A stretch of DNA of 64,000 nucleotides, from contig NC_089738.1 in assembly GCF_035083965.1 (NCBI RefSeq), positions 12,240,734 through 12,304,733 of the forward strand. Reading direction: 5' to 3'. The DNA is from Branchiostoma lanceolatum. Taxonomy: Eukaryota; Chordata; Leptocardii; Amphioxiformes; Branchiostomatidae. The position numbers were made by a program, and so were the translations under genes. The notes below the pieces were generated by a model. The model did no database searches. It was not told where the DNA came from and saw only the letters and a list, made by a program, of their open reading frames with translations. Shown here piece after piece: positions 1 to 64,000 of the stretch. Position 1 is the stretch's first letter, and each line of letters opens with the position of its first letter.

Positions 1-1102
1 CTTTCCCCTTAATGTGAATGACATACTATATAGGGAAAATTGAGTGTTTGCAGTTGTAACAATAGCGCTACAGTCATACTAGTAAGTCGGCAAAAAGTTT
101 TGCGGTGGTTTTAAGTTCGCGCTGAAAGTTCACTGCAAAAACCATGAACATCAAACCACCGCGAACATTTCTGCATTGACGGTATTTTGACCAACTTACT
201 AACAGTATCTCATTCTCGTACTAGCACATGTATCTCCCAGTCCCAGGTACTATGTGGTAAGTTTGGAGATTCATACTGTCCTGTCCTGTCTTCACCTTTG
301 ACATTGCGCATGTGTAGTCGCAACCGTGAATGGGCTTATTGACACATTTTTCCTCTAGGAAATTCCATTACAGGCCAAGCCCCTATGCATACCCCTGGGG
401 GCCCAGAAAGGGTAACATACTAAGCCTGGTAGGGTAGCCTGGCCAGCCTTTTCCGCGAACCCTGGATACTGTGTCGACTCGACTAGTCTTCTGTGTCTGT
501 TAGTGTTACTTTACGTACTCCAGTTAGAATATTACAAACCGACCTTTTGTGTTTTTGATACATGTATGATCTGGATGAACGTGGCCAAATTATGAATGAG
601 GCCAGTAACAACAGCAGTGGGCTAAAAAGAACCATACTATTTTTACTCGCGGTGATGTGTGCACCCCCCTCCCCCTTTAACACGCGCCGGGCATAGCTCG
701 AGCTAGTTGCAAATTAACGAGGATCTGTGCCTATTCAATATAAAAATAATCGGTATAAATGAACCAAAGTTGCTCACCTCACCATGGAACAGGCAGAGTT
801 TTGCTGCTGGACGACCTACGGCGATCGATCCGGACGGTCGGCGGGCCTGAAAACACAATATCCCGGCCACTTCCCGGTAGCCTCCCGGCCACCGTTCTGT
901 ACCCTCGTGAGGTCACGTTCCCAAATATCGCGAGGCTTCTCCTACAGTCCACTATCTATGGCCTCGGTGACCCATCTCTCCCGGCCTGTCCTTACCGTTA
1001 ACGCTGTATCTCAAGAGCCAGGAGACGTCTCCTGGTCCACTTATAACTGGCTAACGGTGGTCACCGTTAACCACTTACAACTGTAAACGGTACTTGTAAC
1101 GG
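1..1102. other. Intergenic sequence, no gene recognised
   Basis: Short overlapping open frames exist at about 759-1086, but they lack family resemblance, splice partners or codon coherence. Nothing here can be supported as a gene or RNA. The satellite array begins at its right edge. Confidence 0.5.
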
Positions 1103-4100
1103 GTGTTTATTCACACTCTCGCATCAGCTTTGGGGTTCCGCAATCTAGACCGCAATTTAGGCCGCAAAGTAAAATGTAGGCCGCAATCGAGGCCGCAATC
1201 GAGGCCGCAATCTTTTCGGTGCCAGACCTCTTTTTATTCACACTCTCGCATCAACTTTGGGGTTCTTAGCGGATGTCATCCATACAATTCAATCAATATG
1301 GTCGAAGAACACAGTATTAATGGGCAATGTAAAATGCAAACCGCAATCTAGACCGCAATTTAGGCCGCAAAGTAGGCCGCAATCGAGGCCGCAATGTAGG
1401 CCGCTATCGAGGCCACAATCTTTTCGGTGCCAGACCTCTTTTTATTCACACTCTCGCATCAGCTTTGGGGTTCTTAGCGGATGTCATCCATACAATTTAA
1501 TCAATATGGTCGCAAAACACAGGATTAATGGGCAAAGTAAAATGCATGCCGCAATCTAGACCGCAATTTAGGCCGCAAAGTAAAATGTAGGCCGCAATCG
1601 AGGCCGCAATGTAGGCCGCAATCGAGGCCACAATCTTTTCGGTGCCAGACCTCTTTTTATTCACACTCTCGCATCAGCTTTGGGGTTCTTAGCGGATGTC
1701 ATCCATACAATTTAATCAATATGGTCGCAGAACATAGTATTAATGGGCAAAGTATGGGCATGCCGCAATCTAGACCGCAATTTAGGCCGCAAAGTAAAAT
1801 GTAGGCCGCCATCGAGGCCGCAATGTAGGCCACAATCGAGGCCGCAATCTTTTCGGTGCCAGACCTCTTTTTATTCACACTCTCGCATCAGCTTTGGGGT
1901 TCTTAGCGGCGGATGTCATCCATACAATTTAATCAATATGGTCGCAGAACACAGTATTAATGGGCAAAGTAAAATGCATGCCGCAATCTAGACCGCAATT
2001 TAGGCCGCAAAGTAAAATGTAGGCCGCAATCGAGGCCGCAATGTAGGCCGCAATCGAGGCCGCAATCTTTTTGGTGCCAGACCTCTTTTTATTCACACTC
2101 TCGCATCAGCTTTGGGGTTCTTAGCGGCGGATGTCATCCATACAATTTAATCAATATGGTCGCAGAACACAATATTAATGTGCAAAGTAAAATGTATGCC
2201 GCAATCTAGACCGCAATTTAGGCCGCAAAGTAAAATGTAGGTCGCAATCGAGGCCGCAATGTAGTCCGCAATCGAGCCCGCAATCTTTTCGGTGCCAGAC
2301 CTCTTTTTATTCACACTCTCGCATCAGCTTTGGGGTTCTTAGCGGATGTCATCCATACAATTTAATCAATATGGTCGCAGAACACAATATTAATGTGCAA
2401 AGTAAAATGCATGCCGCAATCTAGACCGCAATTTAGGCCGCAAAGTAAAATGTAGGCCGCAATCGAGGCCGCAATGTAGGCCGCAATCGAGGCCGCAATC
2501 TTTTCGGTGCCAGACCTCTTTTTATTCACACTCTCGCATCAGCTTTGGGGTTCTTAGCGGATCTCATCCATACAATTCAATCAATATGGTCGCAGACCAT
2601 AGTATTAATGGGCAAAGTAAAATGCATGCCGCAATCTAGACCGCAATTTAGGCCGCAAAGTAAAATGTAGGCCGCAATGTAGGCCGCAATCTTTTCGGTG
2701 CCAGACCTCTTTTTATTCACACTCTCGCATCAGCTTTAGGGTTCTTAGCGGATGTCATCCATACAATTCAATCAATATGGTCGCAAAACACAGTATTTAT
2801 GGGCAAAGTAAAATGCATGCCGCAATCTAGACCGCAATTTAGGTCGCAAAGTAAAATGTAGGCCGCAATCGAGGCCGCAATCTTTTCGGTGCCAGACCTC
2901 TTTTTATTCACACTCTCGCATCAGCTTTGGGGTTCTTAGCGGATGATATCCATACAATTTAATCAATATGGTCGCAGAACACAGTATTAATGGGCAAAGT
3001 AAAATGCATGCTGCAATCTAGACCGCAATTTAGGCCGCAAAGTAAAATGTAGGTCGCAATCGAGGCCGCAATGTAGGCCGCAATCGAGGCCGCAATCTTT
3101 TCGGTGCCAGACCTCTTTTTATTCACACTCTCGCATCAGTTTTGGGGTTTTTAGCGGGTGTCATCCATACAATTTAATCAATATGGTCGCAGAACACAGT
3201 ATTAATGGGCAAAGTAAAATGCATGCTGCAATCTAGACCGCAAGTTAGGCCGCGAAGTAAAATGTAGGCCGCAATCGAGGCCGCAATGTAGGCCGCAATC
3301 GAGGCCGCAATCTTTTCGGTGCCAGACCTCTTTTTATTCACACTCTCGCATCAGCATTGGGGTTCTTAGCGGATGTCATCCATACAATTTAATCAATTTA
3401 ACAATTTAATGGTCGCAGAACATAGTATTAATGGGCAAAGTAAAATGCATGCCGCAATGTAGACCGCAATTTAGGCCGAAAAGTAAAATGCAGGTCGCCA
3501 TCGAGGCCGCAATGTAGGTCGCAATCGAGGCCGCAATCTTTTCGGTGCCAGACCTCTTTTTATTCACACTCTCGCATCAGCTTTGGGGTTCCGCAATCTA
3601 GACCGCAATTTAGGCCGCAAAGTAAAATGTAGGCCGCAATCGAGGCCGCAATTTAGGCCGTTAAGTAAAATGTAGGCCGCAATCGAGGCCACAATGTAGG
3701 CCGCAATCGAGGCCGCAATCTTTTCGGTGCCAGACCTCTTTTTATTCACACTCTCGCATCAGCATTGGGGTTCTTAGCGGATGTCATCCATACAATTTAA
3801 TCAATATGGTCGCAGAACACAGTATTAATGGGCAAAGTAAAATGCATGCCGCAATCTAGACCGCAATTTAGGCCGCAAAGTAAAATGTAGGCCGCAATCG
3901 AGGCCGCAATGTAGGCCGCAATCGAGGTTGTAATCTTTTCGGTGCCAGACCTCTTTTTATTCACACTCTCGCATCAGCTTTAGGGTTCTTAGCGGATGTC
4001 ATCCATACAATTCAATCAATATGGTCGCAGAACACAGTATTAATGGGCAAAGTAAAATGCATGCCGCAATCTAGACCGCAATTTAGGTCGCAAAGTAAAA

Positions 4101-7029
4101 TGTAGGCCGCAATCGAGGCCGCAATCTTTTCAGTGCCAGACCTCTTTTTATTCACACTCTCGCATCAGCTTTGGGGTTCTTAGCGGATGATATCCATACA
4201 ATTTAATCAATATGGTCGCAGAACACAGTATTAATGGGCAAAGTAAAATGCATGCCGCAATCTAGACCGCAATTTAGGCCGCAAAGTAAAATGTAGGTCG
4301 CAATCGAGGCCGCAATGTAGGCCGCAATCGAGGCCGCAATCTTTTCGGTGCCAGACCTCTTTTTATTCACACTCTCGCATCAGCTTTGGGGTTCTTAGCG
4401 GCGGATGTCATCCATACAATTTAATCAATATGGTCGCAGAACACAATATCAATGTGCAAAGTAAAATGCATGCCGCAATCTAGACCGCAATTTAGGCCGC
4501 AAAGTAAAATGTAGGCCGCAATCGAGGCCGCAATCTTTTCGGTGCCAGACCTCTTTTTATTCACACTCTCGCATCAGCTTTGGGGTTCTTAGCGGATGTC
4601 ATCCATACAATTTAATCAATATGGTCGCAGAACACAGTATTAATGGGCAAAGTAAAATGCATGCTGCAATCTAGACCGCAAGTTAGGCCGCGAAGTAAAA
4701 TGTAGGCCGCAATCGAGGCCGCAATGTAGGCCGCAATCGAGGCCGCAATCTTTTCGGTGCCAGACCTCTTTTTATTCACACTCTCGCATCAGCATTGGGG
4801 TTCTTAGCGGATGTCATCCATACAATTTAATCAATTTAACAATTTAATGGTCGCAGAACATAGTATTAATGGGCAAAGTAAAATGCATGCCGCAATCTAG
4901 ACCGCAATTTAGGCCGCAAAGTAAAATGCAGGTCGCCATCGAGGCCGCAATGTAGGTCGCAATCGAGGCCGCAATCTTTTCGGTGCCAGACCTCTTTTTA
5001 TTCACACTCTCGCATCAGCATTGGGGTTCTTAGCGGATGTCATCCATACAATTTAATCAATATGGTCGCAGAACACAATATTAATGTGCAAAGTAAAATG
5101 CATGCCGCAATCTAGACCGCAATTTAGGCCGCAAAGTAAAATGTAGGTCGCCATCGAGGCCGCAATGTAGGCCGCAATCGAGGTTGTAATCTTTTCGGTG
5201 CCAGACCTCTTTTTATTCACACTCTCGCATCAGCTTTGGGGTTCCGCAATCTAGACCGCAATTTAGGCCGCAAAGTAAAATGTAGGCCGCAATCGAGGCC
5301 GCAATGTAGGCCGCAATCGAGGCCACAATCTTTTCGGTGCCAGACCTCTTTTTATTCACACTCTCGCATCAGCTTTGGGGTTCCGCAATTTAGACCGCAA
5401 TTTAGGCCGCAAAGTAAAATGTAGGCCGCAATCGAGGCCACAATCTTTTCGGTGCCAGACCTCTTTTTATTCACACTCTCGCATCAGCTTTGGGGTTCTT
5501 AGCGGTTGTCATCCATACAATTTAATCAATATGGTCGCAGAACACAGTATTAATGGGCAAAGTAAAATGCATGCCGCAATCTAGACCGCAATTTAGGCCG
5601 CAAAGTAAAATGTAGGCCGCAATCGAGGCCAAAATCTTTTCGGTGCCAGACCTCTTTTTATTCACACTCTCGCATCAGCTTTGGGGTTCTTAGCGGATGT
5701 CATCCATACAATTTAATCAATATGGTCGCAGAACACAGGATTAATGGGCAAAGTAAAATGCATGCCGCAATCTAGACCGCAATTTAGGCCGCAAAGTAAA
5801 ATGTAGGTCACAATCGAGGCCAGAATGTAGGCCGCAATCGAGGCCGGAATCTTTTCGGTGCCAGACCTCTTTTTATTCACACTCTCGCATCAGCTTTGGG
5901 GTTCTTAGCGGATGTCATCCATACAATTTAATCAATATGGTCGCAGAACACAGTATTAATGGGCAAAGTAAAATGCATGCCGCAATGTAGACCGCAATGT
6001 AGGCCGCAATCGAGGCTGTAATCTTTTCGGTGCCAGACCTCTTTTTATTCACACTCTCGCATCAGCATTGGGGTTCTTAGCGGATGTCATCCATACAATT
6101 TAATCACTATGGTCGCAGAACACAGTATTAATGGGCAAAGTAAAATGCATGCCGCAACCTAGACCGCAATTTAGGCCGCAAAGTAAAATGTAGGTCGCCA
6201 TCGAGGCCGCAATGTAGGCCGCAATCGAGGCCGCAATCTTTTCGGTGCCAGACCTCTTTTTATTCACACTCTCGCATCAGCTTTGGGGTTCTTAGCGGAT
6301 GTCATCCATACAATTTAATCAATATGGTCGCAGAACACAGTATTAATGGGCAAAGTAAAATGCATGCCGCAATCTAGACCGCAAGTTAGGCCGCAAAGTA
6401 AAATGTAGGCCGCCATCGAGGCCGCAATCGAGGCCGCAATCTTTTCGGTGCCAGACCTCTTTTTATTCACACTCTCGCATCAGCTTTGGGGTTCTTAGCG
6501 GATGTCATCCATACAATTTAATCAATATGGTCGCAGAACACAGTATTAATGGGCAAAGTAAAATGCATGCCGCAATCTAGACCTCAAGTTAGGCCGCAAA
6601 GTAAAATGTAGGCCGCAATCGAGGCTGCAATGTAGGCCGCAATCGAGGCCGCAATCTTTTCGGTGCCAGACCTCTTTTTATTCACACTCTCGCATCAGCT
6701 TTGGGGTTCTTAGCGGATGTCATCCATACAATTTAATCAATATGGTCGCAGAACACAGTATTAATGGGCAAAGTAAAATGCATGCCGCAATCTAGACCGA
6801 AATTTAGGCCGCACCTAAGAGTTACTTAACACAGTATTAATGGGCAAAGTAAAATGCATGCCGCAATCTAGACCGCAATCGAGGCCGCAGTGTAGGCCGC
6901 AATCGAGGCCACAATCTTTTCGGTGCCAGACCTCTTTTTATTCACACTCTCGCATCAGCTTTGGGGTTCTTAGCGGATGTCATCCATACAATTTAATCAA
7001 TATGGTCGCAGAACACAGTATTAATGGGC
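1103..7029. repeat. Nested satellite array, 29 units of about 215 bp containing 12-bp sub-repeats
   Basis: The marker CGGTGCCAGACCTC occurs 29 times (first at 1217, last at 6921, a few copies with one change). Most units are about 215 bp. Each has a roughly 130-bp conserved part and a short inner array of a 12-bp element (AGGCCGCAATCG or AGGCCGCAATGT). Spacings of 215, 203 and 191 bp differ by whole 12-bp steps; 226, 182, 139 and 115 also occur. Short open frames encoding RPQS repeats appear throughout. A 215-bp period is not a multiple of three, so these frames break at each unit, and I read the array as non-coding. Confidence 0.95.
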
Positions 7030-7451
7030 GACCCCCGTACGCGTGGACAATAGTAGTTCGGATATGAAGTAGTGCGTCACATTGCTTGAAAAGGCCATAC
7101 TTTTTCTTCTGTCCACATTAGCGAGGCTGAAACTGCGGTGAATGGTAGAGGTCTACGTTAGTTTTGAGACAGTACGAGTTTGATTACGATGTTTTTTCGG
7201 TCGGGTTGGATTCGCGCCTGGATATTGTTACCGCCCGACTACTGTAAGTCGCCTGCAGTACGGTGACCTCCGTGCTTTTAAAAGAGAACGAGCCGGCAAA
7301 TCTAACCTCATTTTGCAGTTTTTTTGTAGATTGAACCTTGAAGTCAAGCATTTAAAAATCTGGCACCCTAATTGTGCACCTTTCTATAAATTTTCAAGCG
7401 TCGAAGCATCTCACCTTGGGATCCATAACTATATAAACCCCCGATAGGAGA
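7030..7451. other. Spacer between satellite and Penelope-like fragment
   Basis: No gene or RNA seen. Ordinary AT/GC composition and no clear repeat, until the 23-bp inverted satellite match at 7452. Confidence 0.4.
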
Positions 7452-7474
7452 AATACTGTGTTCTGCAACCATAT
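7452..7474 (-). repeat. 23-bp inverted match to the satellite unit at the retroelement's 5' break
   Basis: AATACTGTGTTCTGC followed by AACCATAT is the reverse complement of the satellite segment ATATGGTCGCAGAACACAGTATT, with one mismatch in 23. It lies directly at the point where recognisable Penelope-like coding sequence begins (about 7476). Confidence 0.7.
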
Positions 7475-8306
7475 AGCCAACAGGCTCCCCTTCCTAGACA
7501 CCAAAACCATCATAGAGAAAGATGGCAACCTTCAGTTCGAAGTGTACAGGAAACCGACCCACACTGATCAATATCTGGCCTTTGATTCCCACCACCCTTT
7601 GGAACACAAACTAGCAGTGATCAAAACTCTCTTTCATCGGGCAGACAACGTCATCACCTCAGACGAAGCGAAAACAGACGAACACAGACATCTCCGTGCG
7701 GCCTTAGCCAAGTGCGGCTACCAAAACTGGACCTTCAACAAGGCCCTCAAACCTTCTGACCAGTCTAAGAAAACACTCAAGTGCAAACCATTGACCAACA
7801 GAAACAAGGCCAACATTACCATTCCCTACGTCCAAGGAGTATCGGAAAAACTCAGACGAATCTTCCAAAACATTGCCACTAACTTCAAACCTCACTCAAC
7901 TCTCAGGCAGAAATTGGTCCATCCAAAAGACAGGCCTGAAAAAGGCATCAAAGCCAATGTCATCTACAAACTGAAATGTGAGGAACCGAACTGCAATAAC
8001 ATGTAACGTTACATCGGGGAGACAAGTCGACCACTAAAAGAAAGGTACAAGGAACATTGCTCTAACCGCTACTCCTCTGCCATTTTCCACCATCTAAAAC
8101 ACAACCAGGGACACTCATTCAATCTCGAATCCACGGACATCCTAGATCGTGAAGAACGCTGGTTCGAACGGGGAATTAGAGAAGCAATATATGAGAGGAT
8201 GTACAACCCCGCCCTCAACAGGAAAGGGGGTCTACGCGTTGAACTTTCAGGCACTTGGGATAATGTACTGCCCACTACCCCCCACCCCCGGACGAACAAC
8301 ATTTAG
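7458..8306 (+). pseudogene. Penelope-like element: 3' end of RT plus GIY-YIG endonuclease, broken
   Basis: The frame 7458-8003 matches the region after the reverse transcriptase core of Penelope-like elements (motifs LPFLD, YRKPTHTDQYL, HHPLEHKL, TLFHRAD). A TAA at 8004-8006 interrupts it just before YIGETSRPLKERYKEH. The same frame then stays open to 8304-8306 and carries the rest of a GIY-YIG fold, ending with PALNRKGG and a WD motif. The RT catalytic core is absent, so the copy is 5'-truncated, as is typical for these elements. The single in-frame stop suggests fairly recent decay. The element is non-functional for retrotransposition as it stands. It lies 0.4 kb upstream of the glutathione reductase gene, on the same strand. 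Confidence 0.88.
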
Positions 8307-8473
8307 TTACTGTACTAAAATCAACAGTAGCGAATTGAACTATTGGCATAAAACTTTGTCTTGAATTAATCTTCTTTTAAAGACTACTTCAAGACATCCT
8401 ATATTGTCTTAACCTCATTAACATACCTATTCAGAGTTTTGGTATAAAACATGGTGTTCTCAGTCCTATCGTT

Positions 8474-8517
8474 AGTCACTGACGAAAGACAGTGGATGCT
8501 GTCTGAAACGTCTGACT
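8474..8517 (+). ncRNA. Hammerhead ribozyme motif of the Penelope-like element
   Basis: Core CTGACGA (8479-8485) is followed by stem II AGACAG/CTGTCT with loop TGGATG, then GAAA (8505-8508), a minimal palindromic stem III ACGT, the cleavage-site C (8512), and TGACT (8513-8517). The last segment pairs perfectly with AGTCA (8474-8478) as stem I. All conserved hammerhead core bases are present. Penelope-like elements are known to carry minimal type I hammerheads with very short stem III that act mainly as dimers. The position, 170 bp past the GIY-YIG stop codon, fits an element terminal region. Confidence 0.8.
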
Positions 8518-8725
8518 GTTTGAAAATTTTATCCAGTCGCTTGAGTAATTATTTTTGGCGCATATACATAGCCTTAGTTCAAAAGTCGACCTTTACCTGT
8601 TGTTACTGTCCTGCTCTGGGTACGAGATCATCGAAAGTAAAGTGACCCTTCACCTCTAACCTCCAGGATAAGGGCCAGGGGCGTGATCAGATAAAGAAAG
8701 TAGTTGGACCGTTCCCTTGTTTGTT

Positions 8726-11700
8726 ATGTTCGTAGGGCGTATTTTCTACAGATCTCTGTGCACCATGGCGCCGATAGCGAAGAGTTTCGACTACCTGGTG
8801 ATCGGGGGCGGGTCCGGTGGGCTGGCCAGCGCGCGGAGGGCGGCGGAGTTTGGCGCCAAGTGTGCGATCATAGAGAAGGCTCGGCTCGGTGGAACATGTG
8901 TGAGTTTTTCTCTTATCGAAAATCGGATTTATTTGCTGACTCATTGCCCCGGCAAGATGCATTGTCAATCATAGCGACCCTTTAAGGATATGTTTTCGTT
9001 ATAAATCACTATTCATAATGATGATAACTGTTAAATATCAATAGTAGTAATTTGTATCACGAATAATTCAACAGAGCGTTAACTATTAATAAACCTCATA
9101 AGCCTGAGAAAATTGAACCACAAAGTTGGAACTTTGCATGATCTTACATTTGCCATTTACAATTATCAAGGATGATAAAACCTTCTTGGTAACATAAGGC
9201 TATATAACCGGTATGTTATAACTTAAAATCATTCAGATGATTGTGTATAAACACATGCATCTTGAGAAATCAATAAGAGACTAGAAAGGCAACATTTGCG
9301 AGCAAATACAGCATGTTTAGCCATACTCCTCGCCATGCAAAAATGGACTCTCCCAGAATAACAATGGACCATTCTAAAATACTTGCACTAAAAAAATGAA
9401 TCACCCAGTCCAAAATTGAGTCTTCCAGTAGCACCTCAACACAATATGGACCAGTCCACAACCATATCCACTTATTGATTAACAAATACACTTCTGCTAA
9501 CAAATGGACTTTTTCATAATCATTTCAGCTCAAAATAATTAAAGAATCCTCCCCTTGCAAGAATGGAATATTCCGTGCCATTTCCATGTAAACCAGTCGA
9601 AAAATATCCGCTGAAAATTACACTCTTGCGCATAATCAACCCAGTTCAAAATTGAATTAAAAAAGATCAACCCCAGGGAAGAATGAAGTTTTCCATAGTA
9701 TACATATGAAGATTTGACAGGAGAAGAAGGAAATGACCAAAAACAACATATTTGAGTCAATTCCAAGTCACCGAGAGGGTTTTAATATAATATTTGTAAT
9801 ATGTTTGAACTATTTTGATTAAAAGAAATGTGTTTGATTAATCCAAATGTTTCAATGTTCGAACAATTTGTAACAAAAGATTTTCACAATTGCCCCCATA
9901 AACGAAGGTGCTAAGTCCTCCTGTGTGTTTCTGCCTATTTTCGGTGGCCGCGCTAGACCACCAGCGGATTTGTTTTGACGGAGCGTCACCCGCGCGCGAC
10001 GATGTGCACTGTTCGGCACCGCTAATATCCGGCATTTTCCCGCTCCAAAACACTCCACAAGACCCACGTTTTTAGTGTTTTGCCTCGTGTGCAACACGAT
10101 TCGATTTGCATTACTAACGGGACGAAAATGTTATGATAGAAAAAATTCACCCCGTCCCGGCGTCCGTCCCAAAAACATGAACGACATGAAAATATATTTT
10201 CTTACAGATTCAATCACGAAAATCAACAGCATGGGATTCCAAATTTTCGCAACGGCCGACCATTTATCATGGTCGAACTTCCTTCCAAGGCGTGCGATAG
10301 ATAAACATTCCCAGCACATAATAGTCACTAGTACCAGACTAACGCAAGCTAATGATGATAACAGGGAGAAAGTTTGTCAGTGAAGTTTGGCCACCAGAGG
10401 GTACATTCATTTAACGTTACAAGCTAGCGCAAAGGGGCGAATCATTGACCTTACCGGGGACTGACTCTACTGGCCTAATCATTCCTTTTTTGCCGAATTC
10501 TACGATCCATACGCCCGTACGTAGGACATGTAGGAAGGCCTGGTGGACGCTACACATCACGGGAGACGCGTGTTGGTCCGAGACAGACAGCGGCGTGCTT
10601 GTCCTAGGAATTCCCATACCATATTTGGCATGAATAATAGCACACCTGCGCCAGGAATGCAAGATAATTAGATTAACCCAATTGACCAATCAGGTGGTCG
10701 CAAGGCTCACAGGCATGCAAGGCCAGGTGCAAGGCACTCGGGGTCAATGACCTGTAGGTCATATGTAGTATTGAAAGTGACAGAAGTGGCAAATATTGTC
10801 AAGAAAGCCCAAAATAAATCGTTTTGAATATATGTATGCCAAAAATGGGAATGTAGTCCTTTAAATATTTGTTCAAGCCACATATACAGCAAATTTCAGG
10901 TCATTCGGTTGAAATACCAGGGCGCAGGAGGCCAAGATATGCTAAAAATAGCCTAAAAACCTCAATAAAATCACTTTCAAGGTCAATATCAAAAAAAGGA
11001 AAAGAACGTACATTGGTTTTTGCCTACATTACCTCTGTACCAAATTTCAGGTCATTTGGTCAAAAAATGACAGAGATGAATCAATTTGAAGATTTGACAG
11101 GAGAAGAAGAAACATGAGTAAAAACAATATGTTGAGCCATACTAGGTATGGCTAAACATAATTATTCCTTACTGTTAATAAGTAACAAGTGGCTCATACC
11201 TTTTTTTATTGTTCTGTGTGTTCCAGGTGAATGTGGGATGTGTCCCAAAGAAGGTAAATATTTGGTCTTATTTTGTGGGTTTTGTGGTGCTTCTTCACCG
11301 CAAAATCATAATCCCGCGATATTGTCTTTTTCTGCTTTGACTGCGAACACCACCAAAAACTCCCGCCACAGATTCAAATCCACACTCAAGGGTAGCTGTT
11401 TGGCTACTAATTCTCTATTGATTACGGGGTTAGGCAGCAGGGAGAAGATAAGTAAAAGCCTCCTTCCAGTATCATGCTAGACTACCTGCTTGCAATCTTA
11501 TAACAAAGTTGTATTCATGCTCAGCATGTATTTCTTCCATGTATATTTGAAGATTGTTAAATCCTCTCAGTCTGGCTTCTGTGCAATTGAAGTCTTGCAG
11601 ATTTCTCTTGAATTTTGTTTTGAGCTAATTATTTCTATGTCAGTGCTGAATATGTAAGTGAATAGTCTGCTATGTTCTGTCCCAGGTGATGTGGAACACA

Positions 11701-14700
11701 GCTGTCCATGCGGAGTACCTGCAAGACCACAAGGATTATGGGTTTGACGTCAACGGCACCACCACCTTCTCATGGAAGTATGTACTCTTCTGTTTTAATT
11801 ATAGTCTGCGTACCAGCCTTTTTAGCTTAGTCTGTTCTCTTGATTTATAAAGTGTAAAACGAAGCCTGTTAAATTTAATTTAGCATAGTCTATTGATGGT
11901 ATGTGGCTGCATGGTACTGAATTCTCAAGTACAGTCTTGGAATTTTGCCTGAGCTGTTTCAACTTATATTAGTTATATTTGTAGCGACATATATGAACTA
12001 CAGTTCATCCTCTTTTTAGAGGGGACACAAGTTTTTAGTGGGTTTTTAGTGGGTTTTATCTGATAAAACCTTCTTGTAAATAACATGTTCAGACATTATG
12101 CTTATAGTGTTTTCAAAATGATGGACCAGGTGCACTACAGATAATCTCACATCATTAAAAGCTCTACTTTTCTTTCAGGACCATCAAAGACAAGAGAGAT
12201 GCCTATATCAAAAATCTGAATGGAATTTACAAGTCCAACCTTGACAAGGTATGTCCTATAGAGTGGCAAGGTGGTCTTGCAGTTTTGCTTGTTGACTTGC
12301 ATCTAAAGGTTGGCAGGCAGTGTTCCATTGCCAAGCAGGCCCCAATGTTGTTCCTTTTAGAAAGGTACTTAACATGTATTTCCTCACTCAACTTGTGTGA
12401 AAAGGAGTAACATTGCACGTATCGAAAAGTGTAGGGCCTCAGACCGTCCATTCCGGTTTGGGTGGATTAATCCTGACAGTCTTACACAGCTTGTGCTTAC
12501 TGTACAAAACTGGTGTGCTGCATCTAAAGGCAGTTTTATCATTTTGCAAAACAAACAAACAAAGATACCGGTTGCAAGGATGTGTGTTCTATATGACTCT
12601 ATTGTCTTGCATTGAATCCACCTGTTGACTCTATTATTCTTTTATTCCTTAGAGCCATGTAGAGGCTATAGTAGGGGATGCCAAGTTTGTCAGTGAGAGG
12701 TGTGTAGAGGTTGATGGGAACAAATACACGGCAGAACACATCCTCATCGCTACAGGAGGGCGTCCTGTCTTCCCAAACACTCCTGGTACGTATTACATTA
12801 TCTGTAAACTCATCTATTTTTTCAGGTACTTATTGTTGCGTTAGGAGGGGAAAGGAGTTTTTTTTCTGTTGACTTTGTGTTTGAGAATTCTGTAGCAAAA
12901 TACAGATCAGATGCATTGGAGAGTGTCATGAATTCTTGGTGGAGACTACTAAACCACCACAGACATTTCAAGATTTACAGTATTCAAATCTGGTCACTCT
13001 CGAATTTGACCCTAATGTAAAAGACACTGTCATCTCTTGTATGGGTACATGTTTGCAATAGAAAGCATTTTCAAGTCAAGCAAGGCAATCATTGATGGCA
13101 GACTTTGCCTCTTTACCCATACTGCTCTGTGACTGAAATAGCTATAGTCCCACAGGGATCTTGATCTTCTTGATCTTGATGTGGTACTGGGCAACACCCC
13201 TCTTGTTGGGGTAAAGCGAGGGAGAACTGGATACATCACATATTGGCTAATGTAACTGTAAGTCGTGTGGGAACACACACACAGACAATACCTCACTCTT
13301 TTGGGCTAAGTAACTAGACTGGTTACGAAGATGATTGTATTGATTCTTTTATCATCTTCATTCAGGTGTTGAGTATGGTATTTCTAGTGATGGATTCTTT
13401 GACCTAGAAGACCTTCCAAAGTAAGATGCCTTCATTTCTTAATTGTATTTGTGCTGTCCTAATATCGTAGGATGTAACTATTGTAGAATAATTCAATATG
13501 ATTCCTGGATGATGTGTACATGTACTATAGTAGTAGTCATTGATATAAATCCAATCAATATCTGATGATTTTCTGTTTCTGAATCTGTATAGCCGGTATA
13601 AATGCTCTTTGGCATAAACACATGAGCTTCGCAGGCACGTGGCACAGTAGAAGCTGGTTATATTACACTGAACAACCTGTCACACCTAATCTTTGCACAT
13701 CTAACTGGAAGCATTGTTTTATTGTTTTGCTAACCAGGAAGGCAGTAGTGGTTGGTGCAGGGTACATTGCTGTGGAGATGGCTGGAATTCTGAGGACACT
13801 TGGTTCAGATGTCTCACTACTGATCAGGAAAGACAAGGTAAGTAAAAAGAAATTGCTTATGATTATGAGACATGATGTATACTTGATGTATACATGATGT
13901 GTATGACAAGGATGAAGTTATATAACCCTCTTATTTTTCGCAGTTAGCCATCCTGCATATTATCATTCAGCATGAAAGCTCAGCTGTGTTGGTAGAGAAG
14001 ATAATAGTTATAAAGGCCTTGAACTTCATATTATCCTGCAGTTTTATGCAAAATAGCCTGGTGGCATACATGTTGTATGCAGATTTCATAATGCTGCATG
14101 ACCGTTATTCCCTCTAAACCTTTTGCGAAGACAATCAAAACTACAAATGTATGCCTGATGATACTGTACTTTCTGTTATATCATATATGAATGTAGGTGC
14201 TGCGTACGTTTGACAGTATGATCAGTTCAGAGCTGACAGAGGAGCTGCAGCACATCGGCATCAACCTTATGAAACAGACACAGGTATTACTTACCTTTTA
14301 CTTCAATTTTCACAGCAAGCTTTATGGTGTAGTACATGCTCGCCACCTAGCAGTTTGGATCAAAGCTGCAGGTGCAGTGTCTATGGATATCTGACCCATG
14401 TTGGAAAAATCTACAAAGACTTTGGAAATACAATACACAGAGGACATACAGTGATTTGGACTGCTAGTTGTTACATGTGTTGTAGTTTGAAGGCATTTTG
14501 CGGCCGATAACAATTCTTAACTATAGTTTGGGGATCTCTGTTAGAACCAGTAAAAGAATATATGCAGCTTTTTTTTGCCAGTTAAAACTGGATTGAAACG
14601 TACCACTATTCCTTTGCATTAAGAGAATTTCATGACACATAATGCGTTGTTTGTTTGTGATATTCGATAAGGTCTCTAAAGTGGAGAAGGCTGCAGACGG

Positions 14701-17118
14701 AAGATTGACTGTCTTCACCAACAATGGGGAGATCTCAGAAGTGGACACCTTGCTGTGGGCCATTGGCAGAGTACCCAACATAGAGATCGGGCTGGACACA
14801 GTGGTAAGTGCATCTACGTCGGGCTGCAGTTTTCGTGTGAACTGCTTGGTGGCATAAATGTACTGTATTAGCTGAATAAAAGAAACATGATCTTTGAAGC
14901 ATTGGCATGTTGCTCATATTAGTCATAATGTCCTTTGTGACATATGTACATTGCTTAACTAATTTACACAATTAGAGATATGAATCATAGCGCCCAAACA
15001 GCCAAAGGTATTTGTGTGGACTGTAGTGGTCTGTGCACTCTGCTACTATCTTTCTCAAATTCCATGGAACCGGCGACCCGGGTTCTTGCCCGTGTGACAT
15101 GACTGGAAAAGTGTCAAATTGTCCATTCAAATGGGGAGGTAAGGCCGGCAGCCCCATGTATGAGGGGGCTTATGGCAACAAATCTCTGCACATGAAAGAA
15201 CCCAGCACGTTTATCAAGAAGAGTAGGGGTGATGCTAAATACGCAAGCTGTAGAGAAGCTGAATTGCACCACTAGCTATCAAATGTCATGCTTTGTCCTT
15301 AGTCTGAGGTTGCCCACTTACTTTCTTATGCCTTTAAGTTTTAAGCTCACTGGGATTTACTTTCGCCATTGGGAGAAAAAAACTGTTTGCGATGGTTTAT
15401 ATTTTTCTGCTGTAGGGGGTGGAGCTTGATGCCCGTGGTAATATCAAAGTTGACGAGTACCAGAACACGTCAGCAAAGGGTATCTACGCCCTGGGGGACG
15501 TCTGCGGGAAGGCACTGCTCACTCCAGGTAATGTCATTACCTCTGCTTACGTTTACGAAGGCTAGACATCCAGGTAAGCAATTATATAAAGACAATTCGA
15601 ATTCTAAAAGTAAACAGGATTCAGAGACATTTCGAGTGACCTTCATCACTCTTCTTCAGCGTCAATAGAATGAGCTGGCAAGAACAAATCAATGCTTGTA
15701 CATCTAACTGGAAAAACCGGTTGAACACATCAAAGTCTCTAACTCGTAAGGTAACCTCTGCTTGTTTGTTTCTTTATTAGTTTTCATAAACAATAACATG
15801 CCAGTTTTTGTGCTACACCAGTCCGTACTGATGCCTTGATGTAGATATGAATTATAAATTGACTGAAACAGAGGTAAGAAAATTATGTTTTGTTAATCTG
15901 TCTATTTTTGTTTACATGACAGTTGCCATAGCAGCAGGGAGAAAGCTGGCCCATCGTGTGTTTAACAGCGAGGACACCAAACTGGACTACAGCAATATTC
16001 CCACAGTGGTCTTCTCCCACCCTCCTATTGGGACTGTTGGGCTCACAGAAGGTTGGGATATTTCCCAATATAGTATTTTTGCTATGTTACTTCTTCTTCT
16101 GTTCCAAACAAATAAGGTCTATGACTTGGACTTGGCTGTCACTGTGGTTACTGATATAGTAGTAGACACCCTGAGGTGTTTGATTACGTTATGTAGCAAG
16201 TGGCAGGACAGAGCTGGAGGGGCTGGTCAACTGATATATACACGTATGAATGTGTCTGAGTAAGAAAAAACAGAGCAGTAGTTTGTATGACTAGACCATG
16301 TGAAGGTAAACATCTATGCATTTGCTTGCTTGTTACATTTCTAGTTATGTTCTTCTTTTGCAGTTCTTCTTTTGTGTAGGAAAAAAGCCTGTGCTGTGTA
16401 GTGGTTTGATTCAATGTGTGATTTCAGAGGAAGCAGTAACAAAGTATGGGAAAGACAACATCAGGATGTACAGCGCACGTTTCACTCCCATGTACCATGC
16501 GGTCACTGAGAGGAAAACTAAGACTGTCATGAAGATGATCTGCCTTCTTCCTGAAGAGAAGGTAAAATACATGTACTCTACATGATGTTAATCTTTGTTC
16601 ATTCAATCATTTGTTTCTTCAGCCCTTTGTTCACTCATCGTAATTGCTTTGTGTATTTTTTGTGCCAGTATAAGTTTAGAATTGAGTTTTAAAGACTAGT
16701 AAACAACCTCACTGACAAACTCCGAAGGGGTTTACCCCCAATTCCAACCATGGTCTGGAGAAGGTCGGGAGGCCATGGTCGACTATGTGTGACAGGGGTG
16801 CAACTCCCAAACATGGTCTGGAGAAGGTCGGGAGGCCATGGTTGGCTATAATGCTTGATAGGGGCTTAACTCCCAACCATGGTCTGGAGAAGGTTGGGAG
16901 GCCATGGTCAATATGTGTGACAGGGGCTTTACCGTAAGATTCTTACCTAGAAATGTTTCTCACCCCAGATTGTAGGTATCCATATGATGGGGATCGGCTG
17001 TGATGAGATGTTACAGGGTTTCTCTGTGGCTGTGAAAATGGGCGCAACCAAGGCTGACTTCGACAGCACGGTCGCCATCCACCCGACATCTTCGGAAGAG
17101 CTCGTGACGATGCGCTGA
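8726..17118 (+). CDS. GSR: Glutathione reductase, 13 exons, complete
   Basis: FAD/NADPH flavoenzyme that reduces GSSG to GSH. Exons: 8726-8899, 11227-11253, 11686-11777, 12179-12248, 12653-12785, 13366-13420, 13738-13837, 14197-14283, 14672-14803, 15416-15527, 15923-16051, 16428-16561, 16969-17118. All junctions are GT-AG and phases agree. From ATG 8765 the product is 451 aa; an in-frame ATG at 8726 adds 13 residues. Visible: FAD motif IGGGSGG; redox disulfide GGTC|VNVGC split by intron 1; NADPH fold [10 protein letters not shown]; second FAD motif GIYALGDV; C-terminal catalytic [12 protein letters not shown], with no selenocysteine extension, so not thioredoxin reductase. The short leader [13 protein letters not shown] looks like a mitochondrial presequence. 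Exon 11's donor (GTTGGG) and exon 9's acceptor are weak but preserve frame. Confidence 0.96.
9290..9780. repeat. Dispersed repeat in intron 1 of glutathione reductase
   Basis: The stretch contains AGCATGTTTAGCCATACT near 9310 and GAAGATTTGACAGGAGAAGAAGG near 9710. Both recur in the second intronic repeat at 10700-11160. The middle is built of degenerate 40-50-bp segments of the type AATGGACxxTTCCA. Likely a decayed transposable element; class not determined. Confidence 0.5.
10690..11165. repeat. Dispersed repeat with hairpin end in intron 1
   Basis: Two internal copies of CAAATTTCAGGTCATT (near 10890 and 11042) show internal duplication. The right end forms a hairpin from GAGCCATACT and AGGTATGGCT near 11134-11153. 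Part of the sequence (GAAGATTTGACAGGAGAAGAA) is shared with 9290-9780. No coding capacity seen. Confidence 0.5.
13582..13718 (+). repeat. SINE-like dispersed repeat, copy 1
   Basis: Carries TCTGTATAGCCGGTATAA, then a GGCACGTGGCACAGTAGAAGC segment, then ACCTGTCACACCTAATCTTTGC. The same order of motifs recurs at 18880-19036 and 29408-29556, with a partial copy at 27760-27835. It sits immediately upstream of exon 7 of glutathione reductase. Confidence 0.6.
16734..16925 (+). repeat. Three tandem copies of a 63-bp repeat in the last glutathione reductase intron
   Basis: Each copy contains CCATGGTCTGGAGAAGGT followed by GGGAGGCCATGGT. A lone diverged copy is present at 54688-54750 inside the patched-domain gene, so the unit is dispersed as well as locally amplified. 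Confidence 0.8.
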
Positions 17119-17265
17119 CTAGCAAGTGCAAACACCGACGCTGCAGCAAGCTCAGAAGATGGTCATAGTAAACTGTGAACAGTGTGCCGCACTTTTATTT
17201 CGTTCATCTTTTTTGTTGTTGTTGTTATTTGTAGAATAATTCATGTAGGTTTAGTTTTCTAATCA

Positions 17266-17271
17266 AATAAA
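17266..17271 (+). terminator. Polyadenylation signal AATAAA of the glutathione reductase gene
   Basis: AATAAA lies 148 bp after the TGA stop codon, in an AT-rich 3' stretch that reads as a normal 3' UTR. Confidence 0.65.
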
Positions 17272-18879
17272 TGAACATTTACACATTAGTTATACAATAC
17301 AGAATATCAACTATTTTTAACTACTAATTACTGACTTGATATAAAGGCCTGGGAAAACATCCGTTTCTTTGTTATGGTCCTGAAACAAAAAAGGGATTCT
17401 CTAAATTGACTTTTTCTATTGCAATAGAAACGAAGACAATATTTTGGAAAACAATTCTGCATGTTCTCATCATTCGTATGTCAGATCGAAAATCCCATTA
17501 GGTCGTTAGGTCAACATTTTTTTTGGCTAGGGTCGATTGGGTAACCAGAAACACAATACTTCTTTTCCTAGGCCTTAAAAGGGTAGTGGGAAGTTCTGCA
17601 TAGGACTGTATTAAGCTTATTGGACCAAGGCTATATCCTTCCTACCTCAACAGCGATACCTACAACACGCTAGACCTGACATATGTCAACGAGTAAACAA
17701 TAACGAAAGCACGTTGACAACAAAATTACAATATATATTCGAAATGTCATCATCAAGGATGATTTCAGTAATGAATTTGGAATAGGTGTGCAATAACACG
17801 CTGGTTCTGCCTTCAAACCTTCTACCCCCAAAACCATGTTAAACATTTCTTGTGGTTTCTCTATCAAATAATTGCTTTAACACATTGTATCATTCCACAT
17901 GATGTAACAAAAATGAAATAGAATCTTTATATTGCAAAACAGATTATGTAATAGATGAAATATTGGTGAATGAAAAGTTCCAATGATTTATCATTGACTA
18001 TTGATATACAATAAATTAATGTAGATATATGTGTGTTGCAGGATCGTTAATGTTGTTACTTTCAGTATGTAGACTTCACCGAGTACTTAGTCCTTTGTGG
18101 TACTTCCTTCAGTTTTAGTTGTGTCTTGTGATGGAGGCCTGTGGGTCAAACATATTAAGCCACAGAGGAAGCGTTTATGTGCATTATCATTACCAGGAAG
18201 TGACCTAAATTTTCTACTTAATGGTTGTGTGATAAGCAACTTCATATGACCGTGTGAATAAACAGTCTTTTTGACATCACTGGATGTTTTACATGTCATG
18301 GATTTTTCCGTCAGCGTTCTATTATCCACAAACCCAGGCTTGTTGACTGCAGTCAAGCAAAACATCAATCAGCGCCGTAGATTAGTTCATTGTTATCGGT
18401 CATTAAAGCCCCAAGAGCACTTGGGTCACTATACCCCCGTCCCCAATTACCCAGCAGCAGGCTTACTCTGTAATGTGCTTATAACCCAGTAGTTAGTGAC
18501 CCTAGAATCTAGTAACAATATCAGACCTGTCTTTAGCTTTCCTGTTACAACCAGTGTTGATAAGTAGAAGACTTGTATTCTTCAGTGAGCTCAATTGGTT
18601 CATCTCTTTGAAAATGAAATTTTGTTCACTTGTTATCAGTCAATGAACCCACGCCATGTCTGACTGGCCTAGGGTCTTATCGGTCAAGTGTACTATACAG
18701 TCACTATGAATGTCCATCCACTCTGTTTTACGTGCTGCAGCTGTCGTCATTAACGGGTTATAGAAGACCGGATTAGCAGGTGAAGACAAGCTCTTAGGAC
18801 CCCAGTGGTAAGGGTCATCCAAGCACTTGAGCTACGTGCCAAAAAGCGCGTAATTCATGGTTCGTCCTTCGGATGTTCT

Positions 18880-19036
18880 GTATCAGTATAGCCGGCCACA
18901 TACAGGCACATGGTTTAACCAGTGACCATTCGGCCTAACACACCAACGTCTTAGCCACGCGATGAAACAGCAACTGGTCAGTTTACACTGAACATCTGTC
19001 ATCCTAACCTTTCTACATCTATATAGCTGCAAGCGT
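18880..19036 (+). repeat. SINE-like dispersed repeat, copy 2
   Basis: Motifs GTATCAGTATAGCCGG, CCTAACACACCAACG and CATCCTAACCTTTCTACATCT appear in the same order as in the copies at 13582 and 29408, with more divergence. Confidence 0.5.
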
Positions 19037-19393
19037 TGTAAAAGTCTATGTAACGGGGGTGCCCCTTCATGGCTGCAACGAGTTCCACTCTACGATAGTA
19101 TTTGGGGAAAACTAATTTTTAAACTTCGATCCCAAATTGTAACCTCAGGTACATGTACATCTAATTGAAGACATGGATACTTCTCGTTGTTTTATGGGCT
19201 GGTATCAGATACTTAGATAGTAGTTGGTATGTACGTCCACCAGTCTATCAGTGCATCCACTGTTTTTATTTTGGTGACACTAGCATCCCTGTCGTAGTTG
19301 TCCGTACAGAATCTGGCCACTTGTTCTGTGGCTTGCTTTAACATTTGGTACAAATAACGTTACATATGGTACACCTATATAACAATCGTTACG

Positions 19394-19452
<59 letters not shown>

Positions 19453-19517
19453 TCACACACACACACAAACACACACAAACACATACACACACAAACACAC
19501 ACACACACACACACACA
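19394..19517. repeat. CA/GT microsatellite
   Basis: An almost uninterrupted dinucleotide run of about 125 bp with occasional AT or AA interruptions. It produces a false His-Thr-rich open frame. Confidence 0.95.
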
Positions 19518-20363
19518 GATCGCAAAGAAACACAATGCTTTGGAACATGTGATTATAACGATCAAGGTGTATTATGCATTTTCTTCATTCATCAATATTT
19601 GCCCCACCTTCTCATTGGAGCTGAGCTGAGCAGAGAACGTTAACACTTAGATAATACAAGTCTTTACTATTTTCAAAACGAAGCCAGCTTACTGACATGG
19701 GATATGATTTAGAAATGTATCAAATGTAGTCTTTATCATATTTCTAGGTACTTAAATATGAGTTGCTTGCATCGCTTGCAAGCTTGTAGTGTTTTAGGTG
19801 ACGCTATTTTCATGATGTGTTTGAGAGAAATTATGTTTTGTCACCTTGTTTGTATTGCTTTACATGCACTATGCCACGTTATTTATTGAGTAAATATATC
19901 CTCATTTTCATGTTTATCTGTGGTGGTTTCTTAAGCATGCAAAATAGTCTGGTCGTAAATGAAAAGAATTGAGGGTAGTACGTAGGCAGCAGCATGGCAT
20001 ATATTTATAAATGATATACAATATAAATAAGGTTTTAAAATGCATCTGCTAGGCACTAAATTGTTTCAGTACAACATTCCAACACTGCTGCGCACAAAAA
20101 TCTTACTTACAGTCTCAAAGAGAACATGGGAAAAGGTTCTCCATTACTTCAGTCACCAGTCTTACGTGCTAGATCATAGTAGAGTTTCCCTAAATTTCTG
20201 TTCCTTTATCGCACTTTGTTTATGATACGTCCGCTCATCAAAAGATACATATCGCTGAGAGTAGTAAGGAGATCAGTGAAACAAGACTTAACCACAACGG
20301 TGAAGACTGAATAGATACACAAAGCCTGAATCAACCATTTACAACGTAAATCATCATGGCTGG

Positions 20364-20571
20364 ATTTAAACTAGTCTCTACCAGACTCCATTGGTCGTTG
20401 GAAACAACAGTAGAAATTGGCCAGATAGACAGATAACAGTTGCCCGAGGAGTTAGCCGGCCTCAGAGTACAGTGTGCGAACTAGGGATGCTGTACTCCCA
20501 GGCCAGCTAACTCCTCTGTTATTTGTCTATTTGGCCAATTCCTACGTACCATTTCAGTAGAGACTAAATTT
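20364..20571. mobile_element. Foldback MITE-like element with long inverted arms
   Basis: The left arm (AGTCTCTAC, then GAAATTGGCCAGATAGACA, AGGAGTTAGCCGGCCT, GAGTACAG) is mirrored as a reverse complement in the right arm ending GTAGAGACTAAATTT. The arms are about 80-100 bp and the loop is short. A half-copy of the left arm appears at 36280-36350. Non-coding; probably a non-autonomous DNA transposon. Confidence 0.75.
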
Positions 20572-20690
20572 GATTATATAAACAACGATGTGTGAAGAAA
20601 GATTTAGAAGTTTAGCCCTTCGTGGTCATCTATGATCTGCCCCTTTATCAGCAAAGATGGAGTATTGTACAAAATGTTCGCTTGATGTTT

Positions 20691-20696
20691 TTTATT
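20691..20696 (-). terminator. Polyadenylation signal (AATAAA on minus strand) of death-fold gene A
   Basis: TTTATT on the plus strand reads AATAAA on the minus strand, 74 bp past the stop codon of death-fold gene A. Confidence 0.55.
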
Positions 20697-20769
20697 TGCT
20701 TCAATGACCAAACACTATTTGTATGGAAATACGTTGACTTTGTGCAGTTTGTTGCGACCCGGGATCCTT

Positions 20770-21859
20770 CTAGCCCTTAGATACGCAATCGGCGTCCCCG
20801 TTAATGCCGTTCACGGTGCCGTTACCAATGGCGGCAGCTTCGGCGTTTGCTCTCTCCTCTTCCTCCTTCAGTCTGGCCTCAAAGGCTATTTTGGCCTTGA
20901 CGTCCTTTTTGATTTGATCCACGTCCATCTCAATGCCAAGCTTCTTCAACACCATGGGCTGTAGGAACTGGACGGAAAATGATAGTGGTAAAGATCTTCA
21001 TACAAACTTCGCATATTCCGCGTATTTTGTAAGACGTTCTCATTGAAATGTGTAAAATGCTGTTGCCAGTTTCTACGACTTGATATGAACCTAATTGCGG
21101 ACACCATCATTGCTTTCTTCATTTTTCCTCAATCACAATTATGCTTTATGAAAGAAAAGATCTGACATCTGAGTGATAAGTATTTTGATTGATGATTCGA
21201 AAGAAATTGTAGATCTAATTTTCTAACCTAAAATCGAAAGTTTGCACATTTGACTGAGTACAAGCCAGGATTGAAAAATAATGTAAATGAAATATATATT
21301 ACACATCATACATATCATTATATTGATTCGTCGATATGTAAATATTTTGTTTGATATCTATAAGTGTATAGTAATTACAAAACAGGTTGGATAGTGTCTT
21401 CGCATTTCTAAAGCAGCCTTATCCAAAACTTTTAATCACGTGTAGTTTGTGTTTTGACGTGCAAAGGTACGCAGTATTGAGTCAGCTTCAATACAATACG
21501 TTTTTTAACTGCTACTTGGTATCTGTAAGTTTAACTTACCCTTAATGTGTCGAACATCTGCGCGTTCCCCAGATACTCAATGATAATGTTGGCCCCCATC
21601 TGCGGCCCGTAACCGCTCATGATCATGTTGTACCGCCACAGCTCCAACACACGCCGAAGCTGCGGGATAGCATAGAGGAATCATTAGATACTCAATAGTT
21701 CAGTTCCTCAATATGGTTTCAGTGTTCGACACAAGCTGAAGTGCATTGTGCACACGTCTTCTTGTCACTCACTCACTCACTAACTCACTCACTCTCATTT
21801 ACTCACGCACTCACTCGCCCTCACTCACTCATCTACTCACGCACTCTCTCACTCACTCA

Positions 21860-21904
<45 letters not shown>

Positions 21905-24900
21905 TCACTCACACACTCACTCACTCACTCACTCACTCACTCCCATTCATACCCTTGTACTTCATATCATATGAAAGTTGTATCAACAGCAGACACTAGC
22001 TAGACACTAGATGACTTTAACATGAACCGATGTGCCTTAGACTAACGAGCAATGCTGTATTCAGGGCATAAGATAAATACTGCCACCATCAGGAGTTAAA
22101 CTATATATGAACATAATAGGAACGGAATGAGAAATTATCAAGGACAAGATATAGTTCTATCTGATTAATGTTTGGTTTGTTCCAATGTGTCACCTGTTCC
22201 TGCCGGTCCATCGTCTCTGTCCTGATGACACCGATGTCCACAGGTGTCAGACCCATCTCTATCGCCATCGGGTACCACGACCCTGTCAACAAAGTAGCAT
22301 ATACGAAATCGAGTTTTATATGTTTTGCAATGGTCCTACATCATCATCATCATCATCATCGTCATGCCAGAATGTCATCTAGTTTTCTATTATCTTTAAT
22401 TAATAACAGTCATGGCCAGGTGGGTTCTAGATATTCATAGATAGTTGTAGGGTTTATAAGTAATTTCATACTTTTGACAAATATTTACACATTACACACA
22501 ACATAAAGAGTTTGCTCTGGGGAGCTTTCGAGACGAGCACTCTGTCTCTTCTTCAACCCGGTATTACAGTCAGACCTCGTCTTGGAGTTCTCTGTCACGT
22601 GACCTGATGTCGATCATCACGTGACAAGAGACAGTAATTTCATGTTCACCTTTTTGGTTTTGCTTATTAGATTGATTAGAAACATTCTAGAATACGTATG
22701 CCACCACCTCCCACCCTAACTTATTTTGATTCAATCAACCTATTTTCATTTATCTACCTCTACTGCAACGACCATTTGTGCCACTGGACATCCATCATGA
22801 AAGTTTGGGGACCAATATCTGCTCCAACTGAAACTAAATGAATTAGTTTGAAATGGCCCTACAAGGAACCAAAATTTTCTCACACAAACACATTGCCACA
22901 TTTAGAAATGGTTTTGCCCTACACGGTCAATGCCTTTCTTCCTATTTAAAACTGTTTGCGGAGTAAATGCCTACATTGTCACACGTGTACTCTAATACTA
23001 CAGTTATCTTAAAGTTGGCTTCGCGACATTGCCAGACGGCATGTCGTATTTACTCGCGGTTAGCGCCTTGAAGGGGATGAACACATGCACTAGACTTTTT
23101 CATTTCAATTGGGTCATTGACTTTTGAAGTCAAGGTCTCTTAGAAGGTTGCAGAGAATTTAGAGAGGATATTCGTTATAGTTTGTATATATATGTAACAC
23201 AAAAGTGTGAATCTAGAGTCAGCATTTAGGCTACAGTGGTCACATGTCATAGTGGTCTTCATTGTTTTGTTTTCCTCTAACTTGCAATTAGCCTCAGGGA
23301 AAGAATTTGAAATAAACTTATAATCTTGAATTTCATATGTATTGTTTCTGTAGCCCCTACTTACTTGATAGTTTTGTGGTGGATTTACTAGATTGATCTA
23401 TAGATACGATGTTAAAATGGACTTGGCTGAATACTCCATTGTACTTTTTGCTTTTATTTCATCTTGACTACAGCTGAACATCTCCTTTGATATTGACACG
23501 TTGATTTGAATAGGGGGTACTAAATCATCAAATATAAACGCAGGACGCATGAAAAAATAAGTTAGAAAATTAAGTACATAATAGTGGATGGAAGACATAA
23601 TATACGAATCAAGAACACTGTCCAATACATGCAAAACTGTAAAAGTCGAACAAAACCTATATACCAAGTCATGGCATTGTCCATTAATGTCGTACTACAA
23701 CTAAAATGATTGCCAGTTCTTTACCACAAAGTGTCTAGACTGGGTCGTTTTTTTTCTCTCATCCTTATGCATATGGTTCTGTCAATGGCGCATCGCTCTC
23801 ATCACTTGGCTTAGAAACTATGTCAGGCATCCCAAAAATCCGACTCACCATTCTTGTTGCGCCGGAGGTAGTCACTTAAGCCGTCTGACATCACTTTCAT
23901 CTCTGATGATGAGACAACATATAGCTTGTTATAGGTTCGCATTTGATGTGTACCTATACTTGTGTTTGTAACCTTTTGTGTTTTTGTCATATTTGTCGTA
24001 GGTCGTCGCATAACATTCGTGCATCTCTCAGCCTTTTTAAACAGATCGTTACAGAACCTACTGCCGACAAAGATCTAAGTCATCCTTTTCCGTAGTAACA
24101 AGACAGCTGATTTTTTAGGACACATGCACGACTACCCCACAAATGTTCTTAGTTTGCAATCGTACAACGATCGTACGACGATTGTACAACGTATGCGACC
24201 AGGCCTTTATAATACTGTGTGCAAGATATGCAATGAAACAAACTGCATTGGTGGAATGTGGCCGAATTTTCACAGCTTATTTACAGACCCCAAAAGTAGA
24301 TAATGGTGGGTTCATCAGATCAAAGAGACAGACATCATTGAGATACGATCTAATGGCGATTGGGCGTGTCCGTGTCCGTTTGACATGTCAACCAACATGA
24401 TAGTTTCCAGCTCAACTTAGAGTTTGTTCAAAGTCAACATCACAAATCGATGCCAATAAACAGATAATCTCTTGTCGGATCCTCAACTTGTCACGAATGT
24501 TCTGTCTGGACTCAAACCTCCATAAATGTATTTCAGTCCTGTCACCATTCCGGATTTAACGTGGTGCAGCTGTCGCCATAAACGGCATGAATTATCGGAT
24601 TAACAAGCATAGACAAGACGTTGATTACAGCACAGCCATCCGGCGACATGAGGCACGCATAAGGCATATGCTGTGAAAATGTGTCCAGATTTTAAACGAG
24701 TGGAGCTCCAAACAACTACTTGGCATGGCACACAAAAAAAGAAAACTTGGAAAAACAGGCCTCATGATCCATGCAACATGCATGCTCTTTTAAAAACAGA
24801 CATCCAATGGCAATGTTACGTAACTTTTATTATCAATTATATCATATAAAAGGCATTTTAGATCATTTGAGAAATTTTCGCTCAATGGAGAAAGCAACGA

Positions 24901-25398
24901 AATATAGAATTGCGAAAGGTTTCCAGCAAAAAAGGGAACTAGACACCAAAAGAGAAGGGTAGTAACGCTGTATTTGGATATCATAAAAGTATTGATTTTC
25001 ATAGTAACCCTCGAACGCTTTCTAAAATAGGTAGATATATATTAGCTATGGTATTCGCCTGGCCACTACGTTTGCCATATTGTATTTACTTGAATAACTT
25101 TGACTTTCGATTGGTTAGCCATTCTTCAAATTTAGAAGTTGTTCACAAGAAAGAGCAGCCACTATAAAGCGGACAAAATCGTTGTATTTAGCTTGTACGT
25201 GTTTCTGTCTAGAACTGAATTCCATTAACTTGTTTCCCTTACTGTACTTAAGCGCTTAATATATATGAGCTAAAAAAAGGCAGTAACAGCCAACCGACCT
25301 TTCTTTCTTCGTTCTTCTGCTTCTTTTTCCTTCTGCCACATAATCTTGTACTCTTGACGCGTCTTCTCAACCCGGGTATTCTTGGCGTCGTCTTCCAT
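20770..25398 (-). CDS. Death-fold protein A, 5 coding exons, 186 aa
   Basis: Coding exons in transcript order: 25398-25299, 23902-23849, 22282-22194, 21659-21540, 20967-20770. All junctions are GT-AG and the total is 187 codons with stop. The N-terminus is charged and helical (VEKTRQEYKIMWQKEKEAEE). Residues of about 34-150 read as a death domain: SDGLSDYLRRNKN, then WYPMAIEMGLTPVDIGVI (compare the family pattern W..LA..LGL...DI..I), then LRRVLELWRYNM, then VLKKLGIEM. The tail is a charged helix rich in E, K and A, followed by a G/N-rich end. No caspase, kinase, TIR or membrane segment is present, so it is a stand-alone adaptor-like protein. Its closest relative in the window is death-fold gene B. 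The exact subfamily is uncertain. A possible 5' UTR exon has a donor near 25725 (GTAAGC on the minus strand). Confidence 0.82.
21771..21950. repeat. CTCA/CA microsatellite in an intron of death-fold gene A
   Basis: Runs of CTCA tetranucleotides flank a pure CA block. It creates spurious Ser/Thr/His/Leu frames on the plus strand. Confidence 0.95.
22505..22562 (-). ncRNA. Degenerate hammerhead-like motif (Penelope-type remnant)
   Basis: On the minus strand TTGAAGA (consensus CTGANGA, first base changed) is followed by stem II GAGAC/GTCTC, then GAAAGCTC with a palindromic AGCT in place of stem III, then CCC facing an upstream GGG. The arrangement matches the element-associated hammerheads, but one core base is lost. 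No coding remnant nearby. It lies in an intron of death-fold gene A. Confidence 0.45.
24098..24210. mobile_element. MITE fragment, GTCACATTCGTCGTACGA family, copy 1
   Basis: AAGACAGCTGA, then CACATGCACGACTA, then a stretch rich in CGTACGACGAT, and an end like GTATGCGACCAGGCC. It matches the right half of the element at 44416-44629 and, inverted, the one at 40554-40674. Confidence 0.65.
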
Positions 25399-25849
25399 GA
25401 TTCTTTCCTTCAAGAAAATAAAGACAAAATCTACCACTGGAATTACAGAAAGAACCTAACAAACACAGCCTCAAGTATCCGCAAAGTGGACATGGAAAAT
25501 GTTTATAATGGCCATTGGCATTAGCGAAAATCGGACACCGAAGACATAAAATCTATTCGTGGTCACATCAAGAGTTAAATATAGTCTGAAGCAGCGAATT
25601 TGTGTAACATGTAAACAAAGTATTTGCTCGACTATCTCTGATTGATACGTTAGCACCCGGACGTTTGGTAAACTTAGATGACAAGTCTCAGTAAATATCC
25701 AAAAGCTAAGCAACGCCGCTTACCCGACGACTGATCTGGCCTTGTCGGAAAAGCGCTCTCTTTGGACTAATGTTAAGCCGCATGCTTCGAACTTTCGTTC
25801 ATCACCGATCCTAATTGTATTACAAAAACCGGCCAATCAACGGTAGCTA

Positions 25850-28800
25850 TGGATTTGCTCATCCAATCAGCATGTAGCAAGGACTTCACCATAGAAATCC
25901 CAGGATCGCTTGACTGACAGGTCTTGTTTGTGGTGATGGCACAACACCGCCAACAATTTGCTGTCTTTTCTATCCTCCGGACAAATCCGGTCTAGATGGG
26001 AACGATGAACGATGATCTTCAAATCAATTCATCTCCCTGGTATGTCCTCCCGACATTTCTAAGCCTAGGCAATGGATTCCGAATTGTCAGGGCTCAACGG
26101 CGAACATACGCAGTAAACGAGTTGGATAGAATTTAAACGAGAAACTAGTCTTTCAGTTTGAACTAATCTCCTATTCACGATTGGTGTGTAATAATCGTTA
26201 GTAATTCTCGCATTTCTTGCAACATTAGCTTCCACGAAGGGAGATATTGTAATGATAGACAAAGGCTATGCATGACGAACCGTTATTAATTTTGTTTCAA
26301 TCAGGGACAAACGAATTGGACGGAAGAAAACCCGAAGTGTTGAATGGAACTAGGCAAGGAAAAAGTTTCAATCTTTTGCTTAATAGTCAGACCAAATCTG
26401 CACAGCAATTTCGTAGCCTGAGGTTGGCGTATCAAATATCTGATAACAAGGCCACACAAAAATACCCTTCGTTTGATTGAAGACGGACCTAACTCGAAAT
26501 GCAAGTTTGTTTCCCGACGTCTGAACCACGACTTGAATTCTCAGAAGAACCTAACGTACTAGTTACAAAAGCTAAGCAACATTTCTGTACACCTTAACGT
26601 CTTTTTTTCAAATTCTTATGTAACCCGAAATTAAACATATAAATCTTTCGAGACACAATTTTGTTATCATATGCCGATGGAAATTTCTGAAAGGGGGATT
26701 CAAACCTGTTAAGTTCAATGATGAGAAAACAGACGATATGCACAGTATTTACAGGTTCATTGTACAGGGGATGTTCCTGTTGCCGTTCTTTTTCGACACG
26801 TACAATTCAACGAACTGCTGATCACGGCTTAACGTCCCAACCTTCCTGAAGATCATACGATAAAGAAGTCTTGACAAATATCCTCGGGGTAAAACATGTA
26901 TTCGTCGAACTTCACTGGCATACGTCCCTTCCGTATCTAAAGCAGAGACCCCGGCTAAGTATATTAATAGATACCTACCAACTGTCATTAACCCACTTAA
27001 AAAGACATTACGTACCTGATACGACTGTCGGGTCTGGTTAACGAGGCTGTTTATGAGGCAGGCCACCAAGTGACAGAATATCACTGTCTTTTATAGCCCC
27101 GGATTTAGGCGGTATTATAATATAATATCCTTGTTTATATTTTTCCCACCGGGGCAGAATTCGCAAGTCCCGAAGAAGAATTCCACAGACTTGTTTGAAA
27201 ATAACGATGCTTACATCAGCTGTTGCTTTTCATAGTTGGGAAGACTACACGACGTTCTAGAAAATCCTCTTTTTTAGAGAGCTTAACTCGGCGAATCATG
27301 TCTAACCGCAGTATGTGAGTTGTCGACTGATGATGATGACGATGATGAGTGGATGGGTATAGGAAAATTAGTGTTGTGTTTCTTAAAAAGTAAGTTGGTA
27401 GGTAGGGATTCCATTTTTTGAAAATAGATTTCCGCCGAGGTGATCAAACAAACAAAGTTTAATAATGTAAAATTGGAATGCATCAGGACACTGGTATTTT
27501 GATTATAGAGATATACATTGTACAAGCACAAGTATATTGATGAACTGGTCAAAGAAGTATACACTGTTGCTACACATCCTTACATCAACTGCCCAAATCT
27601 ATAAACCGTGTGTGAAAAACAAACAAACAAACACAGGAAGTCTGTAAGAAAATTTGCAAGACTACTTACCTGAATTTTTTTCAACACTCAGATGTCATAT
27701 CGAAAAGCTAATGTCCCTTGCCAGCGGTCGATCCAGAAAAGGGCAGATTTTTGCTTGTGTCTGCATCTGTATCTGTATAGTCGGTATAACTTCCCTTCGG
27801 CGTAACACACCAGCTTGAAGGGTCGGTCGGATAACTGGTAACATTTCTTCCTAAGCCTTATGCGAACTTTTACACCACTATTGATGTGGTATCAAAGGAC
27901 ATTCCTCGCTTTGAACTCTTACACCAACGCTCGCGACCGCCGTCATGAATTTCCCGGCCAACAAGTGACGAATGTAAGATACTCAGACTCGTGTTCCTAA
28001 GGTCAAGTTCTTGGCTTAAGGCTAAAGTAAGAACATTTTAGGTATGGCATCAGCGAGCGCTTTGATTGAAGTATGATTTAAAAAGATATGTAGGTATGTA
28101 AACATTTTGTTCCCTTCCGGGGATTGTCGGATAGAGAATACCAAAAATGGAAAATATGTCGTGTGAAAGACTGGTAGCAGCCTCATATATGTACATTTGC
28201 TAAGTTGGAGACCACAGTTCAAGTCAGGACATGTCAGTTGGGGCCCATCATCTTTCGGAAGGGACGTAAAATGGGGTACGCTGTTCGAGCCGGCGGTGCC
28301 TCGAGCACGTTGAAGGTGAAGGACTAGCAACTCCTAGTAAATATATACCCTGCTGCTGAAACAGCTATGTGACATTAGGTACTACATGAGTCTGAACGAT
28401 AGTCTTAAGTGTATTTGTAAGTGACACAAGTGAAGTAGCCATGAGTGCAGTTTTAAAAGCGAAACTAGTTTGGTGTTGTCGGTAAATGATACTAGGCTTT
28501 ACACACTAGTATTACTTTGTACACTTCTTAAATATAGGAATAAAAGACTAGTTGTTCTCTGTGATAACATGTTTTGTCGCTTCAGTTCTTGTTACAACGT
28601 TTATGGTCTCTAATTTGAAACTTTAGTTATCTTGCTTTTTTTACCCATCGTTTTCGCGCCCTCGCATTAGATTTAGCAGAAGCTCCATCCATAAAATCTC
28701 CTTGCTTTGGCCTACGTACAGCTACAGACACGCATTTTAATTTGACGTCTTTATGATGTGGAAAGCATCTTTAATGGTGGTATATTCATTACACCGACAT

Positions 28801-29640
28801 ACATATCTATCTAACGTATGCCCTACTTTATATTCTTAGTCTTCGAGAATTGGTGATAAAGTTTTAAGCGATGGACGATAAAAATTTCCAACCAAAAATA
28901 GCCAAAAAGCTTAACCGAACTCTATTTGATGATATATGATACACTGTATACAGGCAAGTAAAAATATAGATAAAATCCTGGCTTACTGAAGTCCTATATT
29001 GGTGATACGTGATATATTGTAGATGTATAAACAAAGCTGCTCAGGCGCCCTCTGTTACATTTTTAGTCTTCGGTGACCACTGCCAAAATATAAACATGTC
29101 GACAAGCAAAAACAATGGGATATGAATAGATATAAGGTTTAACAGGCTCAGTTTGATTATGTATACAAGCATACATACTTATCATTCGCTGCAATTTTAC
29201 GGTGGATGAATTTGATATTTGCTGGTGACGTTTTGAATTTGGTTGATATCGGGTTCAAAACACACGCTCAACAACATCAGGTGCAAATGGCAGGCATTTG
29301 TAAACAATCAGTGCCGGAGTGTGTCGGAAATAGCCTCTTAGCCTTTAGGGATATCAAATCATAGACACTTCCACTGTTGGAAAATGGGCATATTTTGTTT
29401 ACCAAGATCTGTATCTGTAAAGCCGGTATAACCGTCCTACGGCGTAACACACCGACACAATGAACACTTATTCATGCAGGCACGCGGCGCTGCAGCAGCT
29501 GGTTATGTTGCCCTGAAGGACCTGTCACACCTAACCTTTTAACATCTAGCTGTAAGTAGCAATCATGATCATACGATACCGTTTAATTCCTGTATAGTTC
29601 TGATTGAAAAATGTACCAGCAGAAATCTGTACTCCGCTTG
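25850..29640. other. Intergenic region without recognisable exons
   Basis: Several 60-110 codon open frames exist (for example minus-strand 26749-27084 and 28022-28330), but none shows a family motif or plausible splice partners. It contains partial SINE-like copies at 27760-27835 and 29408-29556. About 28140-28330 may be another decayed interspersed repeat. Confidence 0.4.
29408..29556 (+). repeat. SINE-like dispersed repeat, copy 3
   Basis: ATCTGTAAAGCCGGTATAAC, ACGGCGTAACACACCGA, GGCACGCGGCGCTGCAGCAG and GACCTGTCACACCTAACC. This is the best preserved copy in the window. The partial copy at 27760-27835 shares only the first two motifs. Confidence 0.6.
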
Positions 29641-29651
29641 CCCCCTGAAAA

Positions 29652-29930
29652 ATGCTACTATCTATAGCGACACGTTATCTCCCAAATTGTGAAGGAGAAA
29701 TAAAAAAGTATGGAACATTTGACATCAAAGAGAATAAGCTTGAAGAATTTAATTTCAAAATACCACATAAGATACTTCCTTGTGAATTTTTACTAAATAG
29801 ATGGAGAATTGTTAGCAATGCCGGGATTACTTACAGTCCCGTATGTGGTATATGTAACAAATGTGAAAACCACATACATATGTTTATCAAGTGTAAACGA
29901 TTAATAGGGCATATTTTGGGGAAAAAATGA
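29652..29930 (+). pseudogene. Fragment of a non-LTR (LINE-type) reverse transcriptase C-terminus
   Basis: The 92-codon frame carries the arrangement typical of the region after a LINE reverse transcriptase: CEFLLNRWRIV, then a zinc-binding CGICNKCENHIHMFIKC. I know this from the zf-RVT type domain (CxxC followed by HxxxxC). The rest of the polymerase is absent and no endonuclease is seen, so it is a short relic. Confidence 0.6.
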
Positions 29931-30069
29931 AGACGGAATTTTTGTAAGAGGCATAGATACAGACATTTAGGCAACACATGAATTAGACATCACCAAATTT
30001 ATGTGACTTTGGAATAAAGACCATGGCTAATGGACGATGAGAGATGTTAAAAATAGTAAAAAAACAAAA

Positions 30070-30098
30070 CAATACCTCCATTTTTCATTGAGGTATTG
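30070..30098. repeat. Hairpin end of a dispersed repeat
   Basis: AATACCTCCATTTTTCATTG plus AGGTATT forms a short perfect hairpin. Related hairpins occur at 42862-42884 and 52487-52513. Probably the terminus of a decayed interspersed element. Confidence 0.45.
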
Positions 30099-30135
30099 AT
30101 TTGCCATTGGAGTTTGGCCACCATCATAAGGAGCA

Positions 30136-30141
30136 TTTATT
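30136..30141 (-). terminator. Polyadenylation signal (AATAAA on minus strand) of the HNMT-like gene
   Basis: TTTATT on the plus strand, 125 bp beyond the TAA stop codon of the methyltransferase. Confidence 0.55.
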
Positions 30142-30265
30142 TTCCCTTTCCGCGGGCTCAAACCCCTAAGCCCAAATCTTCACCTTTTTTTTGCCAAATT
30201 CTAGCGGAGCGTTATTCATGTTCTGATGAAATAAACTAAATTCAAATCATCCCACCCAAGCCTGC

Positions 30266-30794
30266 TTACTTTTCTTCCGTGTCATTTTTGTTGGCAACGA
30301 TAACTTCAGTGATTAATGGGAAAATGATCTTATCACCAACCACTGTCGAATTACGCCGGATATGCTGCAGGGCCGTTGATTTGATTTCTGGCTGATCGGC
30401 TACGTGAGATGTCTTGGTCATGAAGTCGAGAATCAGATTTCCCGCTTCCGAGTGTTCCTTGAAACACTCCGCGAGATTCAGACTCATTTCCTTCACGGAA
30501 GTGACGTAGCTGATGTCCCTTGCGTCAAGCCACTGCCTGACGTCACCGGACGTGCGAAATTCCGTCTTCAAGCGGTCACCTTGGCCGAAATCATCCCACA
30601 ACTTGTACCACAGCTTCCCAAATGGACTTTCATCTGAGGGAATACACAACATGTTGCAATTGTGAGTGTGTAGGACGTCCGGTTTTCTAATTAAAAATTA
30701 AAGAACTGTACTGTTCATCTACTTTATTTCCTGATGAAATTTGGATAAGTTTACAGAAAAACATCCATATATCTATGGATTATGGAAATGACCT

Positions 30795-30874
<80 letters not shown>

Positions 30875-32626
30875 GCACACACATACATACATACATACAT
30901 ACACACATACACACACCGTGACATACACATGAAAATATAAACTTCTTGGCGAAGGTAACAAACAGTCAAACAAACAAGCAAACAAACAATCAAACACTGA
31001 CACACAGCCTCGAAGTCATAACCTTCTTGGCGAGGGTACGTAATTTACCTGACACCATGGCGACCATCATGTGGCCACCATCTGCCAGCTGTTCCCACAT
31101 GTTCCGCATGGTGGCGTCAAGGTCTTCCACAAGGGTCAGAAGGTGTATGGCATGGATAAGGTGGAACTTCGTGTCTTCCTTTGTCTGGAAATACTCTTCT
31201 GCTGTCTGCTGGCGCCAGTCGAACTTCACAGCACTGAGACTCGTGTCTCCACGCACGAGTGCCTGAGTGTATAGATTCGCAGTTTTACGGTCCTGTTGGG
31301 TTACTTTGACTGCCCAAGGCTTTTGATTTTAAACATTCTTTTACCGCCTTGGACTGCCTCAGGCATGTGTCATTAAAAAGGCAAGTTAAAGGCACCTAGT
31401 AAACAAATCAGGCCAGTGTCCTTGGCCTTACACGGATATCTCACATGGCCACTCCTGTTGGCAACTGTTTGCGAAAGACATTAGGAAAATGGTTGCAAAG
31501 GGCATTTAACAATCGGCTCAAATTTGTCGCAAATCAAGTGGGCGCCGATTTGTCGCCTAAAATGGCGAAGAATGTAAACTAGACGTTGATATGCGCGATC
31601 ACTGCAAATCTCTTTATGATGAATTTTAATCATTGTAAATTTGGCTTTTACTTCAGTGGCAAAACTGCGATTTCCAATAAAGTTATCTTGTATCTAATTT
31701 GGGGCCGAAATGTGACATTCCGGCCTCGGCTATTTGGTTTTTAGAGGTCACGTGTTTCAACCGTGCGTCGCACGTCAGTGTGACCTCGAGGGAAAATCGG
31801 CGAAAAAGTCGCAAATTTGCCGCAATACTTTGTCGCCAACAGGCGCAGCCTTGAGATACCCCCTTCGCCCACCAGTGCCTCAGGAATTACACTAATGTTG
31901 GTATTGATAACACTAGAATGCTGTAATGCTAATGTGATTACTATATATACACACTATTCATACCCTATTACTGCAAAATGAAAACGAGACTCCATAGAAA
32001 GAAATACATAAAGCACAGTCAAGTTTCGAGCAAAATGACATAATTATCAGGATTTCTGTCTATGATATGATGATATATGCTATAACCACCTTGTATCGCT
32101 CCATCAGTTCCTCCGATGGCTCTATCACCCTGTTGTACACGCTGCTGTGGCGTTGTAGGAGACTCCTTAGAATTACGCTGTCAACCTCTCCTACAAAATA
32201 TAGAGCGATTGAAGAACATTGACATTGCTGGAAATGAACCGTAAAGTTGACGTACATAGGAATCTCACTTTGGGGTGATACAAGTTTCCTAGGTCGCAAT
32301 CACTGTGCCTGATGATAAAGTAGCACAGGCTACTTAGGTGGTGGTTGTTTATGGATGATGAGAGATGATATCCTTGTTTATCTTGAATATGTAACAGCTA
32401 CTACATAACGTCATGAGGTCATCATTACGGTGGCCTCCCCTGATCCACTCCCTATCCCCAACACACACAGGTCGGCTCCCGGCTCACAGCGGAGAGTGTT
32501 TGGAGCCGTGGATTCATATGAGTGGTAGAAGCTGTCTATGCTCGTCTCCATCGCGCCCACAAACGACCCATATGCAGCCAAAAACCGTTCAAATGAGTGT
32601 TTGATTAGCCCGCCCCCGACCTTCAT
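30266..32626 (-). CDS. Histamine N-methyltransferase-like protein, 4 coding exons, 291 aa
   Basis: Coding exons in transcript order: 32626-32429, 32185-32090, 31262-31049, 30633-30266. The junctions are GT-AG, phases agree, and the 291-aa length is almost that of vertebrate HNMT (292 aa). It is a cytosolic SAM-dependent small-molecule methyltransferase. The SAM-binding motif I VLGIGSGSGE (about residues 54-63) is followed by VIEPSEELMERYK, equivalent to the VEPSAEQIAKYK region of HNMT. Later come VKFDW, FHLIHAIHLLTLVEDLDATM and MVAMVS. The acceptor of exon 2 was chosen as AG|GTTGAC because it alone keeps the phase. Vertebrate HNMT methylates the histamine imidazole. Substrate residues were not checked, and amphioxus has many paralogues, so the substrate is uncertain. 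An upstream acceptor at 32632 implies a 5' UTR exon not located here. Confidence 0.9.
30795..30915. repeat. CT then CA compound microsatellite
   Basis: A CT run passes into a long CA run and ends with CATA repeats. It lies in the last intron of the HNMT-like gene and generates spurious Cys-Val frames on the minus strand. Confidence 0.95.
31440..31860. repeat. Dispersed element with TTGGCAAC-like ends, copy 1
   Basis: Shares with 33240-33580 the blocks TTTCCAATA, TTGTACCTGATTTGG-like, GGGGCCGAAATGTGACATTC, CGCACGTCAGTGTGAC and a GTCGCAAATTTGCCGCAA-like segment. The ends (CCTGTTGGCAACTG and GTCGCCAACAGGCG) are partly inverted, which suggests a non-autonomous DNA transposon. No coding capacity. 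Confidence 0.6.
32262..32345. repeat. Short dispersed repeat (about 85 bp) with AGTGATACAAGTT start
   Basis: GGTGATACAAGTTTCCTAGG, then TCACTGTGCCTGATGATAAA, then TACTTAGGTGGTGG. Copies are found at 36745-36850 and, inverted, at 50512-50602. The small size and the 'TAGGTGGCGATT' end suggest a short MITE. Confidence 0.55.
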
Positions 32627-33239
32627 CGTTCCTGTACGGATGTAATGTAATCATTAGCTTGATGTTTCATATTCAACTAAGAGACCGTGTTTAAAATGCG
32701 TCCTTTAACCGAAGGATAGTGTTGTCTTTTCCGGAGATGATATTGACACCAGTGCTTAGGGGCAAACCTGTTATGTACCTGTTGCTACAGAACAGCGAAA
32801 ATACTGATATCTTGTTTTTATTGTCATTTATATGTACGAGAGAGAGAGTGAGGGAGAGAGACAGAGACAGAGAGACACAGAATACTGCACAACAATGATT
32901 TTCTGCCATGTCCAGTTTGACGGGACAAGGTCGACATGGTGACACCGAGGACACGCCACGTCAGCTCCCGACTCACACAAGATAGTCTCTGAGACCTTAG
33001 ATCCGTAAAACTACTAGGCTCGTTATAACATGCATATTCAAGTTCGAATGAGTTGCTTATTCAAATTTTTGTCTTAGGTAAAGTTTGCGGCTGAAATGTC
33101 CATACCTGCCATGACGGTGCCCTTGTGTCCAGGTGTAGTGTACCTTGCCACGTAAGCCGGGTAAGCCACGCCTCTTCGTTAAGTATTTGAGCGGGCATCT
33201 CAGGTCACTGGACTGTACCAAGTTACGCCAGGCATGCGC

Positions 33240-33580
33240 TTTCGCAAAGTGGCCCAACCGGCGCCAATATGTCGCCTAGAATTGCGAATTTCATTAAAAC
33301 GTAAAACTCGCCATTCGCCAAATTTTCATCAAAGCCAATTGGTTTTTGAGTTAATGACCACAGTTCAATTTCCAATATAAAAAAACAACACATCTTGTAC
33401 CTGATTTGGAGCCATAACTGGGTATGTCAGATCCGTTCTCGCCCATTTTGTTGGTAGAGGGTATTTTACCCGTGCGTGCACGTCAGTGTGACTGCAGGAG
33501 CAGATTAGTCAAATTTTCGAAGTTGGCGCAATTTTGCGCAGTTCAACTACATCTTTATTGTGTTGGGCAACTGTTAATTA
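33240..33580. repeat. Dispersed element with TTGGCAAC-like ends, copy 2
   Basis: A diverged second copy of the 31440-31860 element in the same orientation. It holds GCGCCAATATGTCGCCTA, CAATTTCCAATA and TGCACGTCAGTGTGACTG in the same order. The two copies lie on either side of the first exons of the HNMT-like gene. Confidence 0.6.
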
Positions 33581-34879
33581 TACTGTAAGCGCACACTGGT
33601 AAAAACGCACCGATCTATAATGATGATGAAGTCAACTGAAAACGTCTCAAGGCTATCGAGATCATTATCAACGTCAGCAAATGTTTTGACTGAAGGATAG
33701 AACAAGTCTAAGTCATTGCTAAAGCGGAATTTAAAGGTCCGCTTTAGACTGACAAGAGTGTCGTGCGACTATTGATCATCGTGAGTGACGGTTGTCTTTA
33801 GACACAGGTTGTCTAGAAGAAGAACACCAACGTTAACGATGTTCTTTTCTTAGTCATAGCTCATCACACAGTAAACTCTTTTTAAAACCGCTAGGGGACG
33901 CTATTGGTCTAAGACGCGACGCCAATCCATTCTTATTGAACTCGTCTTTTATTGGGACATCATAAAACCTTATTCAAAGAAATGGCAACTGACGAACATT
34001 GTAAACTACATTTACATTAAACCACGTTTAGAGGTCTATTAAGTTAATACAATAAAAATAAGTTAATCACAAGTCATGCCAATTACTGAATTTACGTGAT
34101 TCTAAAACAATATTTCATAGTAGATATGTCACGAGATAGCATGTGAAATAGTATACAACAATGTGTACAATTATGTTAAGCTTCCGTTATTCATATATGT
34201 TAGATATTTCAAAAAAGTTTATATTTTCATAAGAAACATTCCGTTGATAATATATTTCTACATGAGGTCATCGATATACTAATCTGAAAATAATATCTAC
34301 ATTACAACTTTGAATACAACATCTATAAATTTAGTATGTTGAGAAAGGAGTTGCTAAAGTAACTGATAATAAAGATAGCCTGTGATATGTTGTTAAACGG
34401 ATAGGAATATTTCTTGAAAATAGACATATCTTTTATCCAACTACTCTACTTGACAGATGAGAGGTTCTTTGAAAAGTCTAGCCGTCTTTCTATAACGGCT
34501 TTTGATAGTTAGAAGAGCTCCACATCCGCTTATATCCTGTGCATATATTTTTATCATTATTTTTTAGGCACATACTGACTTGGTTATATAAACGACATCC
34601 ACAAGCGCATCAAACCAGACCAAACCAAACATTTCTTCGTACTGTAAATCGAACAAAGACGCTGCTAACGTTACAACTTGAGCAAATATATGACGCAAAT
34701 TGCAAAAACAAATTTATCGGAAAACGGATACGAATGAGTCTTTCAGAATCAAAGAAGTAGATGTGAAAGAACGAAAATAAGGATTTCGTTGTCTGGTTTA
34801 CCATGTTCTGTGCGTTCAGTCATTTGTCTAACTTTTCCAACCACGTAGATCTCACAATGAAGGCAAATTTTTGCTCAAC

Positions 34880-34966
34880 TTTTTTACGCACGCTCGCATC
34901 AGTGCTGCCTTTCAATGCACCATGGTACCAAGAGGATGGCATCCATACAATCGAATCAAGGCTAAA
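34880..34966 (+). repeat. Lone dispersed relative of the satellite unit
   Basis: GCACGCTCGCATCAG and GGATGGCATCCATACAAT with a following AATCAAGG match in order and spacing the conserved part of the satellite monomer (CACTCTCGCATCAG and GGATGTCATCCATACAAT). No 12-bp sub-repeats follow here. Confidence 0.65.
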
Positions 34967-35078
34967 AGAACAACTCTAAGTTAACGGCCACTTAGACCTA
35001 AATGACGACGTTGACATAGACGAGAGGGTAGAAATGATGAAGATAAAGATAGTTGACATTGACATGTAAATCATGTAT

Positions 35079-38000
35079 TCAGAGATCCTCAGGCTCCACA
35101 GTTGACATCGAGGGATCATCTTGAATTCCATCCCCATGGAGGTCAATTAAAACCTATAGGACCAATAAACAATGAATACTCGAAACCTCTACTGTAACTT
35201 TTTTTCTAGTATTTTTACATAAGTTATCATTACTTCATAATTACACGATAGAAAAATGACAAACATAAAATAACAAACATCGCTACAAATTGATAGACTT
35301 TACAAATGTAAACAGTATGGAAAAACGTCATATGTGCAGCGAATATGACGAGCAGCAACAACAGCAACAAAGAAATGAAAAAATGGACGATGCTGAGTCG
35401 TATGGAGAAAATATTGGGCCTTTGTAATGACCCAGAAGGGAACACATGTTGCCATGACATTGACTCTGACGTCATGGTGAATGAACCGGAAGTAGATGGT
35501 GCATGACGGATGAGATGGTGATCTGATGACAGATGATGACAGCCCTTTGCAGACCATGTCACTCTTTGTCATTCATTTATTTTCTCTGTCAATTGTGATC
35601 AAGATATGGTTAGTGTCTAGGTGAAACTAAGTTATGAAAATGTATCAATTTAAAGAACAATATACATGATATAATTTCTGGTTCAGCCATTCGCCTTGTT
35701 TACAAAATTTATGACTAGCTCAGTTTTTTTCCAATGACCTTGTGGGAAATGCAGTTCCATTTGAAAATGGGCATGATTAAACCAAACACAATATTACCAT
35801 AATGATTGTTGTAGAGAGAATTCGCTTGATATACTGGGCAGGCTACATCCATTACAAATCAAGGCAAACACGCCCCACAACATGCATGTCTCTACTTCAA
35901 ACCAATACAAAATGTTACCTGTGACCCAATCTGTTCAGCTGGACGGGTGTCTATCCATTCCTTCCCGAGATCCTTTAGAACGTTCTCGTTGAGATGCCTG
36001 CAGAAAACATTGAACCGAAAGTAACTCCTTTACTTCAATAGGCCAAGGAGGTTAAATACTGGCTCAGTGCAAAAAAAGTGTTTCATATGTGATTAAATTC
36101 TTGATAGTGACGTGTTCAAAACGGATTAACTAGACTAATAATATGTCATGAAATGAACAAAAGCATTGCTTCTCATTGTTGGACCAAGACGGTGATCGCT
36201 GAACGACCGTGCAGCGACCAAAACTGGCCATTGTGTAAGCGTTAGCGTTTGATTTCTTGGAATATGATGCAAGATATAGCCTCTACCAGGCCCCGTCCTA
36301 TCGCTGGGAACATAGTAGAAATCGGTCGAGGCAGTCCGCTATACAGGGTAGTCCGCTATGGAGTGAAGCTCCATTATCGATAATGGAGTGGCTAGAAAGA
36401 TATACAAGTGTGTTTCAAAGACAACAAAACACACAAAAGGAAAGATTGTTCTCTATATGTATGAGCGATTAAAGTTTTAGTCGCAGCATGGTCTAGTGGA
36501 AAGGAGGTACATGGAAGCCCCAAAGAAATACGAAAGTTTTGAAAAGTTACTTCAGAGCTCCGTATGCTTTGTTCCTCTCCAGACAGTTGATGACTGAATC
36601 TGCGTCCACGTTCCCGCTCTTGCCTTTCTTCTTCATGATGTGACGCCATTTCATCAATACCCACTTGATCTGTGATGGAAATAATCATAACTTACTTCTC
36701 TGATTGCAGAATTTGCACTAGATAAGTATCGCGGAGTGATATAAGTTACTAAGTAAGGAGTGATACAAGTTAACTACCTCACAATCATTGTGCCTACTTT
36801 ATACTTGTTGTTTGTAGTTAACTGAGCTGCTTAGGTGACATTACTAGTTAATGTATGCCTGATGAAAAAGTAGTCCTGATGCTGTTATCGTCTAGCTAAA
36901 ACATATGACTGTCTGCATCAAAGATATCGACTGGCCCAAAGTTATCAAAATCCAGCAAGTCCGTCTTGAGTTATTATATAAATGTTTCAAGTCTCTACCA
37001 ATGATGTGCCTACAATTTAAAAAAAAGGCTGCTAAGGGGCACAAGCCGTATGTTACTTTTATCCTAGCACAAAGGCTATCTGCAACCAGTAACTCGTAAC
37101 CACAGTATACCCATAACATGAGATCCAACAAGTGGTGAATTTGAAGATATAAAAGGTTCTGCTGCAGTACCAAGTAAAACAGCCAGGTGGTGCAATAGCT
37201 AACAGGGTGTACTTTTGCGTGACCTTTTTTGCGCTGATGGTGCAAGGTCAGTGTCAACGAGGGAACGTTACACAAAAGTCCAAATTGCTATGGTAACGAT
37301 CCAGTTGTGACTAACCTGCTGGTCGATGGTTTTGCAATCCCTTCTGATGACGGCAAGGTCGATGCTTGACAATCCCATTGCAATCGCCAGAGGTCCCCAC
37401 GACACACCTAAGCATCGCATCAGAACAAGATAGTTTCAAGTAGTTTCAACATTATGGCATTGTGACTGAAGTTTATAGATATCTTATTCTTGAATTTTGC
37501 CTAGGTCTTTCCAATATCCATTTGAGGTTTCTATTTGCATACGTACATTATGTTTTTGTCGTTACTAATCTGAAATACTGTTCAATCTTAATATTCGCGG
37601 TGGTTTTTCTTTTGTGGTGAATTCGTGACACCACGAATGTGTGTTTCCAATGCATTGCAGAATTGCTAAAGGTCTATCTATACATCGAATCAACCAATGA
37701 AGTAACTTACCAGCCTTCGCAACCATTGTGAAGTAATCTACGAGACTGTCTTCAATAATCTTCATCTCTGCAAGTGGGGAGAAAAAAACACGCGTGCATG
37801 ACACCATTCCCTCAAACGATGCTAAATAGTCTGAATGCTATATTTTCATTTCGAATAGTAGAATGACCTCTGTATGGGAACACTAGGATCTCGAGATTGT
37901 TATTTAGTAATTATCCTTATCAATTTGCTATAAATACAAGATATCAAATATACTGAACTAAATGCAATATGAAAGACAATCTTAAGAAAGATGGTACAAC

Positions 38001-41000
38001 AGACGTGAGGTTCGCATAGATATATGTAGAAAAACCTGAAAGCGTTGAAATGTTTTTAATGTGTAAGGCAAAATAACAGTGTTGAATAACATTTCTGAAT
38101 CGAAAGCACAATAACAAAGCGATATTCTATTCAATCAATATTTTACCATGGTCAATACTGACCGATGGACGCCATAGGAATTTTATTATTGAGCTAGCTG
38201 CGTTAGGCTATTGTTACTTTTGAATAGCTCTCTCTTTAAATTGGAGTTAAATGCCAAGTGCTTACTATGGCAGCAAAGTTCCAATTTTCTACCATATGCA
38301 TGCAAAGTCCCCCCCCCCCCCCACTCCCCTGGAATACTACTATTGCATCAGATGTTTGTCACAATACTACATGCGAAAAGTCTGTCAACTTCCCCTGAAG
38401 AGACTATGATTTACTGGCGTTACGCATGGCAGAATAGTTTGGGAGCGTAATGGCATGACTCTGCTCATTTTCAGAATGCCTTTCTGTCTGGGACATGCCA
38501 TATGTATATTCGATAGCTGCTGGGGAAGTACGAGATACCATAAGCAACGATCATGCCAAGATAAGGCAATCTGTCCTGCTGGTATGGAAAAGGTTCTGAC
38601 AGCTATGCCTGGGCAGGATGATGGATTGGACAGAAGGTTTGATTTTTTTAGCATAGACATGAGGACGTGCACGAGAACACACCACCACAGGTCACACATG
38701 AAACAGAGATTCTCAACAGTGCACGCCTGATTCCAATTTTCTTTGTACCATCAGACATAATTTGCATTTTGAGTAGTATCTACCAGCCAAGAAAAGAAAA
38801 ACATTTGAAAATCCAACAGGTTGTATGGTGTAGGTCTTTTAATTACTATCAGTTTAAGACCAATCTTAACCATGTTATAGTGACACTGCAACGTTTTAAA
38901 CTAAACGAAACGAAACTACTGTGAGAAATGCAGGTTAGACATCCAGTTAATCGGATACCCAGTACAAAAGTACACAAGCCACTGGATACGTTTTGCAAAC
39001 GGCCAGACGTTTCAGACAGTATTCGTTGTCTTTCGTCTGTGACTGAACAGAATTTGAAGTCCAAAAAGTATTTGAACAAAACTATGATATGATATGTAAA
39101 TGAGATAAAGACAATTGTAAGACCGTCCAATTGAAGACAAGACAAGGTTGTACACTAATGAGCCAATTAGCTACTGTTGTTTGACGCCAAATTCAGCGTT
39201 CATGGGTGAAAGAGGCAACTGACTTTCAAGTCACCTTGCGCTGACATTGACTTTGACCTGACCGACGTACACATCAACCGGTTTTACTATAAATACGGTT
39301 GGATATCTTTAGTTGATCCCAGATACGTTTCAATGGCAGACGGCCTGCTGAGTAGCCATGAACTCTATTCTATTCTAATAGCATCCCAGTCAAACGGGAC
39401 GTCATGCTAACATAAGATCACGTTGAAATCGGTAAAATATCTTCTATGTAGAAATACATACACGCATGTCTTGACATAAAAGAGTATTCAGTTCTGAGTG
39501 TTATGGAAGAATGCTCAAATGCAAACGTTATAAGGGTCACATACAAGCTTCTATATCAAATGACACAAAAGATAGAGAATAGTGTACCTAGATCATAAAC
39601 TTCGTGGTGTTAGTGGCAATTGGAGGGGTAGACGATACACCACTATAATTTTACCATTTCCAATTGGCATGGTAAGTTGTTCTTTTCTTTCTGCCAACAT
39701 TCGTAAACATTGGGTAATGTATTAGCTATTATTGGATTGAATATGACACTTAGTGCAAAGTTGTAAAATATAATTTTTTAGCTTAGCTTCTTCAACGCCA
39801 TTTTCAAGGTGACCTCTATCGTGTATGGATATAGAGTGGACAAAAATACGTCTACAACGTAGTCTGGAAATCGCGTGTGAGTAAGGGCAGCGCTATGCCA
39901 CACGGATTCCGATTTAGTAACATTGACCATGACCTAGCAGTTGATTTACTACTTTTGCTTATATCAGGAGTGTTTCAGGGTTTACGGGGAGGTTGAACGG
40001 GCAAAATGTCACGTAAAACTCGTCGGTTGTCCCTCTTTCTGGGTTGTTCCCACAATCAGGCTTTTTTTCATGTCTATTTCTACCGAAGGGCAACAACATT
40101 GCCGAAGGCATGATATGTTCACAAATATTTTTTCCGTTCAAACGGGTACTTGATAGCTAAACTTAAAAATACATTTTCTGCCCACGTGCACAGGAAATTA
40201 TCATGTCTCCATAAATGGCTTGGAACTTTGGACACAAGAGAACAAGAATTCTATCATTAAAGTACGTAGATTTTTAAACAAAGTACGGAAGACGAACGAG
40301 GATCTTTGTGAGGGTGGTCAATGTTTTTGTTGATTTTGTCTGTCTTTATCATTCCTGTATTTCATTCAACAAATAACTTATTCTCGAGATGCCCTGATGA
40401 ATTGGCCTCCTTAGAACTTTAGGCTCGTCGTGGGTAGCCCGCGAGAAACAATTATAGTAGAACTGATATGCCATCAGAACAAGAGCACATAATAAGCTCG
40501 AAAAGCCCAGCTGGTAGAGCTTGCTAAGGAGGCAACAGGTGCATTGTGTTAAGGGCCCAGTCACAGACGTCGTACGATCTTCGCACGATCGCAAACTGAG
40601 GACATTCTTGGGATAGTCGTGTATGCGTCATGCAAGATTCACGTAAGACGATTTACGACGAATGTGACCGCGCCGTAACAATCTTTCTACGACATGTCCT
40701 GGTCAGGTCGAGTGGACGCAGAAAGCCACACTCCCGGTACGTCTGCCCCATACTCCGCTACCTCAGCTCACCCCGTTACCATATCCAGGACTAATGTATC
40801 ATCATTCGCTGAATTACATTCCGACCTTGTAACATTCGTTGGTAATCCGTCAATCCTGACAGCAACAAGGCGCAGCTAGATCACTTAAAGGCTGCCTGGC
40901 ATTCCGATACTGCTGTCGGCCTGCTAAACGCACACCACATGCTGACTCGCTTTTGGCAATCTTCCGAGTGTAATTATCATCATAACGTTATGTCTAACAG

Positions 41001-41733
41001 TTAACCTAAGTCAACTCGATAACATTTAATCGCCCAAAATGCCACCAGGAAAGATATAGCTTGGGATGCAGCTCAGAATTTCAACACTTCTGAACCCATA
41101 TCCAAAAGGAGATGTTATAAGTAGAGGTTATCATTATAAGACATTGTTAGAAAATTCTGCAAGATGCAAATCTGTCCCGCGGGTAAGGAAATTCTGCGGT
41201 GTATACTGTTTCTGTTAATTGCGTGAGGAAGAAATATTGCATCACCCTGACGATATGTACCACACCCCACACGAGGATCCTCTTCATTTTCATACTGTAA
41301 TATATTCCTTACTTTTCACACTTTTAGGTAGGTTTTCACACCAAATCGTATTTTCCCCTTGTTTGCTTTTCGTTATCCTCATTTTACTATTATGTTGTGT
41401 TCTTACTTAATGTAATTGTTTTATTTTTGGCTGTTGTGTTTGTGTTTCTGAAGAGAGAGCTTACCTTTAGCATGTTGCTTTTAAAATTTGCCCGATCATC
41501 AATAAATTCATAAATAAATGTGAATATCATGAAAAATATCTATCGTGTATTTTACGTTACTAACCGTCTCCTTGCTGTTTGACCTTCTTTGCCTCAGAGT
41601 GCCACATCTCTAAGTACCACTTCCGCATCTTCTCCACGTACGCCGCCCGTTCCTCATCCGAACGCGCCCTGGTCCCGTCTTCCGAGCTGGTACTCGCACG
41701 CCTCTCATTCTCGGAGGTGTTCTCTGAATCCAT
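35079..41733 (-). CDS. Death-fold protein B, 6 coding exons, 196 aa
   Basis: Coding exons in transcript order: 41733-41565, 37767-37711, 37407-37316, 36669-36551, 35997-35919, 35153-35079. All junctions are GT-AG and the sum is exactly 197 codons with stop. The N-terminus is acidic and Ser-rich, then helical (VEKMRKWYLEMWHSEAKK). A death domain follows: EDSLVDYFTMVAKAG, VSWGPLAIAMGLSSIDLAVI (W..LA..LGL...D...I pattern), IKWVLMKWRHIMKK, then ALKHLNENVLKDLG. The tail is short and acidic. Exon borders and phases 1, 1, 1, 0 match gene A, except that the border after the helix-5 exon moves by two bases (phase 2 here). No enzyme or membrane domain is present, so an adaptor role in death-receptor or immune signalling is an inference. 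Start chosen as the only ATG before an open acidic segment. Confidence 0.83.
38950..39125 (-). mobile_element. Penelope-like 3' end fragment with a degenerate hammerhead
   Basis: Read on the minus strand, CTCATTTACATATCATATC and a TTTTGTTCAAAT segment parallel 8400-8450. CAGACGA (consensus CTGACGA, U4 changed to A) follows, then stem II AGACA/TGTCT, then GAAACGTCTGG, then ATCCAGTGGCTTG matching ATCCAGTCGCTTG at 8531. It is therefore the same family as the element at 7458-8560, without coding sequence. It lies inside the long first intron of death-fold gene B. Confidence 0.7.
40554..40674. mobile_element. Complete MITE with GGCCCAGTCACA / TGTGACCGCGCC termini
   Basis: The left terminus GGCCCAGTCACAGACGTCGTA and the reverse complement of the right terminus GGCGCGGTCACATTCGTCGTA agree over about 20 bp. 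The 121-bp element is non-coding. It shares its interior (TGGGATAGTCGTG, CAGTTTGCGATCG inverted) with the copies at 24098 and 44416. No clear target duplication. Confidence 0.75.
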
Positions 41734-41965
41734 TGTTCTTCCTGGAATCTACCTGGAAGATGAAGGCCCTCGTTGAGTCATATCAGAAGAAACGAAAATA
41801 TCTTTACAGTCCTTAAAACATGTTTACCAGTCTAACTACATATCAAGACAAGAGTTCCACGACCTCATATCTCCATGAACAATTCTATTCATGCAAATGA
41901 CTTACACATTTTCTTAATATATGCTTGGTCATAAACACCTTTATCTAACTTACACATGTTGCAAT

Positions 41966-42493
41966 ATTGACAGTACTATAATTTTCCAATTAGATTAATT
42001 ATGGTGCTTTTGCATTAATTATGCAAATAAGGAATTCATTTGCATAATTGGTATCTGTTGATGCTCCACTTTCCATAAACTACATATGTTACATGTATTT
42101 GAGTCTGATAATGGAAAACACTGCAAATATAGATATTCCTCATTAGCTATGCAAATTAAGTCATAATTAGCATAATTTGCACTTCATAATGTACATCTCT
42201 GTCTAAGCTACCTGCATACTAAGTATCATATTGACAGTCCTATAATTTTCCAATTAGATGAGATATGGTGTTTTGGATTGATTATGCAAATTAGGAATTT
42301 ATTTGCATAATTGGTATCTGTTGATGATCCACTTTCCATAAACTACATACGTTACATGTATTTGAGTCTGATAATTGAAAACACTGCAAATATAGATTTT
42401 CCTCATTAGCTATGCAAATTAAGTGCTAATTAGCATAATTTGCACTTCATTGTGTACATTTCTGTCTAAGCTACCTGTATGCTAAATATCATG
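41966..42493. repeat. Two tandem copies of a 264-bp AT-rich repeat
   Basis: Copies start at 41966 and 42230 with ATTGACAGT(A/C)CTATAATT and run in parallel through GGTATCTGTTGATG, CTTTCCATAAACTACATA and TTAGCATAATTTGCACTTCA. ATTTGCATA-type octamers are frequent. Upstream of the first coding exon of death-fold gene B; function unknown. Confidence 0.85.
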
Positions 42494-42884
42494 GAAATCC
42501 GTCGTTCCTTTGTTCAGTTATTCTCCTTAGAAGATTTTCACGAAAACGCCCCTGCAGTTCCAGAGCAAGCTGCTAGGGGGCCCAAACTCACACCACGTCT
42601 TCATTACACCACAAGCTATCTGCCGCCAAAAAATCAAGACCATAGCACGTCCAGGTCAAGAGATACAAAAATTGAATTTCTGCTGCAGTACCAAGGTCAC
42701 ATACCAGGGGGCCCAAAATTGACCTTGAATTTTGGCTTCACAACACCTGCCCACATACCAAATATCATCGTAATCCATCCAGAGGTTCTTGAGTTATGCT
42801 GACTACAATAGTCCGGAAACACAAACACAAACACACACACACACAGACACACCAAAAACAATATCTCCATTTTTCATGGAGATA
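42494..42884. repeat. Dispersed repeat ending in an ATCTCC hairpin
   Basis: It contains a doubled motif CAGGGGGCCCAAA/TAGGGGGCCCAAA and ends with a CACA tract and the hairpin ATCTCCATTTTTCATGGAGAT (42863-42883). The small open frame at 42479-42802 lies in it and has no family resemblance. Confidence 0.5.
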
Positions 42885-44415
42885 ATAAAAAGGAAGGTCC
42901 GAGGTGTTCTCTGAATCCGTTGTTCTTTATGGAATCTACCTGGAAGATGAAGATCCTCGTTGAGTCAGGCAGTTTCATTCATTCATTCATTTTATTGCAA
43001 GTGTTCCTGTATACATAAAAAGACATTATAACAGACTCAAAGAATGAAACAATTTTGGTGAAGGTATACAACATATTACACGAAAGCTGATGGTCTAGAT
43101 AACCAATATCAGTCCTAATAAGTTCAAATTTCAAAAGTCTTTGAGAGTTTGTTCCCTGATACTGTATACTACCCTGAAAATACTACATGCGTAGTTTGTT
43201 TGTACAATTGTGGTACATGTTCAGCAGGTGAGGTATCTGACCCTTACCTCTTCCCTCATGACCTCAATGAAAAGCGGCCTGCGTGCCGATTTGAGCTTAT
43301 CATGAATAAACAAAGGTTCAAACAAACAGATCTAGATCAGAATCAGCAGAAATATCTCCACAGTACTAAGCATGCATGTGTCAGATTACATAGCTCAAGG
43401 AAGTTTATGAATCTCTTGGTTAGATAAATAAGGCCATTAACGCTCGAATTAATATAGCAGACAGGTTCTCCGAAGTTTGAAGTTTGAAAAGATCTCCTTA
43501 CAGAGAGGAGTAACAGAAAAGGGAACCGCTGCCACAAATACAGACACAGACCACCGGGTTCCACATAAGCATGTCAACTCATGCTCCGAAAATTCTTCAG
43601 AACTATTTCTGCCACTGCGGTATCTTTACAATTGTGACTGACCTCTGTTGCGATATATGCCAATGATTTCAGATGAAGTATTTTACCTCCTGTAGTTTTG
43701 ATCTTCCGCATACCTTAAGAAGCTTATGAAATACTTATAACGATAAGTGATTTTGCAACGTTTGCGATGAAACAGACTGGTAGTTAACAAAGTTTCCAAG
43801 TAATTTCATCAAGAATGTACGCAAACGCGGGTTTGAAACTATAGCATGTTGCCGATGCGTGGTTGGCAGAGCTTAGTTCAATCCTTATGTAAGCATGTTT
43901 ATAATCTTCCTCATTTCAAAGGCTACGACTGTGCTATGTACAGATTGAAAAGCGGACGTCGCTTTCTCTCTTCTCGTAGCCGCTAAGTAGTATGATTTAA
44001 TATCAAGATAAGTGTTTATTTATAGAAATGTTAATTTTTTATCAGAGCACGAGCAAAGATATTGACAGGGCTGTTAATTTTAATGTATGAGCAATCTATC
44101 TAAGTTCTCAAATCATGATTCACTTAAGTACATGGTAGCGCCCCTTGCAAAACGGGGTAAATTAAATCTCGTTCAAATCCTAAGTTTAACATATCAAAGG
44201 AGTAATGGTCGGCACGGCGAAAAATGATAATTGATCCCCATTACGCAACATTAAAGGACATCGTAGAAATACAGAAACAAAGTTGTCTTCTAATGCGATA
44301 GCATAGTTAACATTTACTAATAACTATGTATAACGTTTATGAACGGGGATGAATAAAGATCGGAATGCACATTACTCATCTTCGCCCTAACGTAATTGTT
44401 TTTTTTTTTACTTAC

Positions 44416-44629
44416 GGCGCTGTCACATTCGTCGACGGTCGTCGTACGATTTTAACACCTTAGAATTTCCAAGGGGGCTGTGACAGAACCAACAGCGGAC
44501 AACAATTTAAGACAGAATATCCGTTAAAAAAAAGACAGCTGAATTTTGCAGTGCACATGCACGGCTATCCCAAGAATTTCCCCAGTTTGGGATCGTACGA
44601 CGTTCGCACGATGTATGTGACCAGACTGC
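44416..44629. mobile_element. MITE, GTCACATTCGTCG family, copy 3
   Basis: Left end GGCGCTGTCACATTCGTCG, right end ATGTGACCAGACTGC (reverse complement GCAGTCTGGTCACAT). The interior motif GCACGGCTATCCCAAGAATT is shared with the other two copies. Confidence 0.65.
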
Positions 44630-45081
44630 TAACTAACGGGAAACATAACATTTTTGCTTTTGGTAGCTTTTCTGGTGAAGAATTGTACCATACTTTACAG
44701 TGCTACGCGAATGACATGGTTGATAAGAGAAATAGATACCTGATCGCTAAACGGAAACTGGAAACTCCCGGAGACAGTGGTGCCAGTTGCTTTGAAGCCC
44801 AACTTTGCACGTCTGTGTCACTTTCACCACCTCCGAAGCACAAAAGGTCTAGGAGACTTCATTTTATGGCAAAAACACGTGATCGGTGCAGGCCAATGGG
44901 AAGACCAAATCTTTTTGGAATTTGTTTGCCTCTCCAAATCCGTATACATTGGGGCCACATGGTTGAACTTTGGGAGAAGTCTGAGCTGCTCAAGTTTCTT
45001 CTGATTACCCCCAACGAGGGGGAGAGTGCTCTCTCGTTGTCGTCCATGTTTTACATGATGTATGTGCGAACCTCAGACTGA
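44551..45081 (+). other. Unidentified 176-codon open frame
   Basis: The first 25 codons fall in MITE sequence. The stretch SFSGEELYHTLQCYANDM and the basic ENDs around VDKRNRYLIAKRKLE look protein-like, and a second frame at 44777-45004 stays open in parallel with a Trp- and Phe-rich translation, as might follow a frameshift. I recognise no family. It may be a decayed transposon ORF or a chance frame. Confidence 0.2.
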
Positions 45082-47193
45082 ATACACACATCTGATATCT
45101 GGTTTAACCAAGTCATCTGTTCAGATGACTGAACTTTGTAGTTACGCAGGCCACGGCATGTTAATTGCATGGATGACATCCACTGCAGACTCCAAATTTA
45201 AAGCAAGATTGGTAAAAAAAAGCAAGATGCCTAAATCAAAGAATAAAAGCCACAAAACATAGTGTCACAGCAACAAATCTTTTATTTCTGTCTTCAAGAA
45301 GTGCACAAAGTGATACTAGTGTGGTAGCCTAGCATGACTTAGCAACTACATTAAAGTCTACCACACTGATGTCATTTCTACAAGCACAACCAAGGCTACC
45401 ACACGACACTTCCCCATTTTCAGTATTCTCTTAGTCATGTTGAACATTTCCGAAAGGAAACAAAATTTCTTAATTTCATTTCTTTCGAATAAAAACTAAA
45501 TGCAAGCGCTGATATCATCCATGGAATTTATATTCATGGCCTTGACATGAGATGCTGAAATCAGATACACGTAGTATGGGCTAATCCATGATCCAATCGT
45601 CCGCCCGGAGCGGCAACGTTGTGGACAGTTCACTTGATAGATTACTCGTCTTCATGAACCTAATGAGATGCTGACACTGGTGTAAGATAAAACTGGACCC
45701 GTAGAACAGATATCAGATACGTTGTATTTCTGATCGTGTAGAATGGAATCGTCCACAGCAGCTTAACCGCCTAGAGACGTTTAAGCCTTTTAACCCAGAA
45801 GATGTAAACAGCAAGATATGATTTCATATCTTATAACTGGCCTCTTTCACTCATACAGTTTTTTTTGTTGTCGTTTCTTTCAGAACTAGTAATACTGTTG
45901 TGTGTACGTCAGTATATGTAAAAGTTACCGCAAGGTTGACACACGAATGAACCAGACAATTGACGAGCTCCCTTCACCTTAGTCGGGTGATCACATGAAC
46001 ATGAAACTTGAGCCGGTCAGAGTCGGCCATAAGTTCAAGCCCTCCGTGTCCTCTTCAGTTTACACGTTGGAGTGGTAAACAAAGTCAAAATGCCATGGCT
46101 GTACCCATTGGATGCCCTGATCACGTGATCATACAAAGGTTTGCGAAACTTCATCAGACAGCAGTCTTAGATAAAGTTTCGAAGTTTTACAGATGTAGCA
46201 CAAGTGACATCTATCATTCGACGAAGAAATTACAAGAAAAGATGCACATTACATTTTATCTTGACCGAATAGGCCTGGGCTTCCATTCACATTACATTAA
46301 CCGGAGTAAACCGGAGTCCCTTCCGCACTTATGCATCAATTTTGAACCTTTGTCCTGTCCTTTCCCTGACAACTAGATGAAAGACAGTTTAAATATGACT
46401 CCGTCCTTGCCTAATCTCCGTAACGAATTTGGCCATGACCCTGTCCATAACATTGTTAACAAGGCTGTTTTAGGTACTGCAAGGTTGACTGTATTTGATT
46501 AGTTGCCCTTTGTTGAATGCCCAACGCCATATCAATCAGCTGACCTGGTTCCAGGCCAGTAAAAAGGTACGTTGCTTGGTGCGACTTTTTCTTGTCATTT
46601 AACAGAAAATGTGTTAACTAGTCGAAATTGTATCACACTGTTTCTGAATATTCCGTTTCATTCGGGTAAAATTTAGAACTTATGTACTGATCTAGACAAC
46701 ATACTTTAACCCGTGTGCATAGTAAAATGTAGCATGTTCTTGATATGCAATTTTTATAGGTATTTCGGGATTTGGTGGGCGTAACAATGTCCGTTGGTAA
46801 CTGTGTGATTGATCTGACGTTGACCTGATCATTTTATTGATTCGTGAAATGTCCTTGTCATGGTTTGAAGGACATACTAGTACTGCCCGCTGTGTCTCTC
46901 AGTTCATATTTAGCACAACCTTTTAGTCGTAACTTGCGGTCGTAAACATTATATGTTTTGTAAGCTACATGTGTGTTCTGTCGTGTTGATTACTGGTCAA
47001 GTGGGAAGACATCAGAAAAGTCACTGGTCTAATAGTCCCATTTCCCATACATTAATCGAAATCATTAGAAATCTGAACAAGAAGCAAATAGAAATCACAA
47101 GTAAACCAAAAGCGATGAAAAAGGTAAAAAAATAATGAATGTAACTAGGATGTTTTATCAAATTCTATACACTCAATTGCCAATACATACAAA

Positions 47194-47268
47194 CATTTGG
47201 TAAAGGTTGTCTTGTGGTTAGGGTTGTTGACTTAGAATATAAAGGTTCTTGGTTCGAATCACCAAATG
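47194..47268 (+). other. tRNA-like sequence (pseudogene or SINE head)
   Basis: A box-A-like CTTGTGGTTAGGGT and a perfect box B GGTTCGAATC lie at tRNA-like spacing, and ATTTGGT/ACCAAAT can pair as an acceptor-like stem. The T-stem is inconsistent with a working tRNA because TTGGT/ACCAA would use the same bases. It is therefore more likely a tRNA-derived remnant. No terminator run of T follows closely. Confidence 0.4.
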
Positions 47269-49319
47269 CGGAACAAACAAAGAAGGAAATGATCTCATAC
47301 ACTTATATACACTGACAGCACCAACGCCACAACATCGTTAAAACCTCTCCTGTAACATTAACGTACTTCACAGACATTGGTTGATTGATGACAGCAAATG
47401 GACAGAAGGACGCCTAAAGCGGCTGTTATCTTAGGGCTCAGAACGCGTCAATCAAAGCCTTGGTTGATGTTAGCTTGACATGTTGTCTACTCGTCGTCTA
47501 CAGGCCGCAATGATTGACATATTTCACAGGACATGTCTACATTCCATCATGCCCAATGTCAAACAGCAGGAAAATCGGTCGGCTGACGAGTCTGCCAGCT
47601 CTAAACATTTTCGACAGTAGTGCGCCCGGTGTTCCCTCGATCATCGTGCAATTTTTAGAGATCGGCCGATGTTCGAAGGTCTCAAGCCCCGTCCAATCTG
47701 ACGGGGAAGATGTTCAGGTAAAATGAAATAGGCTAAAGTCTCTGGTGATTTTTCAAAATTTGGTGACCTTCTAACGGTCAACAAACACGACCAAACCTCG
47801 TCGACTGTGTGACGTTGTAGGAATAAAATATATAAGAGTACAGTTGTAATATTCCTTCCGAAGGGCTAATACTTCTTTTGGTACTATGGAAATTTATATT
47901 TTTAATACTAATGCATTAAAGAGTTTGCTAGACACTGTTATGTAATCCTGTCACGTCTGCTATATGCCATCCGTGTCAGTCACAGCATATCAAAATGGCG
48001 AACCTTTGACCTGGTAACGTTAACACTAAAACGGGAGATGGCCTGTAAACAAGCACTGAGGCTAAAACCGCCCGGACAAGATTGAATGGAAGGAGGTATA
48101 GTTCACGAGTTGTACATGTCAATGAGGTCAAAGTACAACGACAACTGTACGCTTGATGCTGCGAAGTCTTCGATGCCGTAAAATCGACACTTGGCTACAC
48201 GTTAACACCTCTTTGTCAGTTCAGCATCAGTAGTGTTTGTAGCGGACGGTGGATGGATTATGGTCCCTGGCGGTAATCTTCTAGCGCTGTTTTAGTATCG
48301 CACGCAGGGCCCTTTGATATGGGTATCAAATCGCTCGTGGTATGCGAGAACATTTTTCATCATTTCAACAAGCAAAGATGAGGACAAACGAGGACAAATT
48401 ACTGCGAACTTTAACATGATTGTGTATAACAGCTCTCAACATGTGACTAGCGAGGGAGAAATTTTATAATAGCAAACCTAAGGATGATGTCTTAAATTCT
48501 GTTTTTGAGTTGGTAGAGGGTATTAGGTTACAAAATAAAACTAAAGATAGACACAGAGGGATGAAATTTTACCCTTGCAAAATAGATCAGGAGTGACATA
48601 GAAACGAAAGGACAGTCAAGTTGGAAACGGTGAATATGAATAAGAAAGACAAGGAAGACATAAGGCAGAAATATTCGCATGAGGGGCACAAGGTCACAGA
48701 GTAAGACATTGACAGCTTAAATAATGATGATAATGATAATAATAATGAACTAGTTCTAACAATCACACTGATGAGAAGAAATGAAATTTATCATACCGTC
48801 TTTGATTTTTCAATTTAGATTGATAAAGAAGAAGAAGGAGAACATCACGTTATGTATATGTTTATGATACGCCGATACAAACTGTGCAATGAGATACATA
48901 CAATCAACCGCAATAACCTACACTTAATATGGCTTTCTTGAAACGAACTGAATACATGCATGGCTGCATACATGTTCGTGGGCATTTTACAATTTCTAGA
49001 TATTCGTCAATGTTGACTCATTCAAGATTTCATAGATGGTTTACATTTGCAGCATTCTTGCATAAAACATTCATTTCCCGTTACCTTTATCAAACGTGTC
49101 GTTCATATAAGACAACAAATGGCGACACAATTACACAAGAATAACACACATGCTAAAAATGCATACAACTTATACTGACAAATACTGATTCATGTCGTCA
49201 AATGACGTTGACCAATGAGAAGTCTCCATTTCGTCATAACCACCGGTCATTATCACTCCATATTCCACACTTCGGAGTTTTCCACATAAATTCAACATGG
49301 TAGTTCGCTCACTCGGTGG

Positions 49320-49325
49320 TTTATT
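49320..49325 (-). terminator. Polyadenylation signal (AATAAA on minus strand) of the patched-domain gene
   Basis: TTTATT on the plus strand, 141 bp beyond the stop codon. Confidence 0.55.
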
Positions 49326-49465
49326 CCGCAGTTATAGAAACCGACCATGTCGTATATGACACCGTATAGACCTCTTGGCTGGTGATTAACCCTATATTGT
49401 AATCCAAATATCAACAAGAAAACAGACAGCACCGAAAAGACATGAGTAACAGTCTTTCGAAACCT

Positions 49466-52400
49466 TCAGGCAATGTTAGGTAACGCGTAGCTTGCTTTCT
49501 GCTGGAGTCGTGGGTTGAAGTTATGGCGAACACTCTTGTGGTACCGCGGGGAGGGGTAGGACTGAGACCCGTGGTCACGTGTGGGACGGTGACCGTTAGG
49601 CTGTCTGTGGTACGGTGGATAGTCTGGCTCCGGCAGGCCTGCGTACATGGCTGGGTTGTAATGTCCCGTGGTAGCCTCTGGTGACTGCTGTGCCAGCTTA
49701 GTCGTGGACGAAGACGACGAAAGCTGTAAAAGAAACACGAGATAACGAGGTCAAAAAATGAAGAAGAAAACGTAATAATTATAATAACTTTATTGCAAGT
49801 CCATACCCGAGGGTTAATTGTAAACTAAGCAAAAGAATATAACAGAGGAGAACAACGAAATAACAACTATTATGAATCGTTTTCTATATGAAGGCTTTGA
49901 CTTCTTTTTTGTATGCAATGGGAAATGGACGCCAAACGTCTTGGCAGATAAACGGATTGGACGACTCAAACAAGAAGATAGTTTTTGTTGTTCGTTTTTG
50001 AAGCTGCGACAATAGAAATGAAAATATATATATATAAACAGAAATTACACAGAATTTTGGCAAGAATAATATAAGAGTTATTCACATGTGGAGACTCGTC
50101 ATCGTCCGTTGTGGGTTCTTCGATGTCGTCCTTTTTCTCTGATTGGTCCGTCGTTTTGTCGGGTGACGTATGGTAGGGCGCTGGACCAATCAGGCTGCAG
50201 ATGACAGGCAGGAAGACCAGTCCGTGCCACAGCCCGAATAAGACAACTCCGAAGAAGACCTTGATAGGAAAAATCAAATGTGTACGAAACACATGTCGCT
50301 CTATACTTGGAATGTCTTTGTCAGGGTTGTTTATTATTTCTCAAAGAATAGATGAATAACCCCCTTTGTATTTTGCAAAACACATATGCTAAAAACATCT
50401 AGTAATGAATACAGCCGTGTGCGTGTCTACATGTAGATCTAAGTGCATTGTACAGGAAGCATGATATGTTAAAGCTTAAGCTAGCATCCGCAATTTTTTT
50501 CTCATCCGGCATATGAATCGCCACCTAAGTACATGTAGTAATACTTTACCACCAGGCACATTGGTTGTGACCTAGGTAACTTGTATCACTCCGCCATTCA
50601 ATTTACATGGCAGCAAGAAGTTCAGCACACAAAGATGTCAGGAGCCGAAAATAAACGGCCACTCAGACATCAGAGTACAAAAGGAAGGCTATGCTACCTT
50701 CAAGCTACATTGACAAATCTTAGTTAACTGATTAGTTTGACTCACCTTAAAGAAGGTCTGGAAGATGTACGACTGTGAGCCGGATAACAGCACAAACGCC
50801 AAGAAGGTACTGAAGCCCCCGTTGAAGACTGCCGTCCCAATACGCAACAGGGTCTCTTTTGCACGCTCTGTGGATAAATATGCTCAATCAATATTTGGCG
50901 AGAGACATGCCAGTTTCTTAAAGTTGAATAGTTCAAATCATTTAAGCAACCATTATATACATACAGGCTAAGCTGATCCTTTATCATAACATGCCTCTCT
51001 CAGTACATCTCTTACAATTATCTTTTTTGGTGGTAGTTGTTTTCTCTTTCTAATCTGACTAAACGGTTGGAATTAATGGATAATGACTTTTGAAAGTTAG
51101 GTCGAAATGTGCATCATGACGACAACGAACCATCTCAACTGTTATGCTAGCCTTATAAACTGCACTTTTAGTCGAAATAAGACATTTTGTTCTCCTCCGT
51201 ACCGTTTCGGGTCCCGTGCACGAGCATGAAGGTGTGTCCGATGTGGGCGGAGTAGTCCACGGCCAGTCCGACCGCCAACACCAGGATGACCATAGTGGAC
51301 AGCTCTATGGTCAGACCCCAGAAGTGCATCAGTCCGCCCAGGTCAACCTGCGGATAATACAGACAGTTGAAGAACTCACTCGTTTGCAAAGGAATATGTT
51401 ATTATCATTAGGTATTTTTAAGCTGATGATAGATATGGAAGATACATTGAAATGAGCAAACATTTCTTTTAGTTCGCATCTGTAGTGCTAAGTTCATCAG
51501 ATGTTTTTCATGCAGATGTTTTTCTTTCAAATCTGGTCAAGAATTCCGTGACTTTGTACGACGTCTTTTCTTTTTATGAAACGAGATGCAAAAACCAAGG
51601 TTCTGCTGCAGTCCCAAAGAAAACCTCAACGGGCTCCAAAATCTGATAATTTCTTCGGTAGGTCAAGACCTAAACACACAACAATCCGTCTTATAATCCC
51701 AAACTCACCAGTGTGAATACAACACACAGTGTGATGTAGATACTCATTAGTAGGTCGGCCACCAGTAGAAGAGTCACCACTGCCACAGCCACCATGGCCA
51801 GCCCGATGTTCCTGTACACCTCCTGCTGAATGATCTGGGTAGAACAGCAATGGTACACGTCATGGTCGTGCGAGATAAAGGTATGCCTAGTAATGCTTAG
51901 GTACTAATTAGAAAAGGGGGCCCTGTCGGGTAGTTCACGGGCAGTTTTTTCACTTTCCGTTGGGAACCCTATGTGGCCCCAAGGGAGACCTTGTGGATGC
52001 CGGGCTATTTTTTGGGGGCCCGGCCAGGACCCCGAATCATTTTAACGCGGTACTCGGTAACAAATAGACGCCGGCGCCCCATGAGGTAATCGTGAAAGCA
52101 CCGGGAAGCCAAATGCAATCCCTTATATATAATATGTCTAAGCTGGGGTCGAACCTCTGATTGAACCCCCAGCAGCAACAAGATGACACTTAAACAATTT
52201 CTATGCGACCATGAAAAGACTACCCCAGTAATTCCCCGTACCTTATTGGTTTCGTAGCGGCGGAACTGTGTAGCGTACGGGAAGACGCTAGACTGGAACC
52301 CAGCCGAGTCTGCGAGGCTCACCACACTGTCCATGCCCTGTACCTGAGTTTCGGTGCTCGACAGTCGAATGAACTTGGCCCTCATCCTTGAGGACTTGGG

Positions 52401-55400
52401 AAACACACAAAACAAATTATCCTTTGAACATTAATCAACGGTAATTTGAAGCCGCTTAAATTTTTTTCTTACTAGTTACCTCCGTTATAATGGAGGTATA
52501 TAATTGTTTTCGGTTTGTGTGTTTGTTTCTTTGGTCGTCTTGGTGTTAAAATTTGTCTCAAATATGTATCCATCGTGAAAATAAATTTTGCAGCATGGCA
52601 GAATGTAAGCCAGTGGTGTAATAGGATACTATGGGATGTAATAGGACACTAGTGGTGTAATAGGATACTAGGAAGTTTGGATCCGAGAATTTGCGCCTGC
52701 ATAAGTGTGTAACGTGCGTGTACTTACATAAATCCACGTATCTGATTGGGTATTATCAAACTTGACGTCAGAGGCAAAGTTGTCGCCGCCAACCGGAAAG
52801 GGCGTGGTCAGGTACTCATCCAGCAACGTGTAGAAGTAGCTCTCGTTCCCAGGGAAGTCGTCTGTACAAAATAAAATGATTGTATGTGACGTCACAATTG
52901 AACAATACATGTATCTTAAAAAAACTACAGCCGTCATATTGGTGGAATGCATGGACAAAAAATGTGAGTCATTTGAAATATTGTGCTCTGTAAGTATGCC
53001 GAGGCACATAGTGCCTGAATGAAAGGCAATAACTATTCGGATAACTTCGTTATATCAACATCTACTGGTCCATACAATTTTTATCCACGCCTTCGTCCAA
53101 GATAATGTGGTTTTTTTTTTTACTTATATCTATTCCAACAAGCCAATAACATCAAAGACAGGTTATAAAGAACGCACCTGCAGTGATGCCTGAATCGCCT
53201 GCTTTCTCTGCTTTGATCCACTCCAGAAAGCCGTGGTACCAGCTGACTGCAGTTACAGAGTCGATGTACCCATTGCCTCTCAGGTTGGTGTACAACGCTT
53301 CCATCTTCTCTCGTTCGTTGTAATAGTCGGTGCCATTTTCTAGTGCCAAAGAAAAAATAATTACAAAATTCGGAGATACGTTTCTAAACAAACACTGATA
53401 ACAAAACCGGCTCTTTCGTGAATTATTTCTGAATGGCTGAATGAAAAAGTTCTTGATTTAGAACCAATGAGTTACAATAGCCGACGTTTCGGTGACCGTC
53501 TGTCAGATTCCTCAGGGCAATAGTGACTGGCTCTACTTCACACTGCAGCTAGGTGTCGCTGCTGCAGTGTGAAGAATGCGGTCCGAAACGTGACTGAGTC
53601 ACTGTTCTTGTTTTGTTCACTGCGATATACATCATGTCAAAGTGACAGAAATGTAATTCAATGTTTCAGTCATACCTATCATATCTATTTACAGGCATAT
53701 ATATTATACTATAGAATAATACATTGTAGATTGCATGTATGGTATGACCTAAGTTATAACTGTAAGCTTTAAACCACTTTTTGGCATGGAATGAAAGGTA
53801 TTTCAAATGGTGAAGTCGCAATGATGTTTTTATGTGGTACGTGCAGCAAAAATGGACTTACCTATATACATTCCAACGTCCACACCACCCTCTTCGGGGA
53901 AATACTGGAAAGACAGAAAGAGACCGATCATGACTGCCCATCACATTTAGCAGTTCAACCAACAGGAGAATGGAAAATGGTGATGTAACCAATGAAAAGT
54001 TAAAAGTTCAACCAATGAGAGAATTGCAAATAGCGATATATCACAGATAATGAATTAATGAATCAGATCAGAAGTTCAACCAATGAGAGAATGGGAAATA
54101 GCGGATTAACCAACGAGAGAGTGACTGCATGACGTAAATGGACGGGGCTATGGAATCGGTCTATCATCGTCACGACCATTTTCTTACTATGACTCTTTTC
54201 TTTGAAATATGTAAAACCGACTCTAAGACATGGTTAAACTAGTCATGATTGGATTAGTATGTATCTATAATTCAAGATCCCCACGTACCTGTTCATACAG
54301 GTTTGTGTACCTGAAGACGTACGACTCGGCAGGTAGATACCAGACGAAGTTGAAGTCCTGCTTCAGACTGTACGTGCCGTACGCCATCCAGCCTGCCGTG
54401 CCGAATGTGATCAGGAGCACCAGAATCTGAACACAGCGGAGTTGGCGGAAATTGCACTGGTTAGATTTCTGATACTACGAACTATTTGGGATCTTTTCTT
54501 TCCATGTAATCAGATAGCTTTGTGTTGTGTTTTAATCCCTGTCACACATTCGGGACCTTCCCACGACTTTGCTCCCTACCACTCCCCAAATAAGCTCGGC
54601 GCTGGGTTGGGAGTACCCTGGAATCCATTTTGATTATTTTCAAAATACATACTAGAGGGCAACCTCAACCACAAATGGCCTTGCTCATGACTAACTCCCA
54701 ACGATGGTCTGGAGAAGGTCGGAAGGCTATGTGTGACAGAGGGTGTAGACAACAAATGCCCTTATATCATGATAATCATGACGTAAGCATTATTATCAAG
54801 ATATAAAATGTGGATGCAATAAAAGAAGAAAAAAAATCACTTCCCACACCGGGAATCGAACCCGGGCCTTGGCGGTGAGAGCGCCAAATCCTAACCACTA
54901 GACCATATGGGAGATGCCTTACTCTTGACCACAGACATACTTTCTTCTCACTCTTAGCACTTTAAACATTCAAACGGCTCAGATGAAAGATATGATATCT
55001 GATAAGCGTGTTTAACACGTAAACCATGTATTAATCAAATGAATATACGCATCTGTGGAAGCGTTTTTAATGAAACATAATGTATATTTACAGACAGAAA
55101 TATTCTCACCTTTACGGGGATGGTGAGTAAGATCCGGCAGTACCATTTGTCAAAGAACCAGTGCACAAGGCTTTTGCGCGAACATCTGTAAGACAAGAAG
55201 GAACTATCACATACCAAGGAAATAGCCTATACCATCTACCAACATCTTATACTAGTAGCTAAAACATACATATAGCCAGTGTTTGTCTATCAAAACTATA
55301 CATGCATAATTGATGGTTATCGGTAACATATCTGAATGATTGCAAATTGTTACATAAAATATTTGCTGGCATTATACCTCGTCTTTGAATCTCCAAGCAG

Positions 55401-58400
55401 ATGCTGATGATGAGGTGGAAGATCGTATAAAGATTTCTGAAAGCCCTTCACTAGACAAGCCAGTTAGCCAAAAAGTATCTTTAAACTTGATATTTTAACA
55501 TTTCCTTAGAAATCATTCGTTTTCAACTCACGCCGACGGTTTGTAGTCCTTGCTGTGTTTGAAGCAGCAGCATGCGTCCCTCCTGGCCTCACGGCGGTAC
55601 TGGTCGATCACGAGCGCCCCCATGAAGAACGTGCATTGGAACAGGAACAGGAACACAATGGCGACGGCAGTGTAGATGCAGAAGGACCTCAATGCTGGGA
55701 TCGGCTGTGCGAAGGGGTAAAAGACAGATACATCAAACGGTATGATTATTGAAAAAAAGGAAGGTGAACTGTTCTTCAACAGAAAGCGGAAGCACCGAAA
55801 GCGAAATTTTCCATTGAATCACAGTTCTTATTTCGCTGCCTGACCCAATCACTCTGGACATGTGACTTTACGCACGTGTGACGTCAGCGACAGGTCAAAG
55901 GTTGTTGGAAGTCGATATCGCCTCCCGTCTCAGTTGAGAGAAGGTTAGTGTACTCTGATAAAGTCACGTGTCCAGAGCGTGATAAAGTCACGTGGTCAGA
56001 AGGCTAAAGAGGACTGAGCGATTTAATCGAAAATTTCGTTAAGTCCATTTTTATGCAATCATAATGTATTTTGATAACTAATATGAAGACTGACCGAAGT
56101 TGCCCCGATTCCAAAGGCCACCAGGTCGGTTATAGAGGTGACAGTGATAGAGACACCGGCGTGTTTCATAGCCTTGGCCGCGGCTTCTCGCTTGTCCTTC
56201 CTACGTTCTCTCGGAGTCAGGTTTTCCCAGGCTTGTACAATGATGAACATGTCATCTACTCCAACACCTGCAAGGTTCCGTGGGAAATAACATACAAGAT
56301 TTGTTGATTCTCTTGGGCCGTAAAATTCAACATGGTTATCGATGGTCCAACTGCATTATCAGCTGGACTCTTACAACTGATTGGTTGAAAATGGTATAAA
56401 CTTTTCAATAAAGGAAAAGTAGACAACTATGCACTGGTAAATAACCACCAAAAGATGGTTTACATTAGAATCCATCAATAGAAAGAGTAAAAGAAAGTTA
56501 AACATACGGTAGATGAACTTGTTGTAGGGGAGAGTATGGGAGCCGCGGAAAACTAACTAGGATAAGTTAAACAGTCATACCCAGGCTAAGTTAAACAGTC
56601 ATACTTTCAAAGTATAATTGTTCAACTTAACCTGAAGTTATCGTAACTAAAGATTAGACAGCGAATGCTTTGTGTTGTTGTTGGCTCATTGTCGCACAAT
56701 GTCAACTGACAGCTAGCTGTATGAAGGGATCAGGTTCGTTGTTGAAAATGTCACATGACTCACCTATAAGGAGGAAAGGCATGACGCTGTGGATGGGTCC
56801 GTACAAAACTCCGCAAAGGGAGCAGAACCCTATGGACGCCCCTGTTGCCATGCCAACGGCTGCCACGCCCAGCAGACCGACGTAAATCTGCATGAAAACA
56901 ATTCTGGCATGTCAGACTTCAAACTGTTCTGAAATGGTTCTACGTATCAATAGATTCATCGCTTATGCATTATAACTTACCGATTAGCTATTTTTCAATG
57001 CAATGTACAAAGACAAGATACATGAATATATAGAACTTCCGTTTTTAATTTAAAAAAAATCAGATATGCAATAGGTCCCATCGTTCCGCTCACTTCCTTC
57101 AAAACGTAGAAATGCAAAATAAAAACATCGACGGACATACAAACAAATACAGCCACTCTCCAGTTGGATGAACTGCTAATCGTGCTTGGTAGTCAAGTCT
57201 CTTGTGTTCGTCATTTGTGTTTCTGGACAAAGTGTGTGTGTGTTTAATCATAACCTACCCTGTGCTCCACCACGTTGATGTTGCCGACCATGAGGATGAC
57301 GTATGTGATGATGAGCGCGTAGCCGGCTGACAGGAGCTGAATCTCAGAGAACGTTTGGCCCCGGAAAGCGTCCTGAAAACTGGGATAAGACGAATGTGTA
57401 AAAAATGTATAAGAAGTTGTGTATGTCTCTGTCAAGAGGCAAATTTAAAGGCCATCGTAATTGCTTTTCTATAGAGCATGAAACAAACTCTAAATTGCTA
57501 CTCCTAGGCCCTAGCGACCTGTGTGGGCGTTGCTATGAGTAATCCTGCCTGTCTAAACCCATTGGACTAAAGCTAGATTACTGACCAATTATCCAAGTAT
57601 TGAATTATACAATTTCCGTCCTACATCTTAGCAGGCTTCCACTCTGCAATGGACTGTATTCACATAACTGCGGACAAACAAGAGAACAAACAAACAAACG
57701 AACAAAGATTGTAAAATCGGATAAGCCCCTACCTTCTTATGGCCCTTGGTAAGACCTCGTCTAAGTCATTGTGCCCTGCCAGGCCTACATCAATGAACTC
57801 AGCCTCCCAAGCCTTCCCAACTTCTCCTCCCTAAAGACGATATAACAACTACTGTCAGTTCATAGAAATATCATTCAGGCCAATTCTAATCCTCGCACTT
57901 AAGAGGGCTTGTCTTCAATAAGGAGGTTCATGGTTCCAACTGCTCATGCGCAGCGAAATGCATCGTGGGTAATATGTCAAAGGTGAATGCCCCTGAGACA
58001 TAAATAAGACACGGCTGACATGCACTAAAAACTGTTTACATGTTAGGGGCCTTCAGATTTTACATTATACCTACTAAAATGCATTTTTGCACATGTGCAG
58101 TTAGAACCATGAACCTCCATATACCCACATCAAATAAGTTAGGTACTGACCGAGTATCAAAGCTAGAAAGTAATAGATCATTCCATACTTGTACTCACAC
58201 TTCTCAATGCATACACCATGGTGTGTGCCTTTGCGCCGGTGATGTCCCCATTATTGTCCCGAGTTATCTCAGCTAGCACCTTATCAACGTAGTAGTCTCC
58301 TAACGCCATAAAGTGGCCAAGGGCGCTATACGCACTAGCGAGCGACTCGGACGCAGGGATCAACTCGGGGAGCTTTATTACACACGTCAGGCGGATTCCC

Positions 58401-61400
58401 AAGATGGCGAAGGAATAAAGGAACACCGTGAACACGTGATCCTAACATGACGTCATCTGTCATCATTAACATAAACCTAACATAACTATATGGCGTGATT
58501 TACTTTTTCTCTTTTCAAAACTTGAAGTGGTAACAACATGAAACTCTCATTTACGAATGAAAAGGGATATGGATCACGGAATATGCTAATCCTTCCTGTA
58601 ACATGTAAGGATGACCAAGTGTCTTAACGACAATGGGACGAAAACAGTTTCTCTACTACTTTTCTACCATTTCTGTTTAACGTAAGGATGATAACATATC
58701 TTAACTGAACTTGTCTACTTTTCTACTCTTCCTGTTACATATATAGACGATATAAATCTGAACTACTTTCCTGCCCTTCCCGTCACATATAAGGGCGATA
58801 ACGCGTCTCCTCTATTTGTTCTATCCTTGTAAGGAAGATAATGTCTTAACTACTTTTCAATCCTTCCTGTTACTGTGTTACATGTATGGACAAGATGGTC
58901 TTGATTATTTTTCTACCCTTCCTATTACATGTAAGGACGATAACGTGTCTTAACTACATTTCGATCCTTCCTGTTACATGTATAGATACTAATGTGGCTT
59001 GATTATTTTATCTACCCTTCCTTTTCCATGTAAGAACGATAACATGTCTTAATTACATTTTGATCCTTCCTGTTACATGTATGGACAATTGTGTCTTAAT
59101 TATTTTATCTACCCTTCCTATTACATGTACGGATGATGACGTGTCTTAATTGCATTGCGATCATTTCTGTTACATGGGTGGACACGAGTGTGTCTTAATT
59201 ATTATATCTACCCTTCCTATTACAAGTATGGGTGATAACATGTCTTAATTATTTATCGATCCTTCCTGTTTCCTATACAGACAATAATATGTCTATTACA
59301 TGTGCAGTGGGGATGATAACAATGTTACCTTTCTACACTTCCTGTTTCGTGTAAGGACGACAATGATTCTCTTAATTACATTTCTGCCTTTCTTTTTCAT
59401 TACAAATAAAGGCGATAAAGTTAACATATGACTAATATCAACTAATAAACTGCATTACGAAAATAGTAAACATTGGAGCTAGAAGAATATCTGTAATTGG
59501 AGTGACTAAATGTTTCGTCTTTCTAACCTATGTTTCTTCTCCAAGAGGGTTAAACTAAGGAATAAAGAACTCTGTGGTCTGTCTTACTCATATTCGTTCA
59601 AAGGAATTGTGATAATCACATACATACATGTTGTAAACATTGTTTCAATAAAATTCTGTAAAAAATGATTTCCAATTCTAGTTGTGTCCCCTTCAATGAT
59701 GCATTTTGCTATGGAATAAAGTTCTATGAGTGAGTTCTGAGGTGACCTGGGTTTTGACTGAACAGTCTTGGGGGTGGTTCAGGCGGGGGCCGAACTGCTG
59801 GGTGGTGGTAACCTGGAAGGTCAGGTGCACGAGTCGGTAGAGGATGGTCACGTGGGTGTTGACGGTCTAGATGGTCAGGTGGAGCAGGAGGACAGTCACG
59901 TGGGCTCTGGTATAGAAGCTGCACCTGTAGTGTGTCCAAGAGTGCGGCTGCTTTTGGGGAGCTCTGACATTTTTCCTGTATCTGCAGTGTGTTGGGGAAG
60001 GGTGGCAAGGTCTTGCATTCCTCGCTCACCCGAAGTGTGTCAGCATCCGTGTTTGAATGTTGGCCTTCCTTCACCTGTGGTGTGCTGGTAATCCCTTGTG
60101 TGGGTGAATGCTGATAAACTACCACAGTCTGTTTTGTTTCAGCTTCACCTTCAGTTGGGGAGCACTGATGTAATGGCACTGGTGATGGCTGGGTTTCCTC
60201 CTTCACTTGTCTGTTGGCATCTGCTGATGCTGGTGAGGGCTGGGTTTCTCCTTTCACCTGTCTGTTGACATCTGCTGATGTTAATGAAGGCTGGTTTTCT
60301 CCCTTCACCTGTCTGTTGGCATCTGCTGATGCTGGTGAAGGCTGGGTTTCTCCCTTCACCTGTCTGTTGACATCTGCTGATGCTGGTGAGGGCTGGGTTT
60401 CTCCCTTCACCTGTCTGTTGACATCTGCTGATGGTGACAGGTGTTTTTCCTTCACCGGTAGTGTGTCAGCCTTTGCAGCAGGTGACAGGTGCTCTAGGGC
60501 GTGGACCAGTGACCTTGTGTTTGTTTGTTGTTCGGTCACCGCAGGGTTGGTCACAACATTAACTACGGGAGTGGTATGTTGCAGGTGCATGACCTTGGGC
60601 TCTTGAACTTGTACACTGGAACAGCTAGCTGCCCTTCTAGAGCGTGCTAGGTTGTGTTGCGTACGATTTTTGCTGTACGAAATGCTATGAATACGTGGCT
60701 GGGCTTGTGTGGTAGACGTGGAATAATCAAAGATGGATCCATCAGGAAGGTGAATATAATGCTTACTGAAGTTTATCATTAAACCGTTGGACTCAAGGAA
60801 GGGGCTTCCGGCTATAATCGGATCGACGAGGTCTTCCACTACGATCGCATCAAACTGAAGGGCTACTTTCTTCTTGTAGAACGTAGTACAGCACTCACCT
60901 ACGGCAGAAAGTCGGCGCCCATCTGCTTGAATTGGAGTAAGATCTGTGTTGTTGGGAGAAATGCACAACCCCAAACGCCGCGCTTCATCGGCACGAATCA
61001 TGCTCGACTCTGCCCCCGAATCCAGGAGTATCTTGACCATCGCTCCCTTGTGGAAGGCTTCAAGGTTCGGTGAAGCACTTGCTTTCACTCCGCGTCCGGA
61101 TTCTTGCTGGGGAGGGGCGCCCACGTGGCGCGCAAAACTCCTCTCTTTGTCCTCGTCGGGCAAGTACGGACACGCACTGAGGAAGTGATCGAAAACTTGC
61201 CGTCCCGCTTGTTCACAAATCGGGCAGATCTTCTTGTCCCTTTTAGGTTCTTGGTTCTTCGGGCGTCGGGGGAGATCTTGGGTTCTCCAGCGCCTGTCAG
61301 GATCTTGTTGAGGGCTGGGGTTTTGGTTGAAGTTGTTGTTGTTGGAACGCCAGGTCCCGGATGTTGTTTTCCTTCCCCGCCATAATTTTTGCTCCTTCTT

Positions 61401-63532
61401 CGCTGAGGGTTGCATAATTACTGAATAAACGGGATATGCGTGAAGTACTTGGAGTCACGAATACAATCAAAACTTCTGGTATTTGTTTTGGGAATGTGGG
61501 GCTTCTTCGCCCGCTAGAAATCCGTCCCTGTTCTGAGGATTGAGCTTCTAGACGGCGGCTTCGAGTCCCTATAACTAGGTCATCTCGGCGCTAGTGTTTG
61601 TTGTTGCTGGAAATTACGGCAAGCACACAACGGAAGATCGAATCCAAATGTAATCGTATTACTGGTCAGATCAATCAACAAAGTACTTGCCTTCCTGCTG
61701 CGAGTTCAGGAAATGATTGGAGTAAGGACTCAGCGGTATTCTTCTCGAACGAAAACAGAGTTGGCTCAACTTTGAGCAAATATTACAAGATGGCGGCGCC
61801 TCGAGCTCTTGTCACTCACGTGGGACAGCATGGGGCCCGCAGAACTGGGGGAGGAAATGTCTTCTGGTTGCCGATAAGGTCGTTCTGGTCGACTCCCTGT
61901 GTCTTCCTTCGCTCCATAGACCCTTCTGTTTGGGTGTGGCGAAGTTTGGGGTCCAGGGATGACGTGTTGACCAGGCAGTACCCTCCAAGCTGTCAAAGAA
62001 GTTAGATTTCCCGGTTTACGCCATGCGCGGTGTCTTGCTCCGGTTGAAAGTTGCGACCCGGACGCTCCGATCCCTTGTTGTTTTCGGTGTGGATGGGTCT
62101 TCGTGAGTTCAGAAAATCCTAACGCTGCCAACACGCCATAAAGTGGCCAAGGGCGCTATACGCACTAGCGAGCGACTCGGACGCAGGGATCAACTCGGGG
62201 AGCTTTATTACACACGTCAGGCGGATTCCCAAGATGGCGAAGGAATAAAGGAACACCGTGAACACGTGATCCTAACATGACGTCATCTGTCATCATTAAC
62301 ATAAACCTAACATAACTATATGGCGTAAATACACAGGACTGGAAACAAAATACATATTGGTCCATGAATATCTGTAAATAATAAGAAAAGGGATCGCGTT
62401 TCCATCGTAAATCATACAATATCGTATCTACACACTGACTGTAGAGTGTTTTAGGAACAGTTGCTGAAATTTAACGACTACAGGCTTTACACTTTGTGCT
62501 ATAAAAATGAGAAAACTTCAACATTCTTACCGATACGTTCGACCAGATAGAGTATAATGTGCTTTTCATACACTACAAGCGTCGGTTAATTTGCTGGAAC
62601 TTACTGAGTGTATCTAACCTAGCCATGGGTACCATTGGTAGTATCACTCTCAATCCCTATTTCTCAGCAATAATGATATCCAGCCTAGATTCTCAAATCT
62701 CAACCTCAAAAGCAGTATCCCCTAGTTTTACAAGTACAAGTTCAAGCACGAGTCTAAATATATTCTATTTGAAAACCTCAAGATGTTCCATACCTGGTGA
62801 GGTTGACCGTGTTGACCATGTCTTTGACGTCCTGATCAGTTAAGTTACTGATGACAGTCTCGTTAAAGCTCCACAACTCCAGAAGACTTGTTGAGAAGCA
62901 AACTCCATTCAGTCTGAAAGTAAAGAGTGTGCGATATACTAAACTTAAAGACTAAATAAACACGTAAATCATAATAAAGAAGAACAGTTTCGTGAATATC
63001 AGAGTTAAGTTTCCTTCAAGAGAGCTTAACTTGGATTCTTCCTCTGAAACGTTTTGCATCCTACTATGCCAGGCCCGCCGCTTGTATGTATCAAGCAACG
63101 ATCGTGGCGTATCGGCCTATGATCCGTCGTTCTCGCTGCGCTAGCTCTGGTCAGCCGTAATCAGCCAACCACGTCGTCGCCTACAGCCAAGGTAAATCCC
63201 CCCCCCCCCCAACAGCAGGAGAGGGAGTATTGGATTGGTTTAGGGCCGGCCAGCGCTAGCGTGGCAAAAAGGACGGATCGTAGCCCGGTACGCCAGGGTA
63301 GTTGCTTGGTATTGCACAAGCGACTGGCCTGGCATGAGAGCTAGGTAACTGAGCTTTTGTAATGCTATAGCTACTGCCTCTGAATAAATGAGAATATTAA
63401 TCAAAGTCGAAGACATACATGTAGCTACCTCTCTTGAGTAAATAAAAGATGTACTCACTTGTAACAAATGTTCTCCCAGGACGGAACTGTTGCAACATTT
63501 ATTTCCTTGACCTTCTTGTCAATTTCATACAT
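49466..63532 (-). CDS. Patched domain-containing (PTCHD-like) RND-type membrane protein, 5'-partial, one exon interrupted
   Basis: Exons in transcript order: 63532-63459, 62913-62794, 62338-62326 joined to 58300-58199 (split by an LTR element), 57830-57733, 57379-57259, 56887-56764, 56267-56095, 55704-55532, 55185-55110, 54426-54289, 53904-53862, 53339-53178, 52861-52728, 52394-52242, 51834-51709, 51347-51203, 50867-50746, 50259-50086, 49723-49466. Phases agree at every junction, giving 842 residues in the window. The first exons lie beyond the right edge. An ectodomain with Cys-containing WENICYK and NGVCF is followed by a sterol-sensing-type domain with GVGVDDMFIIV, then a second ectodomain, then GLAVDYSAHIGH in the second RND half. 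The last helices end GLWHGLVFLPVI. The tail is acidic, then Ser/Pro/His-rich. The paired GxxxD-type motifs are the RND/Patched signature. It is probably a 12-TM transporter-like protein; ligand unknown. Confidence 0.9.
53486..53522 (-). ncRNA. Candidate hammerhead motif (Penelope-type remnant)
   Basis: On the minus strand CTGAGGA (53509-53515) is followed by a short stem II TGAC/GTCA, then GAAA, palindromic ACGT and C, then GGC pairing with the upstream GCC. The conserved core bases are intact, but stems I and II are short. It lies in an intron of the patched-domain gene, next to a small inverted CTGCAG-rich hairpin (53541-53573). Confidence 0.4.
53953..54126. repeat. Three degenerate tandem copies around AGTTCAACCAATGAGAGAATG
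   Basis: CAACCAACAGGAGAATGGAAA, CAACCAATGAGAGAATTGCAA and CAACCAATGAGAGAATGGGAA recur at uneven 60-75-bp spacing in an intron of the patched-domain gene. Confidence 0.6.
54688..54750 (+). repeat. Single copy of the 63-bp repeat found in the glutathione reductase intron
   Basis: CTCCCAACGATGGTCTGGAG followed by AAGGTCGGAAGGCTATG matches the tandem unit at 16734-16925. Confidence 0.7.
54841..54912 (-). tRNA. tRNA-Glu (anticodon CTC)
   Basis: 72 nt, read on the minus strand. Acceptor TCCCATA pairs with TGTGGGA (one T-G wobble), discriminator A. Box A TGGTCTAGTGGTTAGGAT and box B GGTTCGATTCC are intact. The anticodon stem TGGCG/CGCCA encloses the loop CTCTCAC, giving anticodon CTC (complement of plus 54877-54879). 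The T-stem is CCGGG/CCCGG. A run of eight Ts follows the 3' end on the minus strand (near 54826-54834), a normal Pol III terminator. It is nested in an intron of the patched-domain gene in the same orientation. Confidence 0.95.
55852..55977. repeat. Inverted repeat with 19-bp arms
   Basis: CTCTGGACATGTGACTTTA (55852-55870) and TAAAGTCACGTGTCCAGAG (55959-55977) are reverse complements with one mismatch. A further TAAAGTCACGTGG follows at 55984. Probably a small foldback element in an intron of the patched-domain gene. Confidence 0.6.
58303..58496 (-). repeat. 3' LTR of the gag-protease element
   Basis: 194 bp, identical to 62133-62326, with 8-bp inverted ends. Its exon-side end adjoins patched-domain coding sequence, and the LTR happens to be open in that frame for 36 codons. 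An AG at 58335-58336 (minus strand CGCTCGCTAG) has the phase needed to act as a replacement splice acceptor. Confidence 0.9.
58506..58519 (-). other. Candidate polypurine tract
   Basis: The minus strand reads GAAAAGAGAAAAAG about ten bases upstream of the 3' LTR, the expected site for plus-strand priming of an LTR retrotransposon. Confidence 0.6.
58585..59420. repeat. Degenerate minisatellite inside the LTR element, about 50-bp unit in alternating pairs
   Basis: Units contain CCTTCCT(G/A)TTACATGTA, then GGACGATAACGTGTCTTAA-like sequence. Two types alternate (CGATCCTTCCTGTTACATG and CTACCCTTCCTATTACATG), so the effective period near 58900-59250 is about 100 bp. Non-coding. Confidence 0.85.
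59724..61415 (-). CDS. Gag-like zinc-knuckle plus retropepsin protein, 563 aa
   Basis: Intact single-exon ORF. Residues 1-60 are basic and Asn/Pro/Arg-rich. A zinc-knuckle-like C64-x2-C67-x9-H77-x4-C82 follows. An aspartyl protease domain starts near residue 125 with the active-site LLDSGAESSMI (D132), and later IIAGSPFLESNGL gives the second half of the retropepsin fold. Residues of about 325-410 are five tandem copies of a 17-residue unit (SADVNRQVKGETQPSPA and variants). The C-terminus is Pro- and His-rich. The knuckle and protease resemble Gypsy-type gag-pol of marine invertebrates; polymerase domains are missing. No capsid fold could be judged by eye. It is the sole long ORF of the surrounding LTR element. 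Domestication is possible, but the young LTRs favour a mobile element. Confidence 0.85.
   Translation of the reverse strand: MQPSAKKEQKLWRGRKTTSGTWRSNNNNFNQNPSPQQDPDRRWRTQDLPRRPKNQEPKRDKKICPICEQAGRQVFDHFLSACPYLPDEDKERSFARHVGAPPQQESGRGVKASASPNLEAFHKGAMVKILLDSGAESSMIRADEARRLGLCISPNNTDLTPIQADGRRLSAVGECCTTFYKKKVALQFDAIVVEDLVDPIIAGSPFLESNGLMINFSKHYIHLPDGSIFDYSTSTTQAQPRIHSISYSKNRTQHNLARSRRAASCSSVQVQEPKVMHLQHTTPVVNVVTNPAVTEQQTNTRSLVHALEHLSPAAKADTLPVKEKHLSPSADVNRQVKGETQPSPASADVNRQVKGETQPSPASADANRQVKGENQPSLTSADVNRQVKGETQPSPASADANRQVKEETQPSPVPLHQCSPTEGEAETKQTVVVYQHSPTQGITSTPQVKEGQHSNTDADTLRVSEECKTLPPFPNTLQIQEKCQSSPKAAALLDTLQVQLLYQSPRDCPPAPPDHLDRQHPRDHPLPTRAPDLPGYHHPAVRPPPEPPPRLFSQNPGHLRTHS
60185..60442 (-). 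repeat. 51-bp in-frame coding repeat, five copies
   Basis: The plus strand shows repeats of CTGTTGACATCTGCTGATG with GGCTGGGTTTCTCC. They encode the 17-residue repeats of the gag-protease protein. Copies differ by a few substitutions and none is frameshifted. Confidence 0.85.
62117..62130 (-). other. Candidate primer-binding site
   Basis: The minus strand reads TGGCAGCGTTAGGA starting three bases after the 5' LTR. It begins with TGG, the complement of a tRNA CCA end, at the expected location. The matching tRNA was not identified. Confidence 0.5.
62133..62326 (-). repeat. 5' LTR of the gag-protease element
   Basis: Identical over 194 bp to 58303-58496. On the minus strand it follows directly on the 10-13 bp first piece of the interrupted patched-domain exon. 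Confidence 0.9.
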
Positions 63533-63795
63533 CTGAAAGAACCGAGGTCAGACAACGCCATTTTCAATGTTAGCTCCCAATTCATTTCCAATGCCTTTTT
63601 TGTTCATTAGCACGCATTACTGTCAAAACCAATCAAACAAACAATAACATAACATAACATAACAAAGCGTTGGTTACATCTTTTGTCTCTGCATCATTGA
63701 CACGACAGGTCATGCAATCAAACTAGCTCATATGTGTACAATACATTTTAGTATACTACTATACTTTTTCAGATCATTCATAGGTTATGTTATGA

Positions 63796-63870
63796 TATAT
63801 ATATCATATATATATATATAGAGAGAGAGAGAGAGGGATTAAGAGAGAGATAAAGAGAGAGAGAGGGAGG

Positions 63871-63933
<63 letters not shown>

Positions 63934-63937
63934 AGAA
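63796..63937. repeat. TA then GA microsatellite
   Basis: A short TATA run passes into about 120 bp of GA dinucleotides with GGGA interruptions, at the right edge of the window. Unique sequence at 63533-63795 shows no exon. Confidence 0.95.
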
Positions 63938-64000
63938 AACTGGAGTCCGTGCTACTTTTATCATATGATTTTATTCATCTATTTCGCACACATACCCCTC

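Follow-up and report, generated by a model that had tools for sequence, protein, structure and literature searches.

A candidate non-autonomous Troyka LTR retrotransposon within a coding exon of a Patched/SSD gene of Branchiostoma lanceolatum

The window analysed here, 64,000 nucleotides of Branchiostoma lanceolatum (NCBI RefSeq assembly GCF_035083965.1, contig NC_089738.1, positions 12,240,734 to 12,304,733), carries on its minus strand a Patched/SSD gene whose third visible exon is split by a segment bounded by direct repeats. The locus raises the question of what this segment is, how it came to lie in a coding exon, and whether the gene could still function around it. A single reading, which we hold with high confidence, answers all three: a non-autonomous Troyka LTR retrotransposon, mobilised by a helper, inserted at a TTA in the exon and left an allele that most likely has lost its function. 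The features concerned are listed in Table 1.

Table 1. Features of the host gene and of the inserted element, in positions of the window
Feature	Position	Strand	Description
Patched/SSD host gene, visible part	50086..63532	-	Hand model of 18 exons and 17 introns; end of last exon uncertain
Upstream host exon	62794..62913	-	Phase compatible with the joined exon
5' piece of split exon	62326..62338	-	13 nt including TTA; preceded by acceptor TTTTGTTTCCAG
3' piece of split exon	58199..58300	-	102 nt; followed by donor GTGAGT
Target site duplication, copy 1	62326..62328	-	TTA, read from the sequence; in phase
5' LTR	62134..62325	-	192 bp, CGCCA...TGGCG; contains sense AATAAA (LTR position 117), TGACGTCA (position 41) and CACGTG
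Primer binding site	62113..62133	-	16/21 to the generic tRNA-Leu(AAG/UAG) 3' end, at offset 0 from the LTR
ORF, 563 aa, open	59724..61415	-	C2HC finger, then retropepsin, then tail with 17-aa repeats
Five tandem units of 51 bp (17 aa) in ORF tail	60179..60433	-	Found as tandem repeats
Minisatellite	58876..59294	-	Periods of about 49, 99 and 196 bp; 3' part of element, past the ORF
Purine run GAAAAGAGAAAAAG, possible polypurine tract	58503..58516	-	14 nt, read by eye; ends 7 nt short of the 3' LTR, not abutting it
3' LTR	58304..58495	-	Same sequence as the 5' LTR, without a difference; terminal six bases ATGGCG
Target site duplication, copy 2	58301..58303	-	TTA, read from the sequence

The exons of the host gene were placed by hand from splice signals and reading frame, and the 5' end of the gene falls outside the window. 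All 17 introns of this model are of the GT-AG type, and the 18 exons join into one frame of 757 residues with no stop, the other two frames having 34 and 27 stops. In raw minus-strand frames with stops read through, Pfam matched PF02460 (Patched SSD, 7e-21) and PF12349 (sterol-sensing, 1.7e-22), and the joined protein matched PF12349 (5.5e-43), PF02460 (1.3e-40) and MMPL (2.2e-6), its second half giving a weak ACR_tran match (2.5e-4) under the cut-off of that family. The best solved structures were NPC1 (4.7e-58) and PTCH1 (2.2e-57), NPC1 aligning across both halves; in the three structure alignments shown the match starts at residue 108, downstream of the split exon and of the SPV-type segment that the original prediction placed in it. 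The protein therefore has the sterol-sensing domain and the two RND halves of the Patched/NPC1 type. Pfam gave no matches on the minus strand of 44002-54000, although eight modelled exons fall there; these are based on the open frame, the splice sites and the NPC1 alignment. No second copy of the gene was found in the window (E up to 1e-3). One intron of the Patched/SSD gene contains a tRNA-Glu (CTC) gene (54841-54912, minus) that runs in the gene's direction, and the intron directly after the split exon holds a MITE-like pair (57918-58122) of 35-nt inverted arms, 89% complementary and 135 nt apart, with no clear duplication. Elsewhere in the window there are a 5.6-kb tandem array (1178-6813) with units of about 191/215 bp based on the 12-bp motif AGGCCGCAATCG, and a 263-bp unit in two tandem copies with 92% matches (41964-42492).

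The original prediction was that two identical 194-bp direct repeats flank a young LTR element lying in a coding exon of the Patched-domain gene. The repeats (58303-58496 and 62133-62326, 3830 bp from start to start) did match at 100%, and a 23-nt piece of them, searched with up to 3 mismatches, occurred in the window at these two sites only, as compared with 0 matches in 100 shuffles. Comparison of the whole element with the window by blastn (E up to 1e-3) returned the element itself and its own internal repeats, and no further copy. At either end of the 194-bp repeat the outermost base is best explained as a coincidental match, so that the LTR proper, CGCCATATAG...CTTTATGGCG, measures 192 bp and the element 4022 bp, with an internal part of 3638 bp; we set the boundaries there because an LTR ending in TGGCG places the best primer match at offset 0. 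The ends of the 192-bp unit form an inverted repeat of 11 bp with one mismatch.

Both outer flanks of the element carry TTA, as in a 3-bp target site duplication. On the minus strand the acceptor reads TTTTGTTTCCAG and is directly followed by TCCTGTGTATTTA at the start of the exon. When the element and one TTA were removed, the two pieces gave an exon of 115 nt in phase with both neighbours, its length and its fit to the upstream exon being as had been proposed; a 3-nt duplication is frame-neutral, so the frame alone cannot tell one TTA from two and is no proof of duplication. The sense strand of the element is the minus strand, the same as that of the surrounding gene. An LTR element within the coding exon is well supported by the LTRs, the target duplication, the primer site, the retropepsin ORF and the open gene around it.

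The sequence just inside the 5' LTR begins with TGTTGGCAGCG. A scan with 25 generic tRNA ends at 6 offsets ranked tRNA-Leu(AAG/UAG) highest, and the runners-up, scoring 14 and 13 of 21, were leucine tRNAs as well. The score of 16/21 was reached at one position only among the 127,958 on both strands of the window. This suggests that the element was primed by tRNA-Leu. Neither "primer" nor "tRNA" occurs as a word in the main text of the Troyka survey used below (PMC12440569).

The 563-codon ORF is the longest sense ORF of the element; when the internal part was shuffled 500 times by single bases, the maximum was 172 codons. Its zinc finger (residues 64-82) has the spacing CX2CX9HX4C, and residues 124-208 matched the retropepsin family PF13975 (E 7.8e-6) with DSG at residue 132, the 26.8 bits being slightly under the Pfam gathering cut-off of 28.2. 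Retropepsin was the sole retroelement family matched by Pfam in the six frames covered, namely three minus frames over 54001-63999 and three plus frames over the element. No RT, RNase H, integrase or capsid was recognised in these frames with stops read through and E up to 0.1, although a strongly diverged capsid could escape such a search. The element hence does not encode, in recognisable form, the RT, RNase H and integrase of an autonomous element. Among the five 51-bp units of the ORF tail, codon-pair differences were 16 synonymous to 22 other in the ORF frame, the other frames having 9/32 and 4/34; because the pairs are not statistically independent, this synonymous excess can do no more than hint at past constraint on the tail. 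Among solved structures, none matched the ORF (E up to 1). Relatives of the ORF were sought in viral contigs (8 stretches fitting a pattern, 0 confirmed), those of its first 240 residues plus the preceding codon in genome contigs (33 stretches, 0 confirmed), and the first 20 LTR bases in viral contigs (0 matches), all in collections with few or no animal genomes.

Troyka is a rare retrotransposon family found in aquatic animals, first reported, it is said, by Kapitonov and Jurka in 2008. In the available part of the survey by Kojima (2025; PMC12440569), its marks are CG...CG LTR ends (starting with CGCCA in 573/603 and ending with TGGCG in 522/603), duplications of 3 bp with one exception of 4 bp, a CX2CX8-10HX4C finger, LTRs of 100-400 bp and internal parts of 1553-7691 bp. 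These marks can be read without RT, and the present element has all four of them: the termini, the 3-bp duplication, the finger spacing and the lengths of LTR and internal part. We file it under Troyka because its CGCCA/TGGCG ends, the TTA duplication and the CX2CX9HX4C finger agree with the published signature, an assignment that rests on these features, whereas the group itself is defined by its RT tree. The available text of the same survey counts 70 non-autonomous Troyka elements, of which sea urchins contribute 62, and gives no instance from terrestrial animals (PMC12440569). Compared with the Troyka elements described there, the present one has no recognised RT, RNase H or integrase, has a single ORF with finger, retropepsin and repeat tail, and lies in a coding exon. 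In the part of the Troyka literature that we covered, no exon insertion was seen. The family name and the non-autonomous nature of the element are additions to the original prediction. As far as the available text of another study goes, Kuafuorterviruses were first found in Branchiostoma floridae and include the Troyka elements of this species and of Nematostella vectensis; they are defined by RT, whereas no RT is recognised in the present copy (PMC11673190).

A non-autonomous element of the usual Gypsy (Metaviridae) type, though with atypical ends, would explain why the protease matches the general gag-asp_proteas model, and Troyka was originally classed under Gypsy according to the available part of the survey (PMC12440569). 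The same text, however, gives Gypsy, Copia and BEL elements TG...CA ends and duplications of 4-6 bp, with a CX2CX4HX4C finger outside Troyka (PMC12440569), whereas the present element has CG...CG ends, 3 bp and a long-spaced finger; with three Troyka signatures concurring, we consider a Gypsy origin very unlikely. The identity of the two repeats could also come from an assembly in which two haplotypes or copies were joined, no single molecule carrying an insertion. From such a joint one would expect neither TTA matched on both sides nor a primer site starting right where the LTR ends, and neither a retropepsin ORF nor an exon whose pieces rejoin in phase; we regard it as highly improbable. Two independent short DNA transposons, MITE-like with TWA targets, around unrelated DNA would account for the 11-bp inverted ends and the outer TTA, which resemble those of such elements. 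The inner boundaries (TGA and ACA) lack a matching duplication, and the primer site and the retropepsin ORF share one sense, which makes this composite scarcely credible.

Under the Troyka reading, an RNA copy of the element would have been primed by tRNA-Leu at the site adjoining the 5' LTR and reverse transcribed by enzymes that an autonomous Troyka supplied in trans from another genomic locus. Cutting of the third visible Patched/SSD exon at TTA, with a stagger of 3 bp, would then have let the copy integrate in the same direction as the gene. TR-GAG and similar plant LTR elements, which are non-autonomous, lack RT and IN and depend on helpers, are comparable; they differ from the present element in superfamily, termini and hosts.

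The absence of differences between the repeats (0/194) sets a 95% bound of 1.5% on their divergence. If 2-4e-9 substitutions per site and year are assumed, the insertion would be at most 1.9-3.8 My old, and the looser bound set by the intactness of the host frame and splice sites is 4.8-9.5 My. "Young" is a fair description and a recent insertion is plausible; LTR identity is a weak clock, however, and current activity would go beyond what it supports.

As to the host allele, the insertion had been expected to damage the gene. Read-through from the host exon meets a stop at 62298, after nine LTR codons, which is codon 79 of the visible frame, and skipping of the exon shifts the frame and leads to an early stop. 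A host transcript of the occupied allele would also carry the sense AATAAA of the LTR. Given the stop, this AATAAA and the frameshift on skipping, the allele would most likely be one of loss of function, the effect on expression being predicted from sequence; we conclude that it is probably disabled. The expected damage is qualified by two weak in-frame cryptic acceptors. By comparison, an LTR inserted in bovine APOB also causes a defect, cholesterol deficiency, as described in the available part of that report (PMC9355974); there the host is a mammal and the LTR an endogenous retroviral one.

The two acceptors would permit a tolerated insertion, in which 62794 is spliced to 58325 or 58334 in the 3' LTR, the element, still a Troyka, becomes intronic and a few residues are replaced in frame. 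Among the 23 AG sites tried in 58600-58250, these two preserve the frame as far as the model extends, and the junction from 62794 to 58334 is one that the original prediction had named. On a scoring model built from 18 sites only, 58325 scored 2.7 and 58334 scored -1.3, the former falling inside the leave-one-out range of the 18 acceptors that the gene itself uses (-1.7 to 11.6). Neither is strong, as among 879 AGs 58325 ranks within the best 16% and 58334 within the best 46%, and the sense AATAAA of the 5' LTR lies upstream of both. We therefore consider a tolerated insertion unlikely. Exact splicing-out of the element was rejected, as the AG at 58299 breaks the frame.

It was also noticed that the ATG within the terminal ATGGCG of the 3' LTR is the only one starting past LTR position 48, i.e. 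in the last 144 bases. It is the first codon of the six bases that precede the integration joint, and from it the reading continues in frame into the host exon and on for 691 residues, as far as the model reaches. The Troyka LTR might then act as a portable start signal, and transcripts driven by it would encode a Patched protein with a shortened N-terminus and 691 residues or more, in which case the allele would have been rewired rather than lost; TGGCG is a common Troyka terminus and ATGGCG is described here for this LTR alone, and we think such rewiring quite unlikely.

On the reading that we prefer, a Troyka insertion lies in a coding exon of a gene that is open in all other respects, and probably disables the allele that carries it. 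An open retropepsin ORF accompanied by no recognisable RT or integrase raises the question of whether elements of this kind supply a protein or are merely carried. Should empty alleles exist alongside occupied ones, the two would constitute a natural test of the effects of Troyka, a little-studied superfamily, on host genes.
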